Source: Methylophilus sp. 42 (lineage in GTDB: Bacteria > Pseudomonadota > Gammaproteobacteria > Burkholderiales > Methylophilaceae). From it: a stretch of 64,000 nt of DNA. Within the stretch, counting starts at the first letter, position 1; each line of letters begins with the position of its first letter. Location of the stretch: positions 1,929,092 to 1,993,091 of the forward strand of contig NZ_KB913031.1 of the NCBI RefSeq assembly GCF_000384155.1. The letters run 5' to 3'. The notes under the pieces were generated by a model. That model worked only from the letters and a program-made list of their open reading frames with translations, searched no databases and had not been told where the DNA came from. The translations under genes and the position numbers were made by a program. Of the stretch, positions 1 to 64,000 are shown piece by piece.

Positions 1-46
1 GATAATCATTAATTTATAAGCGCCTGTTATATTGAAGAAGGGATGA

Positions 47-916
47 TTACGCTACTTTAGGTGAACGGTGCTGGTACTGGTCATTAATGACCTTGGCCAC
101 TACCGGCGCCGCCAATAAATTACCTTGCAGCACGGTCGCGCCAGAAGCAATTGCAATATCCAGTTGCTGTTGTGTTTCTATGCCAAGAATCACCGGGATG
201 CTGCCTAAGTCCTGCACAGTTGCCACCAGGCCCTTAAGGGCTTTGGCCAGCGCTGGTTGTTGTGCTGCCTGATGAATGACCGACACATCAAACTTGATGT
301 AGTCATGATGGGCATTCCATAAGCGGTACAACTTACTCTGATGGCCACCCACATGGTCAAACGCAATCTGATAGCCCAGCGCACGGTAGTTCTCGATGGC
401 AGAAATCAGGTGCTTGTCCTGCTCAATCAGGGACTCGTTAATCTCAAGCACGACACGATGCGTAGGCACTGAGTATTTATGCAGGATCTGCTCAAACACC
501 TTGCCGTGTGCGCTGACTTCAAGCAGCAACTTGGGGTGCACGTTCAAAAACAGCAAACCATTTTCCTGATGAATCGCACGATAGTTCAACACGTGCTGCG
601 AGCGGCAGACGCGGTCAAACTGTACCAGCTTGCCCGATTGCTCGGCGTAGGTGAATGCGAATTCCGGCGTACTGCCCAGCGTGCCAAACAAAGATGGGCG
701 GATCAAGGCTTCGTAGCCGTAGATATCGCCTTGTTTGGCATCATAAATAGGCTGAAAAGCCGTTTTGAGATGCACCCCGATAAAGGTACTCTCATATTCA
801 CCCGAACTGGCTTCTAACAGCCCCAACTCTTCCAGATCCAGCGACAGCGCCTGCTTTAACTCGGCGCGTAACTGTACGACATGTTCTGGTTCCTGATTTG
901 ATTGACGTTGCGTCAT
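47..916 (-). CDS. Degenerate EAL-domain protein, probably non-catalytic
   Basis: A 289-residue cytosolic protein that is essentially one EAL (c-di-GMP phosphodiesterase fold) domain after ~45 N-terminal residues. The EAL signature is present (GYEALIRP, Glu69), as are the Asn of LNVHP and the Glu of VLEINES. Two catalytic sites are altered: the usual DDFG is FDHVGG (second Asp replaced by His) and the usual AEGVE is ILGIE (Glu replaced by Leu). The Lys of YIKFD and the Gln of LQGN are kept. From family knowledge such loss of metal-binding residues predicts no hydrolysis, so a binding or partner-regulating role is inferred. The start at 916 is chosen because AGGAAGGAGT lies 4 nt upstream; an upstream extension to 1036 would overlap the preceding gene. 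It follows the sulfate-binding protein gene by 46 nt on the same strand, so co-transcription is likely. Confidence 0.85.
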   Translation of the reverse strand: MTQRQSNQEPEHVVQLRAELKQALSLDLEELGLLEASSGEYESTFIGVHLKTAFQPIYDAKQGDIYGYEALIRPSLFGTLGSTPEFAFTYAEQSGKLVQFDRVCRSQHVLNYRAIHQENGLLFLNVHPKLLLEVSAHGKVFEQILHKYSVPTHRVVLEINESLIEQDKHLISAIENYRALGYQIAFDHVGGHQSKLYRLWNAHHDYIKFDVSVIHQAAQQPALAKALKGLVATVQDLGSIPVILGIETQQQLDIAIASGATVLQGNLLAAPVVAKVINDQYQHRSPKVA

Positions 917-962
917 CGTGACTCCTTCCTGCGAGACTACTTTGTACTTCTGAAAAATCTGC

Positions 963-1943
963 TTACTTCTGGTAAATCTGGTCGAAAATACCGCCATCGC
1001 TAAAATGCGTATTTTCAGCCTCGTTCCAACTACCAAACACCTGCTTGACGGTGAACGTATGTAACTTCTTGAATGCCGGTTGCGCCACTTCGCTTACTTG
1101 CGGACGCAAATAATGCTTGGCGGCCAGCGCTTGCCCTTGTGGTGAGAAATGGAACTCGAGATAAGCCTGTGCCACTTTGCGTGTGCCTTTTTTATCGACC
1201 ACTTTATCCACCAATGACACCGGATTCTCGGCCAATACGGTCACAGACGGATACACCACTTCATATTTGTCCTCACCCAGTTCCTTTTGCAACAGGTAGA
1301 CTTCATTTTCAAACGTCACCAGCACATCGCCGATTTCACGCTGGGCAAAAGTGGTGGTTGCACCGCGGCCGCCGGTATCCAGTACGGGCACATGCTTGAA
1401 CAACTCTGTCACAAACTGGCGCGCTTTCACTGCATCGCCGCCTTTTTGTGTGATATAGCCCCAGGCCGCCAGATAACTATATTTACCGTTACCGGACGTC
1501 TTAGGGTTAGGAATCACGGAAGTCACGCCTGGGCGCACCAGGTCATCCCAGTCTTTGACTTGTTTAGGGTTGCCTTTACGCACCAGAAATACCGTTGGTG
1601 AAGCACTAGGCACGCTGTTATTGGGTAAACGTGTTTGCCAGTTGGCCGGGATCAGTTTGCCTTTTTGTGCCAGGATATCAATGTCGGCACTGCGGTTCAT
1701 GGTAATCACATCTGCCGGCAAGCCGTCGACCACGGAGCGCGCCTGTTTGGTTGAGCCGCCGTGTGACTGGTTGATGGTCACCGTTTCGCCAGTTTTCTCT
1801 TTCCAGTACTGCACAAACGCCGGATTGAAATCCTTATAAAACTCCCTGGTCACATCATAAGACGCATTCAACAACTCGGCGGCTTGCAGTGACACACTGC
1901 TAAACAACACGGCCAATAAGGCACTGCGCAACACAAACGGCAT
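963..1943 (-). CDS. sbp: Periplasmic sulfate/thiosulfate-binding protein (copy 1)
   Basis: A 326-residue solute-binding protein of the Sbp/CysP family, which captures sulfate or thiosulfate in the periplasm for a CysTWA-type ABC importer. A signal peptide covers about residues 1-21, ending LQAAE. Family signatures follow: LLNASYDVTREFY, NQSHGGSTKQARSV, NPKTSGNGKYSYLAAWGY, the GGRGATTTF ligand-binding segment, and a terminal FGSWNEAENTHFSDGGIFD. A strong AAGGGAG lies just before the ATG. No cys permease or ATPase genes are in the window, so this is an orphan binding protein whose partner must lie elsewhere. The degenerate EAL gene follows directly. The divergent neighbour is the serine acetyltransferase-encapsulin-desulfurase operon, which fits induction under sulfur limitation (inference). 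A paralogue lies at 11680-12687. Confidence 0.95.
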   Translation of the reverse strand: MPFVLRSALLAVLFSSVSLQAAELLNASYDVTREFYKDFNPAFVQYWKEKTGETVTINQSHGGSTKQARSVVDGLPADVITMNRSADIDILAQKGKLIPANWQTRLPNNSVPSASPTVFLVRKGNPKQVKDWDDLVRPGVTSVIPNPKTSGNGKYSYLAAWGYITQKGGDAVKARQFVTELFKHVPVLDTGGRGATTTFAQREIGDVLVTFENEVYLLQKELGEDKYEVVYPSVTVLAENPVSLVDKVVDKKGTRKVAQAYLEFHFSPQGQALAAKHYLRPQVSEVAQPAFKKLHTFTVKQVFGSWNEAENTHFSDGGIFDQIYQK

Positions 1944-2060
1944 ACATAACTCCCTTATTATTTTGAAACTGGCCTGAACTATACCGACAATCTCATATTT
2001 TTAAAAAGAATAAAAAATAATATATTTATAATATAAAAATATATATAAAAAGGGAGATAA

Positions 2061-2096
2061 ATGGCCTCTACTGCATTGCAAATGCTGATGCAGTAG
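2061..2096 (+). CDS. Possible 11-residue Met-rich leader peptide (MASTALQMLMQ)
   Basis: A mini-ORF ATG...TAG sits right behind AGGGAGATAA, a good ribosome-binding site. The product would have 11 residues, three of them Met. The 11-bp inverted repeat at 2066-2098 overlaps the coding part. It could be a leader ORF that couples translation to transcription of the downstream sulfur operon, or simply a chance ORF. Nothing but the RBS, the composition and the position supports it. Confidence 0.25.
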   Translation: MASTALQMLMQ

Positions 2097-2098
2097 AG
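2066..2098. repeat. Inverted repeat, 11-bp perfect arms
   Basis: Arms CTCTACTGCAT (2066-2076) and ATGCAGTAGAG (2088-2098) are perfectly complementary around an 11-nt loop. It is followed by TAATTTTAT, which is not a clean T-tract. It could be an operator dyad or an RNA hairpin in the leader. Confidence 0.6.
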
Positions 2099-2111
2099 TA
2101 ATTTTATAGGG

Positions 2112-2151
2112 GCAAAAGGGTTACTTAAATCAATGTTGCAGCCCCTTTTGC
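2112..2151. repeat. Inverted repeat, 9-bp arms with 22-nt loop
   Basis: GCAAAAGGG (2112-2120) pairs with CCCTTTTGC (2143-2151). The long loop makes a protein operator less likely and an RNA stem in a structured leader more likely. No known riboswitch class is recognised. Confidence 0.4.
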
Positions 2152-2184
2152 AAGCCCGTCCACTAAATAACTAAATGGAATAAG

Positions 2185-2205
2185 CAAATAATCAATAATT
2201 ATTTG
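2185..2205. promoter_or_regulatory. AT-rich dyad, candidate operator
   Basis: CAAATAAT (2185-2192) and ATTATTTG (2198-2205) form a perfect 8-bp dyad around CAATA. The size and spacing suit a LysR- or GntR-type dimer. It lies 34 bp upstream of TATAGT (2239-2244), a possible -10 element for the plus-strand operon. The regulator is not identifiable from sequence alone. Confidence 0.35.
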
Positions 2206-2276
2206 ACTTCGACCCTGTTCAATTACAGCCGTTTATTTTATAGTGGGCGAATATTAAAGCTGACTAGACCACTAGA

Positions 2277-2310
2277 AGCCAGTTTGCACTATTCGTGCAG
2301 CTGGCTTTTT
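2277..2310 (+). terminator. Intrinsic terminator or attenuator in the leader of the sulfur operon
   Basis: AGCCAG and TGCAC pair with GTGCA and GCTGGCT (2277-2306, small internal bulge), followed by TTTTT and a second T-run four bases later. The orientation is plus. It lies 45 nt before the acetyltransferase start, with no plus-strand gene upstream in the window, so it either attenuates that operon or ends a small RNA made from the intergenic region. Confidence 0.55.
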
Positions 2311-2354
2311 GCGTTTTTAGCAGCTAAAACGGATACTGACAGGACGAATTGACG

Positions 2355-3257
2355 ATGCAAGAAATCGCGATTGAGCACATCGTGCAAGAACTGGCCAACA
2401 TACGAGAAAGCGCGTTACAACAACGCCAGCGCTTATCACAACCACCGAAACTCCCTTCTCGCAAGGCCTTGGGTCAATGCGTAGAATGGCTGGCAGCAGC
2501 CCTATTCCCCAATCGGCTGGGCGATCCTGACATTCAGGCCAATGCCATTAATTTCTACGTCGGGACAACGCTGGATAAAGCACTGCGAGAGTTACAGCAT
2601 CAGATTCGCCTGGAACTGGCCTTCAAGTCGCCCAGTGAACCGATCAACCAGTTTCGCACGCAAGCACATAATTTCACTGCCCAGTTTTCAGAGCAGTTAC
2701 CTCATATCCGTTTGCAACTGGATACAGATCTGGAGGCCGCCTACCAGGGCGACCCGGCAGCAGACAGTGTGGATGAAATCCTGGTCAGTTATCCCGGCAT
2801 CCTGGCCTTGATTCATTATCGTATTGCCCATGTATTGCATGGCCTGGGGCTGACCATTATTGCGCGTTTAATGACCGAAATTGCCCATTCACAGACGGGG
2901 ATTGATATCCATCCTGGTGCGCAAATTGGCGATCACTTTTTTATCGACCATGGCACGGGCGTCGTGATTGGCGAAACTGCCATTATTGGCAGCCATGTCC
3001 GCCTGTATCAGGCCGTGACATTGGGTGCCAAAAACTTCCCCAAAGATGCCAATGGCCATCTGGTCAAAAAGTTTGAACGTCACCCGATTCTGGAGGACCA
3101 CGTAGTGGTGTATGCCGGCGCCACGATCCTGGGCCGCATCACGATCGGCAAACATTCAATTATTGGCGGCAATGTCTGGGTCACCCGCAGCGTGCCCGCC
3201 AATAGTCATGTCACACAAGCACATTCGGATGCCAAACCGATTCCGGTGGCTGCTTGA
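2355..3257 (+). CDS. Serine O-acetyltransferase, EpsC type
   Basis: A 300-residue acetyltransferase that makes O-acetylserine from serine and acetyl-CoA, the carbon acceptor for sulfide in cysteine synthesis. The N-terminal ~170 residues are helical; the C-terminal part is a left-handed hexapeptide-repeat domain with the family signature TGIDIHPGAQIG, then FIDHGTGVVIGET, a variable loop ending ERHP, and IIGGNVWVT. It is longer than enterobacterial CysE (about 273 residues), as in the EpsC/encapsulin-linked branch. AGGA stands 10 nt before ATG 2355; an in-frame TTG at 2349 is less likely. It is the first gene of an operon with the encapsulin (58-nt gap) and the cysteine desulfurase. Acetyltransferase genes are known neighbours of family 2A encapsulins, which suggests matched supply of O-acetylserine and sulfur. 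Confidence 0.92.
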   Translation: MQEIAIEHIVQELANIRESALQQRQRLSQPPKLPSRKALGQCVEWLAAALFPNRLGDPDIQANAINFYVGTTLDKALRELQHQIRLELAFKSPSEPINQFRTQAHNFTAQFSEQLPHIRLQLDTDLEAAYQGDPAADSVDEILVSYPGILALIHYRIAHVLHGLGLTIIARLMTEIAHSQTGIDIHPGAQIGDHFFIDHGTGVVIGETAIIGSHVRLYQAVTLGAKNFPKDANGHLVKKFERHPILEDHVVVYAGATILGRITIGKHSIIGGNVWVTRSVPANSHVTQAHSDAKPIPVAA

Positions 3258-3315
3258 TTTTTAACCACTCAGTTTTTAGCCGCTAATTAATTAGTTTAAT
3301 AAGGAGAATAATCGT

Positions 3316-4230
3316 ATGTCTGAACAACCAACCCAAAGCGCCTTAGGCGATGTCGCCGCACGAACGCTTGCCAATGCCACCAAATCGGTGCCTATGCTCA
3401 GCACCATCAGCCCACGCTGGCTGGTGCATTTGCTCAATTGGGTACCGGTAGAAGCTGGTATTTACCGCGTCAACAAGGCCAAAGATCCTAACGCCATTAC
3501 GGTCGATTGCTCTAACAAAGACGAAAAAGAATTGCCAGCGACTTTTGTCGACTACGAAGAATGGGGCCGTGAATATGTGTTGAACGCCGTCAACACCGTG
3601 GTAGACGTACATACCCGCGTGTCTGACCTTTACAGCAGCCCGCACAACCAGATCAAAGAGCAATTGCGCCTGACCATTGAAGTGGTGAAAGAGCGCCAGG
3701 AAAGCGAACTGATCAACAACAAGGAATACGGCCTGCTGAACAACGTGGCCAAGTCACAAACGGTAAAAACCCGTAACGGCTTCCCTACCCCGGACGACCT
3801 GGATGAATTGCTGACCAAAGTCTGGAAAGAGCCTGCGTTCTTCCTGGCGCACCCGAAAGCGATTGCTGCCTTTGGCCGTGAGTGCACCCGTCGCGGCGTG
3901 CCACCACCAACCGTGTCCCTGTTTGGCTCACAATTCCTGACCTGGCGCGGCGTACCGCTGATTCCTAGCGACAAACTGCCTATCGTCAATGGCAAATCCA
4001 AAATCCTGTTGCTGCGCGTAGGCGAAAGCAAACAAGGCGTGATTGGTTTGTATCAACCGAACCTGCCAGGTCAACAAACCATGGGCTTGTCTGTGCGCTT
4101 CATGGGTATCAACCATAAAGCGATTGCGTCCTACCTGGTCTCCCTGTATTGCTCACTGGCAGTGCTGACCGAAGATGCGATTGCCGTACTGGAAGATGTC
4201 GGAGTTGACCATTACTATGACTACAAGTAA
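3316..4230 (+). CDS. Family 2A encapsulin shell protein (SrpI-like)
   Basis: A 304-residue HK97-fold shell protein expected to self-assemble into a protein nanocompartment in the cytosol. Recognition rests on the overall sequence (PRWLVHLLNWVPVEAGIYRVN near the N-terminus, NGFPTPDDLDELLTKVW and LFGSQFLTWRGVPLIPSDK in the middle, VGLYQPNLPGQ-like and YLVSLYCSLAVLTEDAI segments later) and on the next gene being its standard cargo. The length matches Synechococcus SrpI. It has no cyclic-nucleotide-binding insertion, so it belongs to type 2A and not 2B. AAGGAG lies 9 nt before the ATG. From published work on this family, the shell is induced by sulfur starvation and packs cysteine desulfurase. 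Older annotation names such as 'major membrane protein' for this family are misleading. Confidence 0.93.
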   Translation: MSEQPTQSALGDVAARTLANATKSVPMLSTISPRWLVHLLNWVPVEAGIYRVNKAKDPNAITVDCSNKDEKELPATFVDYEEWGREYVLNAVNTVVDVHTRVSDLYSSPHNQIKEQLRLTIEVVKERQESELINNKEYGLLNNVAKSQTVKTRNGFPTPDDLDELLTKVWKEPAFFLAHPKAIAAFGRECTRRGVPPPTVSLFGSQFLTWRGVPLIPSDKLPIVNGKSKILLLRVGESKQGVIGLYQPNLPGQQTMGLSVRFMGINHKAIASYLVSLYCSLAVLTEDAIAVLEDVGVDHYYDYK

Positions 4231-6118
4231 TTCTATCGATTTAGCGAGCTTTGAGCCTGAGGCGATATTAGCCTCACTACCGGGTGAGCATCCGAAGATG
4301 ACGGCTGCGCTGGGCGTGGGTCGCGAACTGGAAAACACAGGGGTGCTGGATACCGCCACCCTGACGCAACTGGTAAATGATCTTTACGCCGAGGGCTTTC
4401 CGGCCACCGCCCCGTTTGCCGCAGCAGACTTTGCGCAATCATTGGCCGCTGGACATACACCACAACCGTCTGTGCCAGCCACTGACTCATTGACCACGAA
4501 ACTGGGCAATGCAGGGGGCAGCTCTTTGGGCGTATCGTCACCTAGCTACGTTCAGTCGCAAGTGCAACCCGTTACGCTGGAAACACAGGCGCAGCAACTC
4601 ACTTACGCGCCTGGCGTGGAAACATTGGCCAGTGATCCGCTGCATAACCATCCGGCACACCTGAATGTGTTGCAGCCTGACGCCGCTTACCTGGCACCGG
4701 CCGCATTTGGCGGGCTGGGCATTGAGATTCCCTATCAGCAGGAGCTTGATCGCTGGTTGGGCACAGGTGCGGGCCAGTCTCCGTCATCAGCAGCATCCAC
4801 GCAACCGGCCAACAAACCATCTGCGGGCAGCGCGCAATCATTCTATTTTTTGCAAGCTGAGCCAGCCGTCATCGGTAGCCTGCCCGCCTCTGCGCATCCA
4901 GCCTTTGATGTGCATGCCGTGCGCCGCGACTTCCCGATTCTGAACGAGCGCGTCAACGGCCGTCAGTTAGTCTGGTTTGATAACGCCGCAACCACGCACA
5001 AACCACAGGTAGTCATAGACCGCATCAGCTATTTCTATCAGCACGAAAACTCCAATATTCACCGCGCTGCGCATGAACTGGCGGCACGTGCGACGGATGC
5101 TTATGAAGATGCTCGTGAAACCGTGCGCCGCTTTATCAATGCACCGTCGGTGAATAACGTAATTTTTGTGCGTGGCACCACCGAAGCCATTAACCTGGTG
5201 GCCAAAACCTGGGGCAAGAAGCACCTGGGCGCTGGTGACGAGATTGTGGTTTCCAACCTTGAGCATCACGCCAATATCGTGCCCTGGCAGCAGCTATGCC
5301 AGGAAACAGGCGCGGTGATCAAGGTGATTCCGGTCGATGATAGTGGGCAGATCTTGCTGGAGGAATACCAGAAATTGCTGACGGCAAAAACCAAACTGGT
5401 GTCTTTCACGCAAGTGTCGAATGCTTTGGGCACCGTCACGCCGGCGCAGGAAATGATTGCCATGGCACACCGGGTTGGCGCCAAGGTATTACTGGACGGC
5501 GCACAATCCGTCTCGCACCTGCGTACGGATGTACAAACGCTGGATGCTGACTTTTTTGTGTTCTCCGGACACAAGATTTTCGGCCCGACCGGTATTGGTG
5601 CGCTGTATGGTAAAGCAGACGTGTTGCAAGACATGCCGGCCTGGCAAGGTGGCGGTAATATGATTCAGGATGTCACCTTTGAAAAAACGGTGTATCACCC
5701 GGCGCCAGCCAAGTTTGAAGCAGGCACCGGCAACATCGCGGATGCCGTGGGTTTAGGTGCTGCACTGAAATATGTGGAACGCCTGGGCATTGAGAACATC
5801 GCTGCCTACGAGCATGCTTTGCTTGAATACGCGACCGCAGCCATGAGCCAGATCCCCAACCTGCGTTTGATTGGTACCGCCAAACACAAAGCCAGCGTGC
5901 TGTCATTTGCACTCAAAGGCTACCAGAGTGAAGAAGTCGGTGCAGCGCTGAATGAAGAAGGCATTGCGGTGCGTTCTGGTCATCATTGCGCACAACCTAT
6001 CTTGCGCCGCTTTGGTGTCGAAACCACGGTGCGTCCTTCATTGGCGTTTTATAACACCTATGAAGAAATTGACCGCATGATTGCGGTGTTGCAGCGTTTG
6101 GCGTCTTATCACGCTTAA
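4217..6118 (+). CDS. Encapsulated cysteine desulfurase with N-terminal cargo-loading extension
   Basis: A 633-residue PLP enzyme that takes sulfur from cysteine as a persulfide, releasing alanine. Residues ~230-633 are a complete SufS-type (class II) desulfurase: FDNAATTHKP, NLEHHANIVPW, LDGAQ, the PLP lysine in FSGHK (Lys453), EAGTGN, and the catalytic cysteine in VRSGHHCAQP (Cys591). Residues 1-229 are not part of the enzyme fold: rich in Ala, Pro, Gln, Ser and Thr, largely without predicted regular structure. This is the hallmark of the cargo-loading domain that targets these enzymes into family 2A encapsulins. The start at 4217 is preferred (CGGAG 11 nt upstream); it overlaps the shell gene by 14 nt, implying coupled translation. 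Earlier in-frame ATGs at 4175 and 4196 have no proper RBS. A strong terminator follows. Confidence 0.93.
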   Translation: MTTSNSIDLASFEPEAILASLPGEHPKMTAALGVGRELENTGVLDTATLTQLVNDLYAEGFPATAPFAAADFAQSLAAGHTPQPSVPATDSLTTKLGNAGGSSLGVSSPSYVQSQVQPVTLETQAQQLTYAPGVETLASDPLHNHPAHLNVLQPDAAYLAPAAFGGLGIEIPYQQELDRWLGTGAGQSPSSAASTQPANKPSAGSAQSFYFLQAEPAVIGSLPASAHPAFDVHAVRRDFPILNERVNGRQLVWFDNAATTHKPQVVIDRISYFYQHENSNIHRAAHELAARATDAYEDARETVRRFINAPSVNNVIFVRGTTEAINLVAKTWGKKHLGAGDEIVVSNLEHHANIVPWQQLCQETGAVIKVIPVDDSGQILLEEYQKLLTAKTKLVSFTQVSNALGTVTPAQEMIAMAHRVGAKVLLDGAQSVSHLRTDVQTLDADFFVFSGHKIFGPTGIGALYGKADVLQDMPAWQGGGNMIQDVTFEKTVYHPAPAKFEAGTGNIADAVGLGAALKYVERLGIENIAAYEHALLEYATAAMSQIPNLRLIGTAKHKASVLSFALKGYQSEEVGAALNEEGIAVRSGHHCAQPILRRFGVETTVRPSLAFYNTYEEIDRMIAVLQRLASYHA

Positions 6119-6141
6119 GCGCACGCAATCTCGACCGCAAC

Positions 6142-6176
6142 GGGCGTACAGTGGCACATCACTGTACGCCCTTTTT
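6142..6176 (+). terminator. Intrinsic terminator of the encapsulin operon
   Basis: A perfect 12-bp stem, GGGCGTACAGTG / CACTGTACGCCC, with a 6-nt loop and a TTTTT tail, 23 nt after the desulfurase stop. Confidence 0.9.
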
Positions 6177-6287
6177 GTTTGCTCCAGCACTTCTGTTGTG
6201 ACATTCTGTGCAAGCCTCTGTAAAATCACTCACACCAGCCCGCGGGGTTGAGGCTCTCTACAATCAGGTATCAATAAAAGCTGACCG

Positions 6288-7622
6288 ATGAAATTTGATC
6301 CGCGTAATAACAAATTCACTTCAATTTTTACCAGAGAAATGCTGGAGGCCACACTGCCTTCAGTTCTGCTGATCTGCCTCGCCCTGTTTTTTGCCTACAA
6401 ATTCATAGACCCGGCGCCACCACGCAAGATTGTGATCGCTACTGGTGAGGCCGATTTAAACTACAACGCCTACGCGGCTATCTACGGCGTCTACTTGCAA
6501 AAGGAAGGCATCACGCTGGAGTTGCGTAAAACGTCAGGGGATACTGAAAATCTGCGTTTGCTGAAAGATCCGGAATCAGACGTCGACATTGCCTTTATCC
6601 AGGATGGTGTGGCCCATAGCGAAGGTGCAGGATCCTTGCTATCCCTCGGCAGCTTGTATTACCAGCCGGTATGGATTTTTTGCCGCTGCAAAGCCACTAC
6701 GACGCATTTGTCAGCGCTCAAAGGCAAACGTATTGCCATCGGTTATGCTGGCAATGGTACCCATACCCTGGTCAGTACACTACTCACAGAAAGTGGCATT
6801 AACAATAGCAATACCAAGCTCGTGTCCATTGGCGGCGAAGAAGCCGCGACTGCGCTAAGACAGGGCAAACTGGATGCCGCACTGTTTGTGGATGTCGCCA
6901 ATTCTGGCATGATTCACGAAATGGTGACTGACAAACGCCTGCGCTTGCTGAGCATGGATACCGCAGAAGCCTTTTCACGAAAATTCGCCTTTATGCACCA
7001 TCTGGTGCTGCCTGAAGGCGCCATGGACCTGGCGCGCAACATTCCGGGGCATGATGTGCACTTAGTAGCGCCTACAGCCACGCTGGTGGTGAAAGAAAGC
7101 ATGCATCCTGCCCTGGCTTACCTGATGATGAAAGTGATTGCCGAGGTACATGGCGGCCCTAGCCTGTTTAATACCAAAGGCGAGTTTCCTTCAGCCAAAG
7201 ATACCGACTTCCCACTGAGTACGCAGGCGCTTAATTTTTACAAATCCGGCTTACCGATTATTGATAAATACCTGCCGTTCTGGGCAGCGACATTTGTGAA
7301 CCGCACCTTGATCGTGATCTTGCCATTGCTGGCCTTGCTGATCCCGCTGACCAAGATTATCCCGATGGTGTATGTGTGGCTTGTTAAACGCAAACTATTC
7401 CGTTATTACGGCGAGTTGCGCTTTCTTGATACCCAATTACAAGAGATCAAGAGTGCTGCAGATGTAGAGGAATGCCTGGAAAAACTCAATGAAATTGAAG
7501 CGAAAGTGGTCAATGTGAAATTACCAGTGCCATTCTCACAATATGCTTATGAGTTACGTGCGCATATTGAGCTGGTCAGGTCAAAGCTCAATCATCACAA
7601 GTTTCAACCAGCATCCGTTTAA
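6288..7622 (+). CDS. Membrane-anchored TAXI-family solute-binding protein
   Basis: A 444-residue protein with a TAXI-type (TRAP transporter-associated, immunogenic-protein-like) binding domain. An N-terminal membrane segment (about 23-42, SVLLICLALFFAYKF) is followed by the binding domain: IVIATGEADLNYNAYA, FIQDGVA, LKGKRIAIGYAGNGTHTL, LDAALFVDV. A second membrane segment lies at about 340-365 (LIVILPLLALLIPL), and then a ~75-residue charged, probably helical tail. Classical TAXI proteins are free periplasmic receptors with a cleaved signal peptide; here the domain is held between two membrane anchors and the tail would be cytosolic, so signalling or a structural role is possible. No TRAP permease genes are nearby. 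It is separated from the encapsulin operon by a terminator, so any link to sulfur is only positional. No strong RBS is seen. Confidence 0.8.
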   Translation: MKFDPRNNKFTSIFTREMLEATLPSVLLICLALFFAYKFIDPAPPRKIVIATGEADLNYNAYAAIYGVYLQKEGITLELRKTSGDTENLRLLKDPESDVDIAFIQDGVAHSEGAGSLLSLGSLYYQPVWIFCRCKATTTHLSALKGKRIAIGYAGNGTHTLVSTLLTESGINNSNTKLVSIGGEEAATALRQGKLDAALFVDVANSGMIHEMVTDKRLRLLSMDTAEAFSRKFAFMHHLVLPEGAMDLARNIPGHDVHLVAPTATLVVKESMHPALAYLMMKVIAEVHGGPSLFNTKGEFPSAKDTDFPLSTQALNFYKSGLPIIDKYLPFWAATFVNRTLIVILPLLALLIPLTKIIPMVYVWLVKRKLFRYYGELRFLDTQLQEIKSAADVEECLEKLNEIEAKVVNVKLPVPFSQYAYELRAHIELVRSKLNHHKFQPASV

Positions 7623-7624
7623 AT

Positions 7625-7653
7625 GCCAGGCGACACACTTATGTGCGCCTGGC
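7625..7653. terminator. Hairpin between convergent genes
   Basis: GCCAGGCG (7625-7632) pairs with CGCCTGGC (7646-7653), extended inward by CACA/TGTG with one bulged A. The T-tract is poor on both sides, so termination would be weak or Rho-assisted. It overlaps the last codons of the minus-strand EAL gene. Confidence 0.45.
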
Positions 7654-9267
7654 GCTGACCCACTGTTGCAATGCCTGCGCTTCCATCGGCTTGGCGTATA
7701 AATACCCTTGTACCAGATCACAGCCCAGGCTTTTCAGGTACTCAGCTTGCGCCTCCGTCTCCACCCCTTCTGCCACGATCTGGTAATGCAAGTTTTTGCC
7801 GAGCACAACAATCGCACTGGTGACCGCTTCTGAACGTTCTTTGCCTGGCACGTCATTGACAAAAGAACGATCGACTTTTAAATAGTCGCCGGGGATATCA
7901 CGCAAGTAAGCCAGGCATGAATAGCCAGTGCCAAAATCATCAATCGCCAGTTTGACCCCAAGCTGTTTTAGCGCCTGCAAACTATCGGTGCCCTTGCAAT
8001 CAGAATGAATCAGCGCACTCTCGGTCAGCTCAATCACTAGGCGTTCTGCGGACAGGCCGGTTTCGCGCAGGACTTGCAACACATAATCGGTAAATCCCGG
8101 CGAGCGCAGTTGCATGGGAGAAACATTGACTGACACTTTGACCTTGCTCAACGCCCCCTCTTGCCAGGCGGCCACCTGCTGGCAGGCCGCTTTCAGCACC
8201 CAGGCGCCCATAGGCACAATCAAGCCAGTCAGCTCTGCCACACCAATAAATTTGGCGGGCGGCACCACGCCTTGTTGCGGATGTTGCCAGCGGATCAATG
8301 CTTCTACACCTACCAGTTCGCCGGTCATAAAATTCAGCTGCGGCTGGTAAACCAGGTAAAACTCCTGATGTGCAATCGCAGCTTCCAGTTCACTGGCAAA
8401 TGCCAGGTCTTCAGGTGGCAAGACTTGCTCATGCATCACGCCTTTACGGTAATAAGTGAAGGTCATGATACAGACGACAGAAGTCAATGCCAGCGTGATG
8501 ATCAACGGCGTCAAACGGTAATCATGTTTAAAATAAACACCAACACCACCGAGGACGATCGCGCATAAAAACAGCAAACTGACGATCCAGCGCAGATGCT
8601 TACCGGTGTCGTCCATCAATAACAGATAACTCATTGAGGTTTGCGACACCTGCTTGGCAAGCAAGGCAGAGGCACAAAGCAAGCCGCCCAAACAAGACAG
8701 CAGAGACAGCTGGCCATAAGCATCCGGGATACCATATGCTCGCGCCAGTAAACCAGTCACCGGCATCAGCAACGCGACACTGAGTACCGCTTGGCTTGCG
8801 CGGTTACATTGAAAGTGGCATAACAAAAAGCCTGCGATCACCAGCAACGACATGCCGAAATCGGTCGCAATCTGGCCATGGCTGACCACTTGTGAAAAAC
8901 TGTTGATGGAAGCAATATGACTAAAAGAGGCGTGGCTGCTTAATAGCCAATAAGTTTGCAGCATATAGCCGAGTAACACGCTGCCAATCAGCCAGCCAAT
9001 CAGAGGATGCTCACGCCTGGTGTCGTAAATGACGCGCAAACTCACCGCAACAAAAATGAGGTAACTCACACTCTGCAGCACACTTAATTCAAAGGTGTGG
9101 TGCAGCTCACTCAATGGGAACCCTAGCAGCACGCTCACAATGCTGGCAAGTGCCAGCCAAGGAGAGTACTTCTGTACTGTTCTAAGAAATCGATGCCGCA
9201 TGTACTGGCGTTGCGTTGTACATTCCTGAACAGTTACAGCTGACCAGTCAATGTTGGATACTGACAT
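7639..9267 (-). CDS. Membrane-bound EAL c-di-GMP phosphodiesterase (paralogue 1)
   Basis: A 542-residue protein with an N-terminal integral membrane region (about residues 35-285, seven to eight hydrophobic segments, no recognisable ligand-binding domain) and a C-terminal EAL domain. All catalytic motifs are intact: VEALIRW, VNVSP, IELTES, IDDFGTGYS, YLKVDRSF, VAEGVET and LVQGYLYAKP, so hydrolysis of c-di-GMP to pGpG is expected. No GGDEF domain is present. AGGGGG lies 5 nt before the ATG. A close paralogue follows the same layout at 9493-11157; shared features are the TQRQxMRHR start, the SYLLLMDD linker and TYYRKG before the EAL domain. The two arose by tandem duplication. The 225-bp gap between them means they may have separate promoters. 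Confidence 0.92.
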   Translation of the reverse strand: MSVSNIDWSAVTVQECTTQRQYMRHRFLRTVQKYSPWLALASIVSVLLGFPLSELHHTFELSVLQSVSYLIFVAVSLRVIYDTRREHPLIGWLIGSVLLGYMLQTYWLLSSHASFSHIASINSFSQVVSHGQIATDFGMSLLVIAGFLLCHFQCNRASQAVLSVALLMPVTGLLARAYGIPDAYGQLSLLSCLGGLLCASALLAKQVSQTSMSYLLLMDDTGKHLRWIVSLLFLCAIVLGGVGVYFKHDYRLTPLIITLALTSVVCIMTFTYYRKGVMHEQVLPPEDLAFASELEAAIAHQEFYLVYQPQLNFMTGELVGVEALIRWQHPQQGVVPPAKFIGVAELTGLIVPMGAWVLKAACQQVAAWQEGALSKVKVSVNVSPMQLRSPGFTDYVLQVLRETGLSAERLVIELTESALIHSDCKGTDSLQALKQLGVKLAIDDFGTGYSCLAYLRDIPGDYLKVDRSFVNDVPGKERSEAVTSAIVVLGKNLHYQIVAEGVETEAQAEYLKSLGCDLVQGYLYAKPMEAQALQQWVSARRT

Positions 9268-9492
9268 GTTGCCCCCTGTCGCTATCTATTATTATCGCCC
9301 GCGCTGGCAGGCAGTTTTGTTTTACTATAGGCGCAAGTACATTGAAATCAACATAAAATAAAACAGGGTTTTATCATCCTTTAAATCAAATTAAATTGAT
9401 ACTCATGGATGATTCGCTATGGAATAACGTGTTTTTATAAACAAGCTCACAGTGCAGGCTATCTCGACAACAGGCATGGCCATCGCCACTGA

Positions 9493-11157
9493 TTAAGCGC
9501 TTGCTGATGCGGTCTCTACGGGCAGATTGTTCGCCACCCATTGTTGTAAAGCCTGGGCTTCCAGCGGCCGGGCAAACAGAAAACCTTGTGCGATATCGCA
9601 GCCTATACCTTTGAGAAAACCGGCCTGGGCTTCAGTTTCGATACCTTCGGCAATAATACGGTAATCCAGGCTCTTACCTAAGCTGACGATGGCCTGAATC
9701 ACCGCCTCGGCCTTGTTATGGCCAGGCAATTCCATCACAAATGAACGGTCCACTTTTAAATAGTCGCCAGGAATATCACGCAGATAAGACAAGCACGAAT
9801 ATCCGGTGCCAAAATCGTCAATCGCCAGCTTGATGCCCGCCTGTTTCAGGCGATGCATGATGCGGGCATTTTCACCATCATCCTGCACGAAAGAGCTTTC
9901 GGTGAGCTCAACCACCAGCCGCTGTGGCGGGAAGCCGGTTTCAGCCAGGATTTGTAAAATATCCTCCACCAGCGTGCCTGACTTGAGTTGCAGGGCGGAG
10001 ACATTCACCGCCACTTCGATCTTGCCCAACACAGGGTCATGGTGCCATTGCGCAGCCTGCGTGCAAGCCGTGCGCATGACCCATTTGCCTAAAGGCACAA
10101 TCAGACCGGTCAATTCGGCCACCCGGATAAACTTTTCTGGAGAAATAATGCCTTTTTCCGGATGTCGCCAGCGTACCAGGGCCTCGACGCCTTTTAATTT
10201 GCCGGTATTGAAATCGACTTGTGGTTGATACACCATAAAGAACTGGTGACTATCCAACGCAGCTTCCAGTTGGCTGGCAAAGTCCATATCGGTCGCTGGC
10301 AGCACCTGTTCGTTGCTTTGCCCTTTGCGGTAATAGGTGACAGTCATCGTGTAAACAATCGCCAAAATCGCTACCACAACGACCGCTGGCAATGCACGCA
10401 TATTGTCTTCAAACTCGACACCGGCTCTGGCCAGCATAATGGCGAAAAAGCTCAAGAAAACGATACTGAAGCGTATCTGCTTACCATTGTCATCCATCAG
10501 CAACAAGTAACTCATGGGCGGATGCGACGCGTGCCTGGCCAATAAACCAAAGGCGCACAACAAGCCACTTAGAGTTGCCAGCGGCGGCATCAGGCCGTAA
10601 GGACGTGCAATGCCGCACAAAAACCCCAGTAGCGGAATCAATGGAATCATGACTGCGACGCACAAAATAGCCTGGCTGGTGGCTAGCCAGCCAGAACGCT
10701 GGAAGAGATAGGAAATGGCAATCAGACACGCCAGCAAAGCACCTGAGGCATATTCCACCAGCCTCGAGTCTTGTTGCACCTGTATGTCATTCGCAATGCG
10801 CAGCAACTGCGCAGTATCGTTAAAATCGGCGGCGTAAGGAGAAAGTTGCACCATGAACAAACTGATGGTGACCAGTGACATGGTGAGCATGGCCAGATTG
10901 GTGCGACCGTTTTCCAGCAGCAAATTGTAGCTGACCAGAATAAAGGTGAGATAAGTCAGTAATTGTGCCAGCCAGACATTGTTATCAACGTCTAACAGGT
11001 AATGCGGAAAACCCAGCAAGCCACAGACCATGCTGGCCATGGCCAAGAAATGGGTGTTGTCCTGCACTTTACGCACAAGACGATGACGCATAAACTGCCG
11101 CTGCGTTATATTTTCGCTGAGTGGCGCTGCCAGTTCGCCAATCCCGGTTTGACTCAT
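9493..11157 (-). CDS. Membrane-bound EAL c-di-GMP phosphodiesterase (paralogue 2)
   Basis: A 554-residue protein: N-terminal membrane region (about residues 35-295) and C-terminal EAL domain with complete motifs (VEALVRW, VNVSALQL, VELTES, IDDFGTGYS, YLKVDRSF, IAEGIET, IAQGFLFARP). Active phosphodiesterase is expected. The NVSP motif reads NVSA here, but the Asn is kept. AAAGGG precedes the ATG by 6 nt. It is the tandem paralogue of 7639-9267; the membrane halves have diverged far more than the EAL halves, which suggests that the two proteins sense different signals while sharing one output. Nothing in the neighbourhood names the signal. Position inside a sulfur-acquisition island is suggestive only. 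Confidence 0.92.
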   Translation of the reverse strand: MSQTGIGELAAPLSENITQRQFMRHRLVRKVQDNTHFLAMASMVCGLLGFPHYLLDVDNNVWLAQLLTYLTFILVSYNLLLENGRTNLAMLTMSLVTISLFMVQLSPYAADFNDTAQLLRIANDIQVQQDSRLVEYASGALLACLIAISYLFQRSGWLATSQAILCVAVMIPLIPLLGFLCGIARPYGLMPPLATLSGLLCAFGLLARHASHPPMSYLLLMDDNGKQIRFSIVFLSFFAIMLARAGVEFEDNMRALPAVVVVAILAIVYTMTVTYYRKGQSNEQVLPATDMDFASQLEAALDSHQFFMVYQPQVDFNTGKLKGVEALVRWRHPEKGIISPEKFIRVAELTGLIVPLGKWVMRTACTQAAQWHHDPVLGKIEVAVNVSALQLKSGTLVEDILQILAETGFPPQRLVVELTESSFVQDDGENARIMHRLKQAGIKLAIDDFGTGYSCLSYLRDIPGDYLKVDRSFVMELPGHNKAEAVIQAIVSLGKSLDYRIIAEGIETEAQAGFLKGIGCDIAQGFLFARPLEAQALQQWVANNLPVETASASA

Positions 11158-11332
11158 TATTTACCCTTTAACCGCTATCACTGCATCATTCTCTGCCACA
11201 AGCAAAAAAGATTCTTGAGTCAGGTCATTAAACCTTAAATCTCAATAGTGTTATCGGTTAAACAAACGGATAAATTTAGACCTAATTTAAAAAAAATTAA
11301 TAATTAGGGCTGGGGCATGGTAAAGCGCACGA

Positions 11333-11611
11333 TCAGGCCGCCTCGAGCACGCGCTGCATGCCATCCGCGCTATTGCGTGTATATACGACCTTGAGGCCAC
11401 GCTTGTGTGCCACATGCTTGATGCGGTACATCATGGAATGATTGAGCCAGCCCGTGACCAACACAATCACATTGACGTTTGCCGGTAGCTCGCGTTTCAC
11501 ATCGCCAGGCTTCCTGCCGGTCCAGTGATCAATTTTATCGATCCCTTGCGCCTGCAGTACCTGTTTGATGCCTTCTATACGGTCACCACCAATCACTAAT
11601 GCTTTTGACAT
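11333..11611 (-). CDS. DUF2325 small protein
   Basis: A 92-residue protein of the DUF2325 family. The start MSKALVIGGDRIEGI and the later VNVIVLVTGWLNHSMMYRIK are typical of this family, which has a Rossmann-like or dinucleotide-binding look (V-I-G-G-D-R near the N-terminus) and no established function. An AAGGAG stands 8 nt before the ATG. It lies 68 nt downstream of the second sulfate-binding protein, but a 13-bp terminator hairpin stands between, so it is either read through or has its own promoter. The neighbourhood suggests, but does not show, a role in the sulfur or oxyanion response. Confidence 0.75.
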   Translation of the reverse strand: MSKALVIGGDRIEGIKQVLQAQGIDKIDHWTGRKPGDVKRELPANVNVIVLVTGWLNHSMMYRIKHVAHKRGLKVVYTRNSADGMQRVLEAA

Positions 11612-11636
11612 GAAACACTCTCCTTGTTGTAGAGAA

Positions 11637-11667
11637 AGAAAAAGGCATTGGGTAAATGCCTTTTTCT
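11637..11667 (-). terminator. Intrinsic terminator after sbp copy 2
   Basis: A perfect 13-bp stem, AGAAAAAGGCATT (11637-11649) with AATGCCTTTTTCT (11655-11667), loop GGGTA. On the minus strand the stem ends in a T-rich run (TTTTTCTTTCTC), placing it as terminator of the DUF2292-barrel-Sbp operon. Confidence 0.85.
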
Positions 11668-11679
11668 GTTGATCAAATC

Positions 11680-12687
11680 TTATTTCTGGTAAATCTCGTC
11701 AAACACGCCGCCATCGGCAAAATGTGTTTTCTGTGCTTTTTGCCAGCCGCCAAACACATCATCAATTTTGATCAAATTGACCTTTGGAAACTGTTTTTCG
11801 TATTTCTTGGCGACAGACTCCAGGGTTGGGCGGTAGTAGTTCTTCGCCGCAATTTCCTGGCCTTCTTCGCTATACAAATACTGCAAATATGCTTCTGCCA
11901 CGGCCTGCGTATTATGGCGTTTGACGTTTTTGTCGACCACCGTCACAGGCGGTTCAGCCAAAATCGACAAGGAAGGCACCACGATATCAAACTTGTCCGG
12001 ACCCAGTTCTTTCAACGCGAGGAAAGCTTCGTTTTCCCAAGCCAGCAACACATCACCAATGCCACGCTCGACAAAAGTGGTGGTTGAGCCACGCGCACCG
12101 CTATCCAGCACCGGCACGTTTTTAAACAGCTTTTTCAGGAAGTCCTTGGCCTTGGCATCGTCATTATTGTTCTGCTTGAGCGCATAAGCATAAGCAGCCA
12201 GGTAGTTCCAGCGTGCACCGCCCGAGGTTTTCGGGTTCGGTGTAATCACCGAAGTCCCTGGCTTCACCAGATCATTCCAGTCCTTGATGTTTTTCGGGTT
12301 ACCTTTACGCACCAGAAACACAATGGTGGAGGTATAAGGTGAGCTGTTATGCGGCAGACGTTTTTGCCAGTCTGGCCCAAACAAACGGCCTTTGCTGCCC
12401 ACTTCGTCAATGTCGTAAGATAAGGCCAGTGTCACCACATCCGCCTGCAAGCCATCGATGACTGAACGCGCCTGCTTGCCTGAGCCACCATGTGACTGTT
12501 TAATAATCACATTGTCGCCTGTTTTGGCTTTCCAGTACTTTGCAAATGCATCGTTGTAGTCTTGGTACAACTCACGGGTCGGGTCGTATGACACATTGAG
12601 CAGGTTGACATCGGCAGCCCCAGACAATAATGGGAATGTCAGAGTGAGCGCCAGTAAAGCATGTTTTAAACTATGATTGAATCTCAT
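11680..12687 (-). CDS. sbp: Periplasmic sulfate/thiosulfate-binding protein (copy 2)
   Basis: A 335-residue Sbp-family protein, paralogous to 963-1943 (same order of motifs: [69 protein letters not shown]). A signal peptide covers about residues 1-24. It binds sulfate or thiosulfate in the periplasm. Two adjacent ATGs exist; the second (12687) is preferred because AAGGGA is only 2 nt from the first and 5 nt from the second. It is the last gene of an operon after DUF2292 and an AlgE-like outer-membrane barrel (12-nt gap). Two orphan copies close together suggest different ligand affinity or expression level. Confidence 0.95.
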
Positions 12688-12702
12688 CATATTCCCTTGT
12701 TA

Positions 12703-14412
12703 TTAGAAGCCGTATAAAGTCAGCTCGGTATAGAAGAAGTTGGACGTATCGGAACGATTGGCTTGCCCCGCAACCAGGCGTGACGTTGTCTTCACAAAAT
12801 CGCCAGCCCAGAAGTGCGCATAACCCAGATTCAAAGCAGCATATTGACTCAATGGGAAACGAACTCTTAAATCGAACTCTTTACCTAAGTCTCTACCAGC
12901 ATTACCCGTGACATCCTGCAAATTGTTACCTGCTGCCCAACGGTCTGTTGCGCTATCCAGGCGATACCAGCTAAAGCCCGTATCTACTTTCACATTATCC
13001 AAAAATGGCACTTTAGGATCGAACTCTGCACGTATTTTGGCTGCGCGAATATTATTCATTTGAATATAGTCGTTATTAGACCAAGGACGTGCAAACCCGA
13101 ACAAACGGTCAAAACCCTGATTGTCAGAAGTGTCCGTCGCAGTCGTACCAGAGACCTTATCGCCGCTCGCTACGCCATAAGAACCGCTGAAACGTGGTTT
13201 CCATGAATGCTTGTTAAAGGTATAGCCAACTTCTGCGGTATAGGCATAAGCATCGTGATCAACATTGATATAACGGCCTGTTGCCAAACTGCCAATATAG
13301 CGTTGAACTTCACCCCACTGTTTGCTGTAGCTCGCGTCATAGTCCCATTGTGTTCCTGGAACCACACCATACACGCGCACACCACCGGTATTAATCTCAC
13401 GATCAACTTGTGCCCTGACTTGTTGTAATGGATTAGTATAAACACTGCGGTCACTATATGCGGTACCGTTACCGTCATACTCAACCCTGTTACCATTCTG
13501 CTTCAGGTAAAAGTAATAAGGCTGAATCGTCACATAGTCAGACCAGCCGCGCCAGTCACCCACCAGGCCGTAAAATTTCTGGGCATGATCAACCTGGTCC
13601 AATTGGTTGGCAAAGCGCTGTACCGGTTGTACGGCAAAAGCTTCCAACTGCCAGTCATTTTTCTTTTCGCCGATATTGGCACGGATACCCTGGAAAGTAT
13701 TGGTCGTGTTGCGCCACTCGTTACGTGCGATCAAACGACGATCCAGGTCTTCCCAAGCCAGACGACCACCACGCACCCAGAATGGACGATTGTTACCCAG
13801 GTCATCTTTGCCAAAAATACTTTCTTTGAAATACAGTTCCAGATAGGCCTGTAAAAAGTCAGCATGGTCAATATCTTTTGGGTCGTTGGATAAACGACGA
13901 TCAGTACTATCATTGTAATCACTGTGATTACGACGGGAATCCTGCACTTCAACCGCGAAACGGAACGGGTCTAAAATGTTTTTCAGGCCCAAATAAGCGC
14001 GTGAACGCAACAGGAGTGGATCATCAATATTTTCTTGCGCACGGCGAAAATCGTTTTGACGGCTTTCGTAACGGGCGCGATATTCAAAGCCAATGTCCAG
14101 CCAGTCAACATCAGCAAAACTGTCGTAATCTTTCAACCATGTTTTGTTTAATTGTTTTACGTATCTTGGTGGCTCGGTTTCTTTTTGTGTGCCATAACTA
14201 CGGCGCTCAACATAATAGCCACTTGCTGCTTTGGCAGCCGCTTTTTCTTCAGCCTTGATTTCTTCCAGGCGTGCTTTTACTTTCTTTTGTTGCTCAGCAT
14301 CCTCTACTTGTGTCTCGGCCAGCTGTACCTCTTCTGCCGCCGCGGCCACGCCATTACCCAGCCACCACACACCTGCGGTTGCCAGTGCAAGGCTTAATTT
14401 CTTTAACTGCAT
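12703..14412 (-). CDS. AlgE-like (alginate-export domain) outer-membrane barrel
   Basis: A 569-residue outer-membrane protein. It has a signal peptide (about 1-25, ending VAAAAEE), then a charged helical or coiled-coil stretch (about 36-66, rich in Lys, Glu and Ala) and a long beta-barrel with the hallmarks of the alginate_exp family: DIGFEYRARYESR, LLLRSRAYLGLKN, VRGGRLAWEDLDRRL, and a terminal TELTLYGF ending in Phe as needed for Bam recognition. Despite the family name, alginate export is unlikely: no alginate genes are near. It is the middle gene between DUF2292 (64-nt gap) and a sulfate-binding protein (12-nt gap), so passive entry of sulfate or a sulfonated or sulfated compound into the periplasm is the best inference. 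A good GGGAGA lies before the ATG. Confidence 0.88.
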   Translation of the reverse strand: MQLKKLSLALATAGVWWLGNGVAAAAEEVQLAETQVEDAEQQKKVKARLEEIKAEEKAAAKAASGYYVERRSYGTQKETEPPRYVKQLNKTWLKDYDSFADVDWLDIGFEYRARYESRQNDFRRAQENIDDPLLLRSRAYLGLKNILDPFRFAVEVQDSRRNHSDYNDSTDRRLSNDPKDIDHADFLQAYLELYFKESIFGKDDLGNNRPFWVRGGRLAWEDLDRRLIARNEWRNTTNTFQGIRANIGEKKNDWQLEAFAVQPVQRFANQLDQVDHAQKFYGLVGDWRGWSDYVTIQPYYFYLKQNGNRVEYDGNGTAYSDRSVYTNPLQQVRAQVDREINTGGVRVYGVVPGTQWDYDASYSKQWGEVQRYIGSLATGRYINVDHDAYAYTAEVGYTFNKHSWKPRFSGSYGVASGDKVSGTTATDTSDNQGFDRLFGFARPWSNNDYIQMNNIRAAKIRAEFDPKVPFLDNVKVDTGFSWYRLDSATDRWAAGNNLQDVTGNAGRDLGKEFDLRVRFPLSQYAALNLGYAHFWAGDFVKTTSRLVAGQANRSDTSNFFYTELTLYGF

Positions 14413-14476
14413 GTATTATCTCCCGTTAATTAATGACTTCCAGCAGCCTGGTCAGTGCTCAGTAAAATCTTATCAA

Positions 14477-14671
14477 CTACTTCTTGGGTTTTATCTGGTG
14501 ATCAAAGCGCACTTTCTCACGCCGTTCAATTTGCGTCACCCGCCCATCATGTACTGTAATTTCAATAGAACCATAACCGGTATCCTTCTGCACAGCCGCA
14601 ATGGCCGCCGCAACAATCGCCAACAAGGCTTCGTCAGCTTGTGTTTCCGGTTTGTTTAATACTGTAGACAT
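14477..14671 (-). CDS. DUF2292 (YezD-like) small protein
   Basis: A 64-residue protein of the DUF2292 family. The core GYGSIEITVHDGRVTQIERREK is a short beta-strand unit shared by YezD-type proteins. The start at 14671 has GAGGGG 5 nt upstream; an upstream start at 14683 lacks this. It is the first gene of the operon with the AlgE-like barrel and the sulfate-binding protein. From memory, DUF2292 genes are often found with sulfate or organosulfur uptake genes; its biochemical role is not known to me. Its upstream region (14672-14770) is strikingly A/T-rich, like the region before the other sbp gene. Confidence 0.8.
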   Translation of the reverse strand: MSTVLNKPETQADEALLAIVAAAIAAVQKDTGYGSIEITVHDGRVTQIERREKVRFDHQIKPKK

Positions 14672-14770
14672 GATGCCCCTCACTGCATTGAATGAAGGGC
14701 ATTATTTCAGACTATTTATATTTTAAAAAATAATTATTCGTTATTTTTATATTACTTTTAACTATATATA
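14672..14770 (-). promoter_or_regulatory. AT-rich promoter region of the DUF2292-barrel-Sbp operon
   Basis: The segment is dominated by A/T tracts, including an AATATAAAAATA run (minus strand) that also occurs upstream of sbp copy 1 near 2030. In so A/T-rich a context a 12-base match can be chance. The operon must start here because the preceding porin gene has its own terminator. Confidence 0.4.
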
Positions 14771-14772
14771 AA

Positions 14773-14802
14773 ATAAAAAAAAATCCCGCAAGACTGCGGG
14801 AT
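14773..14802 (-). terminator. Intrinsic terminator of the porin gene
   Basis: ATCCCGCA (14783-14790) pairs with TGCGGGAT (14795-14802), loop AGAC. On the minus strand a run of nine or more T follows. It lies 28 nt after the porin stop. Confidence 0.9.
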
Positions 14803-14830
14803 TTCAATTTAAGTTTTGATACGGTTGTTA

Positions 14831-16297
14831 TTAGAAGTTGTATTGCAGTTGTACGCGCAACGCTTCTGCTTTGAAGTTATCGTAATCTTCCCTGGCTTGC
14901 AGATTATTTGCAGCACTCGCGGTTGCACGGTTACCTGTCACGAGGTTAGTACGATTCATACGGTGGTAGACAGCTGTCAACTCAACCTCTGGTGCCAGTT
15001 GCCACTCTAAACCGAACTCCCAGTCATTGACATGGTTTTCAGGTGAGTTAGTTTCCGCTTTGTTATAGCCATCAAAGTACTGCCATTTGATAAACGGAAT
15101 CAATGTGCCATTGGTACTCAAGAACTGGAAGTTATCGATTTTATACATGGCTTGTACATAACCACCGTTCAGGCTTTTCTTTTCAATCACGTTTTTCGTA
15201 ATGTCCAGACCCGGTGTGTTACCCCAGTTCCACTCGGCCTGAATACCAAAAGGCTGTGGGTACATGATAAAGCTGATACCTACGCGCTCGTCTTCAATAC
15301 CGTTTCGGCCTGAAAGAGGCGTGCCAGTGCCCAAGGTAGGCGCTGGAGAAGATGCCAATACGCCAGTCACAGGGTTGCGGCGGCTGTAATTGCCAGTGGT
15401 TGAAATGTAGTCGCCTTTATAAGCTTGAATGCCTGCTTCGTAGATCTGGCCACTTTGTGTTTTCCATGGGTAAGTCAGACGTGAAACCACATGGTAGTTA
15501 TCGTTCTGGTCACGGGCATTAGCGCCTTGGCCGTTATACAAGCCCAACGCAAACATACCGTAGTTGCCGGAGTGTTTCAGGCCACTCTTGTTGATTTCTT
15601 CAAACAAAGCCTGGATATTGGTTGGTGTGTAGTAGTAGAACGCACCTAGGTCACGCTCATCGCGCACAGCACTATTCAAGGCATCGTTACGGTCTAATGC
15701 CAGGCGGTTTGAACTTGACTGCAGGTTTTCAAAACCATATGGCACTTTGGATTGACCTACGCGTACACGGTGTACACGTTCTTTATCAATATAAACATCG
15801 CCATAGGCATCACGCAGCTGGGCAAAGTTACCGGCACCACTCGCATTAGAGTTGGATGTGCCGCCCACAGAGCTGGCGAAATCTGGCTGGATGTAGTAGC
15901 TCAGGTGATCACCATAATCACCAAAAATGATGATGCGCGCACGGCGGATCAAGAAGTTCTTATCTGCATCACCCAATGAGTGGTCATCACCTACGGAGCG
16001 GTCTGACCACAGGTTAACCCCTTCATCGCCACCCAGCATCTGGGTATTGCGAACCTGCACATAGCCACGCATATTGACACGGCTAGTCCAGCTCTTGCTT
16101 TCTTTCTTTTTCTGCACTTCAACTTCATTAGTACGGCCCTTCATCAACAAAGCGCCTTCTTCTTCAGTCAAAACACCTTTGCTAATCAGCGCCTGAACCA
16201 GATCAGTCGTTGAATCAGCATGCGAGACAGACGTCAAACCTGTTAACAGACCACCGGCCAAGGTTGCCATCAACAAACGACGAAACTTCAAATTCAT
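14831..16297 (-). CDS. OprO/OprP-like anion-selective porin
   Basis: A 488-residue outer-membrane porin of the phosphate-selective OprO/P family. It has a signal peptide (about 1-27, ending SHADS), a short helical segment (LVQALISKGVLTEEEGALL, common in this family) and a barrel from about residue 70 with NMRGYVQVRNTQM, RRARIIIFGDYGDHLSYYIQPD, a KVPYGFENLQSS motif and a C-terminal VQLQYNF. It lets anions pass; the family includes phosphate, pyrophosphate and other oxyanion channels, so sulfate is a reasonable candidate here given the sulfate-binding proteins next door, but the sequence does not decide. It is monocistronic: terminator after it, and upstream a terminator of lysS on the same strand. 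AGGGGA lies 5 nt before the ATG. Confidence 0.88.
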   Translation of the reverse strand: MNLKFRRLLMATLAGGLLTGLTSVSHADSTTDLVQALISKGVLTEEEGALLMKGRTNEVEVQKKKESKSWTSRVNMRGYVQVRNTQMLGGDEGVNLWSDRSVGDDHSLGDADKNFLIRRARIIIFGDYGDHLSYYIQPDFASSVGGTSNSNASGAGNFAQLRDAYGDVYIDKERVHRVRVGQSKVPYGFENLQSSSNRLALDRNDALNSAVRDERDLGAFYYYTPTNIQALFEEINKSGLKHSGNYGMFALGLYNGQGANARDQNDNYHVVSRLTYPWKTQSGQIYEAGIQAYKGDYISTTGNYSRRNPVTGVLASSPAPTLGTGTPLSGRNGIEDERVGISFIMYPQPFGIQAEWNWGNTPGLDITKNVIEKKSLNGGYVQAMYKIDNFQFLSTNGTLIPFIKWQYFDGYNKAETNSPENHVNDWEFGLEWQLAPEVELTAVYHRMNRTNLVTGNRATASAANNLQAREDYDNFKAEALRVQLQYNF

Positions 16298-16410
16298 TTT
16301 TATCCCCTGTTATAAGATTACATGTGTGTATCCGGGACGTATTTTGAATTTTCAATATGACAGTTTGATGACAAACCTTACACATTTCTTACAAGCAGAC
16401 TACTAGTAAC

Positions 16411-16436
16411 AAAAAAGCCACCCTTACTGGGTGGCT
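16411..16436 (-). terminator. Intrinsic terminator of lysS
   Basis: AGCCACCC (16416-16423) pairs with GGGTGGCT (16429-16436), loop TTACT, with a T6 run on the minus strand. Confidence 0.9.
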
Positions 16437-16455
16437 CTATGTTACTTTGATGAGT

Positions 16456-17994
16456 TTAGCTCTCTGCACGCATGTGTGGGAACAGAATCACATCACGTAT
16501 GCTCGGGCTATCGGTAATCAGCATCACCAGGCGGTCAATGCCAATGCCGCAACCACCGGTCGGCGGCATGCCATATTCCAAAGCACGGATAAAGTCTGCA
16601 TCGTAGTACATAGCTTCCTGGTCACCTGCCTCTTTGGCTTTCATTTGCGCATGGAAGCGCGCTGCCTGGTCTTCAGCATCGTTTAACTCGCTAAAGCCAT
16701 TGGCCATTTCGCGGCCAGTGATAAACAGCTCAAACCGTTCGGTGATTTCAGGCTGCTTATCTGAAGCGCGTGCCAAAGGTGAAACTTCCACCGGGTAATC
16801 GATAATATAAGTAGGCTGCCACAGTTGGCTTTCTGCTGTTTCTTCAAACAGGGATAACTGCAATGAGCCCAGGCCTGCGTGAGCAAATGGTTTCACGCCA
16901 AACTTCAATAACTCCTGACGGATAAAGTCAGCATCATTGAGTTGCGCCAGCGTATATTGCGGCGCATATTTCTGGATCGCGCCCACAATGGTCAAACGCT
17001 CAAACGGCTTGCTTAAATCCACTTCTTTGCCAGCGTAGCTCAACACCGCAGTGCCGTTCGCGGCAATCGCTGCGGCACGGATACATTGCTCGGTAAAGTC
17101 CATCAGCCATTGATAGTCTGTGTAAGCCGCGTAGAACTCCATCATGGTGAACTCAGGATTATGGCGAACGCTGAGGCCTTCATTACGGAAGTTACGGTTG
17201 ATTTCAAATACACGCTCAAAGCCGCCGACAATCAGGCGCTTCAAATAAAGCTCTGGCGCAATGCGCATAAACATCTGCATATCTAATGCATTGTGATGCG
17301 TAACAAATGGTTTGGCTGACGCACCACCAGGAATTGGGTGCAACATAGGAGTTTCTACTTCGAGAAACTCGTTGTCATTCATAAACTGACGAATCGCCGC
17401 CACCACTTTTGAGCGTGCCTTAAACGTGGCGCGTGTTTCTTCAGACGTGATCAAATCAACATAACGCTGACGATATTTGATTTCCTGATCTTGCAAACCA
17501 TGAAATTTTTCCGGCAATGGGCGCAGTGACTTGGTGAGTAAACGCAACTCGGTGACATGTACAGAAAGCTCGCCAGTGCGGGTTTTAAACAAACGCCCGC
17601 GCGCACCCAGAATGTCGCCCATGTCCCAGTGCTTAAAGCTCTCGTAGAGGTCTTCACCAATTTCATCACGTGCGACATACAATTGAATACGCGCGGTGCT
17701 GTCCTGAATCGTTGCAAAACTGGCTTTGCCCATCACACGTTTCAGCATCATGCGACCAGCAACCACAACGACGATCTCTTGCGGATCCAGCGTTTCTTTC
17801 TCGCTGGCAGCATACGTCTCTTGCAAAACAGCCGCTTTATGCTCAGGCTTAAAGTCGTTAGGAAAAGTAGCCACTTGTGCTGATTGCGCTTGTTCGCGCA
17901 GCAAGCGCAACTTTTCGCGACGCTCTGCAATCACGTGGTTCTCATCAACGACTGACTCTGTCGCGCTGTCTGGGTTGGAGTGTTGTGCTGTCAT
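16456..17994 (-). CDS. lysS: Lysyl-tRNA synthetase, class II
   Basis: A 512-residue enzyme charging tRNA-Lys. It has an N-terminal OB-fold anticodon-binding domain (about 70-170, [23 protein letters not shown]) and a class II catalytic domain with motif 2 ([20 protein letters not shown]) and motif 3 ([14 protein letters not shown]). The length fits bacterial LysS. The start MTAQHSNPD at 17994 is chosen by family length; an extension to 18087 would overlap the histidine kinase gene. The start has only a weak RBS. It is transcribed in the same direction as the two-component system upstream, with a 52-nt gap, so partial read-through is possible. Confidence 0.96.
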
Positions 17995-18046
17995 AAAGTA
18001 TCCGGCAATCTTCTGCGTTATTCGTAAACCCGCTATTTTAGCATTG

Positions 18047-19210
18047 TTACATCCAATTTTTGGACTCTTGATCGCTAGGTGCCTCATGCTTTTCAGGCAA
18101 ATGGATACGTATCATAAAACCATGCGGATTAAGATTGGTTGCGTTGACAAAACCACCATGCGCCTCAACGATATGCTTGGTCATCGCCAGGCCAATGCCA
18201 TGCCCATCCACTTGCGATGCGCGACGACCGCGTACAAATGGCCTGAAAATCTGCTCCAGCTCCTGCGGTTCCACGCCCTGGCCTTGATCCTGCACTTCCA
18301 GAATCACCTCTCCCGTGCGTGCGCTGTGTTGCAATTCAATCGCCACCACGCCATTCTCCGGACCATATTTCACGGCATTGCGGATCACATTATCGATCGC
18401 ACGCTGCAGCAACTCCAGCTGGCCATCCACCACTACAGCATCTTCTGGCATCTCGAGATGCAGCTTGGCTTCATGCTTCTCAAATAGCACATCGCCCACA
18501 ATACCGGTCAATAGCCCTTTTAAATCCACCTCAGTTTTTTGCAGCTTTTGCATGCCGGATTCAAAACGAAAGATTTCCAGTAACTCAGAAATCATGCGCT
18601 CCATGCGCACAGCTTCCAGCTCCACGCGCTGTAAAGAGCTTTGCATTTTTTTGGGATTCTGCATCACCAGGCCTACCGACATTTGTATCCTGGCGAGAGG
18701 CGAGCGTAACTCATGGGAAACATGGTGCAGCATTTTGGACTGGCTTTTGATCATATTATTGAGGCGCAATGCCATCAAATCAAACGCTTCACCAAGCTCA
18801 GCAAACTCATCGTGGCTGGCCTTGATTTTAGGGCTGACCCTGACTAGCAGATCGCCTTCTGCGGCACTCTTTAAATGCTCAAGCAACAACTTGATGGGAT
18901 GCGAAATAGACCAGGCCAGGACGCCGGCAAAAATCGTGCTGGAGATAAGGCTGTATATCAAAACAGAGAAAGGCAAACTAAAGAGTTGCCTCTCAGTCCA
19001 GCGCTGGTCGGTCTTGGCGGAGAGTGGTTCAGCCTTTAACGCGTTTGGCGTTGTCTCACAGCTGCTTCCAGACGAACAAATGTGTGAGACTTCATGATGC
19101 TCAGGTGTTTGTTGATGGGCCTGCCACTCGATAATATTACCAACGATAAGATCGGTGGAGACGAGCGCCAGAAAAAATGCTAAAAATAACTTCCAGAACA
19201 GGCGCCCCAT
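18047..19210 (-). CDS. Sensor histidine kinase, CpxA/RstB-like
   Basis: A 387-residue inner-membrane sensor. TM1 is at about 5-25, a short periplasmic loop at 26-78, TM2 at about 79-101, then HAMP, DHp with the phospho-accepting His166 in [10 protein letters not shown], and a HATPase domain (N box [12 protein letters not shown]1 DQGQGV, G2 GHGIGLAM). The periplasmic loop is small but has an unusual cluster: His38, His39, His43, Cys45 and Cys51 ([14 protein letters not shown]). This could bind a metal or form a redox-sensitive disulfide. It lies 19 nt downstream of its cognate regulator on the same strand. A GAGGG precedes the ATG. The stimulus is unknown. Confidence 0.93.
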
Positions 19211-19229
19211 AACCCTCGCATTAAATCAC

Positions 19230-19910
19230 TTACTCTCTAACAAGTTGATATCCAACGCGGTAAATGGTTTGTATCACATTCACACCGCCAGATACTTCTG
19301 ATATTTTTTGACGGATACTGCTCAAATGCACGTCAATACTACGGTCATACTTCACTAACGGACGTCCCAGTGCCTTAATGGACAAATCTTCTTTGCTGAC
19401 GATAGTACCTGCATGTTTAGCCAGAATTTCAATCAGGCTAAATTCGGTGCTGGTAAACACAATCGGCTTATCCACCCAAAACACTTTTCTACGTTCACTG
19501 GAAACCACCAGTTGGCCAACCACGATATCGTTGCCTTTTGGCGTGTCACTGGTGTGACGGCGCAAAATCGCACGAATTCTGGCAACCAACTCTCTTGGCA
19601 GACAAGGTTTCTGCACGTAGTCATCCGCGCCGCCTTCCAAACCTTCAATGCGGCCCTCGTTGTCGTCTTTAGCCGTGAGCATCAGCACAGGAATATCAGA
19701 ATGTTGTCTGACATTCCGTAACGTCTGCAATCCGTCCTGACCTGGCATCATTACATCAAGAATCACCAAGTCGAATTTACCGGCAAGCACGTATTGCTCA
19801 CCCGTCAATCCATCATGCGCAGTCGTCACCGCAAAGCCCTCTTGCGTCAGAAACTCCTTCAGCATATTGGCTAATTCAACATCATCGTCAATCAACAGCA
19901 GCTTGCTCAT
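19230..19910 (-). CDS. OmpR-family response regulator
   Basis: A 226-residue DNA-binding regulator: receiver domain (1-120) with acidic pocket DDD (8-10), phospho-acceptor Asp52 in LVILDVMMPG, Thr of MLTAKD and Lys of VQKPC, then a winged-helix output domain ending VIQTIYRVGYQLVRE. It is the first gene of the two-component operon with the kinase at 18047-19210. AAGGAC lies 5 nt before the ATG. The closest family look is CpxR/RstA. Targets are not evident from the window. Confidence 0.95.
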   Translation of the reverse strand: MSKLLLIDDDVELANMLKEFLTQEGFAVTTAHDGLTGEQYVLAGKFDLVILDVMMPGQDGLQTLRNVRQHSDIPVLMLTAKDDNEGRIEGLEGGADDYVQKPCLPRELVARIRAILRRHTSDTPKGNDIVVGQLVVSSERRKVFWVDKPIVFTSTEFSLIEILAKHAGTIVSKEDLSIKALGRPLVKYDRSIDVHLSSIRQKISEVSGGVNVIQTIYRVGYQLVRE

Positions 19911-20087
19911 TTATGTCCTTTTTTAAAAGATAACACAAGGCTTATCCTAATATTTAGCCTCGGAATATTATGAACAATTAAATTGATTAACAAGCGTAAA
20001 TGGCCTAACTTTACCCAAGTTTTCAAACTGTATCAAAAATGTTAAACAATTTTAAATTATACATTAAAGTTTTATGATGCTAAACGG

Positions 20088-20660
20088 CTAATCAGCCGTA
20101 AATGCCTCACACAACTGACTCAGCAATTGCCCAAACAGTGGCAATACATCTTCCGCGCTATGCGGGCTGTCATCATCGGTGGTCGCAATCATATAACTAA
20201 TGGTCACTTTATCCAGATTTTCACGGTATTCCTGCCAATGCTCAGACTCTGCTTCGGCAATCAGTTTAAATTTATGAAAACCGGATTCAATAATCTCGGC
20301 CAGCATTTCTGGCGCAAGCCCGTCAAACAAGGTTTTACCGATTGTAATTTGTGCCCTATCGTAGTCGGGCTGCAGCCCTTCCTGCGTCAGCGGCATAAAC
20401 AAGAAGGCGTAGACCATCAAGCCAAAGCATTGATACACGCCTAGCATGTCAAAATCATTTTGCAATTCTTCTGCCGGGTGGCGATCCGCAGACTGAATCG
20501 CTTTAAAAGTTAAAAAACTCGCCAGATAATGCACCGAGTCTTCGACATCCCCATTGGCAAAAGCGGCCACGGCTTGCGCCTCTGACTGGCCCCCAGCATG
20601 CGTCTGCGCCTGACACAGCTGATGCATGAATCTCAAACGCTCTTCATAAGTCATTTCCAT
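20088..20660 (-). CDS. Conserved hypothetical protein, soluble
   Basis: A 190-residue acidic, mostly helical protein that I do not recognise. There is no signal peptide and no clear membrane segment, though GLMVYAFLFMPL (about 80-92) is hydrophobic. AAAGGGA precedes the ATG at 20660 with proper spacing. It follows the ABC-F gene on the same strand with a 27-nt gap, so the two probably form an operon, and a role around translation is only guilt by association. It stands apart from the two-component operon (177 bp of A/T-rich sequence). Confidence 0.7.
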   Translation of the reverse strand: MEMTYEERLRFMHQLCQAQTHAGGQSEAQAVAAFANGDVEDSVHYLASFLTFKAIQSADRHPAEELQNDFDMLGVYQCFGLMVYAFLFMPLTQEGLQPDYDRAQITIGKTLFDGLAPEMLAEIIESGFHKFKLIAEAESEHWQEYRENLDKVTISYMIATTDDDSPHSAEDVLPLFGQLLSQLCEAFTAD

Positions 20661-20687
20661 GATGATCCCTTTATTAATATCGTCGTG

Positions 20688-22589
20688 TTACTCAATCTCA
20701 GGCAGCGCTTCCAGTTTTTCCTGCACATCCAGCCACTGCTCCTCGATCGAATCGAGTTGTTTTTGATGCTCACCTTGCGCAATCAATAAGGCCTGCAATG
20801 TTTCGCGTTGCTCGACATCGTAAATCGCGCTATCAGCCAGGCGTTGTTCAACGTCCTGCTTTTCTTGCGTGAGCTTGGTCAATTGGGTTTCCAGCGCAGC
20901 CAGCGTTTTGAGCAAAGGCCTGCGCTCTACCAGGCGTGCCTGCCTGTCAGCTTTTTGCTGATGATAACTATTTTGCTTGACTGCCGCAGGTCGGCTCGCG
21001 GCGACTTCTGCTTGCGCTGTCTTCAGCAAAGATACTTTGTAATCTTCCAGGTCGCCATCAAACACACTGGCCTGACCATCAGCCACCAACACAAATTTTT
21101 CGCAACAAGTGGCAAGCAGCGTGCGATCGTGCGACACCATCACCATGCCGCCCTCATACGCCTGCAAAGCCATGGATAAAGCATGCCGCATTTCAATATC
21201 CAGATGGTTGGTCGGCTCATCCAGCAAAATCAGGTTAGGCCGCTGCCAGATCAGCATGGCCAATGCCAGGCGTGATTTTTCGCCACCAGAAAATGGTCCG
21301 CAAGCTGCTTTGGCCATTTCACCCCTGAAATCAAAACCGCCTAAAAAATCTAATAACTCCTGCTCTCTCGCAGTGGCATCCAACCGCTGCAAATGTTGCA
21401 ACGGTGAGTCGCTGGCAACCAGTTGTTCAAGCTGGTGCTGGGCAAAATAGCCTATACGCAAATCCTTGCCTTCCACCCGTTCGCCCGATAATAAAGTTGC
21501 TGACTGTGCCAGCGCTTTAATCAAGGTGGATTTACCGGCACCATTTTTACCCAGCAAGCCAATACGTTCGCCAGGACGAATCGCCAGATGCTCAAGTTTC
21601 ACCAGGGTTTGCCCTGCATAGCCCAGTGCGACCCGATTCATCACCAATAAGGGATCCGGCGCTGAACCCAGGTCACGAAAACTGAAACTGAAGGGAGAGT
21701 CTACGTGCGCGGCGCTGATGCGCTCCATGCGCTCAAGCGCCTTGATACGGCTTTGCGCCTGGCGTGCCTTGGTCGCCTGCGCGCGAAAACGATCAATGTA
21801 TTTCTGCAAATGTGCCATTTGCTGCTGTTGCTTTTGGTAACTGGCTTGTTGCAATGTCAGTTTTTCAGCCCGCTGGCGCTCAAAATCGCTATAGCCGCCA
21901 CGATATAAAGTGAGCTGCTGTTGTTCGATATGCAGGATATGATTGACAGTATTATCGAGGAATTCCCTATCATGCGAAATGAGCAGCAAGGTACCACGAT
22001 AAGCGCTCAGCCAGCCCTCCAGCCAGATCACGGCTTCAATATCCAGGTGATTGGTCGGCTCATCCAGCAGTAATAAATCCGAACGGCACATGAGCGCGCG
22101 TGCCAGGTTGAGGCGCATGCGCCAGCCACCTGAAAAATCGCTGACCGGGCGGCTCAATTGTGATTGAGAAAATCCCAGGCCAGCCAATAAAGCGCTGGCC
22201 CTGGCTTCTGCGCTATAGCCGTCAATATCCGCCAATCGCTGATGCCACTCGGCGACATGTAACGGGTCATGGCTTTCGCCAGCGTCGGCTTGCGCAAGCT
22301 TTACTTGCAAAGTGCGCAGCTCTTCATCACCATCCAGGGTATATTCGAGTGCAGATTGCGTTAGCGCAGGCGTTTCCTGTGCCACATGTGCAATCACCCA
22401 TTGTGGCGGCATCAGCAACTCACCTACATCTGCCGTGAGCTCACCACGCAGCAAGGCAAACAAGGTCGACTTACCCGCACCATTGGCACCGGTAAGGCCG
22501 ACGCGATGCCCCGGATGCAACTGAAAACTGGCCGCTTCGACCAGCGTTTTACCTGCTCTGGAAAAAGTCAGTTGTTTAAACTGAATCAC
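20688..22589 (-). CDS. ABC-F ATPase, YheS-like
   Basis: A 633-residue soluble protein with two ABC ATPase domains and no membrane segment, typical of ABC-F factors acting on the ribosome. Domain 1: Walker A GANGAGKST, signature FSGGWRMRLNLARAL, Walker B LLLLDEPTNHLD. A P-site tRNA-interaction linker (about 235-310, Gln/Lys/Arg-rich) follows. Domain 2: GKNGAGKST, FSGGEKSRLALAML, LILLDEPTNHLD. The C-terminal ~100 residues are a coiled coil (LAALETQLTKLTQEKQDVEQRL), as in YheS/Uup. No ATG is available: the family consensus MI-Q-F suggests GTG at 22589; TTG at 22595 is the alternative. The closest named relative is YheS; I do not assign a symbol. Confidence 0.92.
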   Translation of the reverse strand: MIQFKQLTFSRAGKTLVEAASFQLHPGHRVGLTGANGAGKSTLFALLRGELTADVGELLMPPQWVIAHVAQETPALTQSALEYTLDGDEELRTLQVKLAQADAGESHDPLHVAEWHQRLADIDGYSAEARASALLAGLGFSQSQLSRPVSDFSGGWRMRLNLARALMCRSDLLLLDEPTNHLDIEAVIWLEGWLSAYRGTLLLISHDREFLDNTVNHILHIEQQQLTLYRGGYSDFERQRAEKLTLQQASYQKQQQQMAHLQKYIDRFRAQATKARQAQSRIKALERMERISAAHVDSPFSFSFRDLGSAPDPLLVMNRVALGYAGQTLVKLEHLAIRPGERIGLLGKNGAGKSTLIKALAQSATLLSGERVEGKDLRIGYFAQHQLEQLVASDSPLQHLQRLDATAREQELLDFLGGFDFRGEMAKAACGPFSGGEKSRLALAMLIWQRPNLILLDEPTNHLDIEMRHALSMALQAYEGGMVMVSHDRTLLATCCEKFVLVADGQASVFDGDLEDYKVSLLKTAQAEVAASRPAAVKQNSYHQQKADRQARLVERRPLLKTLAALETQLTKLTQEKQDVEQRLADSAIYDVEQRETLQALLIAQGEHQKQLDSIEEQWLDVQEKLEALPEIE

Positions 22590-22767
22590 TGACAATCACT
22601 TTCATTTAAAAACGAAATTGCAAAAGAGTGGCATTTTAAACGAATCATTCATGCTCATGCTGAATAATTCCGCAGTCAACAGGCAGTTCTGCTGCGGCTG
22701 CGCAACTGTTTTCGAGTAAAATGGTCAGTTATCACTAAAACTTCCTCAACCCTTGTTCAACGCCCTT

Positions 22768-25700
22768 ATGCCTCTGCAAAAAATCAAACGCTGGCTGGTT
22801 TCACTCATGATTGTTATTTTTGTCATGCTGGCAGGCATTATTGGCGTCATTCAGTTCTATGTGTTTCCACATATTGATGACTACAGAGGCCGCATCGAAC
22901 AAGCGCTGAGCCAATCGCTCAAACAGCAAGTCACCATCGCCCACATTGGCATTCGCTGGCGCGGCCTGGCACCACAAGTGACACTGGGCAAAGTCACTGT
23001 ATTTGATACTGAGCAGCGTCCTGCGCTTGAATTATCGGAGGTGACTACCCGTTTGTCGTGGAGCAGCCTGGTCTTGCTTTCACCTTCATTGATCAGCCTC
23101 AGGATAGACGCCCCTAATCTGGTGATCAGGCGCACAGCCAATGGTGAGCTGTTTCTCGCAGGCATATCCATGTCTGGGCAAGGCAACCCGGCTTTTGCCA
23201 ACTGGCTGTTGGCGCAACGGCGCATCAAAATCTCTCATGCCACCATCACCTGGCTAGACGAGCAACGCCAGGCACCGCCACTGTTGCTGGAGGATTTGAA
23301 TATTGAAATATTAACGCCAGTCTGGCAGCGCCTGCTGCACCGTCATAGCATCCATATCGACAGCCTGGTCTCAACCGGGACAAAGCAGCGCATCACCCTG
23401 GAATCAGTCGTGGTCGGTCATGATGTGGCCAAACCTGAAGCATGGCATGGCGAAATTTCGCTACGTTTGCCAGAAACCGATTTAGCTGCCTGGAGCCCCT
23501 GGTTAGACCTGCCACTCAAGGTGAATTCCGGCAAAGGCAACCTGACCACCACGCTGGCATTCGACGCGCTGCAATTGCAACGCCTGGCTGCGCAAGTGCA
23601 ACTGAGCGATGTAGCGGTCAAACCCGCCAATGAGCCACAAACCTTTGTCGCCAAAACCGTGGCTGGCGAGTTGCGCTGGCAACGTGTTGAGCAACGCTTT
23701 ATGGTCACGCTCAAGCACTTTTCTGCCAACGTCCAGCCTGGTTTGGTGCTAGAGGATAGCAATGGTGAATTGCAATGGGACGACAAAGGCCATGAAGGCA
23801 CAATCACGGTTAAAAAATTCAGCCTGACCCAAGGCAATTTATTTGCGCAATGGTTACCGCCTGACTCAAAAATAGCAACATACCTGGAAAATATGGCGCC
23901 CGCAGGCAATGCCTCTCAAATCAAAGCGCGCTGGCTATATCAACAAGATCAGTGGCGTGATTATGCCGTCGAGGCCAACTTCAATGCGCTGCACACGCAA
24001 GCTTATGCCGGCATTCCTGGTCTGGATAACTGGTCTGGGCAATTATCACTACACCCCAATGCAGGCAGCGTGGAACTCGATACCAGCAAGGCTAATATTG
24101 AGCTGGCTGGCCTGCTACGCTGGCCATTACCCATAGACCGTTTGCAGGGTGAAGTGGAGTGGAGTCATAACGGCCAGAAAACCTTGATCAGCACCCGCAA
24201 CCTGCAGTTTAGCAACCCTCACCTGGCCTTGCGCACCAATATGGAATACCAGTTAGGCGCAGCAGGCGGGGACACCATACAACTACAAAGCCAAATCGAG
24301 CGTGGCGATGCAAAGTTTGCGCCGTTTTACTACCCATTGATTCTGGGTGAAACGACCTTGCACTGGCTGGATAGCTCAATTCTCGGTGGCCAAATCCGGC
24401 GTGGTGAAGTAATCGTCAAAGGCCGGGTCAGTGATTTTCCTTACGTCAACCAAGCGCAGCAATCTGATCCGTCCCTGGGCCTGTTCCGTGTGACTGCTCA
24501 AGTAGACCGCGCCAGCCTGGAATATGGCACCGACTGGCCAGTGATCCAAAATATCGACGCCTTTCTCAAGTTTGAGGGCAAGCGCATGGATATCGCCGTT
24601 AAAAACGGCAGCACGGTCGGCCAGCACATTACGCAAGCACAGGTCGAAATTCCGCTACTGGATGCCGACTGGCCGATGCTCAACGTCAAAGCGGCAGCCA
24701 CCGGCACCGTCGAGCAAGGCGTGAAGTTCGTCAACACCAGCCCGGTAAGACAAGTCACTATGGGCTTTACCGACTTTTTGAAAACCACAGGCAATGCAGA
24801 ACTTAAACTGGCATTGCAAGTGCCCCTCAACGATGTCGACGCCAGCCAGTTTCAAGGCGACTACAACATAAAAAATGGGCATATTGCCGCCAATCCGCAA
24901 ATTGCCATGCCGGAAATGAGCAATATCAATGGCCATTTAAAATTCAACGAAAAAGGCCTGCAAGCGCAAGGTATACAGCTATCGATGTTTGATAATCCTG
25001 CCAGCGTCAGCCTGAGTACCCGATCTGATAAATCTGTGATTATTCAGGGCAGTGGCCGCATCACCGATGCTGCGCTCAAAAAACTGGATAACAACTCGAT
25101 TACCCGCGCTTTGCACGGCACGACGGACTGGAAAAGCAATCTGTTGATCCAGGCGCCTAATATCCGGCTGGATATCCGCTCACAGTTGATCGGCATGGCG
25201 ATTGACCTGCCAGAACCCGCAAAGAAAAGCGTAGAAACACCCGCCAGCCTGACGATACGTTTCCGTCAGGAAAGCAACCAACCAGACAAAATCGCTATTC
25301 ATTACAACGACTGGATTCATGCCAACTTTTTGCGTAATGCGAATAGCCCAGCCGCTGTCAGCGCCGGTGAAATTGCGATCAATACACCGCCTCGTTTACC
25401 AACCGGAGATGGCATTAATTTACGCGCAGACTTTCAAAAGCTTAACGTGGATGAGTGGTTAGCCTATCTCAACCAGGGTAGTGGCAACCAGACTGCGGAA
25501 TCCTCCTCACTGGCATTGAATCAAATAGAACTGACTGCGGGCACCCTGCATGTGTTTGACCGCAACCTGCATCAAATCAAGCTGAATATTGCACCAGACA
25601 ATGATCGACTCAAACTGGCGATACAAAGCCAGGAACTGGCAGGCGATGCAGACTGGATTTCAGGGAAACCCAGCAAACTGGTGGCTAAACTAAACTATCT

Positions 25701-26610
25701 GCGTATTCCGCGCAGCATGGACACCGATAACAACACCAATCCGGCAGAAGTGCGGCGCCTGGACATGACTTACCCTGAACTGGACATCACCGCACAAGAT
25801 TTTCAGTTTGGCGACAAACAATTGGGCAGCTTGGATTTAAAAGCCTATAACAGCGGTGAAAGCTGGGTCATACAGCGCATGAACATCAGCAACAGCGATA
25901 GCCAGCTCTCAGCCGACGGCACCTGGCGTAACTCGGTACGCAGCCCGCAAACCATGCTCAAATTCAACCTGACTTCAAGCAATCTGGGCAAAACCCTGCA
26001 ACGTTTTCAACCAGGTGGCGAAATGGTGAAAGGCGGCACCGGCAATATGAATGGTCAGCTGGGCTGGCCAGGCAGTCCGCATGAGTTCGCGGTGGAAAGA
26101 CTGGATGGTAACTTCACCATGCAACTGGAAAAAGGCCAGATCTTGAAAGTACAGCCAGGCGTTGGACGCCTGCTGGGCTTATTGAGCTTGCAAAGCTTGC
26201 CACGTCGTTTAACACTAGACTTCCGTGACCTCTTTAGCGAAGGCTTCGCGTTTGACAAGATCAATTCTACCGCCAATATCAAGGACGGCATTTTGCGTAG
26301 TGATGACTTGTTTATGACCGGCCCGGCCGCCGAAGCAAGAATCAAGGGTGAGACCAATTTAAAAACAGAAACGCAACGCCTGCGGGTGAGAGTCGTGCCT
26401 CACATTAGCGATTCGGTTTCCCTGGCGGCGCTGGCGGGTGGGCCGATTGTCGGCGTGGCTGCGTTTGTCGCACAAAAATTACTCAAGGACCCGCTTAACA
26501 AAATCAGTGCCAGTGAGTATATGATTACAGGCACCTGGGATAATCCGCAAGAGGCAGAGGTTGATAAAAAGGCCCCTGCACCTGCTCAGCCCTTGAAAAC
26601 GCTGCACTAA
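22768..26610 (+). CDS. yhdP: YhdP-family AsmA-like phospholipid transport protein
   Basis: A 1280-residue protein with one N-terminal membrane anchor (about 12-35, SLMIVIFVMLAGIIGVIQFYVF) and a very long periplasmic beta-rich body ending in the AsmA_2/DUF3971-type region (LKVQPGVGRLLGLLSLQSLPRRL, TGPAAEARIKGETNL). Length and layout match YhdP, one of the AsmA-like bridges thought to carry phospholipids from inner to outer membrane. The start at 22768 gives a standard N-terminus; a TTG at 22753 is possible. There is no strong RBS. It is the first gene of a plus-strand run YhdP - nitrilase - TldD, an arrangement common in beta- and gammaproteobacteria. Confidence 0.92.
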   Translation: MPLQKIKRWLVSLMIVIFVMLAGIIGVIQFYVFPHIDDYRGRIEQALSQSLKQQVTIAHIGIRWRGLAPQVTLGKVTVFDTEQRPALELSEVTTRLSWSSLVLLSPSLISLRIDAPNLVIRRTANGELFLAGISMSGQGNPAFANWLLAQRRIKISHATITWLDEQRQAPPLLLEDLNIEILTPVWQRLLHRHSIHIDSLVSTGTKQRITLESVVVGHDVAKPEAWHGEISLRLPETDLAAWSPWLDLPLKVNSGKGNLTTTLAFDALQLQRLAAQVQLSDVAVKPANEPQTFVAKTVAGELRWQRVEQRFMVTLKHFSANVQPGLVLEDSNGELQWDDKGHEGTITVKKFSLTQGNLFAQWLPPDSKIATYLENMAPAGNASQIKARWLYQQDQWRDYAVEANFNALHTQAYAGIPGLDNWSGQLSLHPNAGSVELDTSKANIELAGLLRWPLPIDRLQGEVEWSHNGQKTLISTRNLQFSNPHLALRTNMEYQLGAAGGDTIQLQSQIERGDAKFAPFYYPLILGETTLHWLDSSILGGQIRRGEVIVKGRVSDFPYVNQAQQSDPSLGLFRVTAQVDRASLEYGTDWPVIQNIDAFLKFEGKRMDIAVKNGSTVGQHITQAQVEIPLLDADWPMLNVKAAATGTVEQGVKFVNTSPVRQVTMGFTDFLKTTGNAELKLALQVPLNDVDASQFQGDYNIKNGHIAANPQIAMPEMSNINGHLKFNEKGLQAQGIQLSMFDNPASVSLSTRSDKSVIIQGSGRITDAALKKLDNNSITRALHGTTDWKSNLLIQAPNIRLDIRSQLIGMAIDLPEPAKKSVETPASLTIRFRQESNQPDKIAIHYNDWIHANFLRNANSPAAVSAGEIAINTPPRLPTGDGINLRADFQKLNVDEWLAYLNQGSGNQTAESSSLALNQIELTAGTLHVFDRNLHQIKLNIAPDNDRLKLAIQSQELAGDADWISGKPSKLVAKLNYLRIPRSMDTDNNTNPAEVRRLDMTYPELDITAQDFQFGDKQLGSLDLKAYNSGESWVIQRMNISNSDSQLSADGTWRNSVRSPQTMLKFNLTSSNLGKTLQRFQPGGEMVKGGTGNMNGQLGWPGSPHEFAVERLDGNFTMQLEKGQILKVQPGVGRLLGLLSLQSLPRRLTLDFRDLFSEGFAFDKINSTANIKDGILRSDDLFMTGPAAEARIKGETNLKTETQRLRVRVVPHISDSVSLAALAGGPIVGVAAFVAQKLLKDPLNKISASEYMITGTWDNPQEAEVDKKAPAPAQPLKTLH

Positions 26611-26643
26611 TGACCACATTATTATTTCAACGGAAAACTTGCC

Positions 26644-27498
26644 ATGGCAGAGAAGAAAACTAAAAAACTGAAATCAGCCGCCAATGATGACATTGTCAAA
26701 GTGGCCGCGGTTCAAATGGCGTCCAGCCCTAATGTGGCTGCCAATCTGGTAGAAGCCAAACGCCTGATTGAAATGGCCGCCAAAGCCGGTGCCAAGCTGG
26801 TCGTGCTGCCAGAGTATTTTTGCATCATGGGCCTCAAAGATTTCGACAAAGTTACTATCCGCGAAAAGCCGGATGATGGCCCGATTCAGCAGTTTTTGAG
26901 CAAAACAGCCAAGGCCTTTAAACTCTGGATTGTTGCAGGCAGTGTGCCACTCGAAAGCAATTATGCCAACAAGGTGCGTAACAGTTGCCTGGTCTACAAC
27001 GACAAAGGCGAGCAAGTCGCGCGCTATGACAAAATCCACTTGTTCGGTTTGGACATGGGCACCGAACATTACCATGAAGAAAACACCATAGAGCCAGGCG
27101 ATACCGTAGTAACGGTGGACACGCCGTTTGGCCGCATCGGCCTCTCTATTTGCTACGATTTGCGCTTCCCGGAGCTGTTCCGTGCCATGGGCGACGTTGA
27201 CATGATCGTGGTGCCATCCGCTTTTACCGAAACCACAGGCAAAGCGCATTGGGAAACCCTGGTGCGTGCACGTGCGGTAGAAAACCTCAGTTATGTGATT
27301 GCTTCAGCCCAGGGCGGCTACCATTTGTCTGGCCGCGAAACACACGGCAACAGCATGATTGTAGACCCGTGGGGCGTGGTGCTGGACCGCCTGCCACGTG
27401 GCTCTGGCATTGTGGTGGCCAACGTCAACCGCAACTATATTAAAAACCTGCGCCAGAGCTTGCCTGCGCTCAAACACAAAACCATTAAGGCGATTTAA
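26644..27498 (+). CDS. Carbon-nitrogen hydrolase, Nit1/omega-amidase-like
   Basis: A 284-residue nitrilase-superfamily amidase. The catalytic triad is visible: Glu57 (VVLPEYF), Lys130 (RYDKIHLFG) and Cys170 ([14 protein letters not shown]). The C-terminal part contains [19 protein letters not shown], typical of the Nit1/deaminated-glutathione amidase group, which repairs or hydrolyses small amides in the cytosol. It lies 33 nt after yhdP and upstream of tldD; that order is conserved in many proteobacteria. The N-terminus carries a short Lys-rich leader (KKTKKLK). Confidence 0.93.
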
Positions 27499-27577
27499 TG
27501 AAAACACTGAGCGCCATACTGGCACTCTTTGCTTCAGATTGACTCCAACACTCACGATTAAAACAAGTGACTTAACT

Positions 27578-29017
27578 ATGCAAACGCTACTCACCACTGC
27601 CAACGACTTGCTACTCCGCCCGGCCGGATTGGACCACAGCGCTTTAACCAATGTATTGTCCGGCATGATGACACACAACATCGACTACGCCGACTTGTAT
27701 TTTCAATACAGCCGTAGCGAATCGTGGGGGCTGGAAGAAGGCCAGGTCAAATCCGGCAGCTTCAATATCGACCAGGGCGTGGGCGTACGCGCAGTCAGTG
27801 GTGAAAAAACCGCCTTTGCCTATTCTGACGATATCCACCTCGACGCCTTGCAACAGGCGGCACAGGCCACGCGCGCGATTGCCAACCTGGGCCAGGAAAA
27901 AACCGGTCACAGCATTATCACCCGCAGCCATACGCCGCTCTACTTACCGCAAGACCCGATTGCCAGCCTGAGCGCAGATGCCAAGGTCAAACTACTGGAG
28001 AAACTCGAGCGTTATGCCAAGGCGCAAGATCCACGCATCACGCAAGTGATGGCGTCAATTGCCGCAGAATATGAAGTCGTATTAGTTGCACGCAGTGATG
28101 GCGTCATGGCTGGCGATGTCAGGCCCTTGGTGCGTTTATCCTTGCAAGTAATTGCCGAGCACAACGGCCGCCGCGAGCAAGGCTCCAGCGGTGGTGGTGG
28201 TCGGTTCGATTACAGTTACTTCACCGATGAAATATTACAAGACTACGCCCAAAAAGCTGCGCATCAGGCGCTGGTCAACCTGGAAGCACGCCCTGCCCCG
28301 GCTGGCAGTATGACAGTTGTACTGGGCAATGGCTGGCCAGGCATTTTGTTGCACGAAGCGATTGGCCACGGCCTCGAAGGCGATTTTAACCGTAAAGGCA
28401 GCAGCGCCTTCAGCAATATGATCGGCCAGCAAGTTGCCGCCAAAGGCATCACCATCGTCGATGACGGCACGATACAGGACCGCCGTGGCTCACTGACCAT
28501 GGACGATGAAGGCAACGCGCCACAAAACACCGTGCTCATTGAAGACGGCATCCTGCGCGGCTACATACAAGACACGCTCAATGCCAGACTGATGGGCATG
28601 GGTCTCACTGGCAATGCGCGTCGCGAGAGCTATGCGCATATCCCCATGCCACGCATGACCAACACCTATATGCTCAATGGCGACAAAGACCCGCAAGAGA
28701 TTATCAAGTCGGTGAAAAAAGGCCTCTATGCAGCTAACTTTGGTGGTGGCCAGGTCGATATCACCAGCGGCAAATTCGTGTTTAGTGCCGCCGAAGCCTA
28801 CATGATCGAAGACGGCAAAATCACCTACCCGGTCAAAGGCGCCACCCTGATTGGTAATGGACCAGATGTCCTGACAAAAGTCAGCATGATCGGTAATGAC
28901 ATGACACTGGATAGCGGCGTTGGCACCTGCGGCAAAGAAGGCCAGAGCGTGCCGGTAGGCGTTGGGCAGCCAACATTGAAGATTGATGGATTGACGGTAG
29001 GCGGCACGTCAGCCTAA
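27578..29017 (+). CDS. tldD: Metalloprotease TldD
   Basis: A 479-residue subunit of the TldD/TldE (PmbA) protease, which degrades unfolded peptides and matures ribosomally made peptides such as microcins. The zinc site [11 protein letters not shown] (HExxxH) is intact, and the C-terminal [16 protein letters not shown] and [21 protein letters not shown] segments are characteristic. The start [10 protein letters not shown] at 27578 is chosen by family length; an upstream extension would overlap the nitrilase gene. The partner tldE/pmbA is not in the window. A strong bidirectional terminator follows. Confidence 0.95.
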
Positions 29018-29030
29018 TATCTATCAGAGA

Positions 29031-29063
29031 GTAAAAAAGCTGCCTAAAGGGCAGCTTTTTTAC
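29031..29063. terminator. Bidirectional intrinsic terminator between tldD and the MFS gene
   Basis: A perfect 14-bp stem, GTAAAAAAGCTGCC (29031-29044) with GGCAGCTTTTTTAC (29050-29063), loop TAAAG. T6 on both strands serves both convergent genes. Confidence 0.92.
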
Positions 29064-29070
29064 TTAGTCG

Positions 29071-30237
29071 TTAACGGGCTTTGAGATGATTCACTCCCAG
29101 CCACGCAATATAGCTATAACACAATACCGGCAACACGAACGCATGATGCAAGCCTATGCGATCGGCCAACAACCCAGTCAACAACGGCACCACCGCGCCA
29201 CCCAAAATGGCAGTGGCCAGCAGGCCTGAGCCCTTTTTCTCCTGACCGGGCTTGAGGCTTTTAATACCCAGCGTAAAAATGGTCGGAAACATAATGGAGT
29301 TGCACAAACCGACCAGCACCATGCTGACGACGGCCAGCATGCCGGTCGCGTTCATGGAGTAAATAATCAAAATAATCGCCAGTATTGCATGCACACTGAG
29401 CACTTTAGCCGGGGCAAATGCCTTGAGCGTAAAAATACCAATAAAACGCCCCAGCATGGCACCGCCCCAGTACAGCGCAATCAATGATGCGGCTTCTGCC
29501 TCTGGCATGCGTGTCAGCTCTTTAATGTAGTTGACCAGAAAACTACCAATCGCGACCTCGGCACCGACATAGCAAAAAATACCCACCATGCCTAACATCA
29601 GTCCACGGTCAGCCAGCACCTCACGCCAGAGACTCTCATCCTTTTCTGCGCTGTCCATTCCGGCCAGATTCAGGCGCGACAACACAAGAGCAATCGCCAC
29701 CAGCACGCCAGCAATGAACAAATAAGGATAAACCACGCCCTCTGCATGGCTGGAATGTGCCAGTGCAGAAAGGATGAAATAAGCACCAAAGAAAGGCGCA
29801 ATAAAAGTGCCTAACGAATTAAACGCTTGTGCCATGGTCAGGCGTGAAGAAGCGGTTTCTTTAGGGCCGATCACAGACACACATGGGTTAGCCGCCACTT
29901 GCAGCAATACGATACCGGAGGCCAGCACAAACAAAGCGCCAAGGAACAAGGGATAAGCATGCAATGCCACTGCCGGATAAAATAGCAGACAGCCTAATGC
30001 CGCCAGCGAAAAGCCAATCACCATGCCGGTTTGGTAACCGACCTTTTCAATCAGCTTGCTAAACGGAATTGACGTCAGGCCATAGGCCGCAAAAAAACAA
30101 AACTGCACCAGCGCAGCCTGGCTGTAACTCAAGTCGAAAACCGCTTTGAGATACGGCACCAGGATATCGTTTAGACAGGTAATAAAGCCCATCATAAAGA
30201 ACAATATAATCAGTGAGGTGAGTGCTTTTTTATACAT
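29071..30237 (-). CDS. FucP/GluP-like sugar MFS transporter
   Basis: A 388-residue, 12-TM major facilitator of the fucose:H+ symporter / glucose-galactose transporter group. Characteristic segments are FMMGFITCLNDILVPYLK in TM1, QVAANPCVSVIGPKETASSRL and TMAQAFNSLGTFIAPFFG between TM4 and TM5, and GLCNSIMFPTIFTLGI in TM10. It would carry a hexose or related sugar with protons. ATG 30237 (MYKKAL) is preferred; a TTG at 30249 is possible. It is monocistronic. A sugar transporter is unremarkable in itself but noteworthy if the host is an obligate methylotroph. Confidence 0.9.
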   Translation of the reverse strand: MYKKALTSLIILFFMMGFITCLNDILVPYLKAVFDLSYSQAALVQFCFFAAYGLTSIPFSKLIEKVGYQTGMVIGFSLAALGCLLFYPAVALHAYPLFLGALFVLASGIVLLQVAANPCVSVIGPKETASSRLTMAQAFNSLGTFIAPFFGAYFILSALAHSSHAEGVVYPYLFIAGVLVAIALVLSRLNLAGMDSAEKDESLWREVLADRGLMLGMVGIFCYVGAEVAIGSFLVNYIKELTRMPEAEAASLIALYWGGAMLGRFIGIFTLKAFAPAKVLSVHAILAIILIIYSMNATGMLAVVSMVLVGLCNSIMFPTIFTLGIKSLKPGQEKKGSGLLATAILGGAVVPLLTGLLADRIGLHHAFVLPVLCYSYIAWLGVNHLKAR

Positions 30238-30408
30238 AGCGTCTTTCAAATTAAATCAGCGAGTAACTACAGCATAAATGTCATGGCTTTGGAAGTTGCT
30301 TTTGGTGCAATGCCCTTTTTTAAGCTTGATGCGGCCAGTAATTCAACCTCAAACACAAAAATGAACCGGTTGAATTTAATCCAGATCAAATCGAATACCG
30401 ATTTAGGC

Positions 30409-30438
30409 TTGACGCTAGGCATAGCTCCCTCTTAATAT
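30409..30438 (+). promoter_or_regulatory. Candidate sigma-70 promoter for the DUF2934 gene
   Basis: TTGACG (30409-30414) and TAATAT (30433-30438) are spaced 18 nt, about 65 nt upstream of the ATG at 30502. Confidence 0.45.
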
Positions 30439-30501
30439 AGCTTTACAGCGACCACAAGTCGACGCTATTTCATTTAACTCTAGACCACGGAGAATTATTG
30501 T

Positions 30502-30768
30502 ATGGCAGCTACCAAAACCACGGCATCATCCGCTAAAAAAACCACCTCCGCAAAAAAAGCGGCGCCCAAGCCAGCTTCAGACAAATCAGCAAAACCGGCA
30601 GTGACGCGCAAGAAAACCGTTAAACCTGCGATTATCACCAGTGAAGAACGTTACAAAATGATTGAGGTTGCGGCCTACTATATTGCCGAAAAAAAAGGCT
30701 TTGGCCATTCCCATATGGACTATTGGTTAGAGGCTGAGCAAGAGATTAATGCCAAATTGAATGCCTGA
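30502..30768 (+). CDS. DUF2934 protein with Lys/Ala-rich N-terminal tail
   Basis: An 88-residue protein. Residues 1-45 are a low-complexity basic tail rich in Ala, Lys, Thr, Ser and Pro, resembling histone H1-like tails. Residues 46-85 are a DUF2934 motif (SEERYKMIEVAAYYIAEKKGFGH followed by DYWLEAEQEI), a short helical unit common in soil proteobacteria and without known function. CGGAG lies 10 nt before the ATG. The basic tail suggests nucleic-acid binding (inference). It stands alone on the plus strand between two minus-strand units. Confidence 0.85.
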   Translation: MAATKTTASSAKKTTSAKKAAPKPASDKSAKPAVTRKKTVKPAIITSEERYKMIEVAAYYIAEKKGFGHSHMDYWLEAEQEINAKLNA

Positions 30769-30784
30769 TTGCCAGACTGGCTAT

Positions 30785-31810
30785 TTATTGAGGCTGGCGT
30801 GTACGTGGCAGCAACGGTGCCGAAGTGAACTGGATATCGGCACCGCTATGCTGCGCATATTGTAAAAATCCCAACACTTCGGGATGACTCAAGCGCAAAC
30901 CATAGGCAATGTAAGGGTATTCGGAGAGTGGCACCTGCTTCTGGAAGAACGGCCAATGAGCACTCGGGTTGTAAAAACGCTCGACCAGGCTGGTAATCGC
31001 CAATAGTTCGTATTGACCCAGGGCATTGAGTACCAGCCAGGGCCCGCCTGAGTCACCGAGCGTAGGCATGGCAATCGTATGGTCATATTGGTCCATTTCA
31101 TTTAGACGATTCACGGCCAGCAAGGCTTTTTCGGCATGCACCAGTTCTTGTGTATACGCAAACTGGGTTTGCGCTTGCAGATGTAGCATCTCATCCATCT
31201 CGCGGTATGCTTTGGGTAATACCTGATAAAAGTCAGATAAATCACGCACAGGTTTGCGTTCACCGCAACGCGGATGCCGCGTATCGGCTTCGCCATACCC
31301 TCGCCCATAACCGCAAATCATCAACAGGTCAGGCAAGGCATCGTCAAGCCGAATGCGTAAAGGTTGTATCAGGCTGGTCACTTTTGCCTCAAACACCAGC
31401 ACGGCAACGTCTTGGGTTAAATCCTCTGCAACCACCTCAAACGGCCGGTAAAAAACCTGTTTCAGGCTAATATCTTCTATGCCCAGTAGCTCAGGCTGCG
31501 CAATGGAAAGCATAGGCAAACTCATGGCGCCGGTCAAACGTACCTCTTTCAGGCAATGCGCGGCCGTAATGAGTGTCAGTGGTTTGAGGCCCACAATCGC
31601 GGCACTACAAATCGAATCGTAATACTCCCACTTCTCTGCCGAGTGCAAAAAATGGGCATGCTGAACACTTAACTTGACGGTGGAAATAGCCATTCCCGGA
31701 AATGTCAGCCCATGAATAATGGCCTGGCTGGAATGCCCGATTGTCAGCCCCATACAGACTACTAATAGAGGCATCACTCGCCTGAGCAGCTTTATGCTCA
31801 CCTGCCGCAT
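30785..31810 (-). CDS. Secreted trypsin-like (S1) serine protease
   Basis: A 341-residue exported protease of the chymotrypsin fold. It has a signal peptide about 1-30 (VMPLLVVCMGLTIGHSSQA), directly followed by IIHG, which mimics the IVGG activation site of S1 enzymes. The triad is visible: His in ITAAHCL, Asp in TQDVAVLVF and Ser in LGDSGGPW. Cysteines in GYGRGYGEADTRHPRCGE and elsewhere may form disulfides. Its target is unknown. It is the second gene after a small secreted protein (31830-32306, 19-nt gap), so the two are probably co-expressed. Confidence 0.88.
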   Translation of the reverse strand: MRQVSIKLLRRVMPLLVVCMGLTIGHSSQAIIHGLTFPGMAISTVKLSVQHAHFLHSAEKWEYYDSICSAAIVGLKPLTLITAAHCLKEVRLTGAMSLPMLSIAQPELLGIEDISLKQVFYRPFEVVAEDLTQDVAVLVFEAKVTSLIQPLRIRLDDALPDLLMICGYGRGYGEADTRHPRCGERKPVRDLSDFYQVLPKAYREMDEMLHLQAQTQFAYTQELVHAEKALLAVNRLNEMDQYDHTIAMPTLGDSGGPWLVLNALGQYELLAITSLVERFYNPSAHWPFFQKQVPLSEYPYIAYGLRLSHPEVLGFLQYAQHSGADIQFTSAPLLPRTRQPQ

Positions 31811-31829
31811 TTGCCTGGGCCAGTCCGTT

Positions 31830-32306
31830 TCAGCGCAGACTTCTGCTCGCGTTATTTTTTAACTCAATGGGCCCAAAACAGCTTGCGAGCGAAGGGTCAT
31901 CGTTATCACAGGAAATAAAACTGCTGCCATCTGGTTTAAATAACAAGAAACTGGTTTGCTCGCTATTCACTTCCGACGTTTGCCGGGTGCAATCCTGCGC
32001 TTTGTTACTGAGCGTTACCCGATGATTCAGCTTGAAAAACCCATGTTCATTCGGCTGTGGCGTCACCTCATAATGCGCTTCCAGTTGTTCATCGCCACTG
32101 GTAAACACGGCGCTGCCATCCTCTTTAAACCAATAGCTTTCCAAACAGCCAGTCTCAGGCAGTCGCGATTCCCAATAACCGATCACAGGGTGTTTGAGTG
32201 ATCGTGGATCTGCTTCAGCGATCACTTGCATGCTGGCCAACAAGGCACAACAAGCAAACAGTGATTTCAGAACAGTGTGTTTTTCATTGACTCGCTGATA
32301 ACGCAT
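31830..32306 (-). CDS. Small secreted Cys-containing protein, unknown
   Basis: A 158-residue protein I do not recognise. A signal peptide covers about residues 1-30 (LFACCALLASMQVIAEA). The mature part is beta-rich with WESRLPETGCLESYWFKEDG, and Cys residues near DCTRQ, FISCDND and LASCFGP could make two disulfides. GGGGGA lies 4 nt before ATG 32306; an in-frame TTG at 32318 is the alternative. It stands immediately before a trypsin-like protease in the same direction, so a partner, substrate or inhibitor role is possible but unproven. Confidence 0.7.
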   Translation of the reverse strand: MRYQRVNEKHTVLKSLFACCALLASMQVIAEADPRSLKHPVIGYWESRLPETGCLESYWFKEDGSAVFTSGDEQLEAHYEVTPQPNEHGFFKLNHRVTLSNKAQDCTRQTSEVNSEQTSFLLFKPDGSSFISCDNDDPSLASCFGPIELKNNASRSLR

Positions 32307-32452
32307 TGCATCCCCCAAGGTTGAAATGATGTAAAGCTGTCAGCGATTGTCATTGAAAAAAATTAACGGCAAATAGTGAATGATTCCCTACGATAGCCAC
32401 AATACTTCCCTGCCTCAAGCATCCGCCTTTACGCGCGTCATCGGCAGGCAAT

Positions 32453-32478
32453 AAAAAACCCCGGAAAGCCGGGGTTTT
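32453..32478 (-). terminator. Intrinsic terminator of earP-efp
   Basis: AAAACCCCGG (32455-32464) pairs with CCGGGGTTTT (32469-32478), with T6 on the minus strand, 20 nt after the efp stop. Confidence 0.9.
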
Positions 32479-32498
32479 GGGCGCCGATACAGGCTGAA

Positions 32499-33059
32499 TT
32501 ACTTCATGACACGGTTACGGTATTCACCAGTACGGGTATCGATCTCAATTCTGTCGCCCTGGCTCACAAACAGTGGTACCGGGATTTCAAAACCAGTCGC
32601 AATCTTGGCTGGCTTCATGACCTTACCTGACGTATCGCCTTTTACAGCTGGCTCGGTGTAAGTGATTTCACGCACGACTGTTGTTGGCAATTCAATAGAA
32701 ATGGCTTTACCGTCGTAGAAACGCACTTCACATGGCATACCATCTTCCAGGTATGGCAGCGCATCTTCCATAAACTCGGCATCCACGTCGTACTGGTTGT
32801 ACTCAGCGTCCATAAATACGTAGGTTGGATCCGCAAAGTAGGAGTAAGTCACTTCTTTCTTTTCCAGCACAATTACATCAAACTTGTCTTGTGCGCTGTA
32901 AACGTTTTCGCTTGGCGCTTCAGTCAACAAATTTTTCATTTTCATTTTCACCACAGCCGCATTACGGCCGGATTTGTTGTATTCGGTTTTTACAACTACC
33001 ATCGGGTCGTTGCCAATCATCACTACGTTGCCAACGCGGAGGTCTTGAGCGATTTTCAT
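32499..33059 (-). CDS. efp: Elongation factor P, Arg32 type
   Basis: A 186-residue translation factor that relieves ribosome stalling at polyproline. The tip loop carries Arg32 ([10 protein letters not shown]) instead of Lys34, the type modified by rhamnosylation. C-terminal OB domain [20 protein letters not shown] is intact. The upstream gene (41-nt gap, same strand) is the rhamnosyltransferase EarP, confirming this modification system. A terminator follows. Confidence 0.97.
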
Positions 33060-33100
33060 AAATAAGCCTTAATTTGTATGCGGGATTTGAAAGCGCGGAA

Positions 33101-34204
33101 TTATACCCGATGTGCACGACATTTCTCAATAAAAATCACCAAGTTAGTCGCCAGGTCTGCCTGCTTGGATTGGGTCACTTTAAAGGCATGGGCATGCTGC
33201 GCAAACTGCGGCAGCGCGGCTAGCAAAGACGGCCAATGGGCGGCTTGCCAATCCCCTTGCGCCCACGCCAGCATGGCATGATGGATGACTTCGCTGAGTG
33301 CCGCATCAGTCTGTGCCAGATAATGTGCCATAAACGCGTTGAGTTTTAACAGATGCGTGTCTTCGCTTTGCTGATAAGGCAGCCAGATCATCGGCTTGCC
33401 CGCCCATAAGGCACGAATCCAGCTATCTTCACCGCGCACGAAGTTAAAGTCGCACAAGCAAAGCAAACGGTCGTAATCAGTTTGCGATAAAAACGGAATC
33501 ACCAAAAACTCGCATTGTTCGCGCTGGATGCGATCACCCACCTGCACGTTGTTGACCCCAAGCACAGCGCCCAACATGGGGGCTACTGTCTGTGGCACCA
33601 ATACACATACGGGTACAGTTGAAACCTGCAAGCTTTCCACCAGGGCAGCCAATGGCGCATGCGCATAACAAAACAACGATACAGTGAGTTGATCAGGCGC
33701 CGGCGCCAAGCCTAAATCATGCCACGCTGCGCTGGCTTGCAATCCAGGCAAACTAGCTTCACGGAGTAGCCCCCCTGTCGCCGGGGTAAAGCCAGGATAA
33801 AAGAAATGACGCACCAGGCCATTGGCTTGCGGCGAAGGTTGTGCGTGAAAACTGTCCACCCAGCTTTCTGCTGATAAATAATCAACGTTGACCCAAATCG
33901 ACCGCTGGCCGAGCATGTGTTGCTGGTAAGTCTCAGGTAAACCGCAGCCAAACGTTTCTATCACCACATCGGCCGCTTGTGAAAAATCAGCACTTTCAGA
34001 CCAATGCTGCAACTGGATGCGCGCATGCCCTGCCCCGGCAAACTGCTGCGCCAGCGCCAGATCGTCCACCCACAAACGCATACTGATCTCGTATTCGTCG
34101 GCCAGTTGACGCGCCAGCCGCCAGCACACGCCTATATCGCCAAAGTTATCGACGACCTTGCAAAAAATATCCCACGTGAATGTTGTTTGTGCTGGATGAG
34201 TCAT
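33101..34204 (-). CDS. earP: EF-P arginine rhamnosyltransferase EarP
   Basis: A 367-residue inverting GT-B glycosyltransferase that moves rhamnose from dTDP-rhamnose to Arg32 of EF-P. The N-terminal catalytic region WDIFCKVVDNFGDIGVCWRLARQL has the conserved Asp residues, and the nucleotide-sugar side includes FNFVRGEDSWIRALWAGKPMIWLPYQQ with the RGEDS motif. The length is normal for the family. It is the first gene of the earP-efp operon. Confidence 0.96.
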   Translation of the reverse strand: MTHPAQTTFTWDIFCKVVDNFGDIGVCWRLARQLADEYEISMRLWVDDLALAQQFAGAGHARIQLQHWSESADFSQAADVVIETFGCGLPETYQQHMLGQRSIWVNVDYLSAESWVDSFHAQPSPQANGLVRHFFYPGFTPATGGLLREASLPGLQASAAWHDLGLAPAPDQLTVSLFCYAHAPLAALVESLQVSTVPVCVLVPQTVAPMLGAVLGVNNVQVGDRIQREQCEFLVIPFLSQTDYDRLLCLCDFNFVRGEDSWIRALWAGKPMIWLPYQQSEDTHLLKLNAFMAHYLAQTDAALSEVIHHAMLAWAQGDWQAAHWPSLLAALPQFAQHAHAFKVTQSKQADLATNLVIFIEKCRAHRV

Positions 34205-34362
34205 CTGGCAAAAGCATTGATACCGCTAAAAAGTCATTGATTGTATCTTAATTCATGTAGCGGATAACCATCCGGCGTCATGCCCGGTGCCAAAGTACAA
34301 GCCTTTATTTAAGCGACTGGCAGACCTATCCCCTGCTTAATTTCAATACACCTGTTGCAATT

Positions 34363-34380
34363 GATAATGATTATCATTAC
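34363..34380. promoter_or_regulatory. Fur-box-like palindrome
   Basis: GATAATGATTATCATTAC contains AATGAT-T-ATCATT, a perfect 6-1-6 dyad that matches most of the classical Fur consensus (GATAATGATAATCATTATC). It lies about 70 bp before the YceI gene start, so iron-dependent repression of that gene is predicted. Confidence 0.7.
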
Positions 34381-34449
34381 TATAAATAAAGCGAGTGATC
34401 GCAATCCATGACGATATTAACCAGATCAAAAATAAGGCAGGAAATTGAT

Positions 34450-35073
34450 ATGAATATGTGGCAAGCACGTGCATTAACCGCAATTATCGGCAGTTTATTA
34501 AGCAGCGCAGTATGGGCGAATAGCTGTACTTACACCCCGGATGAAAAAAGCTTTAAATTTTCATTCACCGCATTTGGTGCGCCAGACAAATCCTATGTCG
34601 TGACCAAGAATACCTTTAAAAAATATCAACTGGCCTCTGCCACCGGCAAGCTCGAAGGCGCGACCATTGAGATCGACAGCACCTCGCTGGATACCTCAAA
34701 TGATTTAAATAATGGCAAAGGTGGCACCTGGGATCCGGCACTGGCAAGCATCCGCAATATGAATGTCGTGACTGGCCTGTTCAAAAACTTTGCCAACCCG
34801 GGCAAGATTACCGCCAAAATTGAGAAAATCCAGGGCAATGACTTACAGTTGGCTGTCACCATGAATGACGTGACCAAAGTGGTGCCGATGAAAATCACTG
34901 AGAAAAATGGTCATTTACTCGCCAAAGGTACGCTGGATATTATCAAGGACTTCAATGGCGGCAGTGCTTTTGAGAAGTTCGGGCGCATTTGTACCCAGGC
35001 CTTCCATCAAGGCAAGACCTGGACCGATGTCGATATTGAGTTTGAAGTAGATGCGAAGAAAAGCTGCAAGTAA
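34450..35073 (+). CDS. YceI-family periplasmic protein
   Basis: A 207-residue exported protein: signal peptide about 1-22 (ending AVWANS) and a YceI lipocalin-like beta-barrel (FKFSFTAFGAPDKSYVV, ATIEIDSTSLDTSND, PGKITAKIEKIQG). The family binds polyisoprenoids such as ubiquinone precursors. The start at 34450 has AGGAAA 6 nt upstream; an in-frame start at 34408 lacks one. Two Cys (NSCTYT, RICTQ) and a third in the KSCK tail are present. A Fur-box-like site upstream suggests iron regulation, unusual for this family. Confidence 0.88.
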   Translation: MNMWQARALTAIIGSLLSSAVWANSCTYTPDEKSFKFSFTAFGAPDKSYVVTKNTFKKYQLASATGKLEGATIEIDSTSLDTSNDLNNGKGGTWDPALASIRNMNVVTGLFKNFANPGKITAKIEKIQGNDLQLAVTMNDVTKVVPMKITEKNGHLLAKGTLDIIKDFNGGSAFEKFGRICTQAFHQGKTWTDVDIEFEVDAKKSCK

Positions 35074-35100
35074 AAAAGCAGAAAGCAAGCACTAAAAGAC

Positions 35101-35131
35101 AAAGCCCCTATCGGCGATGATCAGGGGCTTT
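35101..35131. terminator. Hairpin between YceI gene and exonuclease gene
   Basis: AAAGCCCCT (35101-35109) pairs with AGGGGCTTT (35123-35131) around a 13-nt loop. Short T/A tracts on both sides fit a weak bidirectional terminator for convergent genes. Confidence 0.6.
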
Positions 35132-35150
35132 GTTGACGCGATCATAAACA

Positions 35151-35654
35151 CTATTCAGTCAGTACAGTCGCCATTTCAGCTGTTTTTAACCAGGTCAGTT
35201 GCAACACCTTGGCGTCAGTAGAAGCTCTATGCTGCTGCAATGCAAAGGCGTCACGTATGGATTGCTTGGTTTCATGCCAGACAGCCTGTTGCTCAGGAGT
35301 CAAGGTGACACTTAAATCTTCCAGCTTAAAGCGCGGGCTGAAGCCAGCGGCCTCATACAGGCTATGTAACCAGACAAAATCCTGGTACCAGCCATCGGTA
35401 TACACGGTTTGACCAGCAAACACACGGTTCAGGTGCGTTGCAATTTCCTTTGCAGTTTGACCATGTGCCTCTAATGACTGCCGGGACTGTTGGTGCAGCT
35501 TTTCAGCCTCTTTATCCCAATGCAGCCAGTCAGCATCTGGTTGCACCTGTGCACTCCATACGTCGCCATTTGCATCGACGTAGCCAATCTCGACCGGGTA
35601 ACTACCCACGCCGAAACCTGAAGCTTCAATATCTAATATGACTGGTGGAACCAT
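35151..35654 (-). CDS. DEDD-type 3'-5' exonuclease-like protein
   Basis: A 167-residue protein with an RNase H-like exonuclease layout: VILDIEASGFG gives the first Asp and Glu, VYTDGWYQDFVWL the middle Asp, and QHRASTDAK the His and last Asp. It may trim DNA or RNA ends; the substrate is unknown. It is short, consisting of the catalytic domain alone. The start at 35654 has AGGTCAG upstream; a TTG one codon earlier also exists. Monocistronic. Confidence 0.75.
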   Translation of the reverse strand: MVPPVILDIEASGFGVGSYPVEIGYVDANGDVWSAQVQPDADWLHWDKEAEKLHQQSRQSLEAHGQTAKEIATHLNRVFAGQTVYTDGWYQDFVWLHSLYEAAGFSPRFKLEDLSVTLTPEQQAVWHETKQSIRDAFALQQHRASTDAKVLQLTWLKTAEMATVLTE

Positions 35655-35854
35655 CAATACTGACCTGTGTGTATCTCTCTATCAATGAATCTGCGACTGC
35701 ATGCAACTTACGTTTATCTGGCTATTCAACGGCACAAAAACGCTTGGCTTTAATCAGCATTGAGATTATACGCAATTAGTCTAAACTGAGGACTGAACTT
35801 ACTGTGACCTTACTGGACAAACTAAAGTCACAAATACTTGTTAGGGAGAAAAAA

Positions 35855-36520
35855 ATGCATAAAATTATTACAGTCTCAGTGTTAACAGCAGCGATTGGCT
35901 TGTCTGGTTGTGCAAATATGAGCGAAACCCAGAAAGGCACTGCTAAAGGCGCAGGTATTGGCGCTGCTGCGGGCGGTGTCATTGGCGCCGTTGCCGGTGG
36001 TGGCAAAGGGGCAGTCATTGGTGCCGCTGTAGGCGCTGGTGCTGGTGCGATTGCGGGTAACATCTGGTCCAAAAAGATGGAGGCACAGAAACAGGAAATG
36101 GAACAGGCCACAGCCGGCACAGGGGTGGCCGTGACCAAAACGGAAAATAACCAGCTGAAACTGGAGATTCCAAGTGATATTTCATTTGATAAAGGCAAAT
36201 CCAATATCAAACCGAATTTCCGCCCCATCCTGGATAAATTTGCGACCGGTTTACAAAACAACGCTGCCGCACGCGTCACCATCGTCGGTCATACTGACAG
36301 CAGTGGCTCAGATGCCATCAATGATCCATTATCGGTGAATCGTGCTGCCAGTGCCCGTAGTTACCTGGCCGAGCGCGGTATTGCCTTTAACCGCATCACC
36401 ATTGATGGCCGCGGCTCACATGAACCATTAGCGGCAAACGACACCGAAGCGAACCGCGCGAAAAACCGCCGTGTAGAGATCTTCGTCGCTGAACCTGAAT
36501 CTCAGGCAGCGCCAAAATAA
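35855..36520 (+). CDS. Glycine-zipper/OmpA-family outer-membrane lipoprotein
   Basis: A 221-residue lipoprotein. The lipobox LSGC follows a signal peptide (about 1-20). A glycine zipper (about 32-72, repeated GAGIGAAAGG / GAVAGGG / GAAVGAGAGAIAG) is inserted next, then an OmpA-C peptidoglycan-binding domain (about 105-210) with ISFDKGKSNIKP, VGHTDSSGS, NRAASARSYL and NRRVEI. It tethers the outer membrane to the wall, like YiaD. AGGGAG lies 7 nt before ATG 35855; the upstream extension is not supported. A terminator follows directly. Confidence 0.92.
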   Translation: MHKIITVSVLTAAIGLSGCANMSETQKGTAKGAGIGAAAGGVIGAVAGGGKGAVIGAAVGAGAGAIAGNIWSKKMEAQKQEMEQATAGTGVAVTKTENNQLKLEIPSDISFDKGKSNIKPNFRPILDKFATGLQNNAAARVTIVGHTDSSGSDAINDPLSVNRAASARSYLAERGIAFNRITIDGRGSHEPLAANDTEANRAKNRRVEIFVAEPESQAAPK

Positions 36521-36535
36521 GCTTTAGGTGACAAG

Positions 36536-36565
36536 AAAAAAGCCGACTATGCAGTCGGCTTTTTT
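36536..36565. terminator. Intrinsic terminator after the OmpA-like gene
   Basis: AAAAAAGCCGACT (36536-36548) pairs with AGTCGGCTTTTTT (36553-36565), loop ATGC. It serves the plus strand and also has a T-run on the minus strand. Confidence 0.9.
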
Positions 36566-36566
36566 C

Positions 36567-36587
36567 ATGCGCAATGCGCAATGCGCA
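36567..36587. repeat. Three tandem copies of ATGCGCA
   Basis: A perfect 7-bp unit repeated three times directly after the terminator between convergent genes. Each unit overlaps the palindrome TGCGCA. No function is evident. Confidence 0.7.
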
Positions 36588-36600
36588 TTTAACAGATAAT

Positions 36601-36993
36601 TTAATCAATCAATAAAGGTGCAACAAATGCAAAAAAAGCACCAATCATAAAAATCGTCACCGAAAACCCGTAAATCCACACGCTTTGGCGTCGTGTTTGC
36701 GTACATAACGCTGCCAGTTGTGGATCAGTGGGGCACGGCAACAAACGCGCCCGCCATTGCATCCACCCAGCGATCAGCAGCATCGCACCAGCCAGCCCAA
36801 AGACCAGTGGCTTATGCTCACTGATCCAGATCAGTTGCGGAAAATAACTGATGAGGCTTGTGAGCGTTGCCACAGAACCGATGGCCACCAGCGTTGCAGG
36901 TAATGCACAGCAAATCAGCGTAGACCCGCTGGTAAACAGCGACAGCAGGTTGAGCCGTTTGCTGGCTTGCAGAGGATTGATTTCTGCCGCCAT
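36601..36993 (-). CDS. MerT-like small membrane protein
   Basis: A 130-residue inner-membrane protein with three to four hydrophobic segments (about 17-50, 62-80, 103-128). The first has STLICCALPATLVAIGS: the vicinal Cys pair inside a membrane helix is the mercuric-ion transporter (MerT/MerC-like) signature. A further pair of Cys occurs in LPCPTDPQLAALCTQ. ATG 36993 overlaps the stop of the preceding HMA gene by one base, so translation is coupled. Likely carries a soft metal such as Cu or Hg across the inner membrane with the MerP-like partner (inference). Confidence 0.72.
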   Translation of the reverse strand: MAAEINPLQASKRLNLLSLFTSGSTLICCALPATLVAIGSVATLTSLISYFPQLIWISEHKPLVFGLAGAMLLIAGWMQWRARLLPCPTDPQLAALCTQTRRQSVWIYGFSVTIFMIGAFFAFVAPLLID

Positions 36994-37334
36994 CACTTGC
37001 CACCCGCTTTCTCCGCCTCGGCCACTTCGGCCTGAATCGCATCCACGGTCTGGTTGACACGCTCCAGCTTGCCCACTGAGTATCCGGCATCCTGGATCAC
37101 CTTGCTAAATGCTTCATTGGAGACATCCTGGCCATCTTTTAATTGCAACGCAACGACACGGCTTTTCAGGTCAACAAAGGCGGCTTGTTTTTGTGGCAAG
37201 GCATTGAGTTTTTTCTCAATGCCTTTGGCACAAAACGCGCACACCATGCCGTTGACTTCTGCCTTGATCGTCGTCACAGCAAACGCAGCTGGGGTTAAAG
37301 CAGATAACATCAAAGTCACTAATAATTTTTTCAT
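36993..37334 (-). CDS. MerP-like periplasmic heavy-metal-associated protein
   Basis: A 113-residue exported protein: signal peptide about 1-19 (LMLSALTPAAFA), then an HMA domain with GMVCAFCAKGIEKKL, i.e. the CxxC metal site, and a C-terminal charged helical tail (NQTVDAIQAEVAEAEKAGGK) not found in plain MerP. AAAGGA lies 8 nt before ATG 37334. The gene overlaps the MerT-like gene and follows an outer-membrane protein gene (27-nt gap). Confidence 0.85.
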   Translation of the reverse strand: MKKLLVTLMLSALTPAAFAVTTIKAEVNGMVCAFCAKGIEKKLNALPQKQAAFVDLKSRVVALQLKDGQDVSNEAFSKVIQDAGYSVGKLERVNQTVDAIQAEVAEAEKAGGK

Positions 37335-37361
37335 TTCAATATCCTTTAAAAATAGCATCGG

Positions 37362-38018
37362 TTAAAACACAAACATGGCATTCAGGCGCGGCGCAAAGCC
37401 CTCGCCCTGCCATGGATTGGTCACACCAAATTCAAGAAAATAGTTTTTGTTAATCAGTCGCAACGCTGGAGTAATTTGCAGGCCAGGATCATTGTTACGC
37501 ATGGTTTTAGCCTCAATCACAAACCACGGTTGCGTCTGGTGAAAGCCGGTTTCATAAAATGAAAACCCGGCCTGCACGGCAGCGGTGTCGTAGTTCATAT
37601 TGGGCGCACGAATCATGCGGGCCTTGGCCAAAAAATACAGCCGGGTAGATTCGACATCAAACTGCAAGCTGGGCGTGTAGGCAAAGCCGTCATACTGACC
37701 ACGGGCTTCACCGACGCTGCCGTTAAACCAGACGTTGGCCTGCGCCGCAGGCATGTTCCAGCGTTTAATGAGGCCGGTGTAATTGATGCCGGAAATGGTG
37801 GTCGCCTGCTCACCTTTGCCCGACATGCGCATCTGCTCAACGCCGATGGCATGCCCGAGTGCAGGCGAGTAGTTCAACATCCATTCCTGGTTATAGCGAC
37901 CGATTTCGGTCATAAGCATGGCGCTGTCTTCAAAGCCCATCAGTGCCGCTGCGTGCAGTGGCAAAGCAATCTGGCCTAGAAGGATGGCGCCGAGTGCAAC
38001 AGTGCGTTGCTTAAGCAT
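37362..38018 (-). CDS. Putative outer-membrane beta-barrel in metal operon
   Basis: A 218-residue protein with signal peptide (about 1-24, ending LHAAA). The rest is strand-rich with alternating aromatic residues and ends LNAMFVF, the C-terminal Phe of outer-membrane barrels. Family is not recognised with certainty. GGGAGG lies 5 nt before ATG 38018. Its place between a His/Cys-rich secreted protein and an HMA protein suggests a role in metal efflux or sensing at the envelope. Confidence 0.7.
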   Translation of the reverse strand: MLKQRTVALGAILLGQIALPLHAAALMGFEDSAMLMTEIGRYNQEWMLNYSPALGHAIGVEQMRMSGKGEQATTISGINYTGLIKRWNMPAAQANVWFNGSVGEARGQYDGFAYTPSLQFDVESTRLYFLAKARMIRAPNMNYDTAAVQAGFSFYETGFHQTQPWFVIEAKTMRNNDPGLQITPALRLINKNYFLEFGVTNPWQGEGFAPRLNAMFVF

Positions 38019-38073
38019 AAAGCCTCCCTTATTCAATCAAACAAACAAAACGTGGACGAACTTGTCCTGTGTG

Positions 38074-38448
38074 TTAACTGAATATGGGTGGTTTGATGGC
38101 AGGGGGATAAGTTTGTGAATGCACGGGATCTGCCTCAAACAACGGGGCAGCAGCCGTCTGTGCAATGATGGCAACGCGAGGGAAAGTCTCTAAATGGGCA
38201 ACGCCGGTACTGACCATGCAAAAGCCACATACCGTACAATGATGCTTGGCTGGAGCATGGTCATCATTAGCATGTTGCATCTGTTGATGATCGCCTGCCA
38301 TATGATGGCACGGCATCTCGGCCTGTGGCGCCTGGGCAACAGACGTCAAGGCGTGCTCGGCCAACGCCATTTGCAATGACATGACGTTAGCGGCCATGAC
38401 AAAGCATGGCAACCAGCAAATCAGCAACAGGCAAAGACGTTTACGCAT
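38074..38448 (-). CDS. Secreted His/Cys-rich small protein, putative metal binder
   Basis: A 124-residue protein with signal peptide (about 1-19, CFVMAANV). The middle (about 46-78) is dense in His, Met and Cys: PCHHMAGDHQQMQHAND, then HHCTVCGFCM. The C-terminus is Pro-rich (PPAIKPPIFS), similar to the DUF2946-type proteins often found with copper genes. It is the first gene of the four-gene unit 38448-36601. Copper is the likeliest ligand from the Met/His/Cys mix, but this is inference. No strong RBS is seen. Confidence 0.72.
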   Translation of the reverse strand: MRKRLCLLLICWLPCFVMAANVMSLQMALAEHALTSVAQAPQAEMPCHHMAGDHQQMQHANDDHAPAKHHCTVCGFCMVSTGVAHLETFPRVAIIAQTAAAPLFEADPVHSQTYPPAIKPPIFS

Positions 38449-38513
38449 ATAAGGCTAAGATAAAGCTAAAAATGAATTAGTTCAAGTCGCGGCGGATATT
38501 TTTTAAAAACACG

Positions 38514-38996
38514 TTACCCATAGCGGATATCAATAATTTCATATTCAATTTCTGCGCCCGGCGTCACTACGCGTATGGTGTCACCCAAATTCTTGGCCAA
38601 CAGCGCTTTCGCCATCGGTGACACCCATGAAATATAGCCCTGCGTCGGGTCCAGTTCATCCTGGCCAACGATACGAATCGTCATTTCGCTGTCATCGCCC
38701 AGGTTAAACAGCGTCACCCAGGCACCAAAATACACTTTCTCGGTATTGGTCTGCGTATTGCTGTAGACAATCTCCGCGGCATCCATGCGCTTGGTCAAAA
38801 AACGAATACGTCCATCAATCTGGCGCAAGCGCTTTTTGCCATAAATATAATCACCGTTTTCGCTGCGGTCACCATTACCAGCGGCCCAGCTCACCACACG
38901 CACCACTTCCGGTCTATCCACCTTGATCAGGTATTGAAACTCTTTTTCCAGCGCGGCGTAGCCTTCCGGCGTAATGTAATTTTTTTGTTCAGCCAT
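38514..38996 (-). CDS. greB: Transcription elongation factor GreB
   Basis: A 160-residue factor that rescues backtracked RNA polymerase by stimulating transcript cleavage. N-terminal coiled coil with the acidic tip in NGDRSENGDYIYGKKRLRQID, C-terminal FKBP-like domain (ISWVSPMAKALLAKNLGD). Arg/Lys-rich RLRQIDGRIRFLTKRM fits GreB rather than GreA. A monocistronic gene or upstream of nothing obvious. Confidence 0.95.
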   Translation of the reverse strand: MAEQKNYITPEGYAALEKEFQYLIKVDRPEVVRVVSWAAGNGDRSENGDYIYGKKRLRQIDGRIRFLTKRMDAAEIVYSNTQTNTEKVYFGAWVTLFNLGDDSEMTIRIVGQDELDPTQGYISWVSPMAKALLAKNLGDTIRVVTPGAEIEYEIIDIRYG

Positions 38997-39253
38997 GTCA
39001 TTCCAAGTCCATTGCGTACGTAGTTATCGCCACGTCCGATCTATTCAGCGCCTATCATACAACGTATTCCTGCGGCAGCCATCACTGCCTTTTGCTTGAC
39101 CAGCAACGTCGCTTTATGAATCTTTTGTGAAGCTTTCTTGAAAAGGCTTCATTTGCCAATTTATTTTACGTAAATGAGTTGTGCGTCACAAAGCGTGATG
39201 TGCATGGCAACGCAATGTTGCTGATTTATCCAAGAGTTATCGTAAGGAATTGC

Positions 39254-41779
39254 ATGAAAAAATCCATCGCCCGTTTGAATGTAGGCACCCGGCTGTTTCT
39301 GGGTTACGCGCTACTGATCCTGTTTACCACCTTTATTTTTGTCATCGCCTGGCGCGGCTTCAACCACATTCATCACACCTGGCAGCATTTTGAAAACATA
39401 CAGCTGGTGAAAAGGACACAGATTGAAAACGCCAGCAAAGGCCTGGGCGATGCGGTGCATCATTTTAAAAATTATGTGCTACGTGGCGGACGTGAAGCCA
39501 GCAAATTTCAGCACAGTATGGATGATATAGATCAGGCCATGAAGGCTTATGCAGCGACAGGCGAACTCAATCAGCAAGAGAAAGAGATTCTAGGCAATAT
39601 TACCCTGGCCATTACCACCTACCGCGACGCGATAGCACGCTGCGAAGCGTTGAAGAATGACGGCATGAGCGTGACTGACATTGACAGCACGGTGAAAGGT
39701 GCAGACAAGCCCTTGAGCCACTCATTGCGCTTGCTGATGGATATGAATATTGCGGGCGTCACCGATGCTTCGAGCCAGTTTGCCTCCACCATTGCCAAAG
39801 CCAATAAACAAATTGAAATTGCCTTGTTGATTGCGGTGGTGATGGCGATGGCCATCGCCTGGAAAATGACACGCTCGATTACCACGCCGCTCAAGCAGGC
39901 ATTGACCTTGTCACAGCATATCGCCAACGGTGAGTTCATTAGTCAAGACGCACCGACGGGCAATGACGAAACCGGGAAATTGCTGCGTGAAATGCATCGT
40001 ATGCAATCGACCATTCAAAGCATTGTGCAATCACTCAACGAGATGTCCAGCCAGCACCGCGCTGGCATGATTGATTATCGCATTGATAGCACATCGTTTA
40101 ACGGTGCGTATCAGCAACTCACCACAGGCATTAACCAGATGGTAGAAGAACATATTCTGGCGCAGACAAAATCCCTGCAAGTGGTAACGGCCTTTGGCCA
40201 GGGCGACTTCAATCAGCCACTGGAAACATTCCCCGGCCAGCGCAGCTATATCAATCAAAGCATTGAGCAGGTGCGCCAAAACTTCAACCTGCTGATGAAT
40301 GACGTACATACCCTGTCGCAGGCCGCCAAACAGGGACAACTGAATATTCGCGTCGATGTGTCACGCCACCAAGGGGAATTTCAACAGATTGTGGCAGGTT
40401 TTAACCAGACCCTGGATGCCGTCGTCGTGCCCCTGCAAACCACTGCCCGCTACCTGGACCAGATGGCCACAGGTCATATTCCAACGCAGATTAAAGAGCA
40501 CTTTGTCGGTGACTTTAACCTGATGCAAACCAGCCTTAAGCATTGCACAGGCGCCATCCATCAACTGATTGCGGATGTACACCACCTGGCCTCTGCAGCA
40601 CAACAAGGCCAATTAAATACCCGCGTCGACGTTGAAGCGCATGCGGGTGACTTCCGCAAAATTATCCAGGGCATTAACCAGACGCTGGATGCGGTAGTTT
40701 CACCACTGCATGTGGCCGCAGATTGCGTCAAACGCATTGCCGCCGGTGATATTCCTGCACCTATCCACAATCAATACCACGGTGACTTCAAGGTGCTGAT
40801 TAACAACCTGAACACCTGCATTTTGGCGGTGAACCGCCTGGTAGAAGACACGCGCCAGATTGCAGGCGAAGCACAGCAGGGGCAGTTGTATAGCCTGGTA
40901 GATGTCACGACTCACGCGGGTGACTTCAGGGAAGTACTGCAAGGCTCACAAGAAATTCTGCAACGTATGGTGGCGCCGATACAAACCGTCAAGCAAGCGG
41001 CTGAAACCATCCATGTCGCGGCTGCCGAAATTGAAAAAGGCAACAATGACTTGTCGCGCCGCACCGAAACGCAAGCCAATGCCTTGCAGGAAACCTCAGC
41101 TAACCTGGAAACCTTGACTACCAATATCAAGCAAACCGCAGAACATGCCCAACAAGCCAGCCTGCAAGCGAACCAGGCAAACCAGATGGCTTTGCAAGGG
41201 GGTGAAGCCTTCAATGCCTTGACCACCACCATGCAAGGGATTAATGAAACCTCGGCACAAATTGCGCAAATTACCAGCGTGATTGACAGCATCGCCTTCC
41301 AGACCAATATCCTGGCACTGAATGCTGCCGTAGAAGCCGCACGCGCTGGCGAAGAAGGCCGCGGTTTTGCGGTAGTTGCCGGCGAAGTACGTAACCTGGC
41401 CAAACGCTCGGCCGCCTCAGCCAAAGAGATCAAGGAACTGATTGCAGCCTCCGTCTCGCAAACCAACGCCAGCGCCAAGCAAGTGGGCCAGGCAGGCCAT
41501 ACCATGCATGAAATTGTCAACGCCGTGCAGCAAGTTTCCCACAGCATACAGGCGATTTCTGCCGCCTCCAGCCAGCAAAGCAGCGGCCTGGAACAAATCT
41601 ATGAGTCGATGACATCCATCGATGAAACCACGCAGCAAAATGCCGCGCTGGTAGAAGAAGCGGCCGCCGCCGCAGAAAGCATGCTGGAACAGGTACACAC
41701 ACTGGTTGAATCCGTGAATCAATTCAAAATCAATGCCGACGAGGCGAATGAATTCGACCACTTACGCCTGATTGCTTAA
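39254..41779 (+). CDS. Methyl-accepting chemotaxis protein with repeated HAMP-like region
   Basis: An 841-residue chemoreceptor. TM1 is at about 14-35, a ~155-residue helical periplasmic sensor at about 36-190, TM2 at about 192-210 ([14 protein letters not shown]). The cytosolic part has a HAMP followed by three related ~90-residue blocks ([57 protein letters not shown]), i.e. a poly-HAMP-like relay. The signalling hairpin tip [22 protein letters not shown] is canonical. No C-terminal CheR-binding pentapeptide (ends HLRLIA). AAGGAAT precedes ATG 39254; the longer N-terminus from 39179 is rejected. Ligand unknown. Confidence 0.94.
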
Positions 41780-41790
41780 CCTTCAGGCTA

Positions 41791-41824
41791 AACAACCATG
41801 CGCCTTCACTGGCGCATGGTTGTT
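41791..41824. terminator. Bidirectional terminator between the chemoreceptor and LGFP genes
   Basis: A perfect 14-bp stem, AACAACCATGCGCC (41791-41804) with GGCGCATGGTTGTT (41811-41824), loop TTCACT. Confidence 0.85.
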
Positions 41825-41848
41825 TGACAGCAGATGTCACGCCATGTC

Positions 41849-44800
41849 TTACAAGCGTCTGGTTTCGATTAACTTGCCATCCAATGGATTAATCAACTGC
41901 AACTCTAATCCAGTATCCACCGCGCCTTGCTCCAGTGCGGTCCAATCCAGCGGGCTGAAGTTCAAGGCCACATCCGCCGGGAACTCCACGCGTTTACTCA
42001 TGGCAGCAGCGGATTGATGATTGACAAACACTTTCAAGTCAAACGCCACTGGCTGGCCAGCACTTTGCAAACGTACACTGCGGCAGGCATTATCATGTTG
42101 CAATTGTATGGTTTGCTGTGCTTGTAGTTGCAGCCCACTGAGCTCATAGCGACGCTGGTTATCGTAACTGGTGAGCGTGAGCGTCAGTTGCTTGTTGGCG
42201 GTTTGATCGCCTGCCTGAAACACAAATGATTGTTGCCGGCTACCAGCCAGAGACAAGGTGACCATATCACTGCTATTTTGTATTGAATTGGCCGTCAACA
42301 TCAGCTTTGCTCCACCTGAGACAAACCCTAACTGATAATCGCCCTGCGCTTGATTGCGTACCTTCAGTGTCAGTGCCCGTTTATTGCGCAATACCTCGCC
42401 CAACATCGCCGAACTCTGTACATGCTCGCTGACATCACGAGCGACTGTGTGTGTCGTATCGCTGGCAGCGGAGTGAGTGAGTGGCTGTGTATGAATGCCG
42501 GTTTTAAACTTGGTCGACAGTTTGCCTATACGCTGCGCAGTTGGGTTTTGTTCTGGCGCCTGCCGGGGAAATGTTCTCACCAAATCGGGGTTCACATGCA
42601 AGACCACATCGGGATACATCTTGCCGCGCACTAAAGGTTGGCTCAAATAATAGAGATTAAACTGCTGACGTTTAAACAATTGACTCAGATTGCGACTGGT
42701 TTTGATTTTGCCTACTTGTCTGGCGACATCAGAAAATGTTCTCTGCGCGTGGTGCTCAACCGGGAACAAGTTTTTAATACGCGTCACCCGATCCGTATTC
42801 AAGCTGCCATCGGCATTGATCAAGGTCTCACCTTGCTCATTGCTGACCTGCTCCAGCTCACTCGAATCGCTAGCAAAAATCAAATACATGCCGCCGGTAA
42901 TAAAGGTCAAAAATGCTTCCCAAAACGGTGTTCTCGGCTGCGTCGATAACTCACTAAACGGCATGGCAAACATGCGCCCGCCATTAAACAAGCCCTGCCC
43001 GCCTTTCCACGTTTTCTCTTTGCCATGCTGATAGACAAAAGTATTAGTTTTGGGGTTGATGGTAATCACCTTATCCCCGCCTTCATTACTGTTACTTTTT
43101 GGGAAAGGCGAATTGGGGTTGGCGACATAAATACGCCACTCTTCATCACTGCGTTTTTCCCAGCGATAAGGCAGCACGACATGGCCGCCCACCGGCGAGA
43201 TATCTTCGGATAAACACAACAGACTATAGTTTTTCTGCTCAAACGCCGCTTGCGAAAACTCAAAGTTTTGTACCGGATCCCACATGCGGCCACTTTTGAT
43301 CGCATCAATCATGTAGCCCACCTGGCTACCGCCCAGTTGATAACCGAACTTGATGGAAATATCCCTGGTACGCTGGGCATCAAAACCATATTGTGAAATA
43401 AATGGCCGTGAACTGGACACCCCTTTTAACGCATAAATAGCCTCCAGGCACATGCCAAAACAAGTGCCGGTTTTGGCTGCGCTTTTGTATACCGTTTCAT
43501 AAAATGCCCTGTTAAACGGATGGAAAAGCCAGGTATCATCAGCCTCAAGATCACTAAAGGTAGCAGCACAGGTGTCAAAACTTAGCTCGGCAATCTTAGG
43601 ATTTTTAAAACTCCAGAACAGGTTTTCCCTGAAATGGCTGCTATCGGTCGGGTCCACCACACGCTGGTCTGTAAACACGGTAAAACTGGCGCGGAACTTG
43701 CCATCCGGGCCACGCGCAAACGTCCCGAGATCATTGCCTTGCAGGTCTGGCAAAGAGCTATCCCATAGGGTTTCAATGCCGAATGACTTACTGAATTGTG
43801 CAATCAGGTCATCGTTGAAGTTCAAGCCAGCGTCTACATCAAACGCCTGCATATTCACCGTCAAAATGGCATTGCCATCATTAATCGGGCAATCACAAAC
43901 AAACCCTTCATCAGGGTTGCTAAAGGTTTTGGTGCCTTGATTAGAATATTCGCCAAACTGCTTTTCAAAGCGTTTTTGCTGGCCTTGCACATGATCAATC
44001 AGCACTTGCGTACGTACCAGTAAGTCATCATCGTCTTCATCCGTTTCCAGCCGGGTGACCACCAATTTGAGCCGGTTAATCAAACTGACTTGTCTATTCG
44101 CCGCCTGCCACACCAAAATGCCGTGTTGAAAATTATTGAAACGGCATACATCGTTAGGCGAATTGGTTTCATCTGAGAGAGGGAAGCCCAGCTCGCCCGC
44201 CGGGCCATGATGGTGGGTTTGGTAAGCTGTCAGCAAATCCCCATGCACCTCATGCGCCCCAGTTGCAGCACTCCAGTAAATGGTGCCGGATTGAAAATGA
44301 CTCACTGCACCAATTTGCTGGCTGCCATTGAATACCGGCTGCTCATCACTGATTGGGTAACCCAGAAATGCATTTTCTGCGCCCATACTGCGGTACTTCT
44401 GCAAAATGGCACCGTGTACTTCAAATGCGCCTGTTGCTGGATGCCAGTAAATATCGGCCTGATCGCATTGCACGGCATAACCACCGCCAGCGGAAAGTCT
44501 CTGATCATTCAACGGCAAACCCAGCGCCCCCTGCAGGTCACCATGCGCACGATATGCCTGATAACACTCGCCATAGATGACCACACTGCTACCACTTGCC
44601 CTGACGACGATCATGCCGCGCTCAAAGTAGCAGGCCTCACCGCGCTCGCCAGTTGGCAGCGTATCTGAAATAGGAAACCCCATGTAATCACGAATTGCCT
44701 GCTGCGTCCCGGTCACCATATCATTGGCCAGCATGCTGGATTTCCACTTGTTTTCTACCGCCTCAGACAACACATGCGCGCCATAATCAGCATGATAGAA

Positions 44801-44929
44801 AATCATGCCATGATCAAAATCCTGAAAAAAACCTAAGCCGTTAGGCGTGGCTTGCTCCTCGTTTACTGCACGGCCTAACGGTCCCTGCTCGCCTCCCAGC
44901 GATTGATACTTTTGTTGAATCTCAGTCAT
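41849..44929 (-). CDS. LGFP-repeat protein with cysteine-peptidase-like core
   Basis: A 1026-residue protein with no signal peptide and no membrane anchor. Residues ~1-280 hold about five LGFP-type repeats (GPLGRAVNEE, YMGFPISDT, GALGLPLNDQ, AFLGYPISDE, GELGFPLSDE), each followed by an aromatic-rich ...GxIYW... unit; such repeats bind cell-wall or surface polymers. Residues ~330-660 contain GTCFGMCLEA (Cys490), VGGHVVLPYRW (His583) and IYVANPNSP (Asn604), the order of a papain-like Cys-His-Asn active site. Residues ~820-1026 are beta-rich, probably a carbohydrate- or lipid-facing sandwich. A secreted or delivered hydrolase or toxin is a fair guess; export would need a non-Sec route. Monocistronic; upstream GntR gene is divergent. 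Confidence 0.75.
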   Translation of the reverse strand: MTEIQQKYQSLGGEQGPLGRAVNEEQATPNGLGFFQDFDHGMIFYHADYGAHVLSEAVENKWKSSMLANDMVTGTQQAIRDYMGFPISDTLPTGERGEACYFERGMIVVRASGSSVVIYGECYQAYRAHGDLQGALGLPLNDQRLSAGGGYAVQCDQADIYWHPATGAFEVHGAILQKYRSMGAENAFLGYPISDEQPVFNGSQQIGAVSHFQSGTIYWSAATGAHEVHGDLLTAYQTHHHGPAGELGFPLSDETNSPNDVCRFNNFQHGILVWQAANRQVSLINRLKLVVTRLETDEDDDDLLVRTQVLIDHVQGQQKRFEKQFGEYSNQGTKTFSNPDEGFVCDCPINDGNAILTVNMQAFDVDAGLNFNDDLIAQFSKSFGIETLWDSSLPDLQGNDLGTFARGPDGKFRASFTVFTDQRVVDPTDSSHFRENLFWSFKNPKIAELSFDTCAATFSDLEADDTWLFHPFNRAFYETVYKSAAKTGTCFGMCLEAIYALKGVSSSRPFISQYGFDAQRTRDISIKFGYQLGGSQVGYMIDAIKSGRMWDPVQNFEFSQAAFEQKNYSLLCLSEDISPVGGHVVLPYRWEKRSDEEWRIYVANPNSPFPKSNSNEGGDKVITINPKTNTFVYQHGKEKTWKGGQGLFNGGRMFAMPFSELSTQPRTPFWEAFLTFITGGMYLIFASDSSELEQVSNEQGETLINADGSLNTDRVTRIKNLFPVEHHAQRTFSDVARQVGKIKTSRNLSQLFKRQQFNLYYLSQPLVRGKMYPDVVLHVNPDLVRTFPRQAPEQNPTAQRIGKLSTKFKTGIHTQPLTHSAASDTTHTVARDVSEHVQSSAMLGEVLRNKRALTLKVRNQAQGDYQLGFVSGGAKLMLTANSIQNSSDMVTLSLAGSRQQSFVFQAGDQTANKQLTLTLTSYDNQRRYELSGLQLQAQQTIQLQHDNACRSVRLQSAGQPVAFDLKVFVNHQSAAAMSKRVEFPADVALNFSPLDWTALEQGAVDTGLELQLINPLDGKLIETRRL

Positions 44930-45070
44930 GGCACTCTCTCTTTATGGTATTTTTTTGGTATCTATATGGTTCCATAACGGATTTATAAATGCAATAAATA
45001 TTTACAATATAAATAATTAAGTTAACAATTTACCGTTGGAAATGCATGCGCATCCATTGATTTGTCGTTT

Positions 45071-45076
45071 TATAAT
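45071..45076 (+). promoter_or_regulatory. Perfect -10 box 7 nt before the GntR start
   Basis: TATAAT ends 6 nt before ATG 45083, so transcription from it would start at or within the first codon, implying a leaderless mRNA. No good -35 hexamer is seen at the usual spacing. Confidence 0.4.
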
Positions 45077-45082
45077 GCAGAG

Positions 45083-45841
45083 ATGATGCATGATTACGAT
45101 GAATTGATTACCAGGCTCAAGGTCAGTGAAAAGACCTCTGAACCTTACTATCAACAGCTCAAACGCAATATCCTGACGCTGATTGAAACCGGGGCCATTG
45201 AAAATGGCAGCGGCTTGCCTTCAGAGCGTATGCTGGCGGAAGCACTGAACCTCAGTAGAACAACGGTGCGCCGCTGCTATGAAGAGTTACGTGCCAGTGG
45301 ACAAATCGATAGCGATGGCCGTGCAGGCACACTGGTCAAAGCAGCGCCAAAAATCTGTCCGTCCTTGGGTAAATTAAAAGGCTTTACCGAAGAAATGCGT
45401 GAAGTAGGCATTACCGCTTCGACACGCATTGTTTCGCATGAAGTAGTCATTGACCGTACCATCGCCTCTATTTTCCAGCGTCCCTCTACCTCGACATTCT
45501 TGCGCCTGATCAGAATCCGCCTGGGCAATGAAGTGCCGATGACGCGCGAAGTGGCCTGGTATGATTTAACACTGGCGCCTGGCATGGCAGACTGGGATAC
45601 CTCGGGATCGGCATACAACCACCTCGAGCAGCAATGTGGCATTAAGCTGAGCTGGGCAGAGCAATCAATAGAAGCCGTGATGAGTAGCGATGAAGAGTCC
45701 AGGGTGTTTGATTTCAGGCAAAGCAGCCCGTGCTTGCTGCTCAAACGCAAGTCTTACTCGCAACAGCAGCAACTGGTGGAGTACGTGGAGGGCACCTTCC
45801 GTGGTGATGCCTATACTTACCGGATCAAACTGGAAGTGTAG
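45083..45841 (+). CDS. GntR-family regulator, HutC/UTRA type
   Basis: A 252-residue repressor: winged helix (about 20-85, YYQQLKRNILTLIETGAI then GLPSERMLAEALNLSRTTVRRCYEEL) and a UTRA ligand domain (about 100-250, ending YVEGTFRGDAYTYRIKLE). UTRA domains usually bind phosphorylated sugars or related metabolites. Its 3' end overlaps that of a convergent PfkB kinase by 17 nt, whose product would be a phosphosugar, so it may control that gene. No Shine-Dalgarno is seen before ATG 45083/45086; a TATAAT stands there instead. Confidence 0.9.
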   Translation: MMHDYDELITRLKVSEKTSEPYYQQLKRNILTLIETGAIENGSGLPSERMLAEALNLSRTTVRRCYEELRASGQIDSDGRAGTLVKAAPKICPSLGKLKGFTEEMREVGITASTRIVSHEVVIDRTIASIFQRPSTSTFLRLIRIRLGNEVPMTREVAWYDLTLAPGMADWDTSGSAYNHLEQQCGIKLSWAEQSIEAVMSSDEESRVFDFRQSSPCLLLKRKSYSQQQQLVEYVEGTFRGDAYTYRIKLEV

Positions 45842-46796
45842 CCTGGCGCTGACGCATGAATGTGCTGACCTGCGCGGCGTCTGGCAAGGCGCCCAGCACG
45901 CCCGGCTGTTGGGCAACGATAGCGCCGCAAGCGTTGGCAAACTGTAATGCTTGTGGCAACGCATCTCCACGCGCCAAGGCCACGCAAAGCGCAGCAGCAA
46001 AAGCATCCCCGGCCCCCAGCGTGTCGACTGCCACGACGGCAAACGCGGGTGAAATAATCCACTCCCCGGCCTGCGTCATGGCCACGCTACCCCATGCCCC
46101 CAGCGTCACCACCAGCAACTCGCCTGACCACGTTTGGTAAAACCGGCTGATCGCTTGTTGTAATGCATTGATTGTGATCTCAGGCGACTGCGCTACAAGC
46201 TCGGCAGGCCACGCCAGCAACTGTGCTGCCTCAGATTGATTTAATATAAGCATGCTGGTCTGCGCAAGTAGAGCAGGCGGAATTACCTGCCAGGGAGAAG
46301 GATTCAATACAGTCTGCCGCCCGGCTTGCCTGGCGAATGCAAAAGCGCTCTCAATCGCCGCCAATGAAGTCTCAAACTGTGCATAGACCAGTGTTGCCGC
46401 TTGTATAGAGGCCGCCGCATTGGCAACATGCGCTGCCGTTAACAAACGGTTAGGGCCAAGATAGACACTGACCATATTGGCGCCGTCGGCGCCGATCAAG
46501 CCTGCGCCATGGCCTGATTGTGGCGACAGCCGATAAGCGTAAATAGGCGCAATAGCGTGTTGTTGCAACACCTGTAAAGCAGCCTCTGCTGCGGCATCCT
46601 CACCAAGTGCGATGATGACCGATACTGGGGCTCCCAGACGGCGGGCGGCCACGGCCAGATTGAAGCCTTTACCACCAGTCTCGCTAGCCATAGCAGTCGC
46701 TGCCACTGACTCGCCTGCCCGTGGCAAACGCTCAACCGACCAGCAGCAGGCCTGAATAAAGCTGGCAACAACAAAAAGTGACACGCTACGCGTCAA
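45825..46796 (-). CDS. PfkB/ribokinase-family kinase
   Basis: A 323-residue kinase. The family signatures are GGKGFNLAVAARRLG (motif 1) and VDTLGAGDAFAAAL with catalytic Asp (motif 2); the anion hole GAGD is intact, so ATP-dependent phosphoryl transfer is expected. The N-terminal substrate strand, usually G-S-x-N-x-D, reads VASFIQACC and lacks the Asp that binds sugar hydroxyls in ribokinase, hinting at a substrate other than ribose. It overlaps the downstream end of the convergent GntR gene and the end of 46793-47170 upstream (4 nt), so it is co-transcribed with the latter. Confidence 0.9.
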   Translation of the reverse strand: MTRSVSLFVVASFIQACCWSVERLPRAGESVAATAMASETGGKGFNLAVAARRLGAPVSVIIALGEDAAAEAALQVLQQHAIAPIYAYRLSPQSGHGAGLIGADGANMVSVYLGPNRLLTAAHVANAAASIQAATLVYAQFETSLAAIESAFAFARQAGRQTVLNPSPWQVIPPALLAQTSMLILNQSEAAQLLAWPAELVAQSPEITINALQQAISRFYQTWSGELLVVTLGAWGSVAMTQAGEWIISPAFAVVAVDTLGAGDAFAAALCVALARGDALPQALQFANACGAIVAQQPGVLGALPDAAQVSTFMRQRQATLPV

Positions 46797-47170
46797 TCTT
46801 CTTTAATGACATCCACATCATAAACATAATGACTGGTCTCGCCAAAGCAGCTTGAAGGCACGCCTTTATGCTCTTTGTACATGACGCGTACCCGCTCTCC
46901 GGCCAGTTGATTCACTTTGCTAATCACGGCAGGATCGCGCACAGTAAAGTAAAACTTCTCAGCCTGTGTGCCCGGCACAGTCACCAGTACCAACTCGCCT
47001 TCCCAGGTTTTACACACCCAGCCTTTATGAGCCAGTTTTTGCACATAGCCGATGCGCTCACCATCAGAGTAGACCCAGCTCAGGCTGCCCCAGGTATAGA
47101 GACCAAGCAATATGACCGGCAGCAGGATTATCCAGAAAACCCATTTTAAAAGTTTGGCAAAAGCCGACAT
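46793..47170 (-). CDS. Small membrane-anchored protein, unknown
   Basis: A 125-residue protein with one N-terminal membrane helix (about 8-30, LLKWVFWIILLPVILLGLYTW) and a periplasmic or cytosolic domain with GWVCKTWEGELVLVTVPG and two Cys (the first in GWVCKTW, the second in PSSCFGE). GGAG lies before ATG 47170. The end overlaps the PfkB start by 4 nt (ATGA), so the two are translationally coupled. Function is not recognised. Confidence 0.75.
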   Translation of the reverse strand: MSAFAKLLKWVFWIILLPVILLGLYTWGSLSWVYSDGERIGYVQKLAHKGWVCKTWEGELVLVTVPGTQAEKFYFTVRDPAVISKVNQLAGERVRVMYKEHKGVPSSCFGETSHYVYDVDVIKED

Positions 47171-47260
47171 GTCACTACTCCGCAAGTTTTTATCGTTTGT
47201 TCATCGCATTATCTTATAAAATGTTGCGCTGAACATAATAATTCCTGCTGATATCTATTC

Positions 47261-49996
47261 ATGACTCTTGCTGCCAATCCCGACACCGCACCTGTGGTTC
47301 TCTGCGCCTCGGCACGTCTGGCACAGGGCATCCGGCAATGGTTGCAGCAAACCTATCAGCAACAAGGCCAGTCACAATGGCAAGCGCCACAAGTATTCCC
47401 GTTGCAAGACTGGCTCAACCAGCGCCTGGAATACGCCATCTTGTGTGGGCAAATCGACATCGCACAAGCGCCGCTAGGCATGCTTTCCAGTACACAAGAA
47501 GCGCTGCTTTGGGAACAGGCGATTCAGCACTGTTTACGCCAGCATGCGGCTATCGATTTATTTAATACCAATGGCCTGGCCAGCGCGGCCATGGAGGCCA
47601 ACCGCTACCTGATTGAGTGGAATATCAGCCTGGACATGGCGACAGTCAGCGAAGAAACACGGCAGTTTCTACAGTGGCGCCAGCAGTTCCAAACCTTATG
47701 CAAGCAAAGTGGCACTCTGGAAAGCGTGCGTTACCAGACCTGGCAGCTCGAACAACTCAGCCAGCATGTACTGCCCTTGCCTGCCAGCATACAAATGGCC
47801 GGATTTGATCGCATCAATCCGCATGTGCAGACACTCATCACCATACTGCAATCCGCAGGCGTGCAGATAACAACGTTTGACAACAGCGTGCCTGCACAAC
47901 AGACACAACGCATGACATTTGCCGAAGCCATGGACGAAATGCGTGCGGCGGTGCATTGGGCACAGCAACAATTGGCCGCCGACCCGCAAGCAAAACTGGC
48001 CATTGTCCTGCCCGACCTGGATAGCCAACGCGAAACCCTGGCCAACCTGCTCGACGATACCTTCCACCCCGAAGCCCTGCATCCAGCGCAGGCAGAATCG
48101 CCACGCTGTTATGAGTTTTCACTCGGGCTGCCGTTGAGTCGCTGGCCGTTAGTGCATAGCGCACTGAATGTGCTGCGCCTGGCATTCCAGGCCACACCAT
48201 TGCCACAATCCGAACTGTCTGCGTTACTGGCAGATATTTACTGGTCACAAGCACTCTATGAAGCCGACGCACGCGCCGCACTGGATGCCGACATGCGCCG
48301 CCAGTTGCCGCTGCAAGTCAATGCCTACACCTTTGCCCGCTTTGTGGCGCGCAAGCAGCAGGATGAATACCCGATTCTGTGTCCTGCATTACACGCAGAC
48401 CTCACCAGCTTGTTAACGCAGGCCAAACAAACGCCGCGCAAGCAAGTCCCTTCTGCCTGGGTGGCAAGCTTTACTGAACTGCTGACAGCCACGCACTGGC
48501 CGGGCGAGCGCGGCTTATCCAGCCATGAACATCAATGCCAGACCAAGTTTAAAGCAGTATTGACGCAACTGGCGGCACTTGATGGCTGGTTGGGGCCTAT
48601 TGATGCCATGAGTGCTTTGCACAGGTTATCGCAACTGTGTCAGGCGCAAATCTTCCAGCCGCAAACCGTGCGACTACCCAACATCACGGTCATGGGCATG
48701 CTGGAAGCCAGCGCACAGCCGCTGGATGGCGTATGGGTGATGGGCATGAACGACCATGTATGGCCGCCATTGTCACGCACCAACGCGCTGATCCCAGCTG
48801 AATTACAACGGCAGGCAGGCACGCCCAACGCCAGCAGCGAAGTGCAAATGGCGTTTGCCAGCCAGATTCACCAGCGACTGTTACGCTCGGCCAAACAAAT
48901 CATTTTTTCATCGGCCCGCCAGGATGGTGACCGTTTGCTGCGTATGAGCCCGCTGATCCAGGCCATCCCGGAAATAACTGCCACCGCAGGGGCCTCCACG
49001 TTGGCAGAAACGCTGGCAGGCAATAGCATGCAAGACTGGCAATGGCTGGATGACCATCAGGCCCCGCCCATCCTGGAAGGCGAACATATCAGCGGCGGCA
49101 CAGGTTTGCTGCGCGCGCAGGCGCTCTGCCCGGCCTGGGCGTTTTATCAATACCGCCTCAAGGCACGTAAACTGGAAACGCCGCATAACGGGCTGGATGC
49201 CATGCAACGCGGCGACCTGATTCACCGCGTACTGGCGGCGTTCTGGTCGCAGCAATCGACACTAGACTGGCAGGCCGTCAATATAGAAGCTTTAAAAGCC
49301 CAACTCGACCAGATTGCGGCTGAGGTCATCGCTGCGTTTAATACTGAATTCGCGCAACCGTTCTCTGTCGTGTTTTGCCAACTGGAAGCCGAGCGCCTGA
49401 GTAAGCTGGCGCTGACCTGGTTGTGGGAGGTGGAACGCGAACGTCCGCAAGCGTTCGCTGTGACCTCAGTCGAACAAGTCTACAAGCCGCTGATTGAAGG
49501 TATCCAGGTCAAACTGGTGATTGACCGCGTCGATACGCTGGATGATGGCCGCCTGGTGGTGGTGGATTACAAAACCGGTAGCATGCCCGACTTTAAAAAC
49601 TGGGCGTCGGACAAAATCAGCGAACCACAATTACCGATTTATGCCGCCTTTCTGCTACAAGATGCCGACATTGCCGCCGTCTGCTTTGGCAAACTGCGAC
49701 TGACCGATGGCGGCTTTGCCGGTGTTGCCGCCGAAGACGACATCGTGCCCGGCATCAAAGCCTTTAACCACGATAAGAGTAAATTGTTTGACCCTGCACA
49801 GTTCCCTGACTGGCCATCGGTGCTGGCGCATTGGCACACCCAGATTACGCGTACGGCGCAAGCACTCAAAGCGGGTGAAGCCGCCGTGGTATTTGAGTCG
49901 GAGCAAGATCTGGACTATTGCGATGTGCTGCCCTTGTTGCGTCTGCCAGAACGGCAATTGCAATTTGAGCACCTTCAGGCGGGAGGCACTGCATGA
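47261..49996 (+). CDS. AddB-like helicase-nuclease subunit
   Basis: A 911-residue protein of the AddB/RexB-like family as found in betaproteobacteria ('probable DNA repair protein'). N-terminal part is helicase-like without a clear Walker A (APVVLCASARLAQGIRQWL). The middle carries WVMGMNDHVWPP and FASQIHQRLLRSAKQIIFSSAR, typical of this group. The C-terminal PD-(D/E)XK nuclease is complete: GDLIHRVLAAFW, IDRVDTLDDGRLVVVDYKTGS (Asp and Lys of the D...DYK core). It works with the next gene (4-nt overlap) to process double-strand breaks to recombinogenic 3' ends (family knowledge). Confidence 0.88.
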   Translation: MTLAANPDTAPVVLCASARLAQGIRQWLQQTYQQQGQSQWQAPQVFPLQDWLNQRLEYAILCGQIDIAQAPLGMLSSTQEALLWEQAIQHCLRQHAAIDLFNTNGLASAAMEANRYLIEWNISLDMATVSEETRQFLQWRQQFQTLCKQSGTLESVRYQTWQLEQLSQHVLPLPASIQMAGFDRINPHVQTLITILQSAGVQITTFDNSVPAQQTQRMTFAEAMDEMRAAVHWAQQQLAADPQAKLAIVLPDLDSQRETLANLLDDTFHPEALHPAQAESPRCYEFSLGLPLSRWPLVHSALNVLRLAFQATPLPQSELSALLADIYWSQALYEADARAALDADMRRQLPLQVNAYTFARFVARKQQDEYPILCPALHADLTSLLTQAKQTPRKQVPSAWVASFTELLTATHWPGERGLSSHEHQCQTKFKAVLTQLAALDGWLGPIDAMSALHRLSQLCQAQIFQPQTVRLPNITVMGMLEASAQPLDGVWVMGMNDHVWPPLSRTNALIPAELQRQAGTPNASSEVQMAFASQIHQRLLRSAKQIIFSSARQDGDRLLRMSPLIQAIPEITATAGASTLAETLAGNSMQDWQWLDDHQAPPILEGEHISGGTGLLRAQALCPAWAFYQYRLKARKLETPHNGLDAMQRGDLIHRVLAAFWSQQSTLDWQAVNIEALKAQLDQIAAEVIAAFNTEFAQPFSVVFCQLEAERLSKLALTWLWEVERERPQAFAVTSVEQVYKPLIEGIQVKLVIDRVDTLDDGRLVVVDYKTGSMPDFKNWASDKISEPQLPIYAAFLLQDADIAAVCFGKLRLTDGGFAGVAAEDDIVPGIKAFNHDKSKLFDPAQFPDWPSVLAHWHTQITRTAQALKAGEAAVVFESEQDLDYCDVLPLLRLPERQLQFEHLQAGGTA

Positions 49997-52900
49997 AAAT
50001 GACTGAGTCTGACTTCCAGCAAGCGCTGGCGCTGGATGCGGCCAACCGTGAGCGTGCGCTGGATATCGAATCCTTTATTGTCGAAGCCCCGGCCGGTGCT
50101 GGTAAAACCGAGCTGCTGACGCAGCGCTTTCTCAAGCTGCTGCAAACGGTGCAGGCACCAGAAGAAATTATCGCCATTACTTTTACCAACAAGGCTGCGT
50201 CGGAAATGCGGGCACGTATCCTGGATAGCCTGTTGCTGGCCGCAACGGGCGTGCCGCCGGAAGCACCGCATAAACAGATCACTTACGCCCTGGGGCAACA
50301 GGCCTTGCAACGTTCAGCTGAGTTGCAATGGCATTTGCTGGAAAGCCCGGCGCGCCTGCGCATTTACACCATCGATTCGTTGTGCGCCAACCTGGCGCGC
50401 CAAATGCCCTTATTAAGCCGTTTTGGCACACAACCGGCCGTCACCGAAGATGCCTGGGCCTATTACCGTGAAGCGGCTGGCCTGGCGCTGCAAACCATGG
50501 ATGAAGACGGCCTGGGCGAACCTGTGCGCCGTGTGCTGCGCTATATGGATAACGACCAGGCCAGGCTGGAAAGCCTGCTCATGTCCATGCTGGCCAAGCG
50601 TGAGCAATGGCTGCATTTAAGTCAGGCCAAAGACCATGCGCAGGCGCAAGCGGCCTTGATTTACCTGATAGAAAGCGAATTGCAAGCAGCGCTGACGGCC
50701 ATCTCTGCCCGCCTGCAACAAGCACTGATGCCGATTGCGCGCTATGCTGCCAGCCAATTACCGCCTGAGCATGTGTTATCGGCTTTACTGGACTGGCAAA
50801 TACCATTGACTGCCAGCATAGAAGACCTGCCCGCCTGGCGCGCGCTGACAGAGTTGCTGCTCACCAGTAGCGGTGGCTTGCGCAAACGGCTGGATAAAAA
50901 CATGGGCTTGCCAGCGACCGACGAGGCCAAGCCCTATAAAGAAGCCCTGACTGAACTGTTGGCAGGCCTTTCCCAGCACAGCGACAGTGAACGTTACCTG
51001 GCACGCATCCGCCTGTTACCGGATGCTGACGGTGCAGACGACGCCATGATTCAGGCGCTGAGCCAGTTATTGAATATTGCTGCCGCGCAATTGTGGCTGT
51101 GTTTTCAGGCGCAAAATGAAGTCGACTTTGTCGAAATCGCCCAACGCGCGTTTCAGGCGCTGCAAGAAGGCGACGAAGCCACCGAGCTGGCCATGCGGCT
51201 GGATTACCGCATCCAGCATTTACTGGTCGATGAGTTTCAGGATACCAGCCCGATGCAGATCGACCTGCTCAAGGCGCTGACGCGCGGCTGGCAGCCGGGC
51301 GATGGTCGTACGCTGTTTGCTGTCGGCGACCCCATGCAGTCGATTTACCGTTTCCGCAAAGCCAATGTCGGCCTGTTCCTCAATGCCGCGTTGCACGGCA
51401 TCGCCGATATTGCGCTGACACCGCTCAAACTATGGCGCAATAACCGATCTTGCCCGCCTGTGGTGGAATGGATCAACCAGACCTTTGCCGGCATGCTGCC
51501 AGCACACGATGCGCCACAGCAAGGCGCCATTGCTTACCGGCCATTTGTTGCCACGCGCGCCGAGGCCACAGGTGCCGGTGTATTTGTGCATCCCCTGATC
51601 ACGCCAGTGAATAGCGAAGACGAAGAACCGGCCGATATCCGTCACCTGGAAGCCGAGCAGATTATCCGCATCATCCAGCAAACACGCACCGACAAACCTG
51701 GCGCCAGCATTGCCGTGCTGGTACGCGCGCGCAAACATTTGCATGCACTGGTGACGGAAATGCGCAGGAATCACAGCGAGTTAAGCTTTCAGGCGGTAGA
51801 AATTGAAGAGCTGGCCAATCGCCAGATTGTGCAGGACCTGCTCACGCTGACGCATGCGCTGCATCAACGCGCCGACCGCGTGCACTGGCTGGCACTATTG
51901 CGCGCACCCTGGTGCGGGCTGACGCTGGCCGATATGCATGCGTTGATTGGACAGGATGGCCAACGCAGTGCGCTCAGCCTGCTGCAAAATGAACAAGTAC
52001 TCGCGCGCTTGAGTGAAGATGGCCAGGCGCGCGCCCGCCATGTGCGCGACGTGATGCAAAGCGCACTACACTGGCGTGGCCGCACCTCGGTCAGCCGTTG
52101 GGTGCATAACACCTGGCTGCGGCTGGGCGGCGCGCATTGCCTGTGGAATGAAAGTGATGTGCAGGATGTGCAGGCCTTTTTTGCCCGTATCGCCGCGTTA
52201 GAACAACACGGCCAGTTTAATCCGCAAGCACTGGCTGAAGATGTGCAAAAACTCTACGCCGCACCCGATGCCAAAGCAGATGCCAGTTTGCAGTTCATGA
52301 CCATCCACAAATCCAAAGGGCTGGAGTTTGACACCGTGATCCTGCCCGGCCTGGATGGCAGCAATCCGCCTGACGACGCCAAACTGGTGATCTGGGAAGA
52401 AGTCCCCATGGAAAATGGCCATACCGAACTGGTCGCCGCACCGTTTGTGCCCACAGTGCTAAAACGCCAGCAGGCCAGCATCACCGCCTATGACTATTTA
52501 AACGACCTGGATAAAACCCGCGCCAGCTATGAAGATGCACGCGTGCTGTATGTGGCAGCGACCCGCGCCGAGCGGCAATTGCATTTACTGGGTGCCGCCA
52601 AGCCAGACAAAAGCGGCGAACCACAAGCACGCAAAAACAGTTTTTTGCACCTGCTCTGGCCTGCTATCCAGCCGTGGTTTACCAGCGAACACGATATCGT
52701 CAGCCGTTATCCCAGCGCGCAGCAAGAAGCCGATATTCGCCAATTTGTGCCCAAGCTGATCCGCTTACGCGAAGCCAGCACGCCAGCGATATTGCAGGCC
52801 AGCCAGCACGAAGCAAATACAGGCTATCAAGCAGAAGCCAGTGAAAGTAAGGCCAGCCGACTGGAGGCTGATATCGGCACTCTCGCCCATCTGTATTTGC

Positions 52901-53367
52901 AACTGGTGGCTGAACAAGGGTTAGCGGCCTGGCAAACGCATGAAAAAAATGCATTTCTGTCGCTGCATCCCCCTATGCAGCGTTGGTTTAAACAACAGGG
53001 TTATACGGACAGCGAAGCAAGCCAGGGTGCGAACCAGGTGGCAACGCTGTTAACAACCACGTTGCAATCCACAGAGGGGCGCTGGGTATTACAGCCACAT
53101 ACACAAGCCGCCTCAGAGTTAGCAATTGAGCAACTCAGCGTAGGTAAAAAGGTCATAGACCGGACGTTTGTCGCCGATGGCGTGCGCTGGATTGTCGACT
53201 ATAAATCCATGCCAGTATCAGCCAAGGATGATCTCACCGTATTAGCCAGCACATTCAAATTGCAATTGGCTGACTATGCGCAGTTATTTCAGGCGGAAGG
53301 CCTGTCGGTCAAAACCGCAATTCTATTTTTAAGCACAGGCCAATTAGCGCCTGTTGAGATGCCCTAA
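49993..53367 (+). CDS. AddA-like UvrD-family helicase-nuclease
   Basis: A 1124-residue SF1 helicase with nuclease tail. Walker A is EAPAGAGKTELLTQRF, motif Ia-like ITFTNKAASEMRARI, Walker B/II LLVDEFQDTSP, motif III VGDPMQSIYRFRKANV, motif V TIHKSKGLEFDTVILPGLDG, motif VI VLYVAATRAERQLHL. The C-terminal DRTFVADGVRWIVDYKSM provides the nuclease core, so both AddA and AddB-like partners have one. ATG 49993 overlaps the stop of the AddB-like gene (ATGA). The pair replaces RecBCD for double-strand break repair. Confidence 0.93.
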   Translation: MKMTESDFQQALALDAANRERALDIESFIVEAPAGAGKTELLTQRFLKLLQTVQAPEEIIAITFTNKAASEMRARILDSLLLAATGVPPEAPHKQITYALGQQALQRSAELQWHLLESPARLRIYTIDSLCANLARQMPLLSRFGTQPAVTEDAWAYYREAAGLALQTMDEDGLGEPVRRVLRYMDNDQARLESLLMSMLAKREQWLHLSQAKDHAQAQAALIYLIESELQAALTAISARLQQALMPIARYAASQLPPEHVLSALLDWQIPLTASIEDLPAWRALTELLLTSSGGLRKRLDKNMGLPATDEAKPYKEALTELLAGLSQHSDSERYLARIRLLPDADGADDAMIQALSQLLNIAAAQLWLCFQAQNEVDFVEIAQRAFQALQEGDEATELAMRLDYRIQHLLVDEFQDTSPMQIDLLKALTRGWQPGDGRTLFAVGDPMQSIYRFRKANVGLFLNAALHGIADIALTPLKLWRNNRSCPPVVEWINQTFAGMLPAHDAPQQGAIAYRPFVATRAEATGAGVFVHPLITPVNSEDEEPADIRHLEAEQIIRIIQQTRTDKPGASIAVLVRARKHLHALVTEMRRNHSELSFQAVEIEELANRQIVQDLLTLTHALHQRADRVHWLALLRAPWCGLTLADMHALIGQDGQRSALSLLQNEQVLARLSEDGQARARHVRDVMQSALHWRGRTSVSRWVHNTWLRLGGAHCLWNESDVQDVQAFFARIAALEQHGQFNPQALAEDVQKLYAAPDAKADASLQFMTIHKSKGLEFDTVILPGLDGSNPPDDAKLVIWEEVPMENGHTELVAAPFVPTVLKRQQASITAYDYLNDLDKTRASYEDARVLYVAATRAERQLHLLGAAKPDKSGEPQARKNSFLHLLWPAIQPWFTSEHDIVSRYPSAQQEADIRQFVPKLIRLREASTPAILQASQHEANTGYQAEASESKASRLEADIGTLAHLYLQLVAEQGLAAWQTHEKNAFLSLHPPMQRWFKQQGYTDSEASQGANQVATLLTTTLQSTEGRWVLQPHTQAASELAIEQLSVGKKVIDRTFVADGVRWIVDYKSMPVSAKDDLTVLASTFKLQLADYAQLFQAEGLSVKTAILFLSTGQLAPVEMP

Positions 53368-53373
53368 GGAAAC

Positions 53374-54036
53374 ATGATGATAGAAAAACAAGCTATTTTG
53401 GACGCGTTTAACTTCCGCCATGCCTGTAAGGAGTTTGATGCCAGCAAACAGATTCCCGCCGCAGAATTTGAGTTGATTCTGGAAGCCGCCCGTCTCTCAC
53501 CCAGCTCATTCGGTTTTGAACCCTGGCATTTTATCGTGGTGCAAGACAAGGCACTGCGCGAAAGCCTCAAGCAGCATGCCTGGGGCGCACCGCTCAAGCT
53601 GGATACGGCGAGCCATTTTGTGTTGTGTCTGGCGATGAAATCACCGTTCCTGGATGCAGATAGCCCTTACCTGCCACAATTTATGCGTGACGTGCAGCAC
53701 CACCCGGAAGACATCGCCAATATGCGCCTGGGCTTTTACAAGCAGTTCCAGCAATCAGACTTTGACCTCACGGATGAACGAAAACTGTTCGACTGGGCCA
53801 GCAAACAATGCTATTTGCCATTGGCAAATATGATGACGGTGGCTGCCATGCGCGGCATAGACTCATGCCCGATTGAAGGCTTTAAACAAAAAGAAACTGA
53901 CGCCCTGCTGGCAGAGCAATTCGGCGTTAATTTGCAAGAGTATGGTTTGGCTTATATGGTCGCCTTTGGTTACCGTAAACACGAGCCGAAAGCGAAAACG
54001 CGTAGAGCCTTGTCGCAAGTGGTCACTTGGAAGTGA
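53374..54036 (+). CDS. NAD(P)H-dependent nitroreductase, NfsB-like
   Basis: A 220-residue FMN-dependent oxidoreductase. FNFRHACKEFD and LSPSSFGFEPWHFIVV are the FMN-binding segments of the NfsB group, and CPIEGFKQKETDALL the C-terminal one. It would reduce quinones, nitroaromatics or similar electrophiles in the cytosol. It lies 6 nt after the AddA-like stop with AAGGA before ATG 53374, so it may be co-transcribed with the repair genes. Confidence 0.92.
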   Translation: MMIEKQAILDAFNFRHACKEFDASKQIPAAEFELILEAARLSPSSFGFEPWHFIVVQDKALRESLKQHAWGAPLKLDTASHFVLCLAMKSPFLDADSPYLPQFMRDVQHHPEDIANMRLGFYKQFQQSDFDLTDERKLFDWASKQCYLPLANMMTVAAMRGIDSCPIEGFKQKETDALLAEQFGVNLQEYGLAYMVAFGYRKHEPKAKTRRALSQVVTWK

Positions 54037-54191
54037 GTGCGCTCTGTGATTGTTCAAATACCAACCCACAAGACGCCGCTCACCTGGGTACACCATTTAA
54101 ATTGTTAAATCGTTGGCCTTAAAGAGCTATTTAAATCTCTTGCCTAGCTTTGATAGAGTCTTATTTCAATATCAATTCAGTGGGGTGATGG

Positions 54192-54383
54192 ATGAAATCT
54201 GTATTATCAAAGGTATTCGCTTGCAGTGCACTCATGTTGGCAAGTGTGGCTGCCAACGCCACTGTAGACCCTTCGACCCCAATGCATGTGACTGTGCATG
54301 CAGACCTCAGCCTGTTAGCGCTTGTAGCCGTTGCGGATGATGATCAGGCTGACAGCTCAGAGGCAGAAACTATGCTCGCCTAA
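54192..54383 (+). CDS. 63-residue secreted peptide, unknown
   Basis: A small ORF with a convincing signal peptide (KVFACSALMLASVAANA, cleavage about 23) and a ~40-residue mature part: a beta-like stretch MHVTVHADLSLLALVAVA followed by an acidic tail DDDQADSSEAETMLA. A GGGG stands 8 nt upstream. It is followed by a terminator at 54453. No family is recognised. It stands alone, so no context helps. Confidence 0.6.
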   Translation: MKSVLSKVFACSALMLASVAANATVDPSTPMHVTVHADLSLLALVAVADDDQADSSEAETMLA

Positions 54384-54452
54384 AAGCTGCAAGTACTGGC
54401 ATGGTGTCGCGTAGTAGATGACGCAGACAATCATGTTGGTGCGCTGCTTAAA

Positions 54453-54479
54453 TAAAAAGGCCGGTTAACGGCCTTTTTA
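54453..54479 (+). terminator. Intrinsic terminator after the small secreted peptide
   Basis: TAAAAAGGCCG (54453-54463) pairs with CGGCCTTTTTA (54469-54479), loop GTTAA. Confidence 0.85.
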
Positions 54480-54563
54480 CTTTTTCACACGTAGTTACCT
54501 ACAACACCAAGGTGTCCAGTTCTAATTCCCACAGAACTTTTGTGACTGTTTGAAACTGACTGA

Positions 54564-55181
54564 TTACGCTGCCTCGTTTTTGAAATGCCTGCGCACATAC
54601 CAGGCCAAGAACACCACGCCCAAGGCAGCAATCACGTAATGTGACTCATGGAAATAGACTTTCAAGTCCTCCCAATGCTCGCCTGTTTTCATGCCAACAT
54701 AACCAAGCACAAAACACCAGATCAATGACCCCACAAAGGTGTAAAGCACAAAGCGCGTCATATTCATACGTGCCACACCCGCCGGGAAAGCGATAAATGT
54801 ACGCACCGCAGGCAGCAAGCGCGCGATGAAAATAATGATCTCGCCATGACTCTCAAACCAACGGTCAGCCATATCAAGGTCTTTCTTGCTGATCAACACA
54901 TACTTGCCATATTTTTCCGCTAATGGACGGCCACCGTACAAGCCCACGTAATACGCCGGGATTGATCCGACCACACAGCCTACAGCACCGGCCAGGGCTA
55001 TGCCCCACAAAGTCAGATCACCCTTGCTGACCAGAAAACCGGCAAATGGCATGATAATTTCTGAAGGTAATGGGATACAGGCAGACTCAATCGCCATTAG
55101 TAACACGATGCCACCATAGCCCATATTGGCAATGACAGCGATAATCCAGCTCGCCACGGCGGCTAATAACTTTTCTAGCAT
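54564..55181 (-). CDS. DedA-family membrane protein
   Basis: A 205-residue inner-membrane protein of the DedA/VTT family (lipid scramblase or undecaprenyl-phosphate flippase-like). Characteristic parts: ESACIPLPSEIIMPFAGFL, GSIPAYYVGLYGGRPLAEKYG and IFIARLLPAVRTFIAFPAGVARM. Five or so membrane segments. Monocistronic, divergent from the first RTX gene. Confidence 0.93.
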   Translation of the reverse strand: MLEKLLAAVASWIIAVIANMGYGGIVLLMAIESACIPLPSEIIMPFAGFLVSKGDLTLWGIALAGAVGCVVGSIPAYYVGLYGGRPLAEKYGKYVLISKKDLDMADRWFESHGEIIIFIARLLPAVRTFIAFPAGVARMNMTRFVLYTFVGSLIWCFVLGYVGMKTGEHWEDLKVYFHESHYVIAALGVVFLAWYVRRHFKNEAA

Positions 55182-55307
55182 TTAAACTTACCTAATCAAC
55201 TCTTTATGCGCAATATAACAGTTTAATAAAACAAGACAAACGGACTATTGTGATTAATTGTAAATCCCTGTATTGTCATGCAAAAAAACAAACAGGGAAA
55301 AACAATA

Positions 55308-58300
55308 ATGCAGGTGCAATTTAACCAATGGCAGTCTATTAACTTACAAGACTTTTCTAATAGCTTTGGCGACATCACAGATTCAGTTAAAGACACTGAT
55401 AACACACTGACAAGCTTAGCATCCCAGTCAATTTACTTTTATGATGGTAGTAATAGCACAGGCTACGGAAGTTGGGGCAGCTATGATATTTCTGTAAAAG
55501 GAAGTAACTTTTTAGGTAGTTCGCCTAGAGCTACTTACGTAAAACTCACGGACTCTGGTGAAAAATATGAGTTCAACGGAAGCATCAATATATCGAACAC
55601 AGTCTGGGGTTACGTTATTAATGGCGGTACGTTTAGCTCGCTTACACATTCTGATGCTGCTGTAACTGACTATATTATCAAGGGCTCATTTACATACTCG
55701 CCCACATTTAATAACTCCATTAATGGCGGCACAATTACGTCCGCAACAGTTAATCCATCAAGTGGAAAGCTGACGCTAACTGGAACACTTAACATTGATT
55801 CCAACGAGGTAATTACCAGCGGAACAATTAGCTCAATCAGTTATACCTCTCCAGATGGCAAAAGCTTCAGTATCAGCAATGCACTGATTGATGCTGCAGA
55901 CCTGCAATCAATACTGCAAGGTGCCGGTTCCAGTACAGACTTCTCAACATTAAGCAGCTTCTTATTGAGTAGCTCATACTTAACAGGTAATGACACAATT
56001 ATAGGTGATAGCCAAAACAACACTCTTGATGGTGGCGCAGGCGTAGACAAACTCATCGGTGGCGCTGGTGATGATACCTACATCGTTGACCTCGTTCGTA
56101 CAGGCACAACCCCAGCTAACTTCAAGGTCGCTCTGCAAGATACCATCACTGAAGCCACCAATGCAGGCAGTGATACCGTGCAACTGCGCTTACTCAGTGG
56201 CACAGACTTCAGCACCATGGCCAATGCAACTACCCTCACCCTCGGCGCGAACCTCGAGAATCTGAATGCCTCAGACACAGGCTCTACCAAGCTCAACCTC
56301 ACAGGTAACGCACTCGCCAACACCCTCACAGGCAATGATGCTAACAATATCCTTGATGGCGGCGCTGGTGTAGATACTCTTATCGGTGGTCTCGGTGATG
56401 ATACCTATATGCTTGACCTCAAGGTCTCTGCTGGCAACATCGTGTTTGATGACTCTATCACAGAACTCGACGGCAATAACGAAGGGATCGATACCATCAA
56501 ACTACGTGGCACAGCTACGCTTGCCACAGCAGCAACTCTCACCCTAGACAATGACTGGGCTAACATTGAAATCCTTGATGCTTCTGCTACAGGCTCAACC
56601 AAGCTCAATCTCACAGGCAACAACCTGGGCAACACACTGATCGGCAATGCCGCCGCGAACATCCTGACCGGGGGTACTGGCGACGACACCCTTAACGGCG
56701 GCGCCGGAATCGATACTATGATCGGTGGGGCGGGCAATGATACATACATCGTCGATAACATCGCTGATATCGTGACCGAAGACTCTAACGAAGGCACTGA
56801 CCTGGTCAAAGCCAGCGTCAGTTACACGCTGGGCGCAAACATTGAGGACCTGGAACTGACTGGCGCCGCTGCCATCAATGGCACCGGTAATGGTTTAGAT
56901 AACGTCATCACAGGGAATGCTGGTAACAACGTTCTGGATGGCGGTGCAGGTGCTGACAGTATGGAAGGTGGCAAAGGTAACGATACCTATATCGTCGATG
57001 ATGAAGATGATGAAGTCATTGAAGCTGCAAACGGGGGTACTGACCTCGTTAAAGCAAGTGTCGATTATGAACTCACTGACTTTGTCGAAAACCTGACGCT
57101 TACCGGCAATGATCATATCAATGGCACTGGCAATGCGCTGGCAAATACCATCACTGGCAATGCCGGCAATAACATCCTCGATGGTGGCGATGGCGTAGAC
57201 AAACTCATCGGTGGGGCGGGTGATGATATCTACATCGTCGACCTCATTCAGACCGGTACCAATGCCGCTGCATACAGGGTCGCACTGCAAGACACCATCA
57301 CTGAAGCTGCCAATGCCGGCAATGACACCGTCAAGTTACGTGGTAACTTTGATCACATTAACGCAACCACTCTCACCTTGGGCGCTAACCTCGAGAACCT
57401 TGATGCTTCTGCAACAGGCTTAACCAAACTCAACCTCACTGGCAATGCACTCGCAAATACTCTCACAGGCAATGATGCAGATAACATCCTTGATGGCGGC
57501 GCTGGGGTAGATACCCTGCAGGGTGGCGAAGGTAATGACACCTACATTTTGGACCTCAAAGCCACAGCCGGAATTCTTTCGATTGAAGATGCAGTAGAAG
57601 AATTTAATGGCACAACTGATGGCATTGATACCATCAAGCTGCGTGGTTCAGCTACGCTTGCCACAGCAGCAACTCTCACCCTGGATAATGACTGGGCCAA
57701 CATCGAGATCCTTGATGCTTCTGCTACAGGCTCAACCAAGCTCAACCTCACAGGTAACAACCTGGGCAACACACTGATCGGTAATGCCGCCGCGAACATC
57801 CTGACCGGGGGTACTGGCGATGACACCCTTAACGGCGGCGCCGGAATCGATACTATGATCGGTGGGGCGGGCAATGATACATACATTGTCGATAACATCG
57901 CTGATATCGTGACCGAAGACTCTAATGAAGGCACAGACCTGGTCAAAGCCAGTGTCAGTTATACGCTGGGCGCAAACATTGAAGACCTGGAACTGACTGG
58001 CGCCGCTGCCATCAATGGCACCGGCAACGATGATGCAAACATCATTACAGGCAATGCAGGCAACAACATCCTCGATGGCAAAGGTGGCATTGACTCCTTA
58101 CGTGGTGGCAAAGGCAACGATACCTATATCGTCGATGATGAAGATGATGAAGTCATTGAAGCTGCAAATGAAGGCACTGACCTCGTTAAAGCCAGTGTCG
58201 ATTATGAACTCACTGACTTTGTCGAAAACCTGACGCTTACCGGCAATGATCATATCAATGGCACTGGCAATGCGCTGGCAAATATCATCACTGGCAATGC

Positions 58301-60233
58301 TGGCAATAACATCCTCGATGGTGGCGCTGGTGTAGACAAACTCATCGGCGGGAATGGTGATGACACCTACATCGTTGATCTCGTCCGCACAGGCACAACC
58401 CCAGCTAACTTCAAGGTCGCTCTGCAAGATACCATCACTGAAACCGCCAATGCAGGCAGTGATACCGTTCAACTGCGCTTACTCAGTGGCACTGACTACA
58501 GCACCATGGCGAATGCAACTACCCTCACCCTCGGTGCGAACCTTGAAAGATTCGATGCTTCTGGCACAGAATCTATCAAACTAAACCTCACTGGCAATGC
58601 ACTCGCAAATACTCTCACAGGCAATGATGCAGATAACATCCTTGATGGCGGCGCTGGGGTAGATACCCTGCAGGGTGGCGAAGGTAATGACACCTACATT
58701 TTGGACCTCAAAGCCACAGCCGGAATTCTTTCGATTGAAGATACAGTAGAAGAATTTAATGGCACAACTGATGGCATTGATACCATTAAACTACGTGGTA
58801 CAGCTCCCCTCTCCACAGCAGCAACTCTCACCCTGGATAATGACTGGGCTAACGTCGAGATCCTTGATGCTTCTGCTACAGGCTCAACTAAACTGAATCT
58901 CACTGGCAACAACCTGGGCAATACCCTGATCGGGAACGCTGCTGTCAACATTCTGACTGGCGGCACAGGCGACGACACCCTTAACGGTGGTGCTGGTGCT
59001 GACTCCATGATCGGCGGCGATGGTGATGATACTTACATCGTCGATAACATCGCTGATATCGTGACCGAAGACTTGAATGAGGGCACTGACCTCGTCAAAG
59101 CAAGCGTCAGTTATACACTGGGCGCAAACATTGAGAACCTGGAACTGACAGGCACCGCTGCGATCAATGGCACAGGCAATGGTTTAGATAACGTCATCAC
59201 AGGTAATGCTGGTAACAACATCCTCGATGGCGGCGCTGGTGCGGACACGCTCATCGGTGGCAAAGGCAACGATACTTATATCGTCGATGATGAAGATGAT
59301 GAAGTGATTGAAGCTGCAAATGAAGGCATTGACCTCGTTAAAGCAAGTGTCAGTTATACACTCTCAGACAACGTTGAGAACCTCACTCTGACTGATGGCT
59401 CAGCAAACGGTGGCACCGCCGCCCTGAATGGCACCGGTAATGCCCTCGCAAATACCATCACTGGCAATGCAGGCAATAATATCCTTGACGGTGGTGCTGG
59501 TGTAGACAAACTCATCGGTGGCAATGGCGATGATACCTACATCGTCGACCTCGTACGTACAGGTACGGCTCCTGCTAACTACAAAGTGGCACTGCAAGAC
59601 ACTATCACTGAAACCGCCGTCGCAGGCTCTGGTACTGACACGGTCATATTGCGTGGCTCCTTTACTGAACCAACCACCTTTACTACTCTCACCATCGGTG
59701 CCAATCTTGAGAACCTCGATGCCTCATTCACAGGTTCAACAAAGCTCAACCTCACAGGTAATGCTCTGAACAACACCCTGATGGGCAATGATGCTAACAA
59801 CATCCTCGATGGCGGCGCAGGTAACGACATCCTCATCGGAGGCAAAGGCAGTGATACGCTGAAAGGGGGGCTAGGCGCTGATGTTTTCAAGTGGGGTGCC
59901 GATGACTTAGGCCCTGCTGGAAATATCTCCAACAGTACAGATACGATCACTGACTTCTCAGTCACTCAAGGTGACCAACTGGATTTAAGAGATCTGCTCG
60001 TAGGCGAGACCGAAGGCAACATCTTCGACTACATTAGTGTAGAGGCTGCGGGCTCTTCAACTGTGCTACACATTAGTACAACTGGTCAGTTCACTGGCGG
60101 CAGCTATAACGCTGGTGAAGAGGATACTCGCATTATTTTATCCAATACCAATTTATTAATGGCAACTGGACAGAGCACATATGAGCTTGCAATTCAGCAT
60201 ATGATTACTAATCAATCACTATTGATTGATTAG
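55308..60233 (+). CDS. Giant RTX calcium-binding protein, type I secreted (1)
   Basis: A 1641-residue protein. Residues 1-226 are a Ser/Thr/Gly-rich beta domain with repeated 'GGTI-type' strands (INGGTITSATV, ITSGTISSISY). Residues ~227-1520 are hemolysin-type calcium repeats arranged as super-repeats of four modules, each about 80-110 residues with a [20 protein letters not shown] nonapeptide start. The last ~120 residues (FKWGADDLGPAGN, TDTITDFSVTQGDQLDLRDLLVG) are the C-terminal type I secretion domain of the VC_A0849 class. Calcium outside the cell would fold it; adhesion or an S-layer-like or biofilm role is possible, since no enzyme domain is seen. ATG 55308 is chosen over 55278 because ACAGGGA precedes it and the sister gene starts the same way. 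No T1SS genes lie in the window. Confidence 0.92.
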   Translation: MQVQFNQWQSINLQDFSNSFGDITDSVKDTDNTLTSLASQSIYFYDGSNSTGYGSWGSYDISVKGSNFLGSSPRATYVKLTDSGEKYEFNGSINISNTVWGYVINGGTFSSLTHSDAAVTDYIIKGSFTYSPTFNNSINGGTITSATVNPSSGKLTLTGTLNIDSNEVITSGTISSISYTSPDGKSFSISNALIDAADLQSILQGAGSSTDFSTLSSFLLSSSYLTGNDTIIGDSQNNTLDGGAGVDKLIGGAGDDTYIVDLVRTGTTPANFKVALQDTITEATNAGSDTVQLRLLSGTDFSTMANATTLTLGANLENLNASDTGSTKLNLTGNALANTLTGNDANNILDGGAGVDTLIGGLGDDTYMLDLKVSAGNIVFDDSITELDGNNEGIDTIKLRGTATLATAATLTLDNDWANIEILDASATGSTKLNLTGNNLGNTLIGNAAANILTGGTGDDTLNGGAGIDTMIGGAGNDTYIVDNIADIVTEDSNEGTDLVKASVSYTLGANIEDLELTGAAAINGTGNGLDNVITGNAGNNVLDGGAGADSMEGGKGNDTYIVDDEDDEVIEAANGGTDLVKASVDYELTDFVENLTLTGNDHINGTGNALANTITGNAGNNILDGGDGVDKLIGGAGDDIYIVDLIQTGTNAAAYRVALQDTITEAANAGNDTVKLRGNFDHINATTLTLGANLENLDASATGLTKLNLTGNALANTLTGNDADNILDGGAGVDTLQGGEGNDTYILDLKATAGILSIEDAVEEFNGTTDGIDTIKLRGSATLATAATLTLDNDWANIEILDASATGSTKLNLTGNNLGNTLIGNAAANILTGGTGDDTLNGGAGIDTMIGGAGNDTYIVDNIADIVTEDSNEGTDLVKASVSYTLGANIEDLELTGAAAINGTGNDDANIITGNAGNNILDGKGGIDSLRGGKGNDTYIVDDEDDEVIEAANEGTDLVKASVDYELTDFVENLTLTGNDHINGTGNALANIITGNAGNNILDGGAGVDKLIGGNGDDTYIVDLVRTGTTPANFKVALQDTITETANAGSDTVQLRLLSGTDYSTMANATTLTLGANLERFDASGTESIKLNLTGNALANTLTGNDADNILDGGAGVDTLQGGEGNDTYILDLKATAGILSIEDTVEEFNGTTDGIDTIKLRGTAPLSTAATLTLDNDWANVEILDASATGSTKLNLTGNNLGNTLIGNAAVNILTGGTGDDTLNGGAGADSMIGGDGDDTYIVDNIADIVTEDLNEGTDLVKASVSYTLGANIENLELTGTAAINGTGNGLDNVITGNAGNNILDGGAGADTLIGGKGNDTYIVDDEDDEVIEAANEGIDLVKASVSYTLSDNVENLTLTDGSANGGTAALNGTGNALANTITGNAGNNILDGGAGVDKLIGGNGDDTYIVDLVRTGTAPANYKVALQDTITETAVAGSGTDTVILRGSFTEPTTFTTLTIGANLENLDASFTGSTKLNLTGNALNNTLMGNDANNILDGGAGNDILIGGKGSDTLKGGLGADVFKWGADDLGPAGNISNSTDTITDFSVTQGDQLDLRDLLVGETEGNIFDYISVEAAGSSTVLHISTTGQFTGGSYNAGEEDTRIILSNTNLLMATGQSTYELAIQHMITNQSLLID
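56032..59840 (+). repeat. ~1.15-kb four-module super-repeat in RTX gene 1
   Basis: Module A (DLVRTGT..., start [11 protein letters not shown]) recurs at about 56032, 57184, 58321 and 59491, i.e. periods of 1152, 1137 and 1170 bp. Between them modules B (DLK..AG), C ([10 protein letters not shown]) and D (DDEDDEVIEA) follow in fixed order. Some copies are almost identical in DNA (for example 56560-56880 against 57680-58020), showing recent homogenisation. Confidence 0.88.
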
Positions 60234-60243
60234 TAATAAATTA

Positions 60244-60296
60244 GGCAATCTAGCTCAAAATCTATTACTACCTAAAGATTGATGAGCTAGATTGCC
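60244..60296. terminator. Long inverted repeat after RTX gene 1
   Basis: GGCAATCTAGCTCA (60244-60257) pairs perfectly with TGAGCTAGATTGCC (60283-60296) around a 25-nt loop. No T-tract follows, so it may end or stabilise the transcript. Confidence 0.55.
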
Positions 60297-60523
60297 AATC
60301 TTGTAGCATCTGGTATACAAGAAATAAAAACTATTATGTAAATCCAGAAATAAGTATGGCGACTGATTTCTGTTATCAATTGCATATTGATAGTGATGAG
60401 ATTATATGTCTATGTCGCTTAAAAATAATTTTGCTCTATCAAGAAATTCATAGTGTCGCAGCATGGTTCTTGTTAAATATATAAACCATATTTAACAACA
60501 ATAACTAACAGGGAAAAGAAAAA

Positions 60524-62701
60524 ATGAATATCCAGTATTCAGGATGGGAGTCCATACTACTCAGTAACTTTAGCAGTGCCCTATCAACAAATGCCCAAAC
60601 GCATTACACGTTATTTGCCGTGGTCGATATTGAATACATGGCTTTTAGCGATTGGCAGGCAACAAATACATACGCTTCTGGAACTGAATACAGTACGGGC
60701 TACCAATATACGCTTACGGGTAATCACTTTATCGATGACACCCCCCTGCTTACAATTAAAACAATATCGTTGACCTCACTATCCAGTAACGAGAACTTTA
60801 TACTTTCAAGTCCTGGCGTAACCGCAAACTACAATAATGGCTCTATTACTGGCGCCATTAATAAATTTGAATATACTAACTTTACTACTGGGGAGTCTTA
60901 TAGTATCTCGGGAAGCTTTGGGGTCAGCGCAGATGGGGCAGTACTTAAAGCGGGTACAATAACCTCTCTAATCTACTCATCTAATTCAGTCGACTCGTAT
61001 TCTATAAAAGGCAGCTTAACAACTAATTCAAACGGTGAGATTTCTGGCGGAACATTGAATGAAATCACATTCATAGACTCTTCAGAACATACCTTAAAGG
61101 CTAGTGGCTTTTCGATTAGCTGGACACAGTTCGTATCGTTAACTAGCGGACATTCATCTCTTTCAGATCTATTTTCCTATATTAACTCAGAGTCAAATCT
61201 AGCTGGCAATGATTACATTCAAGGTGGGGATGAAGCCGATAATTTATATAGCGGCGCGGGTAACGACACACTCGATGGCGGCGCTGGTGCGGACACGCTC
61301 ATCGGTGGCAAAGGCAACGATACTTATATCGTCGACGATGAAGATGATGAAATCATTGAGAACTTCAACGAAGGCACTGACCTCGTTAAAGCAAGTGTCA
61401 GTTATACCCTCTCAGATAACGTTGAGAACCTCACTCTGACTGATGGCTCAGCAAACGGTGGGACCGCAGCCATTAACGGAATTGGTAATGCGCTGGCAAA
61501 CACCATCACCGGCAATGCTGGCAATAACATCCTCGATGGTGGCGCTGGTGTAGACAAACTCATCGGCGGGAATGGTGATGACACCTACATCGTTGATCTC
61601 GTCCGCACAGGCACAACCCCAGCTAACTTCAAGGTCGCTCTGCAAGATACCATCACTGAAACCGCTCTCGCAGGCTCCGGAACTGACACAGTCATATTGC
61701 GTGGCACCTTTACTGAACCGACCACTTTCACTACCCTCACCTTAGGTGCAAACCTCGAGAATCTGAATGCCTCAGACACAGGCTTAACCAAACTCAACCT
61801 CACAGGCAATGTACTCGCCAACACTCTCACTGGCAATGATACTAATAACATCCTTGATGGCGGCGCTGGTGTAGATACTCTCATCGGTGGCCTTGGTGAT
61901 GATACTTATGTGATCGATATCAAGACCTCAGCCGGAAGTATTTTGATTGAAGACACAGTAACCGAACTCAATGGCACAACTGAAGGTATCGATACCGTTA
62001 AACTACGTGGCACCGCGACTCTAGCGACAGCTGCAACACTGACTCTGGATAATGACTGGGCTAACATCGAGATCCTTGACGCTTCAGCCACTGGATCAAC
62101 CAAACTCGACTTGACCGGCAACAACCTGGGCAACACTTTAATTGGGAATGCTGCAGCTAACATCCTGACCGGTGGTACTGGCGACGATATCCTTAACGGT
62201 GGTGCAGGCGCAGACACCATGATCGGTGGTGATGGCGATGATACTTACATCGTCGATAATATCGCTGATATCGTGACCGAAGACTCTAATGAAGGCACAG
62301 ACCTGGTCAAAGCCAGTGTCAGTTATACGCTCGGTGACAATGTAGAGAACCTGGAACTCACAGGCACTGCCGCCATCAATGGCACCGGCAATGATGATGC
62401 AAACATCATCACAGGCAATGCAGGCAACAACATCCTTGATGGCAAAGGTGGCATTGACACCCTCATCGGTGGCAAAGGCAACGATACCTATATCGTCGAC
62501 GATAAAGATGATGAAGTGATTGAAGCTGCAAATGAAGGCATTGACCTCGTTAAAGCCAGTGTCGATTATGAACTCACTGACTTTGTCGAAAACCTGACGC
62601 TTACCGGCAATGATCATATCAATGGCACTGGCAATGCGCGCTGGCAAATATCATCACCGGCAATGCTGGCAATAACATCCTCGATGGTGGCGCTGGTGTA
62701 G
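60524..62701 (+). CDS. Giant RTX protein, type I secreted (2), N-terminal uninterrupted part
   Basis: A sister of the gene at 55308-60233, spaced by 290 bp. The start has AGGGAAAAG 6 nt upstream. Residues 1-227 are the same kind of beta domain ([22 protein letters not shown]). RTX repeats begin about residue 228 with [14 protein letters not shown], then D, A, B, C, D modules almost identical in DNA to gene 1. The frame is lost at about 62637 by a 2-base insertion (GCGC where the parallel copies have GC) and stops at 62701. The same reading frame is resumed later and stays open to the window end, so the true gene very probably extends beyond 64000. Confidence 0.8.
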
Positions 62702-64000
62702 ACAAACTCATCGGCGGGAATGGTGATGACACCTACATCGTTGATCTCGTCCGCACAGGCACAACCCCAGCTAACTTCAAGGTCGCTCCTGCAAGATACC
62801 ATCACTGAAACCGCTCTCGCAGGCTCCGGAACTGACACAGTCATATTGCGTGGCACCTTTTACTGAACCGACCACTTTCACTACCCTCACCTTAGGTGCA
62901 AACCTCGAGAATCTGAATGCCTCAGACACAGGCTTAACCAAACTCAACCTCACAGGCAATGCACTCGCCAACACTCTCACTGGCAATGGATACTAATTAA
63001 TCATCCTGAGCGGCCGCTGGTGGCTGAGATACTCTCATCGGTGGCCTTGGTGATGATACTTATGTGATCGATATCAAGACCTCAGCCGGAAGCATTTTGA
63101 TTGAAGACACAGTAACCGAACTCAATGGCACAACTGAAGGTATCGATACCGTTAAACTACGTGGCACCGCGGACTCTAGCGACAGCTGCAACACTGACTC
63201 TGGATAATGACTGGGCTAACATCGAGATCCTTGACGCTTCAGCCACTGGATCAACCAAACTCGACTTGACCGGCAACAACCTGGGCAACACTTTAATTGG
63301 GAATGCTGCAGCTAACATCCTGACCGGTGGTACTGGCGACGATATCCTTAACGGTGGTGCCGGGATCGATACCATGATCGGTGGTGAGGGTAATGATATC
63401 TATATCGTCGACAATATAGCCGACCAAGTCATTGAGAACGACAATGAAGGTATAGACTGGGTCAAGACAAGTGTCAGCTATACACTGAGCAACTATGTCG
63501 AGTTCCTTGAACTGACAGGAACTTCCGCCATTAATGGTACCGGTAACGATCTGAACAACTTCATCAAAGGTAATACAAGCAACAATATCCTTAATGGTGG
63601 TATTGGTGGCGATATCATGATCGGTGGCAAAGGCAACGATACCTATATCGTCGACGATGAAGATGATGAAGTGATTGAAGCTGCAAATGAAGGCATTGAC
63701 CTCGTTAAAGCAAGTGTCGATTATGAACTCACTGACTTTGTCGAAAACCTGACGCTTACCGGCAATGATCATATCAATGGCACTGGCAATGCGCTGGCAA
63801 ATACCATCACTGGCAATGCCGGCAACAACATACTCGACGGTGGCACTGGTGTAGATAAACTGATTGGCGGCAATGGCAACGATATCTACATCGTTGACCT
63901 CATTAAAACAGGCTCAACGTTAGCTAACTACAAGGTTGCGTTGCAAGATACCATTACTGAAACTGCGGCAGTTGACTCAGGGACTGACATTGTGAAGCTA
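62702..64000 (+). pseudogene. Frameshifted continuation of RTX gene 2, open at window end
   Basis: Modules A, B, C, D and A again continue, but against the intact copy at 61541-62690 this segment has extra bases at about 62637 (+2), 62787 (+1), 62860 (+1), 62990-63030 (+4, scrambled, includes a GCGGCCGC) and 63172 (+1). The sum is +9, so after 63172 the original frame is back and is open through 64000 (ending DSGTDIVKL). All differences are insertions and lie within 550 bp. This pattern is more like an assembly or consensus error in a long repeat than natural decay, but a real interrupted gene cannot be excluded. Confidence 0.7.

Follow-up and report, generated by a model that had tools for sequence, protein, structure and literature searches.

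A conserved leader hairpin and terminator, a candidate sulfur-status RNA switch, precede the family 2A encapsulin operon of Methylophilus sp. 42

Introduction

What controls the expression of a sulfur-linked encapsulin, and what does its compartment do for the cell? Family 2A operons combining a shell with a cysteine desulfurase have been described: in a large encapsulin survey, 813 of 1,281 are in Proteobacteria, and serine acetyltransferase is among the two most enriched accessories (PMC8346489). For the Synechococcus elongatus SrpI/CyD system, cargo loading and up-regulation on sulfate starvation have been published (PMC8049743). We analyzed a 64,000-nt stretch of the genome of Methylophilus sp. 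42, a methanol user (NZ_KB913031.1, 1,929,092–1,993,091, forward strand; hereafter the window), that carries such an operon. The operon itself belongs to an already known kind, but its leader looks new. A leader hairpin and terminator, absent from the first-pass annotation, are the most informative part of the locus.

Results

The cassette was first annotated as a three-gene acetyltransferase–shell–desulfurase operon, and all three reading frames are indeed open and intact where they had been placed (Table 1). The mechanical open reading frame of the desulfurase runs from 4175; the fitting start is an ATG within the 3′ end of the shell gene, giving a 14-base overlap that spans the shell stop codon.

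Table 1. Features of the cassette, its leader and the neighboring sulfate-uptake genes (window coordinates).
Feature	Position	Strand	Basis
Stand-alone EAL-domain protein inside sulfate ABC operon	47..916	-	Pfam EAL, 129 bits
Sulfate-binding protein 1 (SBP1), first gene of SBP1-EAL-CysT-CysW-CysA	963..1943	-	TIGR00971, 431.9 bits; order in L136 and relatives
-10-like box TATAGT (putative promoter)	2237..2242	+	TATAGT or TATATT in 13 aligned genus leaders
Class I leader hairpin	2259..2279	+	Conservation, covariation, sense strand only, R1 match (E 2.0e-7), folding
Intrinsic terminator	2276..2310	+	Stem 2276-2307, U-run 2306-2310; folding of growing transcript ends
Serine O-acetyltransferase, EpsC-type	2355..3257	+	ATG at 2355, stop codon ending 3257; NF041874
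Family 2A encapsulin shell protein (SrpI-like, HK97-fold family)	3316..4230	+	NF041162; 6x8m
Encapsulated SufS-type cysteine desulfurase, N-terminal loading region with FYFL	4217..6118	+	NF041166
DUF2325 protein	11333..11611	-	PF10087, 48.9 bits (cut-off 33.6)
Sulfate-binding protein 2 (SBP2)	11680..12690	-	NF008022, 559.1 bits
Alginate_exp-type outer-membrane porin, head of porin-SBP2-DUF2325 row	12703..14412	-	PF13372, 399.9 bits
Class II element (same hairpin, no terminator)	14433..14458	-	R1 match (E 1.2e-5); exact pattern match

The family 2A identity proposed for the shell was borne out by matches to NF041162 (535.5 bits, cut-off 380) and to the Pfam SrpI-like family (351.8 bits). A check against solved structures returned SrpI (6x8m) as the best chain (E 1.6e-158, residues 2–304). 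The shell also scored above the cut-off of the 2B profile, at a value lower than its 2A score (422.5 bits, cut-off 400); the cyclic-nucleotide-binding domain that is the hallmark of 2B was not found in the 304-residue protein, whose one Pfam match is SrpI-like. These matches identify the product of the locus as a family 2A encapsulin. Its shell gene is present as a single copy in this genome and was found in 62 of 187 genomes of the host's family. In one genome counted as shell-less (G076), acetyltransferase and desulfurase both sit at contig ends, and an assembly gap is the probable reason for the missing shell.

The desulfurase, described at first as SufS-type with an N-terminal extension, fits that description. 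It matched NF041166 (909.5 bits, cut-off 800) and the SufS-like profile TIGR01979 (560.4 bits, cut-off 475.1), with the SufS-like domain starting at about residue 230 and no Pfam match in the ~ 230 residues before it. The window's protein contains FYFL, and 63 of 73 relatives have [FY][FY]FL; one of two published loading motifs is AASPYYFLDG. A loose form of the other, LARLANEFFS, occurs in 29 of the 73. By analogy with published homologues, the shell would assemble around the desulfurase, which would be loaded via this extension and take sulfur from cysteine within the shell.

The acetyltransferase had been called EpsC-type, in agreement with its score against NF041874 (158.9 bits, cut-off 150); it falls under the cut-off of canonical cysE (TIGR01172, 160.9 versus 210.65 bits), and its best solved relative is 3f1x (E 5.6e-81). 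The first-pass annotation had counted all three products into one nanocompartment. Shell and cargo stand, but nothing was found that places the acetyltransferase in the particle; it is an accessory enzyme, which, as inferred from published homologues, would feed cysteine synthesis. Loss of the C-terminal isoleucine that binds cysteine synthase was ruled out as a trait of cassette acetyltransferases, the last residue being Ile in 25 of 69.

Much of this resembles the Synechococcus system, as far as the part of that paper used here describes it: the shell aligns to SrpI, a SufS-type cargo with an N-terminal region of about 225–230 residues lies adjacent, and the neighbors are sulfur-linked (PMC8049743). 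The Methylophilus cassette differs in its surroundings, a proteobacterial island where an EpsC-type acetyltransferase is found together with sulfate ABC genes and porins, and in having the leader hairpin. It likewise shares shell, desulfurase, serine acetyltransferase accessory and a mainly proteobacterial host range with the family 2A operons of the survey, whose main text lacks 'porin', 'sulfate', 'riboswitch' and 'terminator' as whole words (PMC8346489). No leader RNA is described in the consulted text of the Synechococcus paper, where 'riboswitch' and 'untranslated' are absent.

Both sulfate-binding proteins noted at the outset are present, and the proposed link to a sulfate island holds: in many relatives the cassette is flanked by the sulfate ABC operon, which here extends beyond the left end of the window, and by the porin-SBP2 genes. 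Among the 187 family genomes, the EAL gene occurs in 59 of the 62 with the shell and in 18 of the 125 without, 77 in all (lists compared by eye). In all 15 shell-less genomes examined, of these 18, it lies within 4 kb of cysT/W/A and therefore belongs to sulfate uptake. Neither the EAL nor the DUF2325 protein was retained as a component of the encapsulin system. Cassette content varies between the same neighbors: one relative (G062) retains, as a remnant, the leader, ~ 44 acetyltransferase codons and the first shell codons, and another (G063) has no cassette genes there. The cassette is a movable part of the sulfate-uptake island.

Upstream of the acetyltransferase, a 21-nt hairpin with the consensus GCUGACCRG-NNNN-CYGGAAGC is conserved across 13 aligned leaders of the genus. 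It consists of P1 (2259–2261/2277–2279), a GA/A internal loop, P2 (2264–2267/2272–2275) and a loop at 2268–2271. Its 3′ end overlaps an intrinsic terminator, the 5′ arm of which uses the 3′ arm of P1; when growing transcript ends were folded in silico, P1 was displaced by the terminator. In minimum-energy folds, P2 beside the terminator was missing in two of six full leaders. The transcript would be expected to start about 10–15 nt upstream of the hairpin; the -10-like box was not listed by a consensus promoter scanner.

The stems covary. In 66 cores, 97.2% of cells were paired, and none of 500 shuffles reached the covariation score. For all 75 collected cores the count was 506 of 525 cells, against a shuffled mean of 462, and none of 1,000 shuffles reached the score. 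The outer pair of P1 is kept in just 17 of 29 porin cores.

We then asked whether the element is already known. Rfam 15 gave no match at E up to 1 over 13 kb of the window, nothing beyond two unrelated chance matches at E up to 10 in the 146-nt leader region, and one unrelated sub-threshold match in the loci of six relatives; a known Rfam leader was therefore rejected for want of a covariance-model match. A literature search found no description of the hairpin, and among the matches listed for a search with its letters, all were unrelated by title. A CsrA-type GGA site was dropped because the window's stem is CUAG, without GGA (by eye).

The element occurs on two platforms. In the window's genome there are two strong sites, one before the shell operon and a second that lacks a terminator and lies ~ 20 nt ahead of a porin start codon; this porin heads the nearby porin-sulfate-binding operon. 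Of 50 family genomes examined, 46 have the hairpin upstream of the shell. Among 251 regions upstream of acetyltransferase (SAT), CysK and shell genes, 74 elements were in sense and none in antisense orientation; among 70 porin upstream regions, the counts were 31 and 0. A terminator follows 72 of the 74 sense-strand elements at SAT, CysK and shell genes, whereas only one of the 31 porin elements has one.

A scan of 121 genomes of the methanotroph family gave 74 sites, of which 72 were classified. In named classes were 68: CysK (27), SAT (9), shell (3), CysJ (4), a sigma-54 regulator (4) and porins (21), with two others before different genes and two at contig ends; leaders of acetyltransferase, cysK, shell and porin genes had served to train the search model, which makes the recovery of those classes partly a matter of construction; cysJ and the sigma-54 gene lay outside the training set. 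In silico, terminators accompany 45 of 47 enzyme and regulator sites and 0 of 21 porin sites. As raw counts that ignore relatedness, a site is present in 40 of 57 genomes with the shell versus 6 of 64 without; sites are missing from 17 of the 57 genomes with the shell and, counted by gene, from 26 of the 62 shell genes in this sample. No strong site was detected at the cassettes of G293 and G489 or at those of the genomes searched from Nitrosomonas, Nitrosospira and Ferriphaselus. A search of 18 genomes at E < 0.001 returned 17 sites, three of which look like chance matches in coding sequence and one (L204) is not clear-cut. The idea that the element is general across the class was rejected: an exact pattern, which misses the window's own leader with its CUAG stem, matched at 38 sites, spread over 34 of 369 genomes, versus 4 for a reversed control. 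Most of those inspected sit in long open frames, and beyond the window's genome G322 and G435 alone look real.

Discussion

Riboswitches and protein-bound leaders are known to use a layout in which a conserved hairpin competes with a terminator and another version of it lies close to the ribosome-binding site. The attenuator and riboswitch leaders of Rfam 15 share this layout; the hairpin described here has no Rfam match and is just ~ 21 nt long. From the sequences we infer a switch, its direction and its signal. The first 22–36 nt would fold into P1-P2. Once the downstream arm is made, the terminator would take the 3′ arm of P1 and transcription would stop. Read-through would follow when P1-P2 is held by a factor, either a protein or a small molecule, that presumably signals a shortage of sulfur. 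Before the porin-SBP2 operon, the terminator-less hairpin would act on translation or mRNA stability. That a leader RNA switch sets expression of the encapsulin cassette is the best overall explanation of the locus and, in our judgment, a probable one.

The same sequence could instead act as DNA, as an operator bound by some transcription factor of the sulfur regulon, with an unrelated terminator. P2 is also an inverted repeat in DNA, the site is close to the predicted promoter, and DNA inverted repeats can covary too. However, the conserved flanks are asymmetric (CYGA left, GAAG right), the element is found on the sense strand only, and the letters of P2 vary as pairs, a kind of change that would not be tolerated by a protein recognizing fixed half-sites. 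The arm shared by P1 and the terminator, and the position of porin elements between leader and start codon, also argue against an operator, which we regard as unlikely. A plain terminator insulating the cassette from upstream transcription is very improbable even though the structure is a good intrinsic terminator, as the upstream gene is divergent and leaves nothing to insulate, conservation is higher in the hairpin than in the terminator loop, and at all 21 porin sites classified the same hairpin stands without a terminator.

As to the role of the compartment, the SufS-like score of the desulfurase agrees with a function in Fe-S cluster assembly or in general cysteine turnover instead of a sulfur store. 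Such a function seems unlikely, since other desulfurase-like genes lie beside canonical cysE at 1904644–1908257 in the same genome, where the gene order, by position only, suggests the household isc locus, and since the cassette is often lost (a remnant or absent in the two relatives above, not found in 125 of 187 family genomes). The first-pass annotation had favored protein persulfide as the form in which sulfur is kept, serving local cysteine turnover when sulfur is limiting. SufS enzymes do form a persulfide intermediate, according to the survey text (PMC8346489). One persulfide per subunit would nevertheless be a small store. Storage of elemental sulfur has also reportedly been found for an Acinetobacter homologue, and we consider the persulfide reading unlikely.

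Returning to the leader, we lean towards the hairpin being a new family of sulfur-status RNA switches, among the smallest known and common to methylotrophic beta- and methanotrophic gammaproteobacteria. It would act by attenuation before cysK, serine acetyltransferase, encapsulin, cysJ and the sigma-54 regulator and next to the start codon before sulfate-island porins, placing the encapsulin directly under a sulfur signal. If sulfate porins, sulfite reductase, cysteine synthase and the encapsulin are all turned on by one RNA switch, the compartment would be part of the sulfur-supply response, and the signal could be found by way of a 60-nt leader. A two-platform switch of ~ 21 nt would then be a compact new regulatory RNA in bacteria of methanol and methane biotechnology.

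An encapsulin operon of a known kind

The first-pass annotation had placed a serine acetyltransferase, an encapsulin shell and a cysteine desulfurase in one operon, and all three genes were confirmed at their positions (see table). Scored against curated models, the shell is a family 2A encapsulin (535.5 bits against a cut-off of 380), the desulfurase is family 2A cargo (909.5 against 800) and the acetyltransferase is of the EpsC type (158.9 against 150). The nearest solved shell structure is SrpI of Synechococcus; the shell protein shares 100% identity over 304 residues with that of one Methylophilus relative (L043) and 99% with another (L044). A search of the genome (2,968,340 bases, one contig) found this single shell gene, and a canonical cysE and further desulfurase-like genes are also present. 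The shell occurs in 62 of 187 genomes of the family and in 7 of 369 genomes sampled evenly across the class (the window's own counted; 6 above the cut-off). A published survey counts 1,281 family 2A desulfurase operons, of which Proteobacteria hold 813; among the accessories, serine acetyltransferases and rhodaneses are the most enriched (PMC8346489). Because of these counts and this occurrence, the operon is a member of an already known kind.

Features of the window discussed in this part
Feature	Position	Strand	Remark
Stand-alone EAL-domain protein	47-916	-	between sulfate-binding protein and CysT/W/A genes
Inverted repeat, 11-base, perfect, terminator-like	2066-2098	+	gap between SBP1 and acetyltransferase leader; similar stretch in L126, absent from most of 12 aligned relatives
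Leader hairpin	2259-2279	+
EpsC-type acetyltransferase	2355-3257	+
Family 2A shell	3316-4230	+
Desulfurase cargo	4217-6118	+
TAXI/NMT1-type solute-binding protein gene	6288-7622	+	after desulfurase in Methylophilus relatives
DUF2325 protein	11333-11611	-	accompanies sulfate-binding protein in many relatives
Pair of large reading frames packed with near-identical repeats	55278-62701	+	look like calcium-binding beta-roll secreted proteins

The cassette is modular

We surveyed 80 named relatives within 6 kb of the shell reading frame, which was picked in 76 loci; clusters were partly named by eye, and the cysteine synthase cluster was verified on one relative. Nearby lay an acetyltransferase (67 loci), a sulfate-binding protein (40), transport permeases (38), an EAL protein (34), a cysteine synthase (28) and DUF2325 (25). 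In Nitrosomonas relatives, the porin, sulfate-binding protein, DUF2325, EAL, shell, desulfurase, permease and ATPase genes all share one strand; in the window, SBP1-EAL-CysT-CysW-CysA reads leftwards on the left of the cassette and porin-SBP2-DUF2325 lies on its right (SBP1 and SBP2, sulfate-binding proteins). Arrangements in three genomes show that the cassette is modular. In G062 it is reduced to the leader and pieces of two genes, the intact element being followed by the acetyltransferase start, the shell start and then the next gene (L163, 10219-10654); G063 has no cassette genes between the same neighbours; and G616 has two shell genes, each with the element and a cysK gene ahead. Where the cassette has been lost, the TAXI/NMT1-type gene is still in place.

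The neighbourhood of the EAL protein is kept in relatives both with and without the encapsulin. EAL metal-binding motifs normally read DDFGTG and AEGVE; here they look degenerate by eye (FDHVGGH and ILGIET), and for this reason the protein may be a sensor. A full-text literature search returned no paper combining an EAL domain with a sulfate-binding protein. DUF2325, found in 64 of the 187 family genomes, is named as a possible secondary cargo in a study of anammox encapsulins (PMC6934571).

A conserved leader element

Alignment of 13 leaders of the genus revealed a conserved block, GCTGACCAG...CTGGAAGCCAG, continuing into a terminator. A genome-wide search with a pattern composed after the window's two sites had been seen gave two exact matches, the acetyltransferase leader and a porin leader 12 kb away, and five more at one mismatch; the reversed control gave four at up to one mismatch. 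Among fetched loci, 251 windows ahead of acetyltransferase, cysK or shell genes were scanned, though many of these genes do not come first in their row; 74 carried the hairpin in sense, none in antisense, and no shuffled window had it (20 shuffles each). Porin windows held it in sense in 31 of 70 and never in antisense. A terminator followed 72 of the 74 hairpins but only 1 of the 31 porin hairpins.

Fifty of the 62 family shell genomes were examined, and in 46 the element lies upstream of the shell at no more than 2.6 kb; the other four were each scanned with less than 1.5 kb of upstream sequence. G046 and G052 showed no element at heads in longer loci either, and G173 has a weaker variant (E 0.0057 with R1, our search model). 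Two tandem hairpin copies were seen before a porin (L080, ~6122-6167, +) and before a shell gene (L099, ~9893-9937, +).

A candidate regulon

R1, whose training set held no cysJ or sigma-54 gene leaders, returned 17 sites at E < 0.001 in 18 genomes. Judged from the reading frame that follows, 13 stand ahead of acetyltransferase, cysK, shell, cysJ, sigma-54 regulator, FadL-type or porin genes; three are apparently chance occurrences in coding sequence and one (L204) is ambiguous. No strong site was detected at the cassette of several shell-bearing genomes in this set (G293, G489 and those of Nitrosomonas, Nitrosospira and Ferriphaselus). Hairpin and terminator also stand ahead of FadL-type outer-membrane protein genes in L147 (15848, +; called by eye) and L244 (~1501, +; Pfam Toluene_X).

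Of 121 genomes from one methanotroph family, 46 carried R1 sites (E <= 0.001), 74 in all; 72 of these sites were classified, the two weakest being left out. Downstream lay cysK (27), acetyltransferase (9), shell (3), cysJ (4), sigma-54 activator (4), Alginate_exp porins (14), Porin_O_P porins (7), other genes (2) or a contig end (2). Representatives matched curated models: TIGR01931 for cysJ (763.4 bits), TIGR01139 for cysK (458.9), Sigma54_activat, Alginate_exp and Porin_O_P. Terminators accompanied 45 of 47 enzyme or regulator sites, whereas none of 21 porin sites had one. The shell is present in 57 of these genomes, and sites occurred in 40 of the 57 compared with 6 of the 64 without it (Fisher 2e-12, relatedness not controlled). 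A site lies within 3.6 kb upstream of 36 of 62 shell genes and is absent for 26.

Covariation

Over 66 aligned hairpin cores, pairing holds in 97.2% of cells, and none of 500 shuffles and no slid version reached the covariation score. With all 75 cores, a set that takes in two non-pairing porin sites, 506 of 525 cells pair (shuffled mean 462; 0 of 1000 shuffles reach this). Related sequences may beat shuffles without structure, so the slid controls and paired changes weigh more. The third pair of helix P2 stands out as the strongest, with GC in 37 cores and AU in 29; the outer pair of P1 holds poorly at porin sites (17 of 29).

A probable new regulatory RNA

The element had no match in Rfam 15, and a full-text literature search returned nothing on such an element, which is weak evidence of novelty given thin coverage of subscription journals. 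It is probably a new regulatory RNA. When growing ends of the window leader were folded, P1-P2 formed at 22-36 nt (-5.4 kcal/mol); from 50 nt on, the terminator (-21.0 kcal/mol) occupied the 3' arm of P1 and P2 remained. Minimum-energy folds of full leaders placed P2 beside the terminator in four of six and not in two. A small loop of variable sequence, together with an invariant GA/A internal loop, points tentatively to a protein as the binding partner, although a small molecule may also fill this role. A factor of some type holding P1-P2 would favour read-through, and read-through by this predicted route would be compatible with a sulfur-shortage signal.
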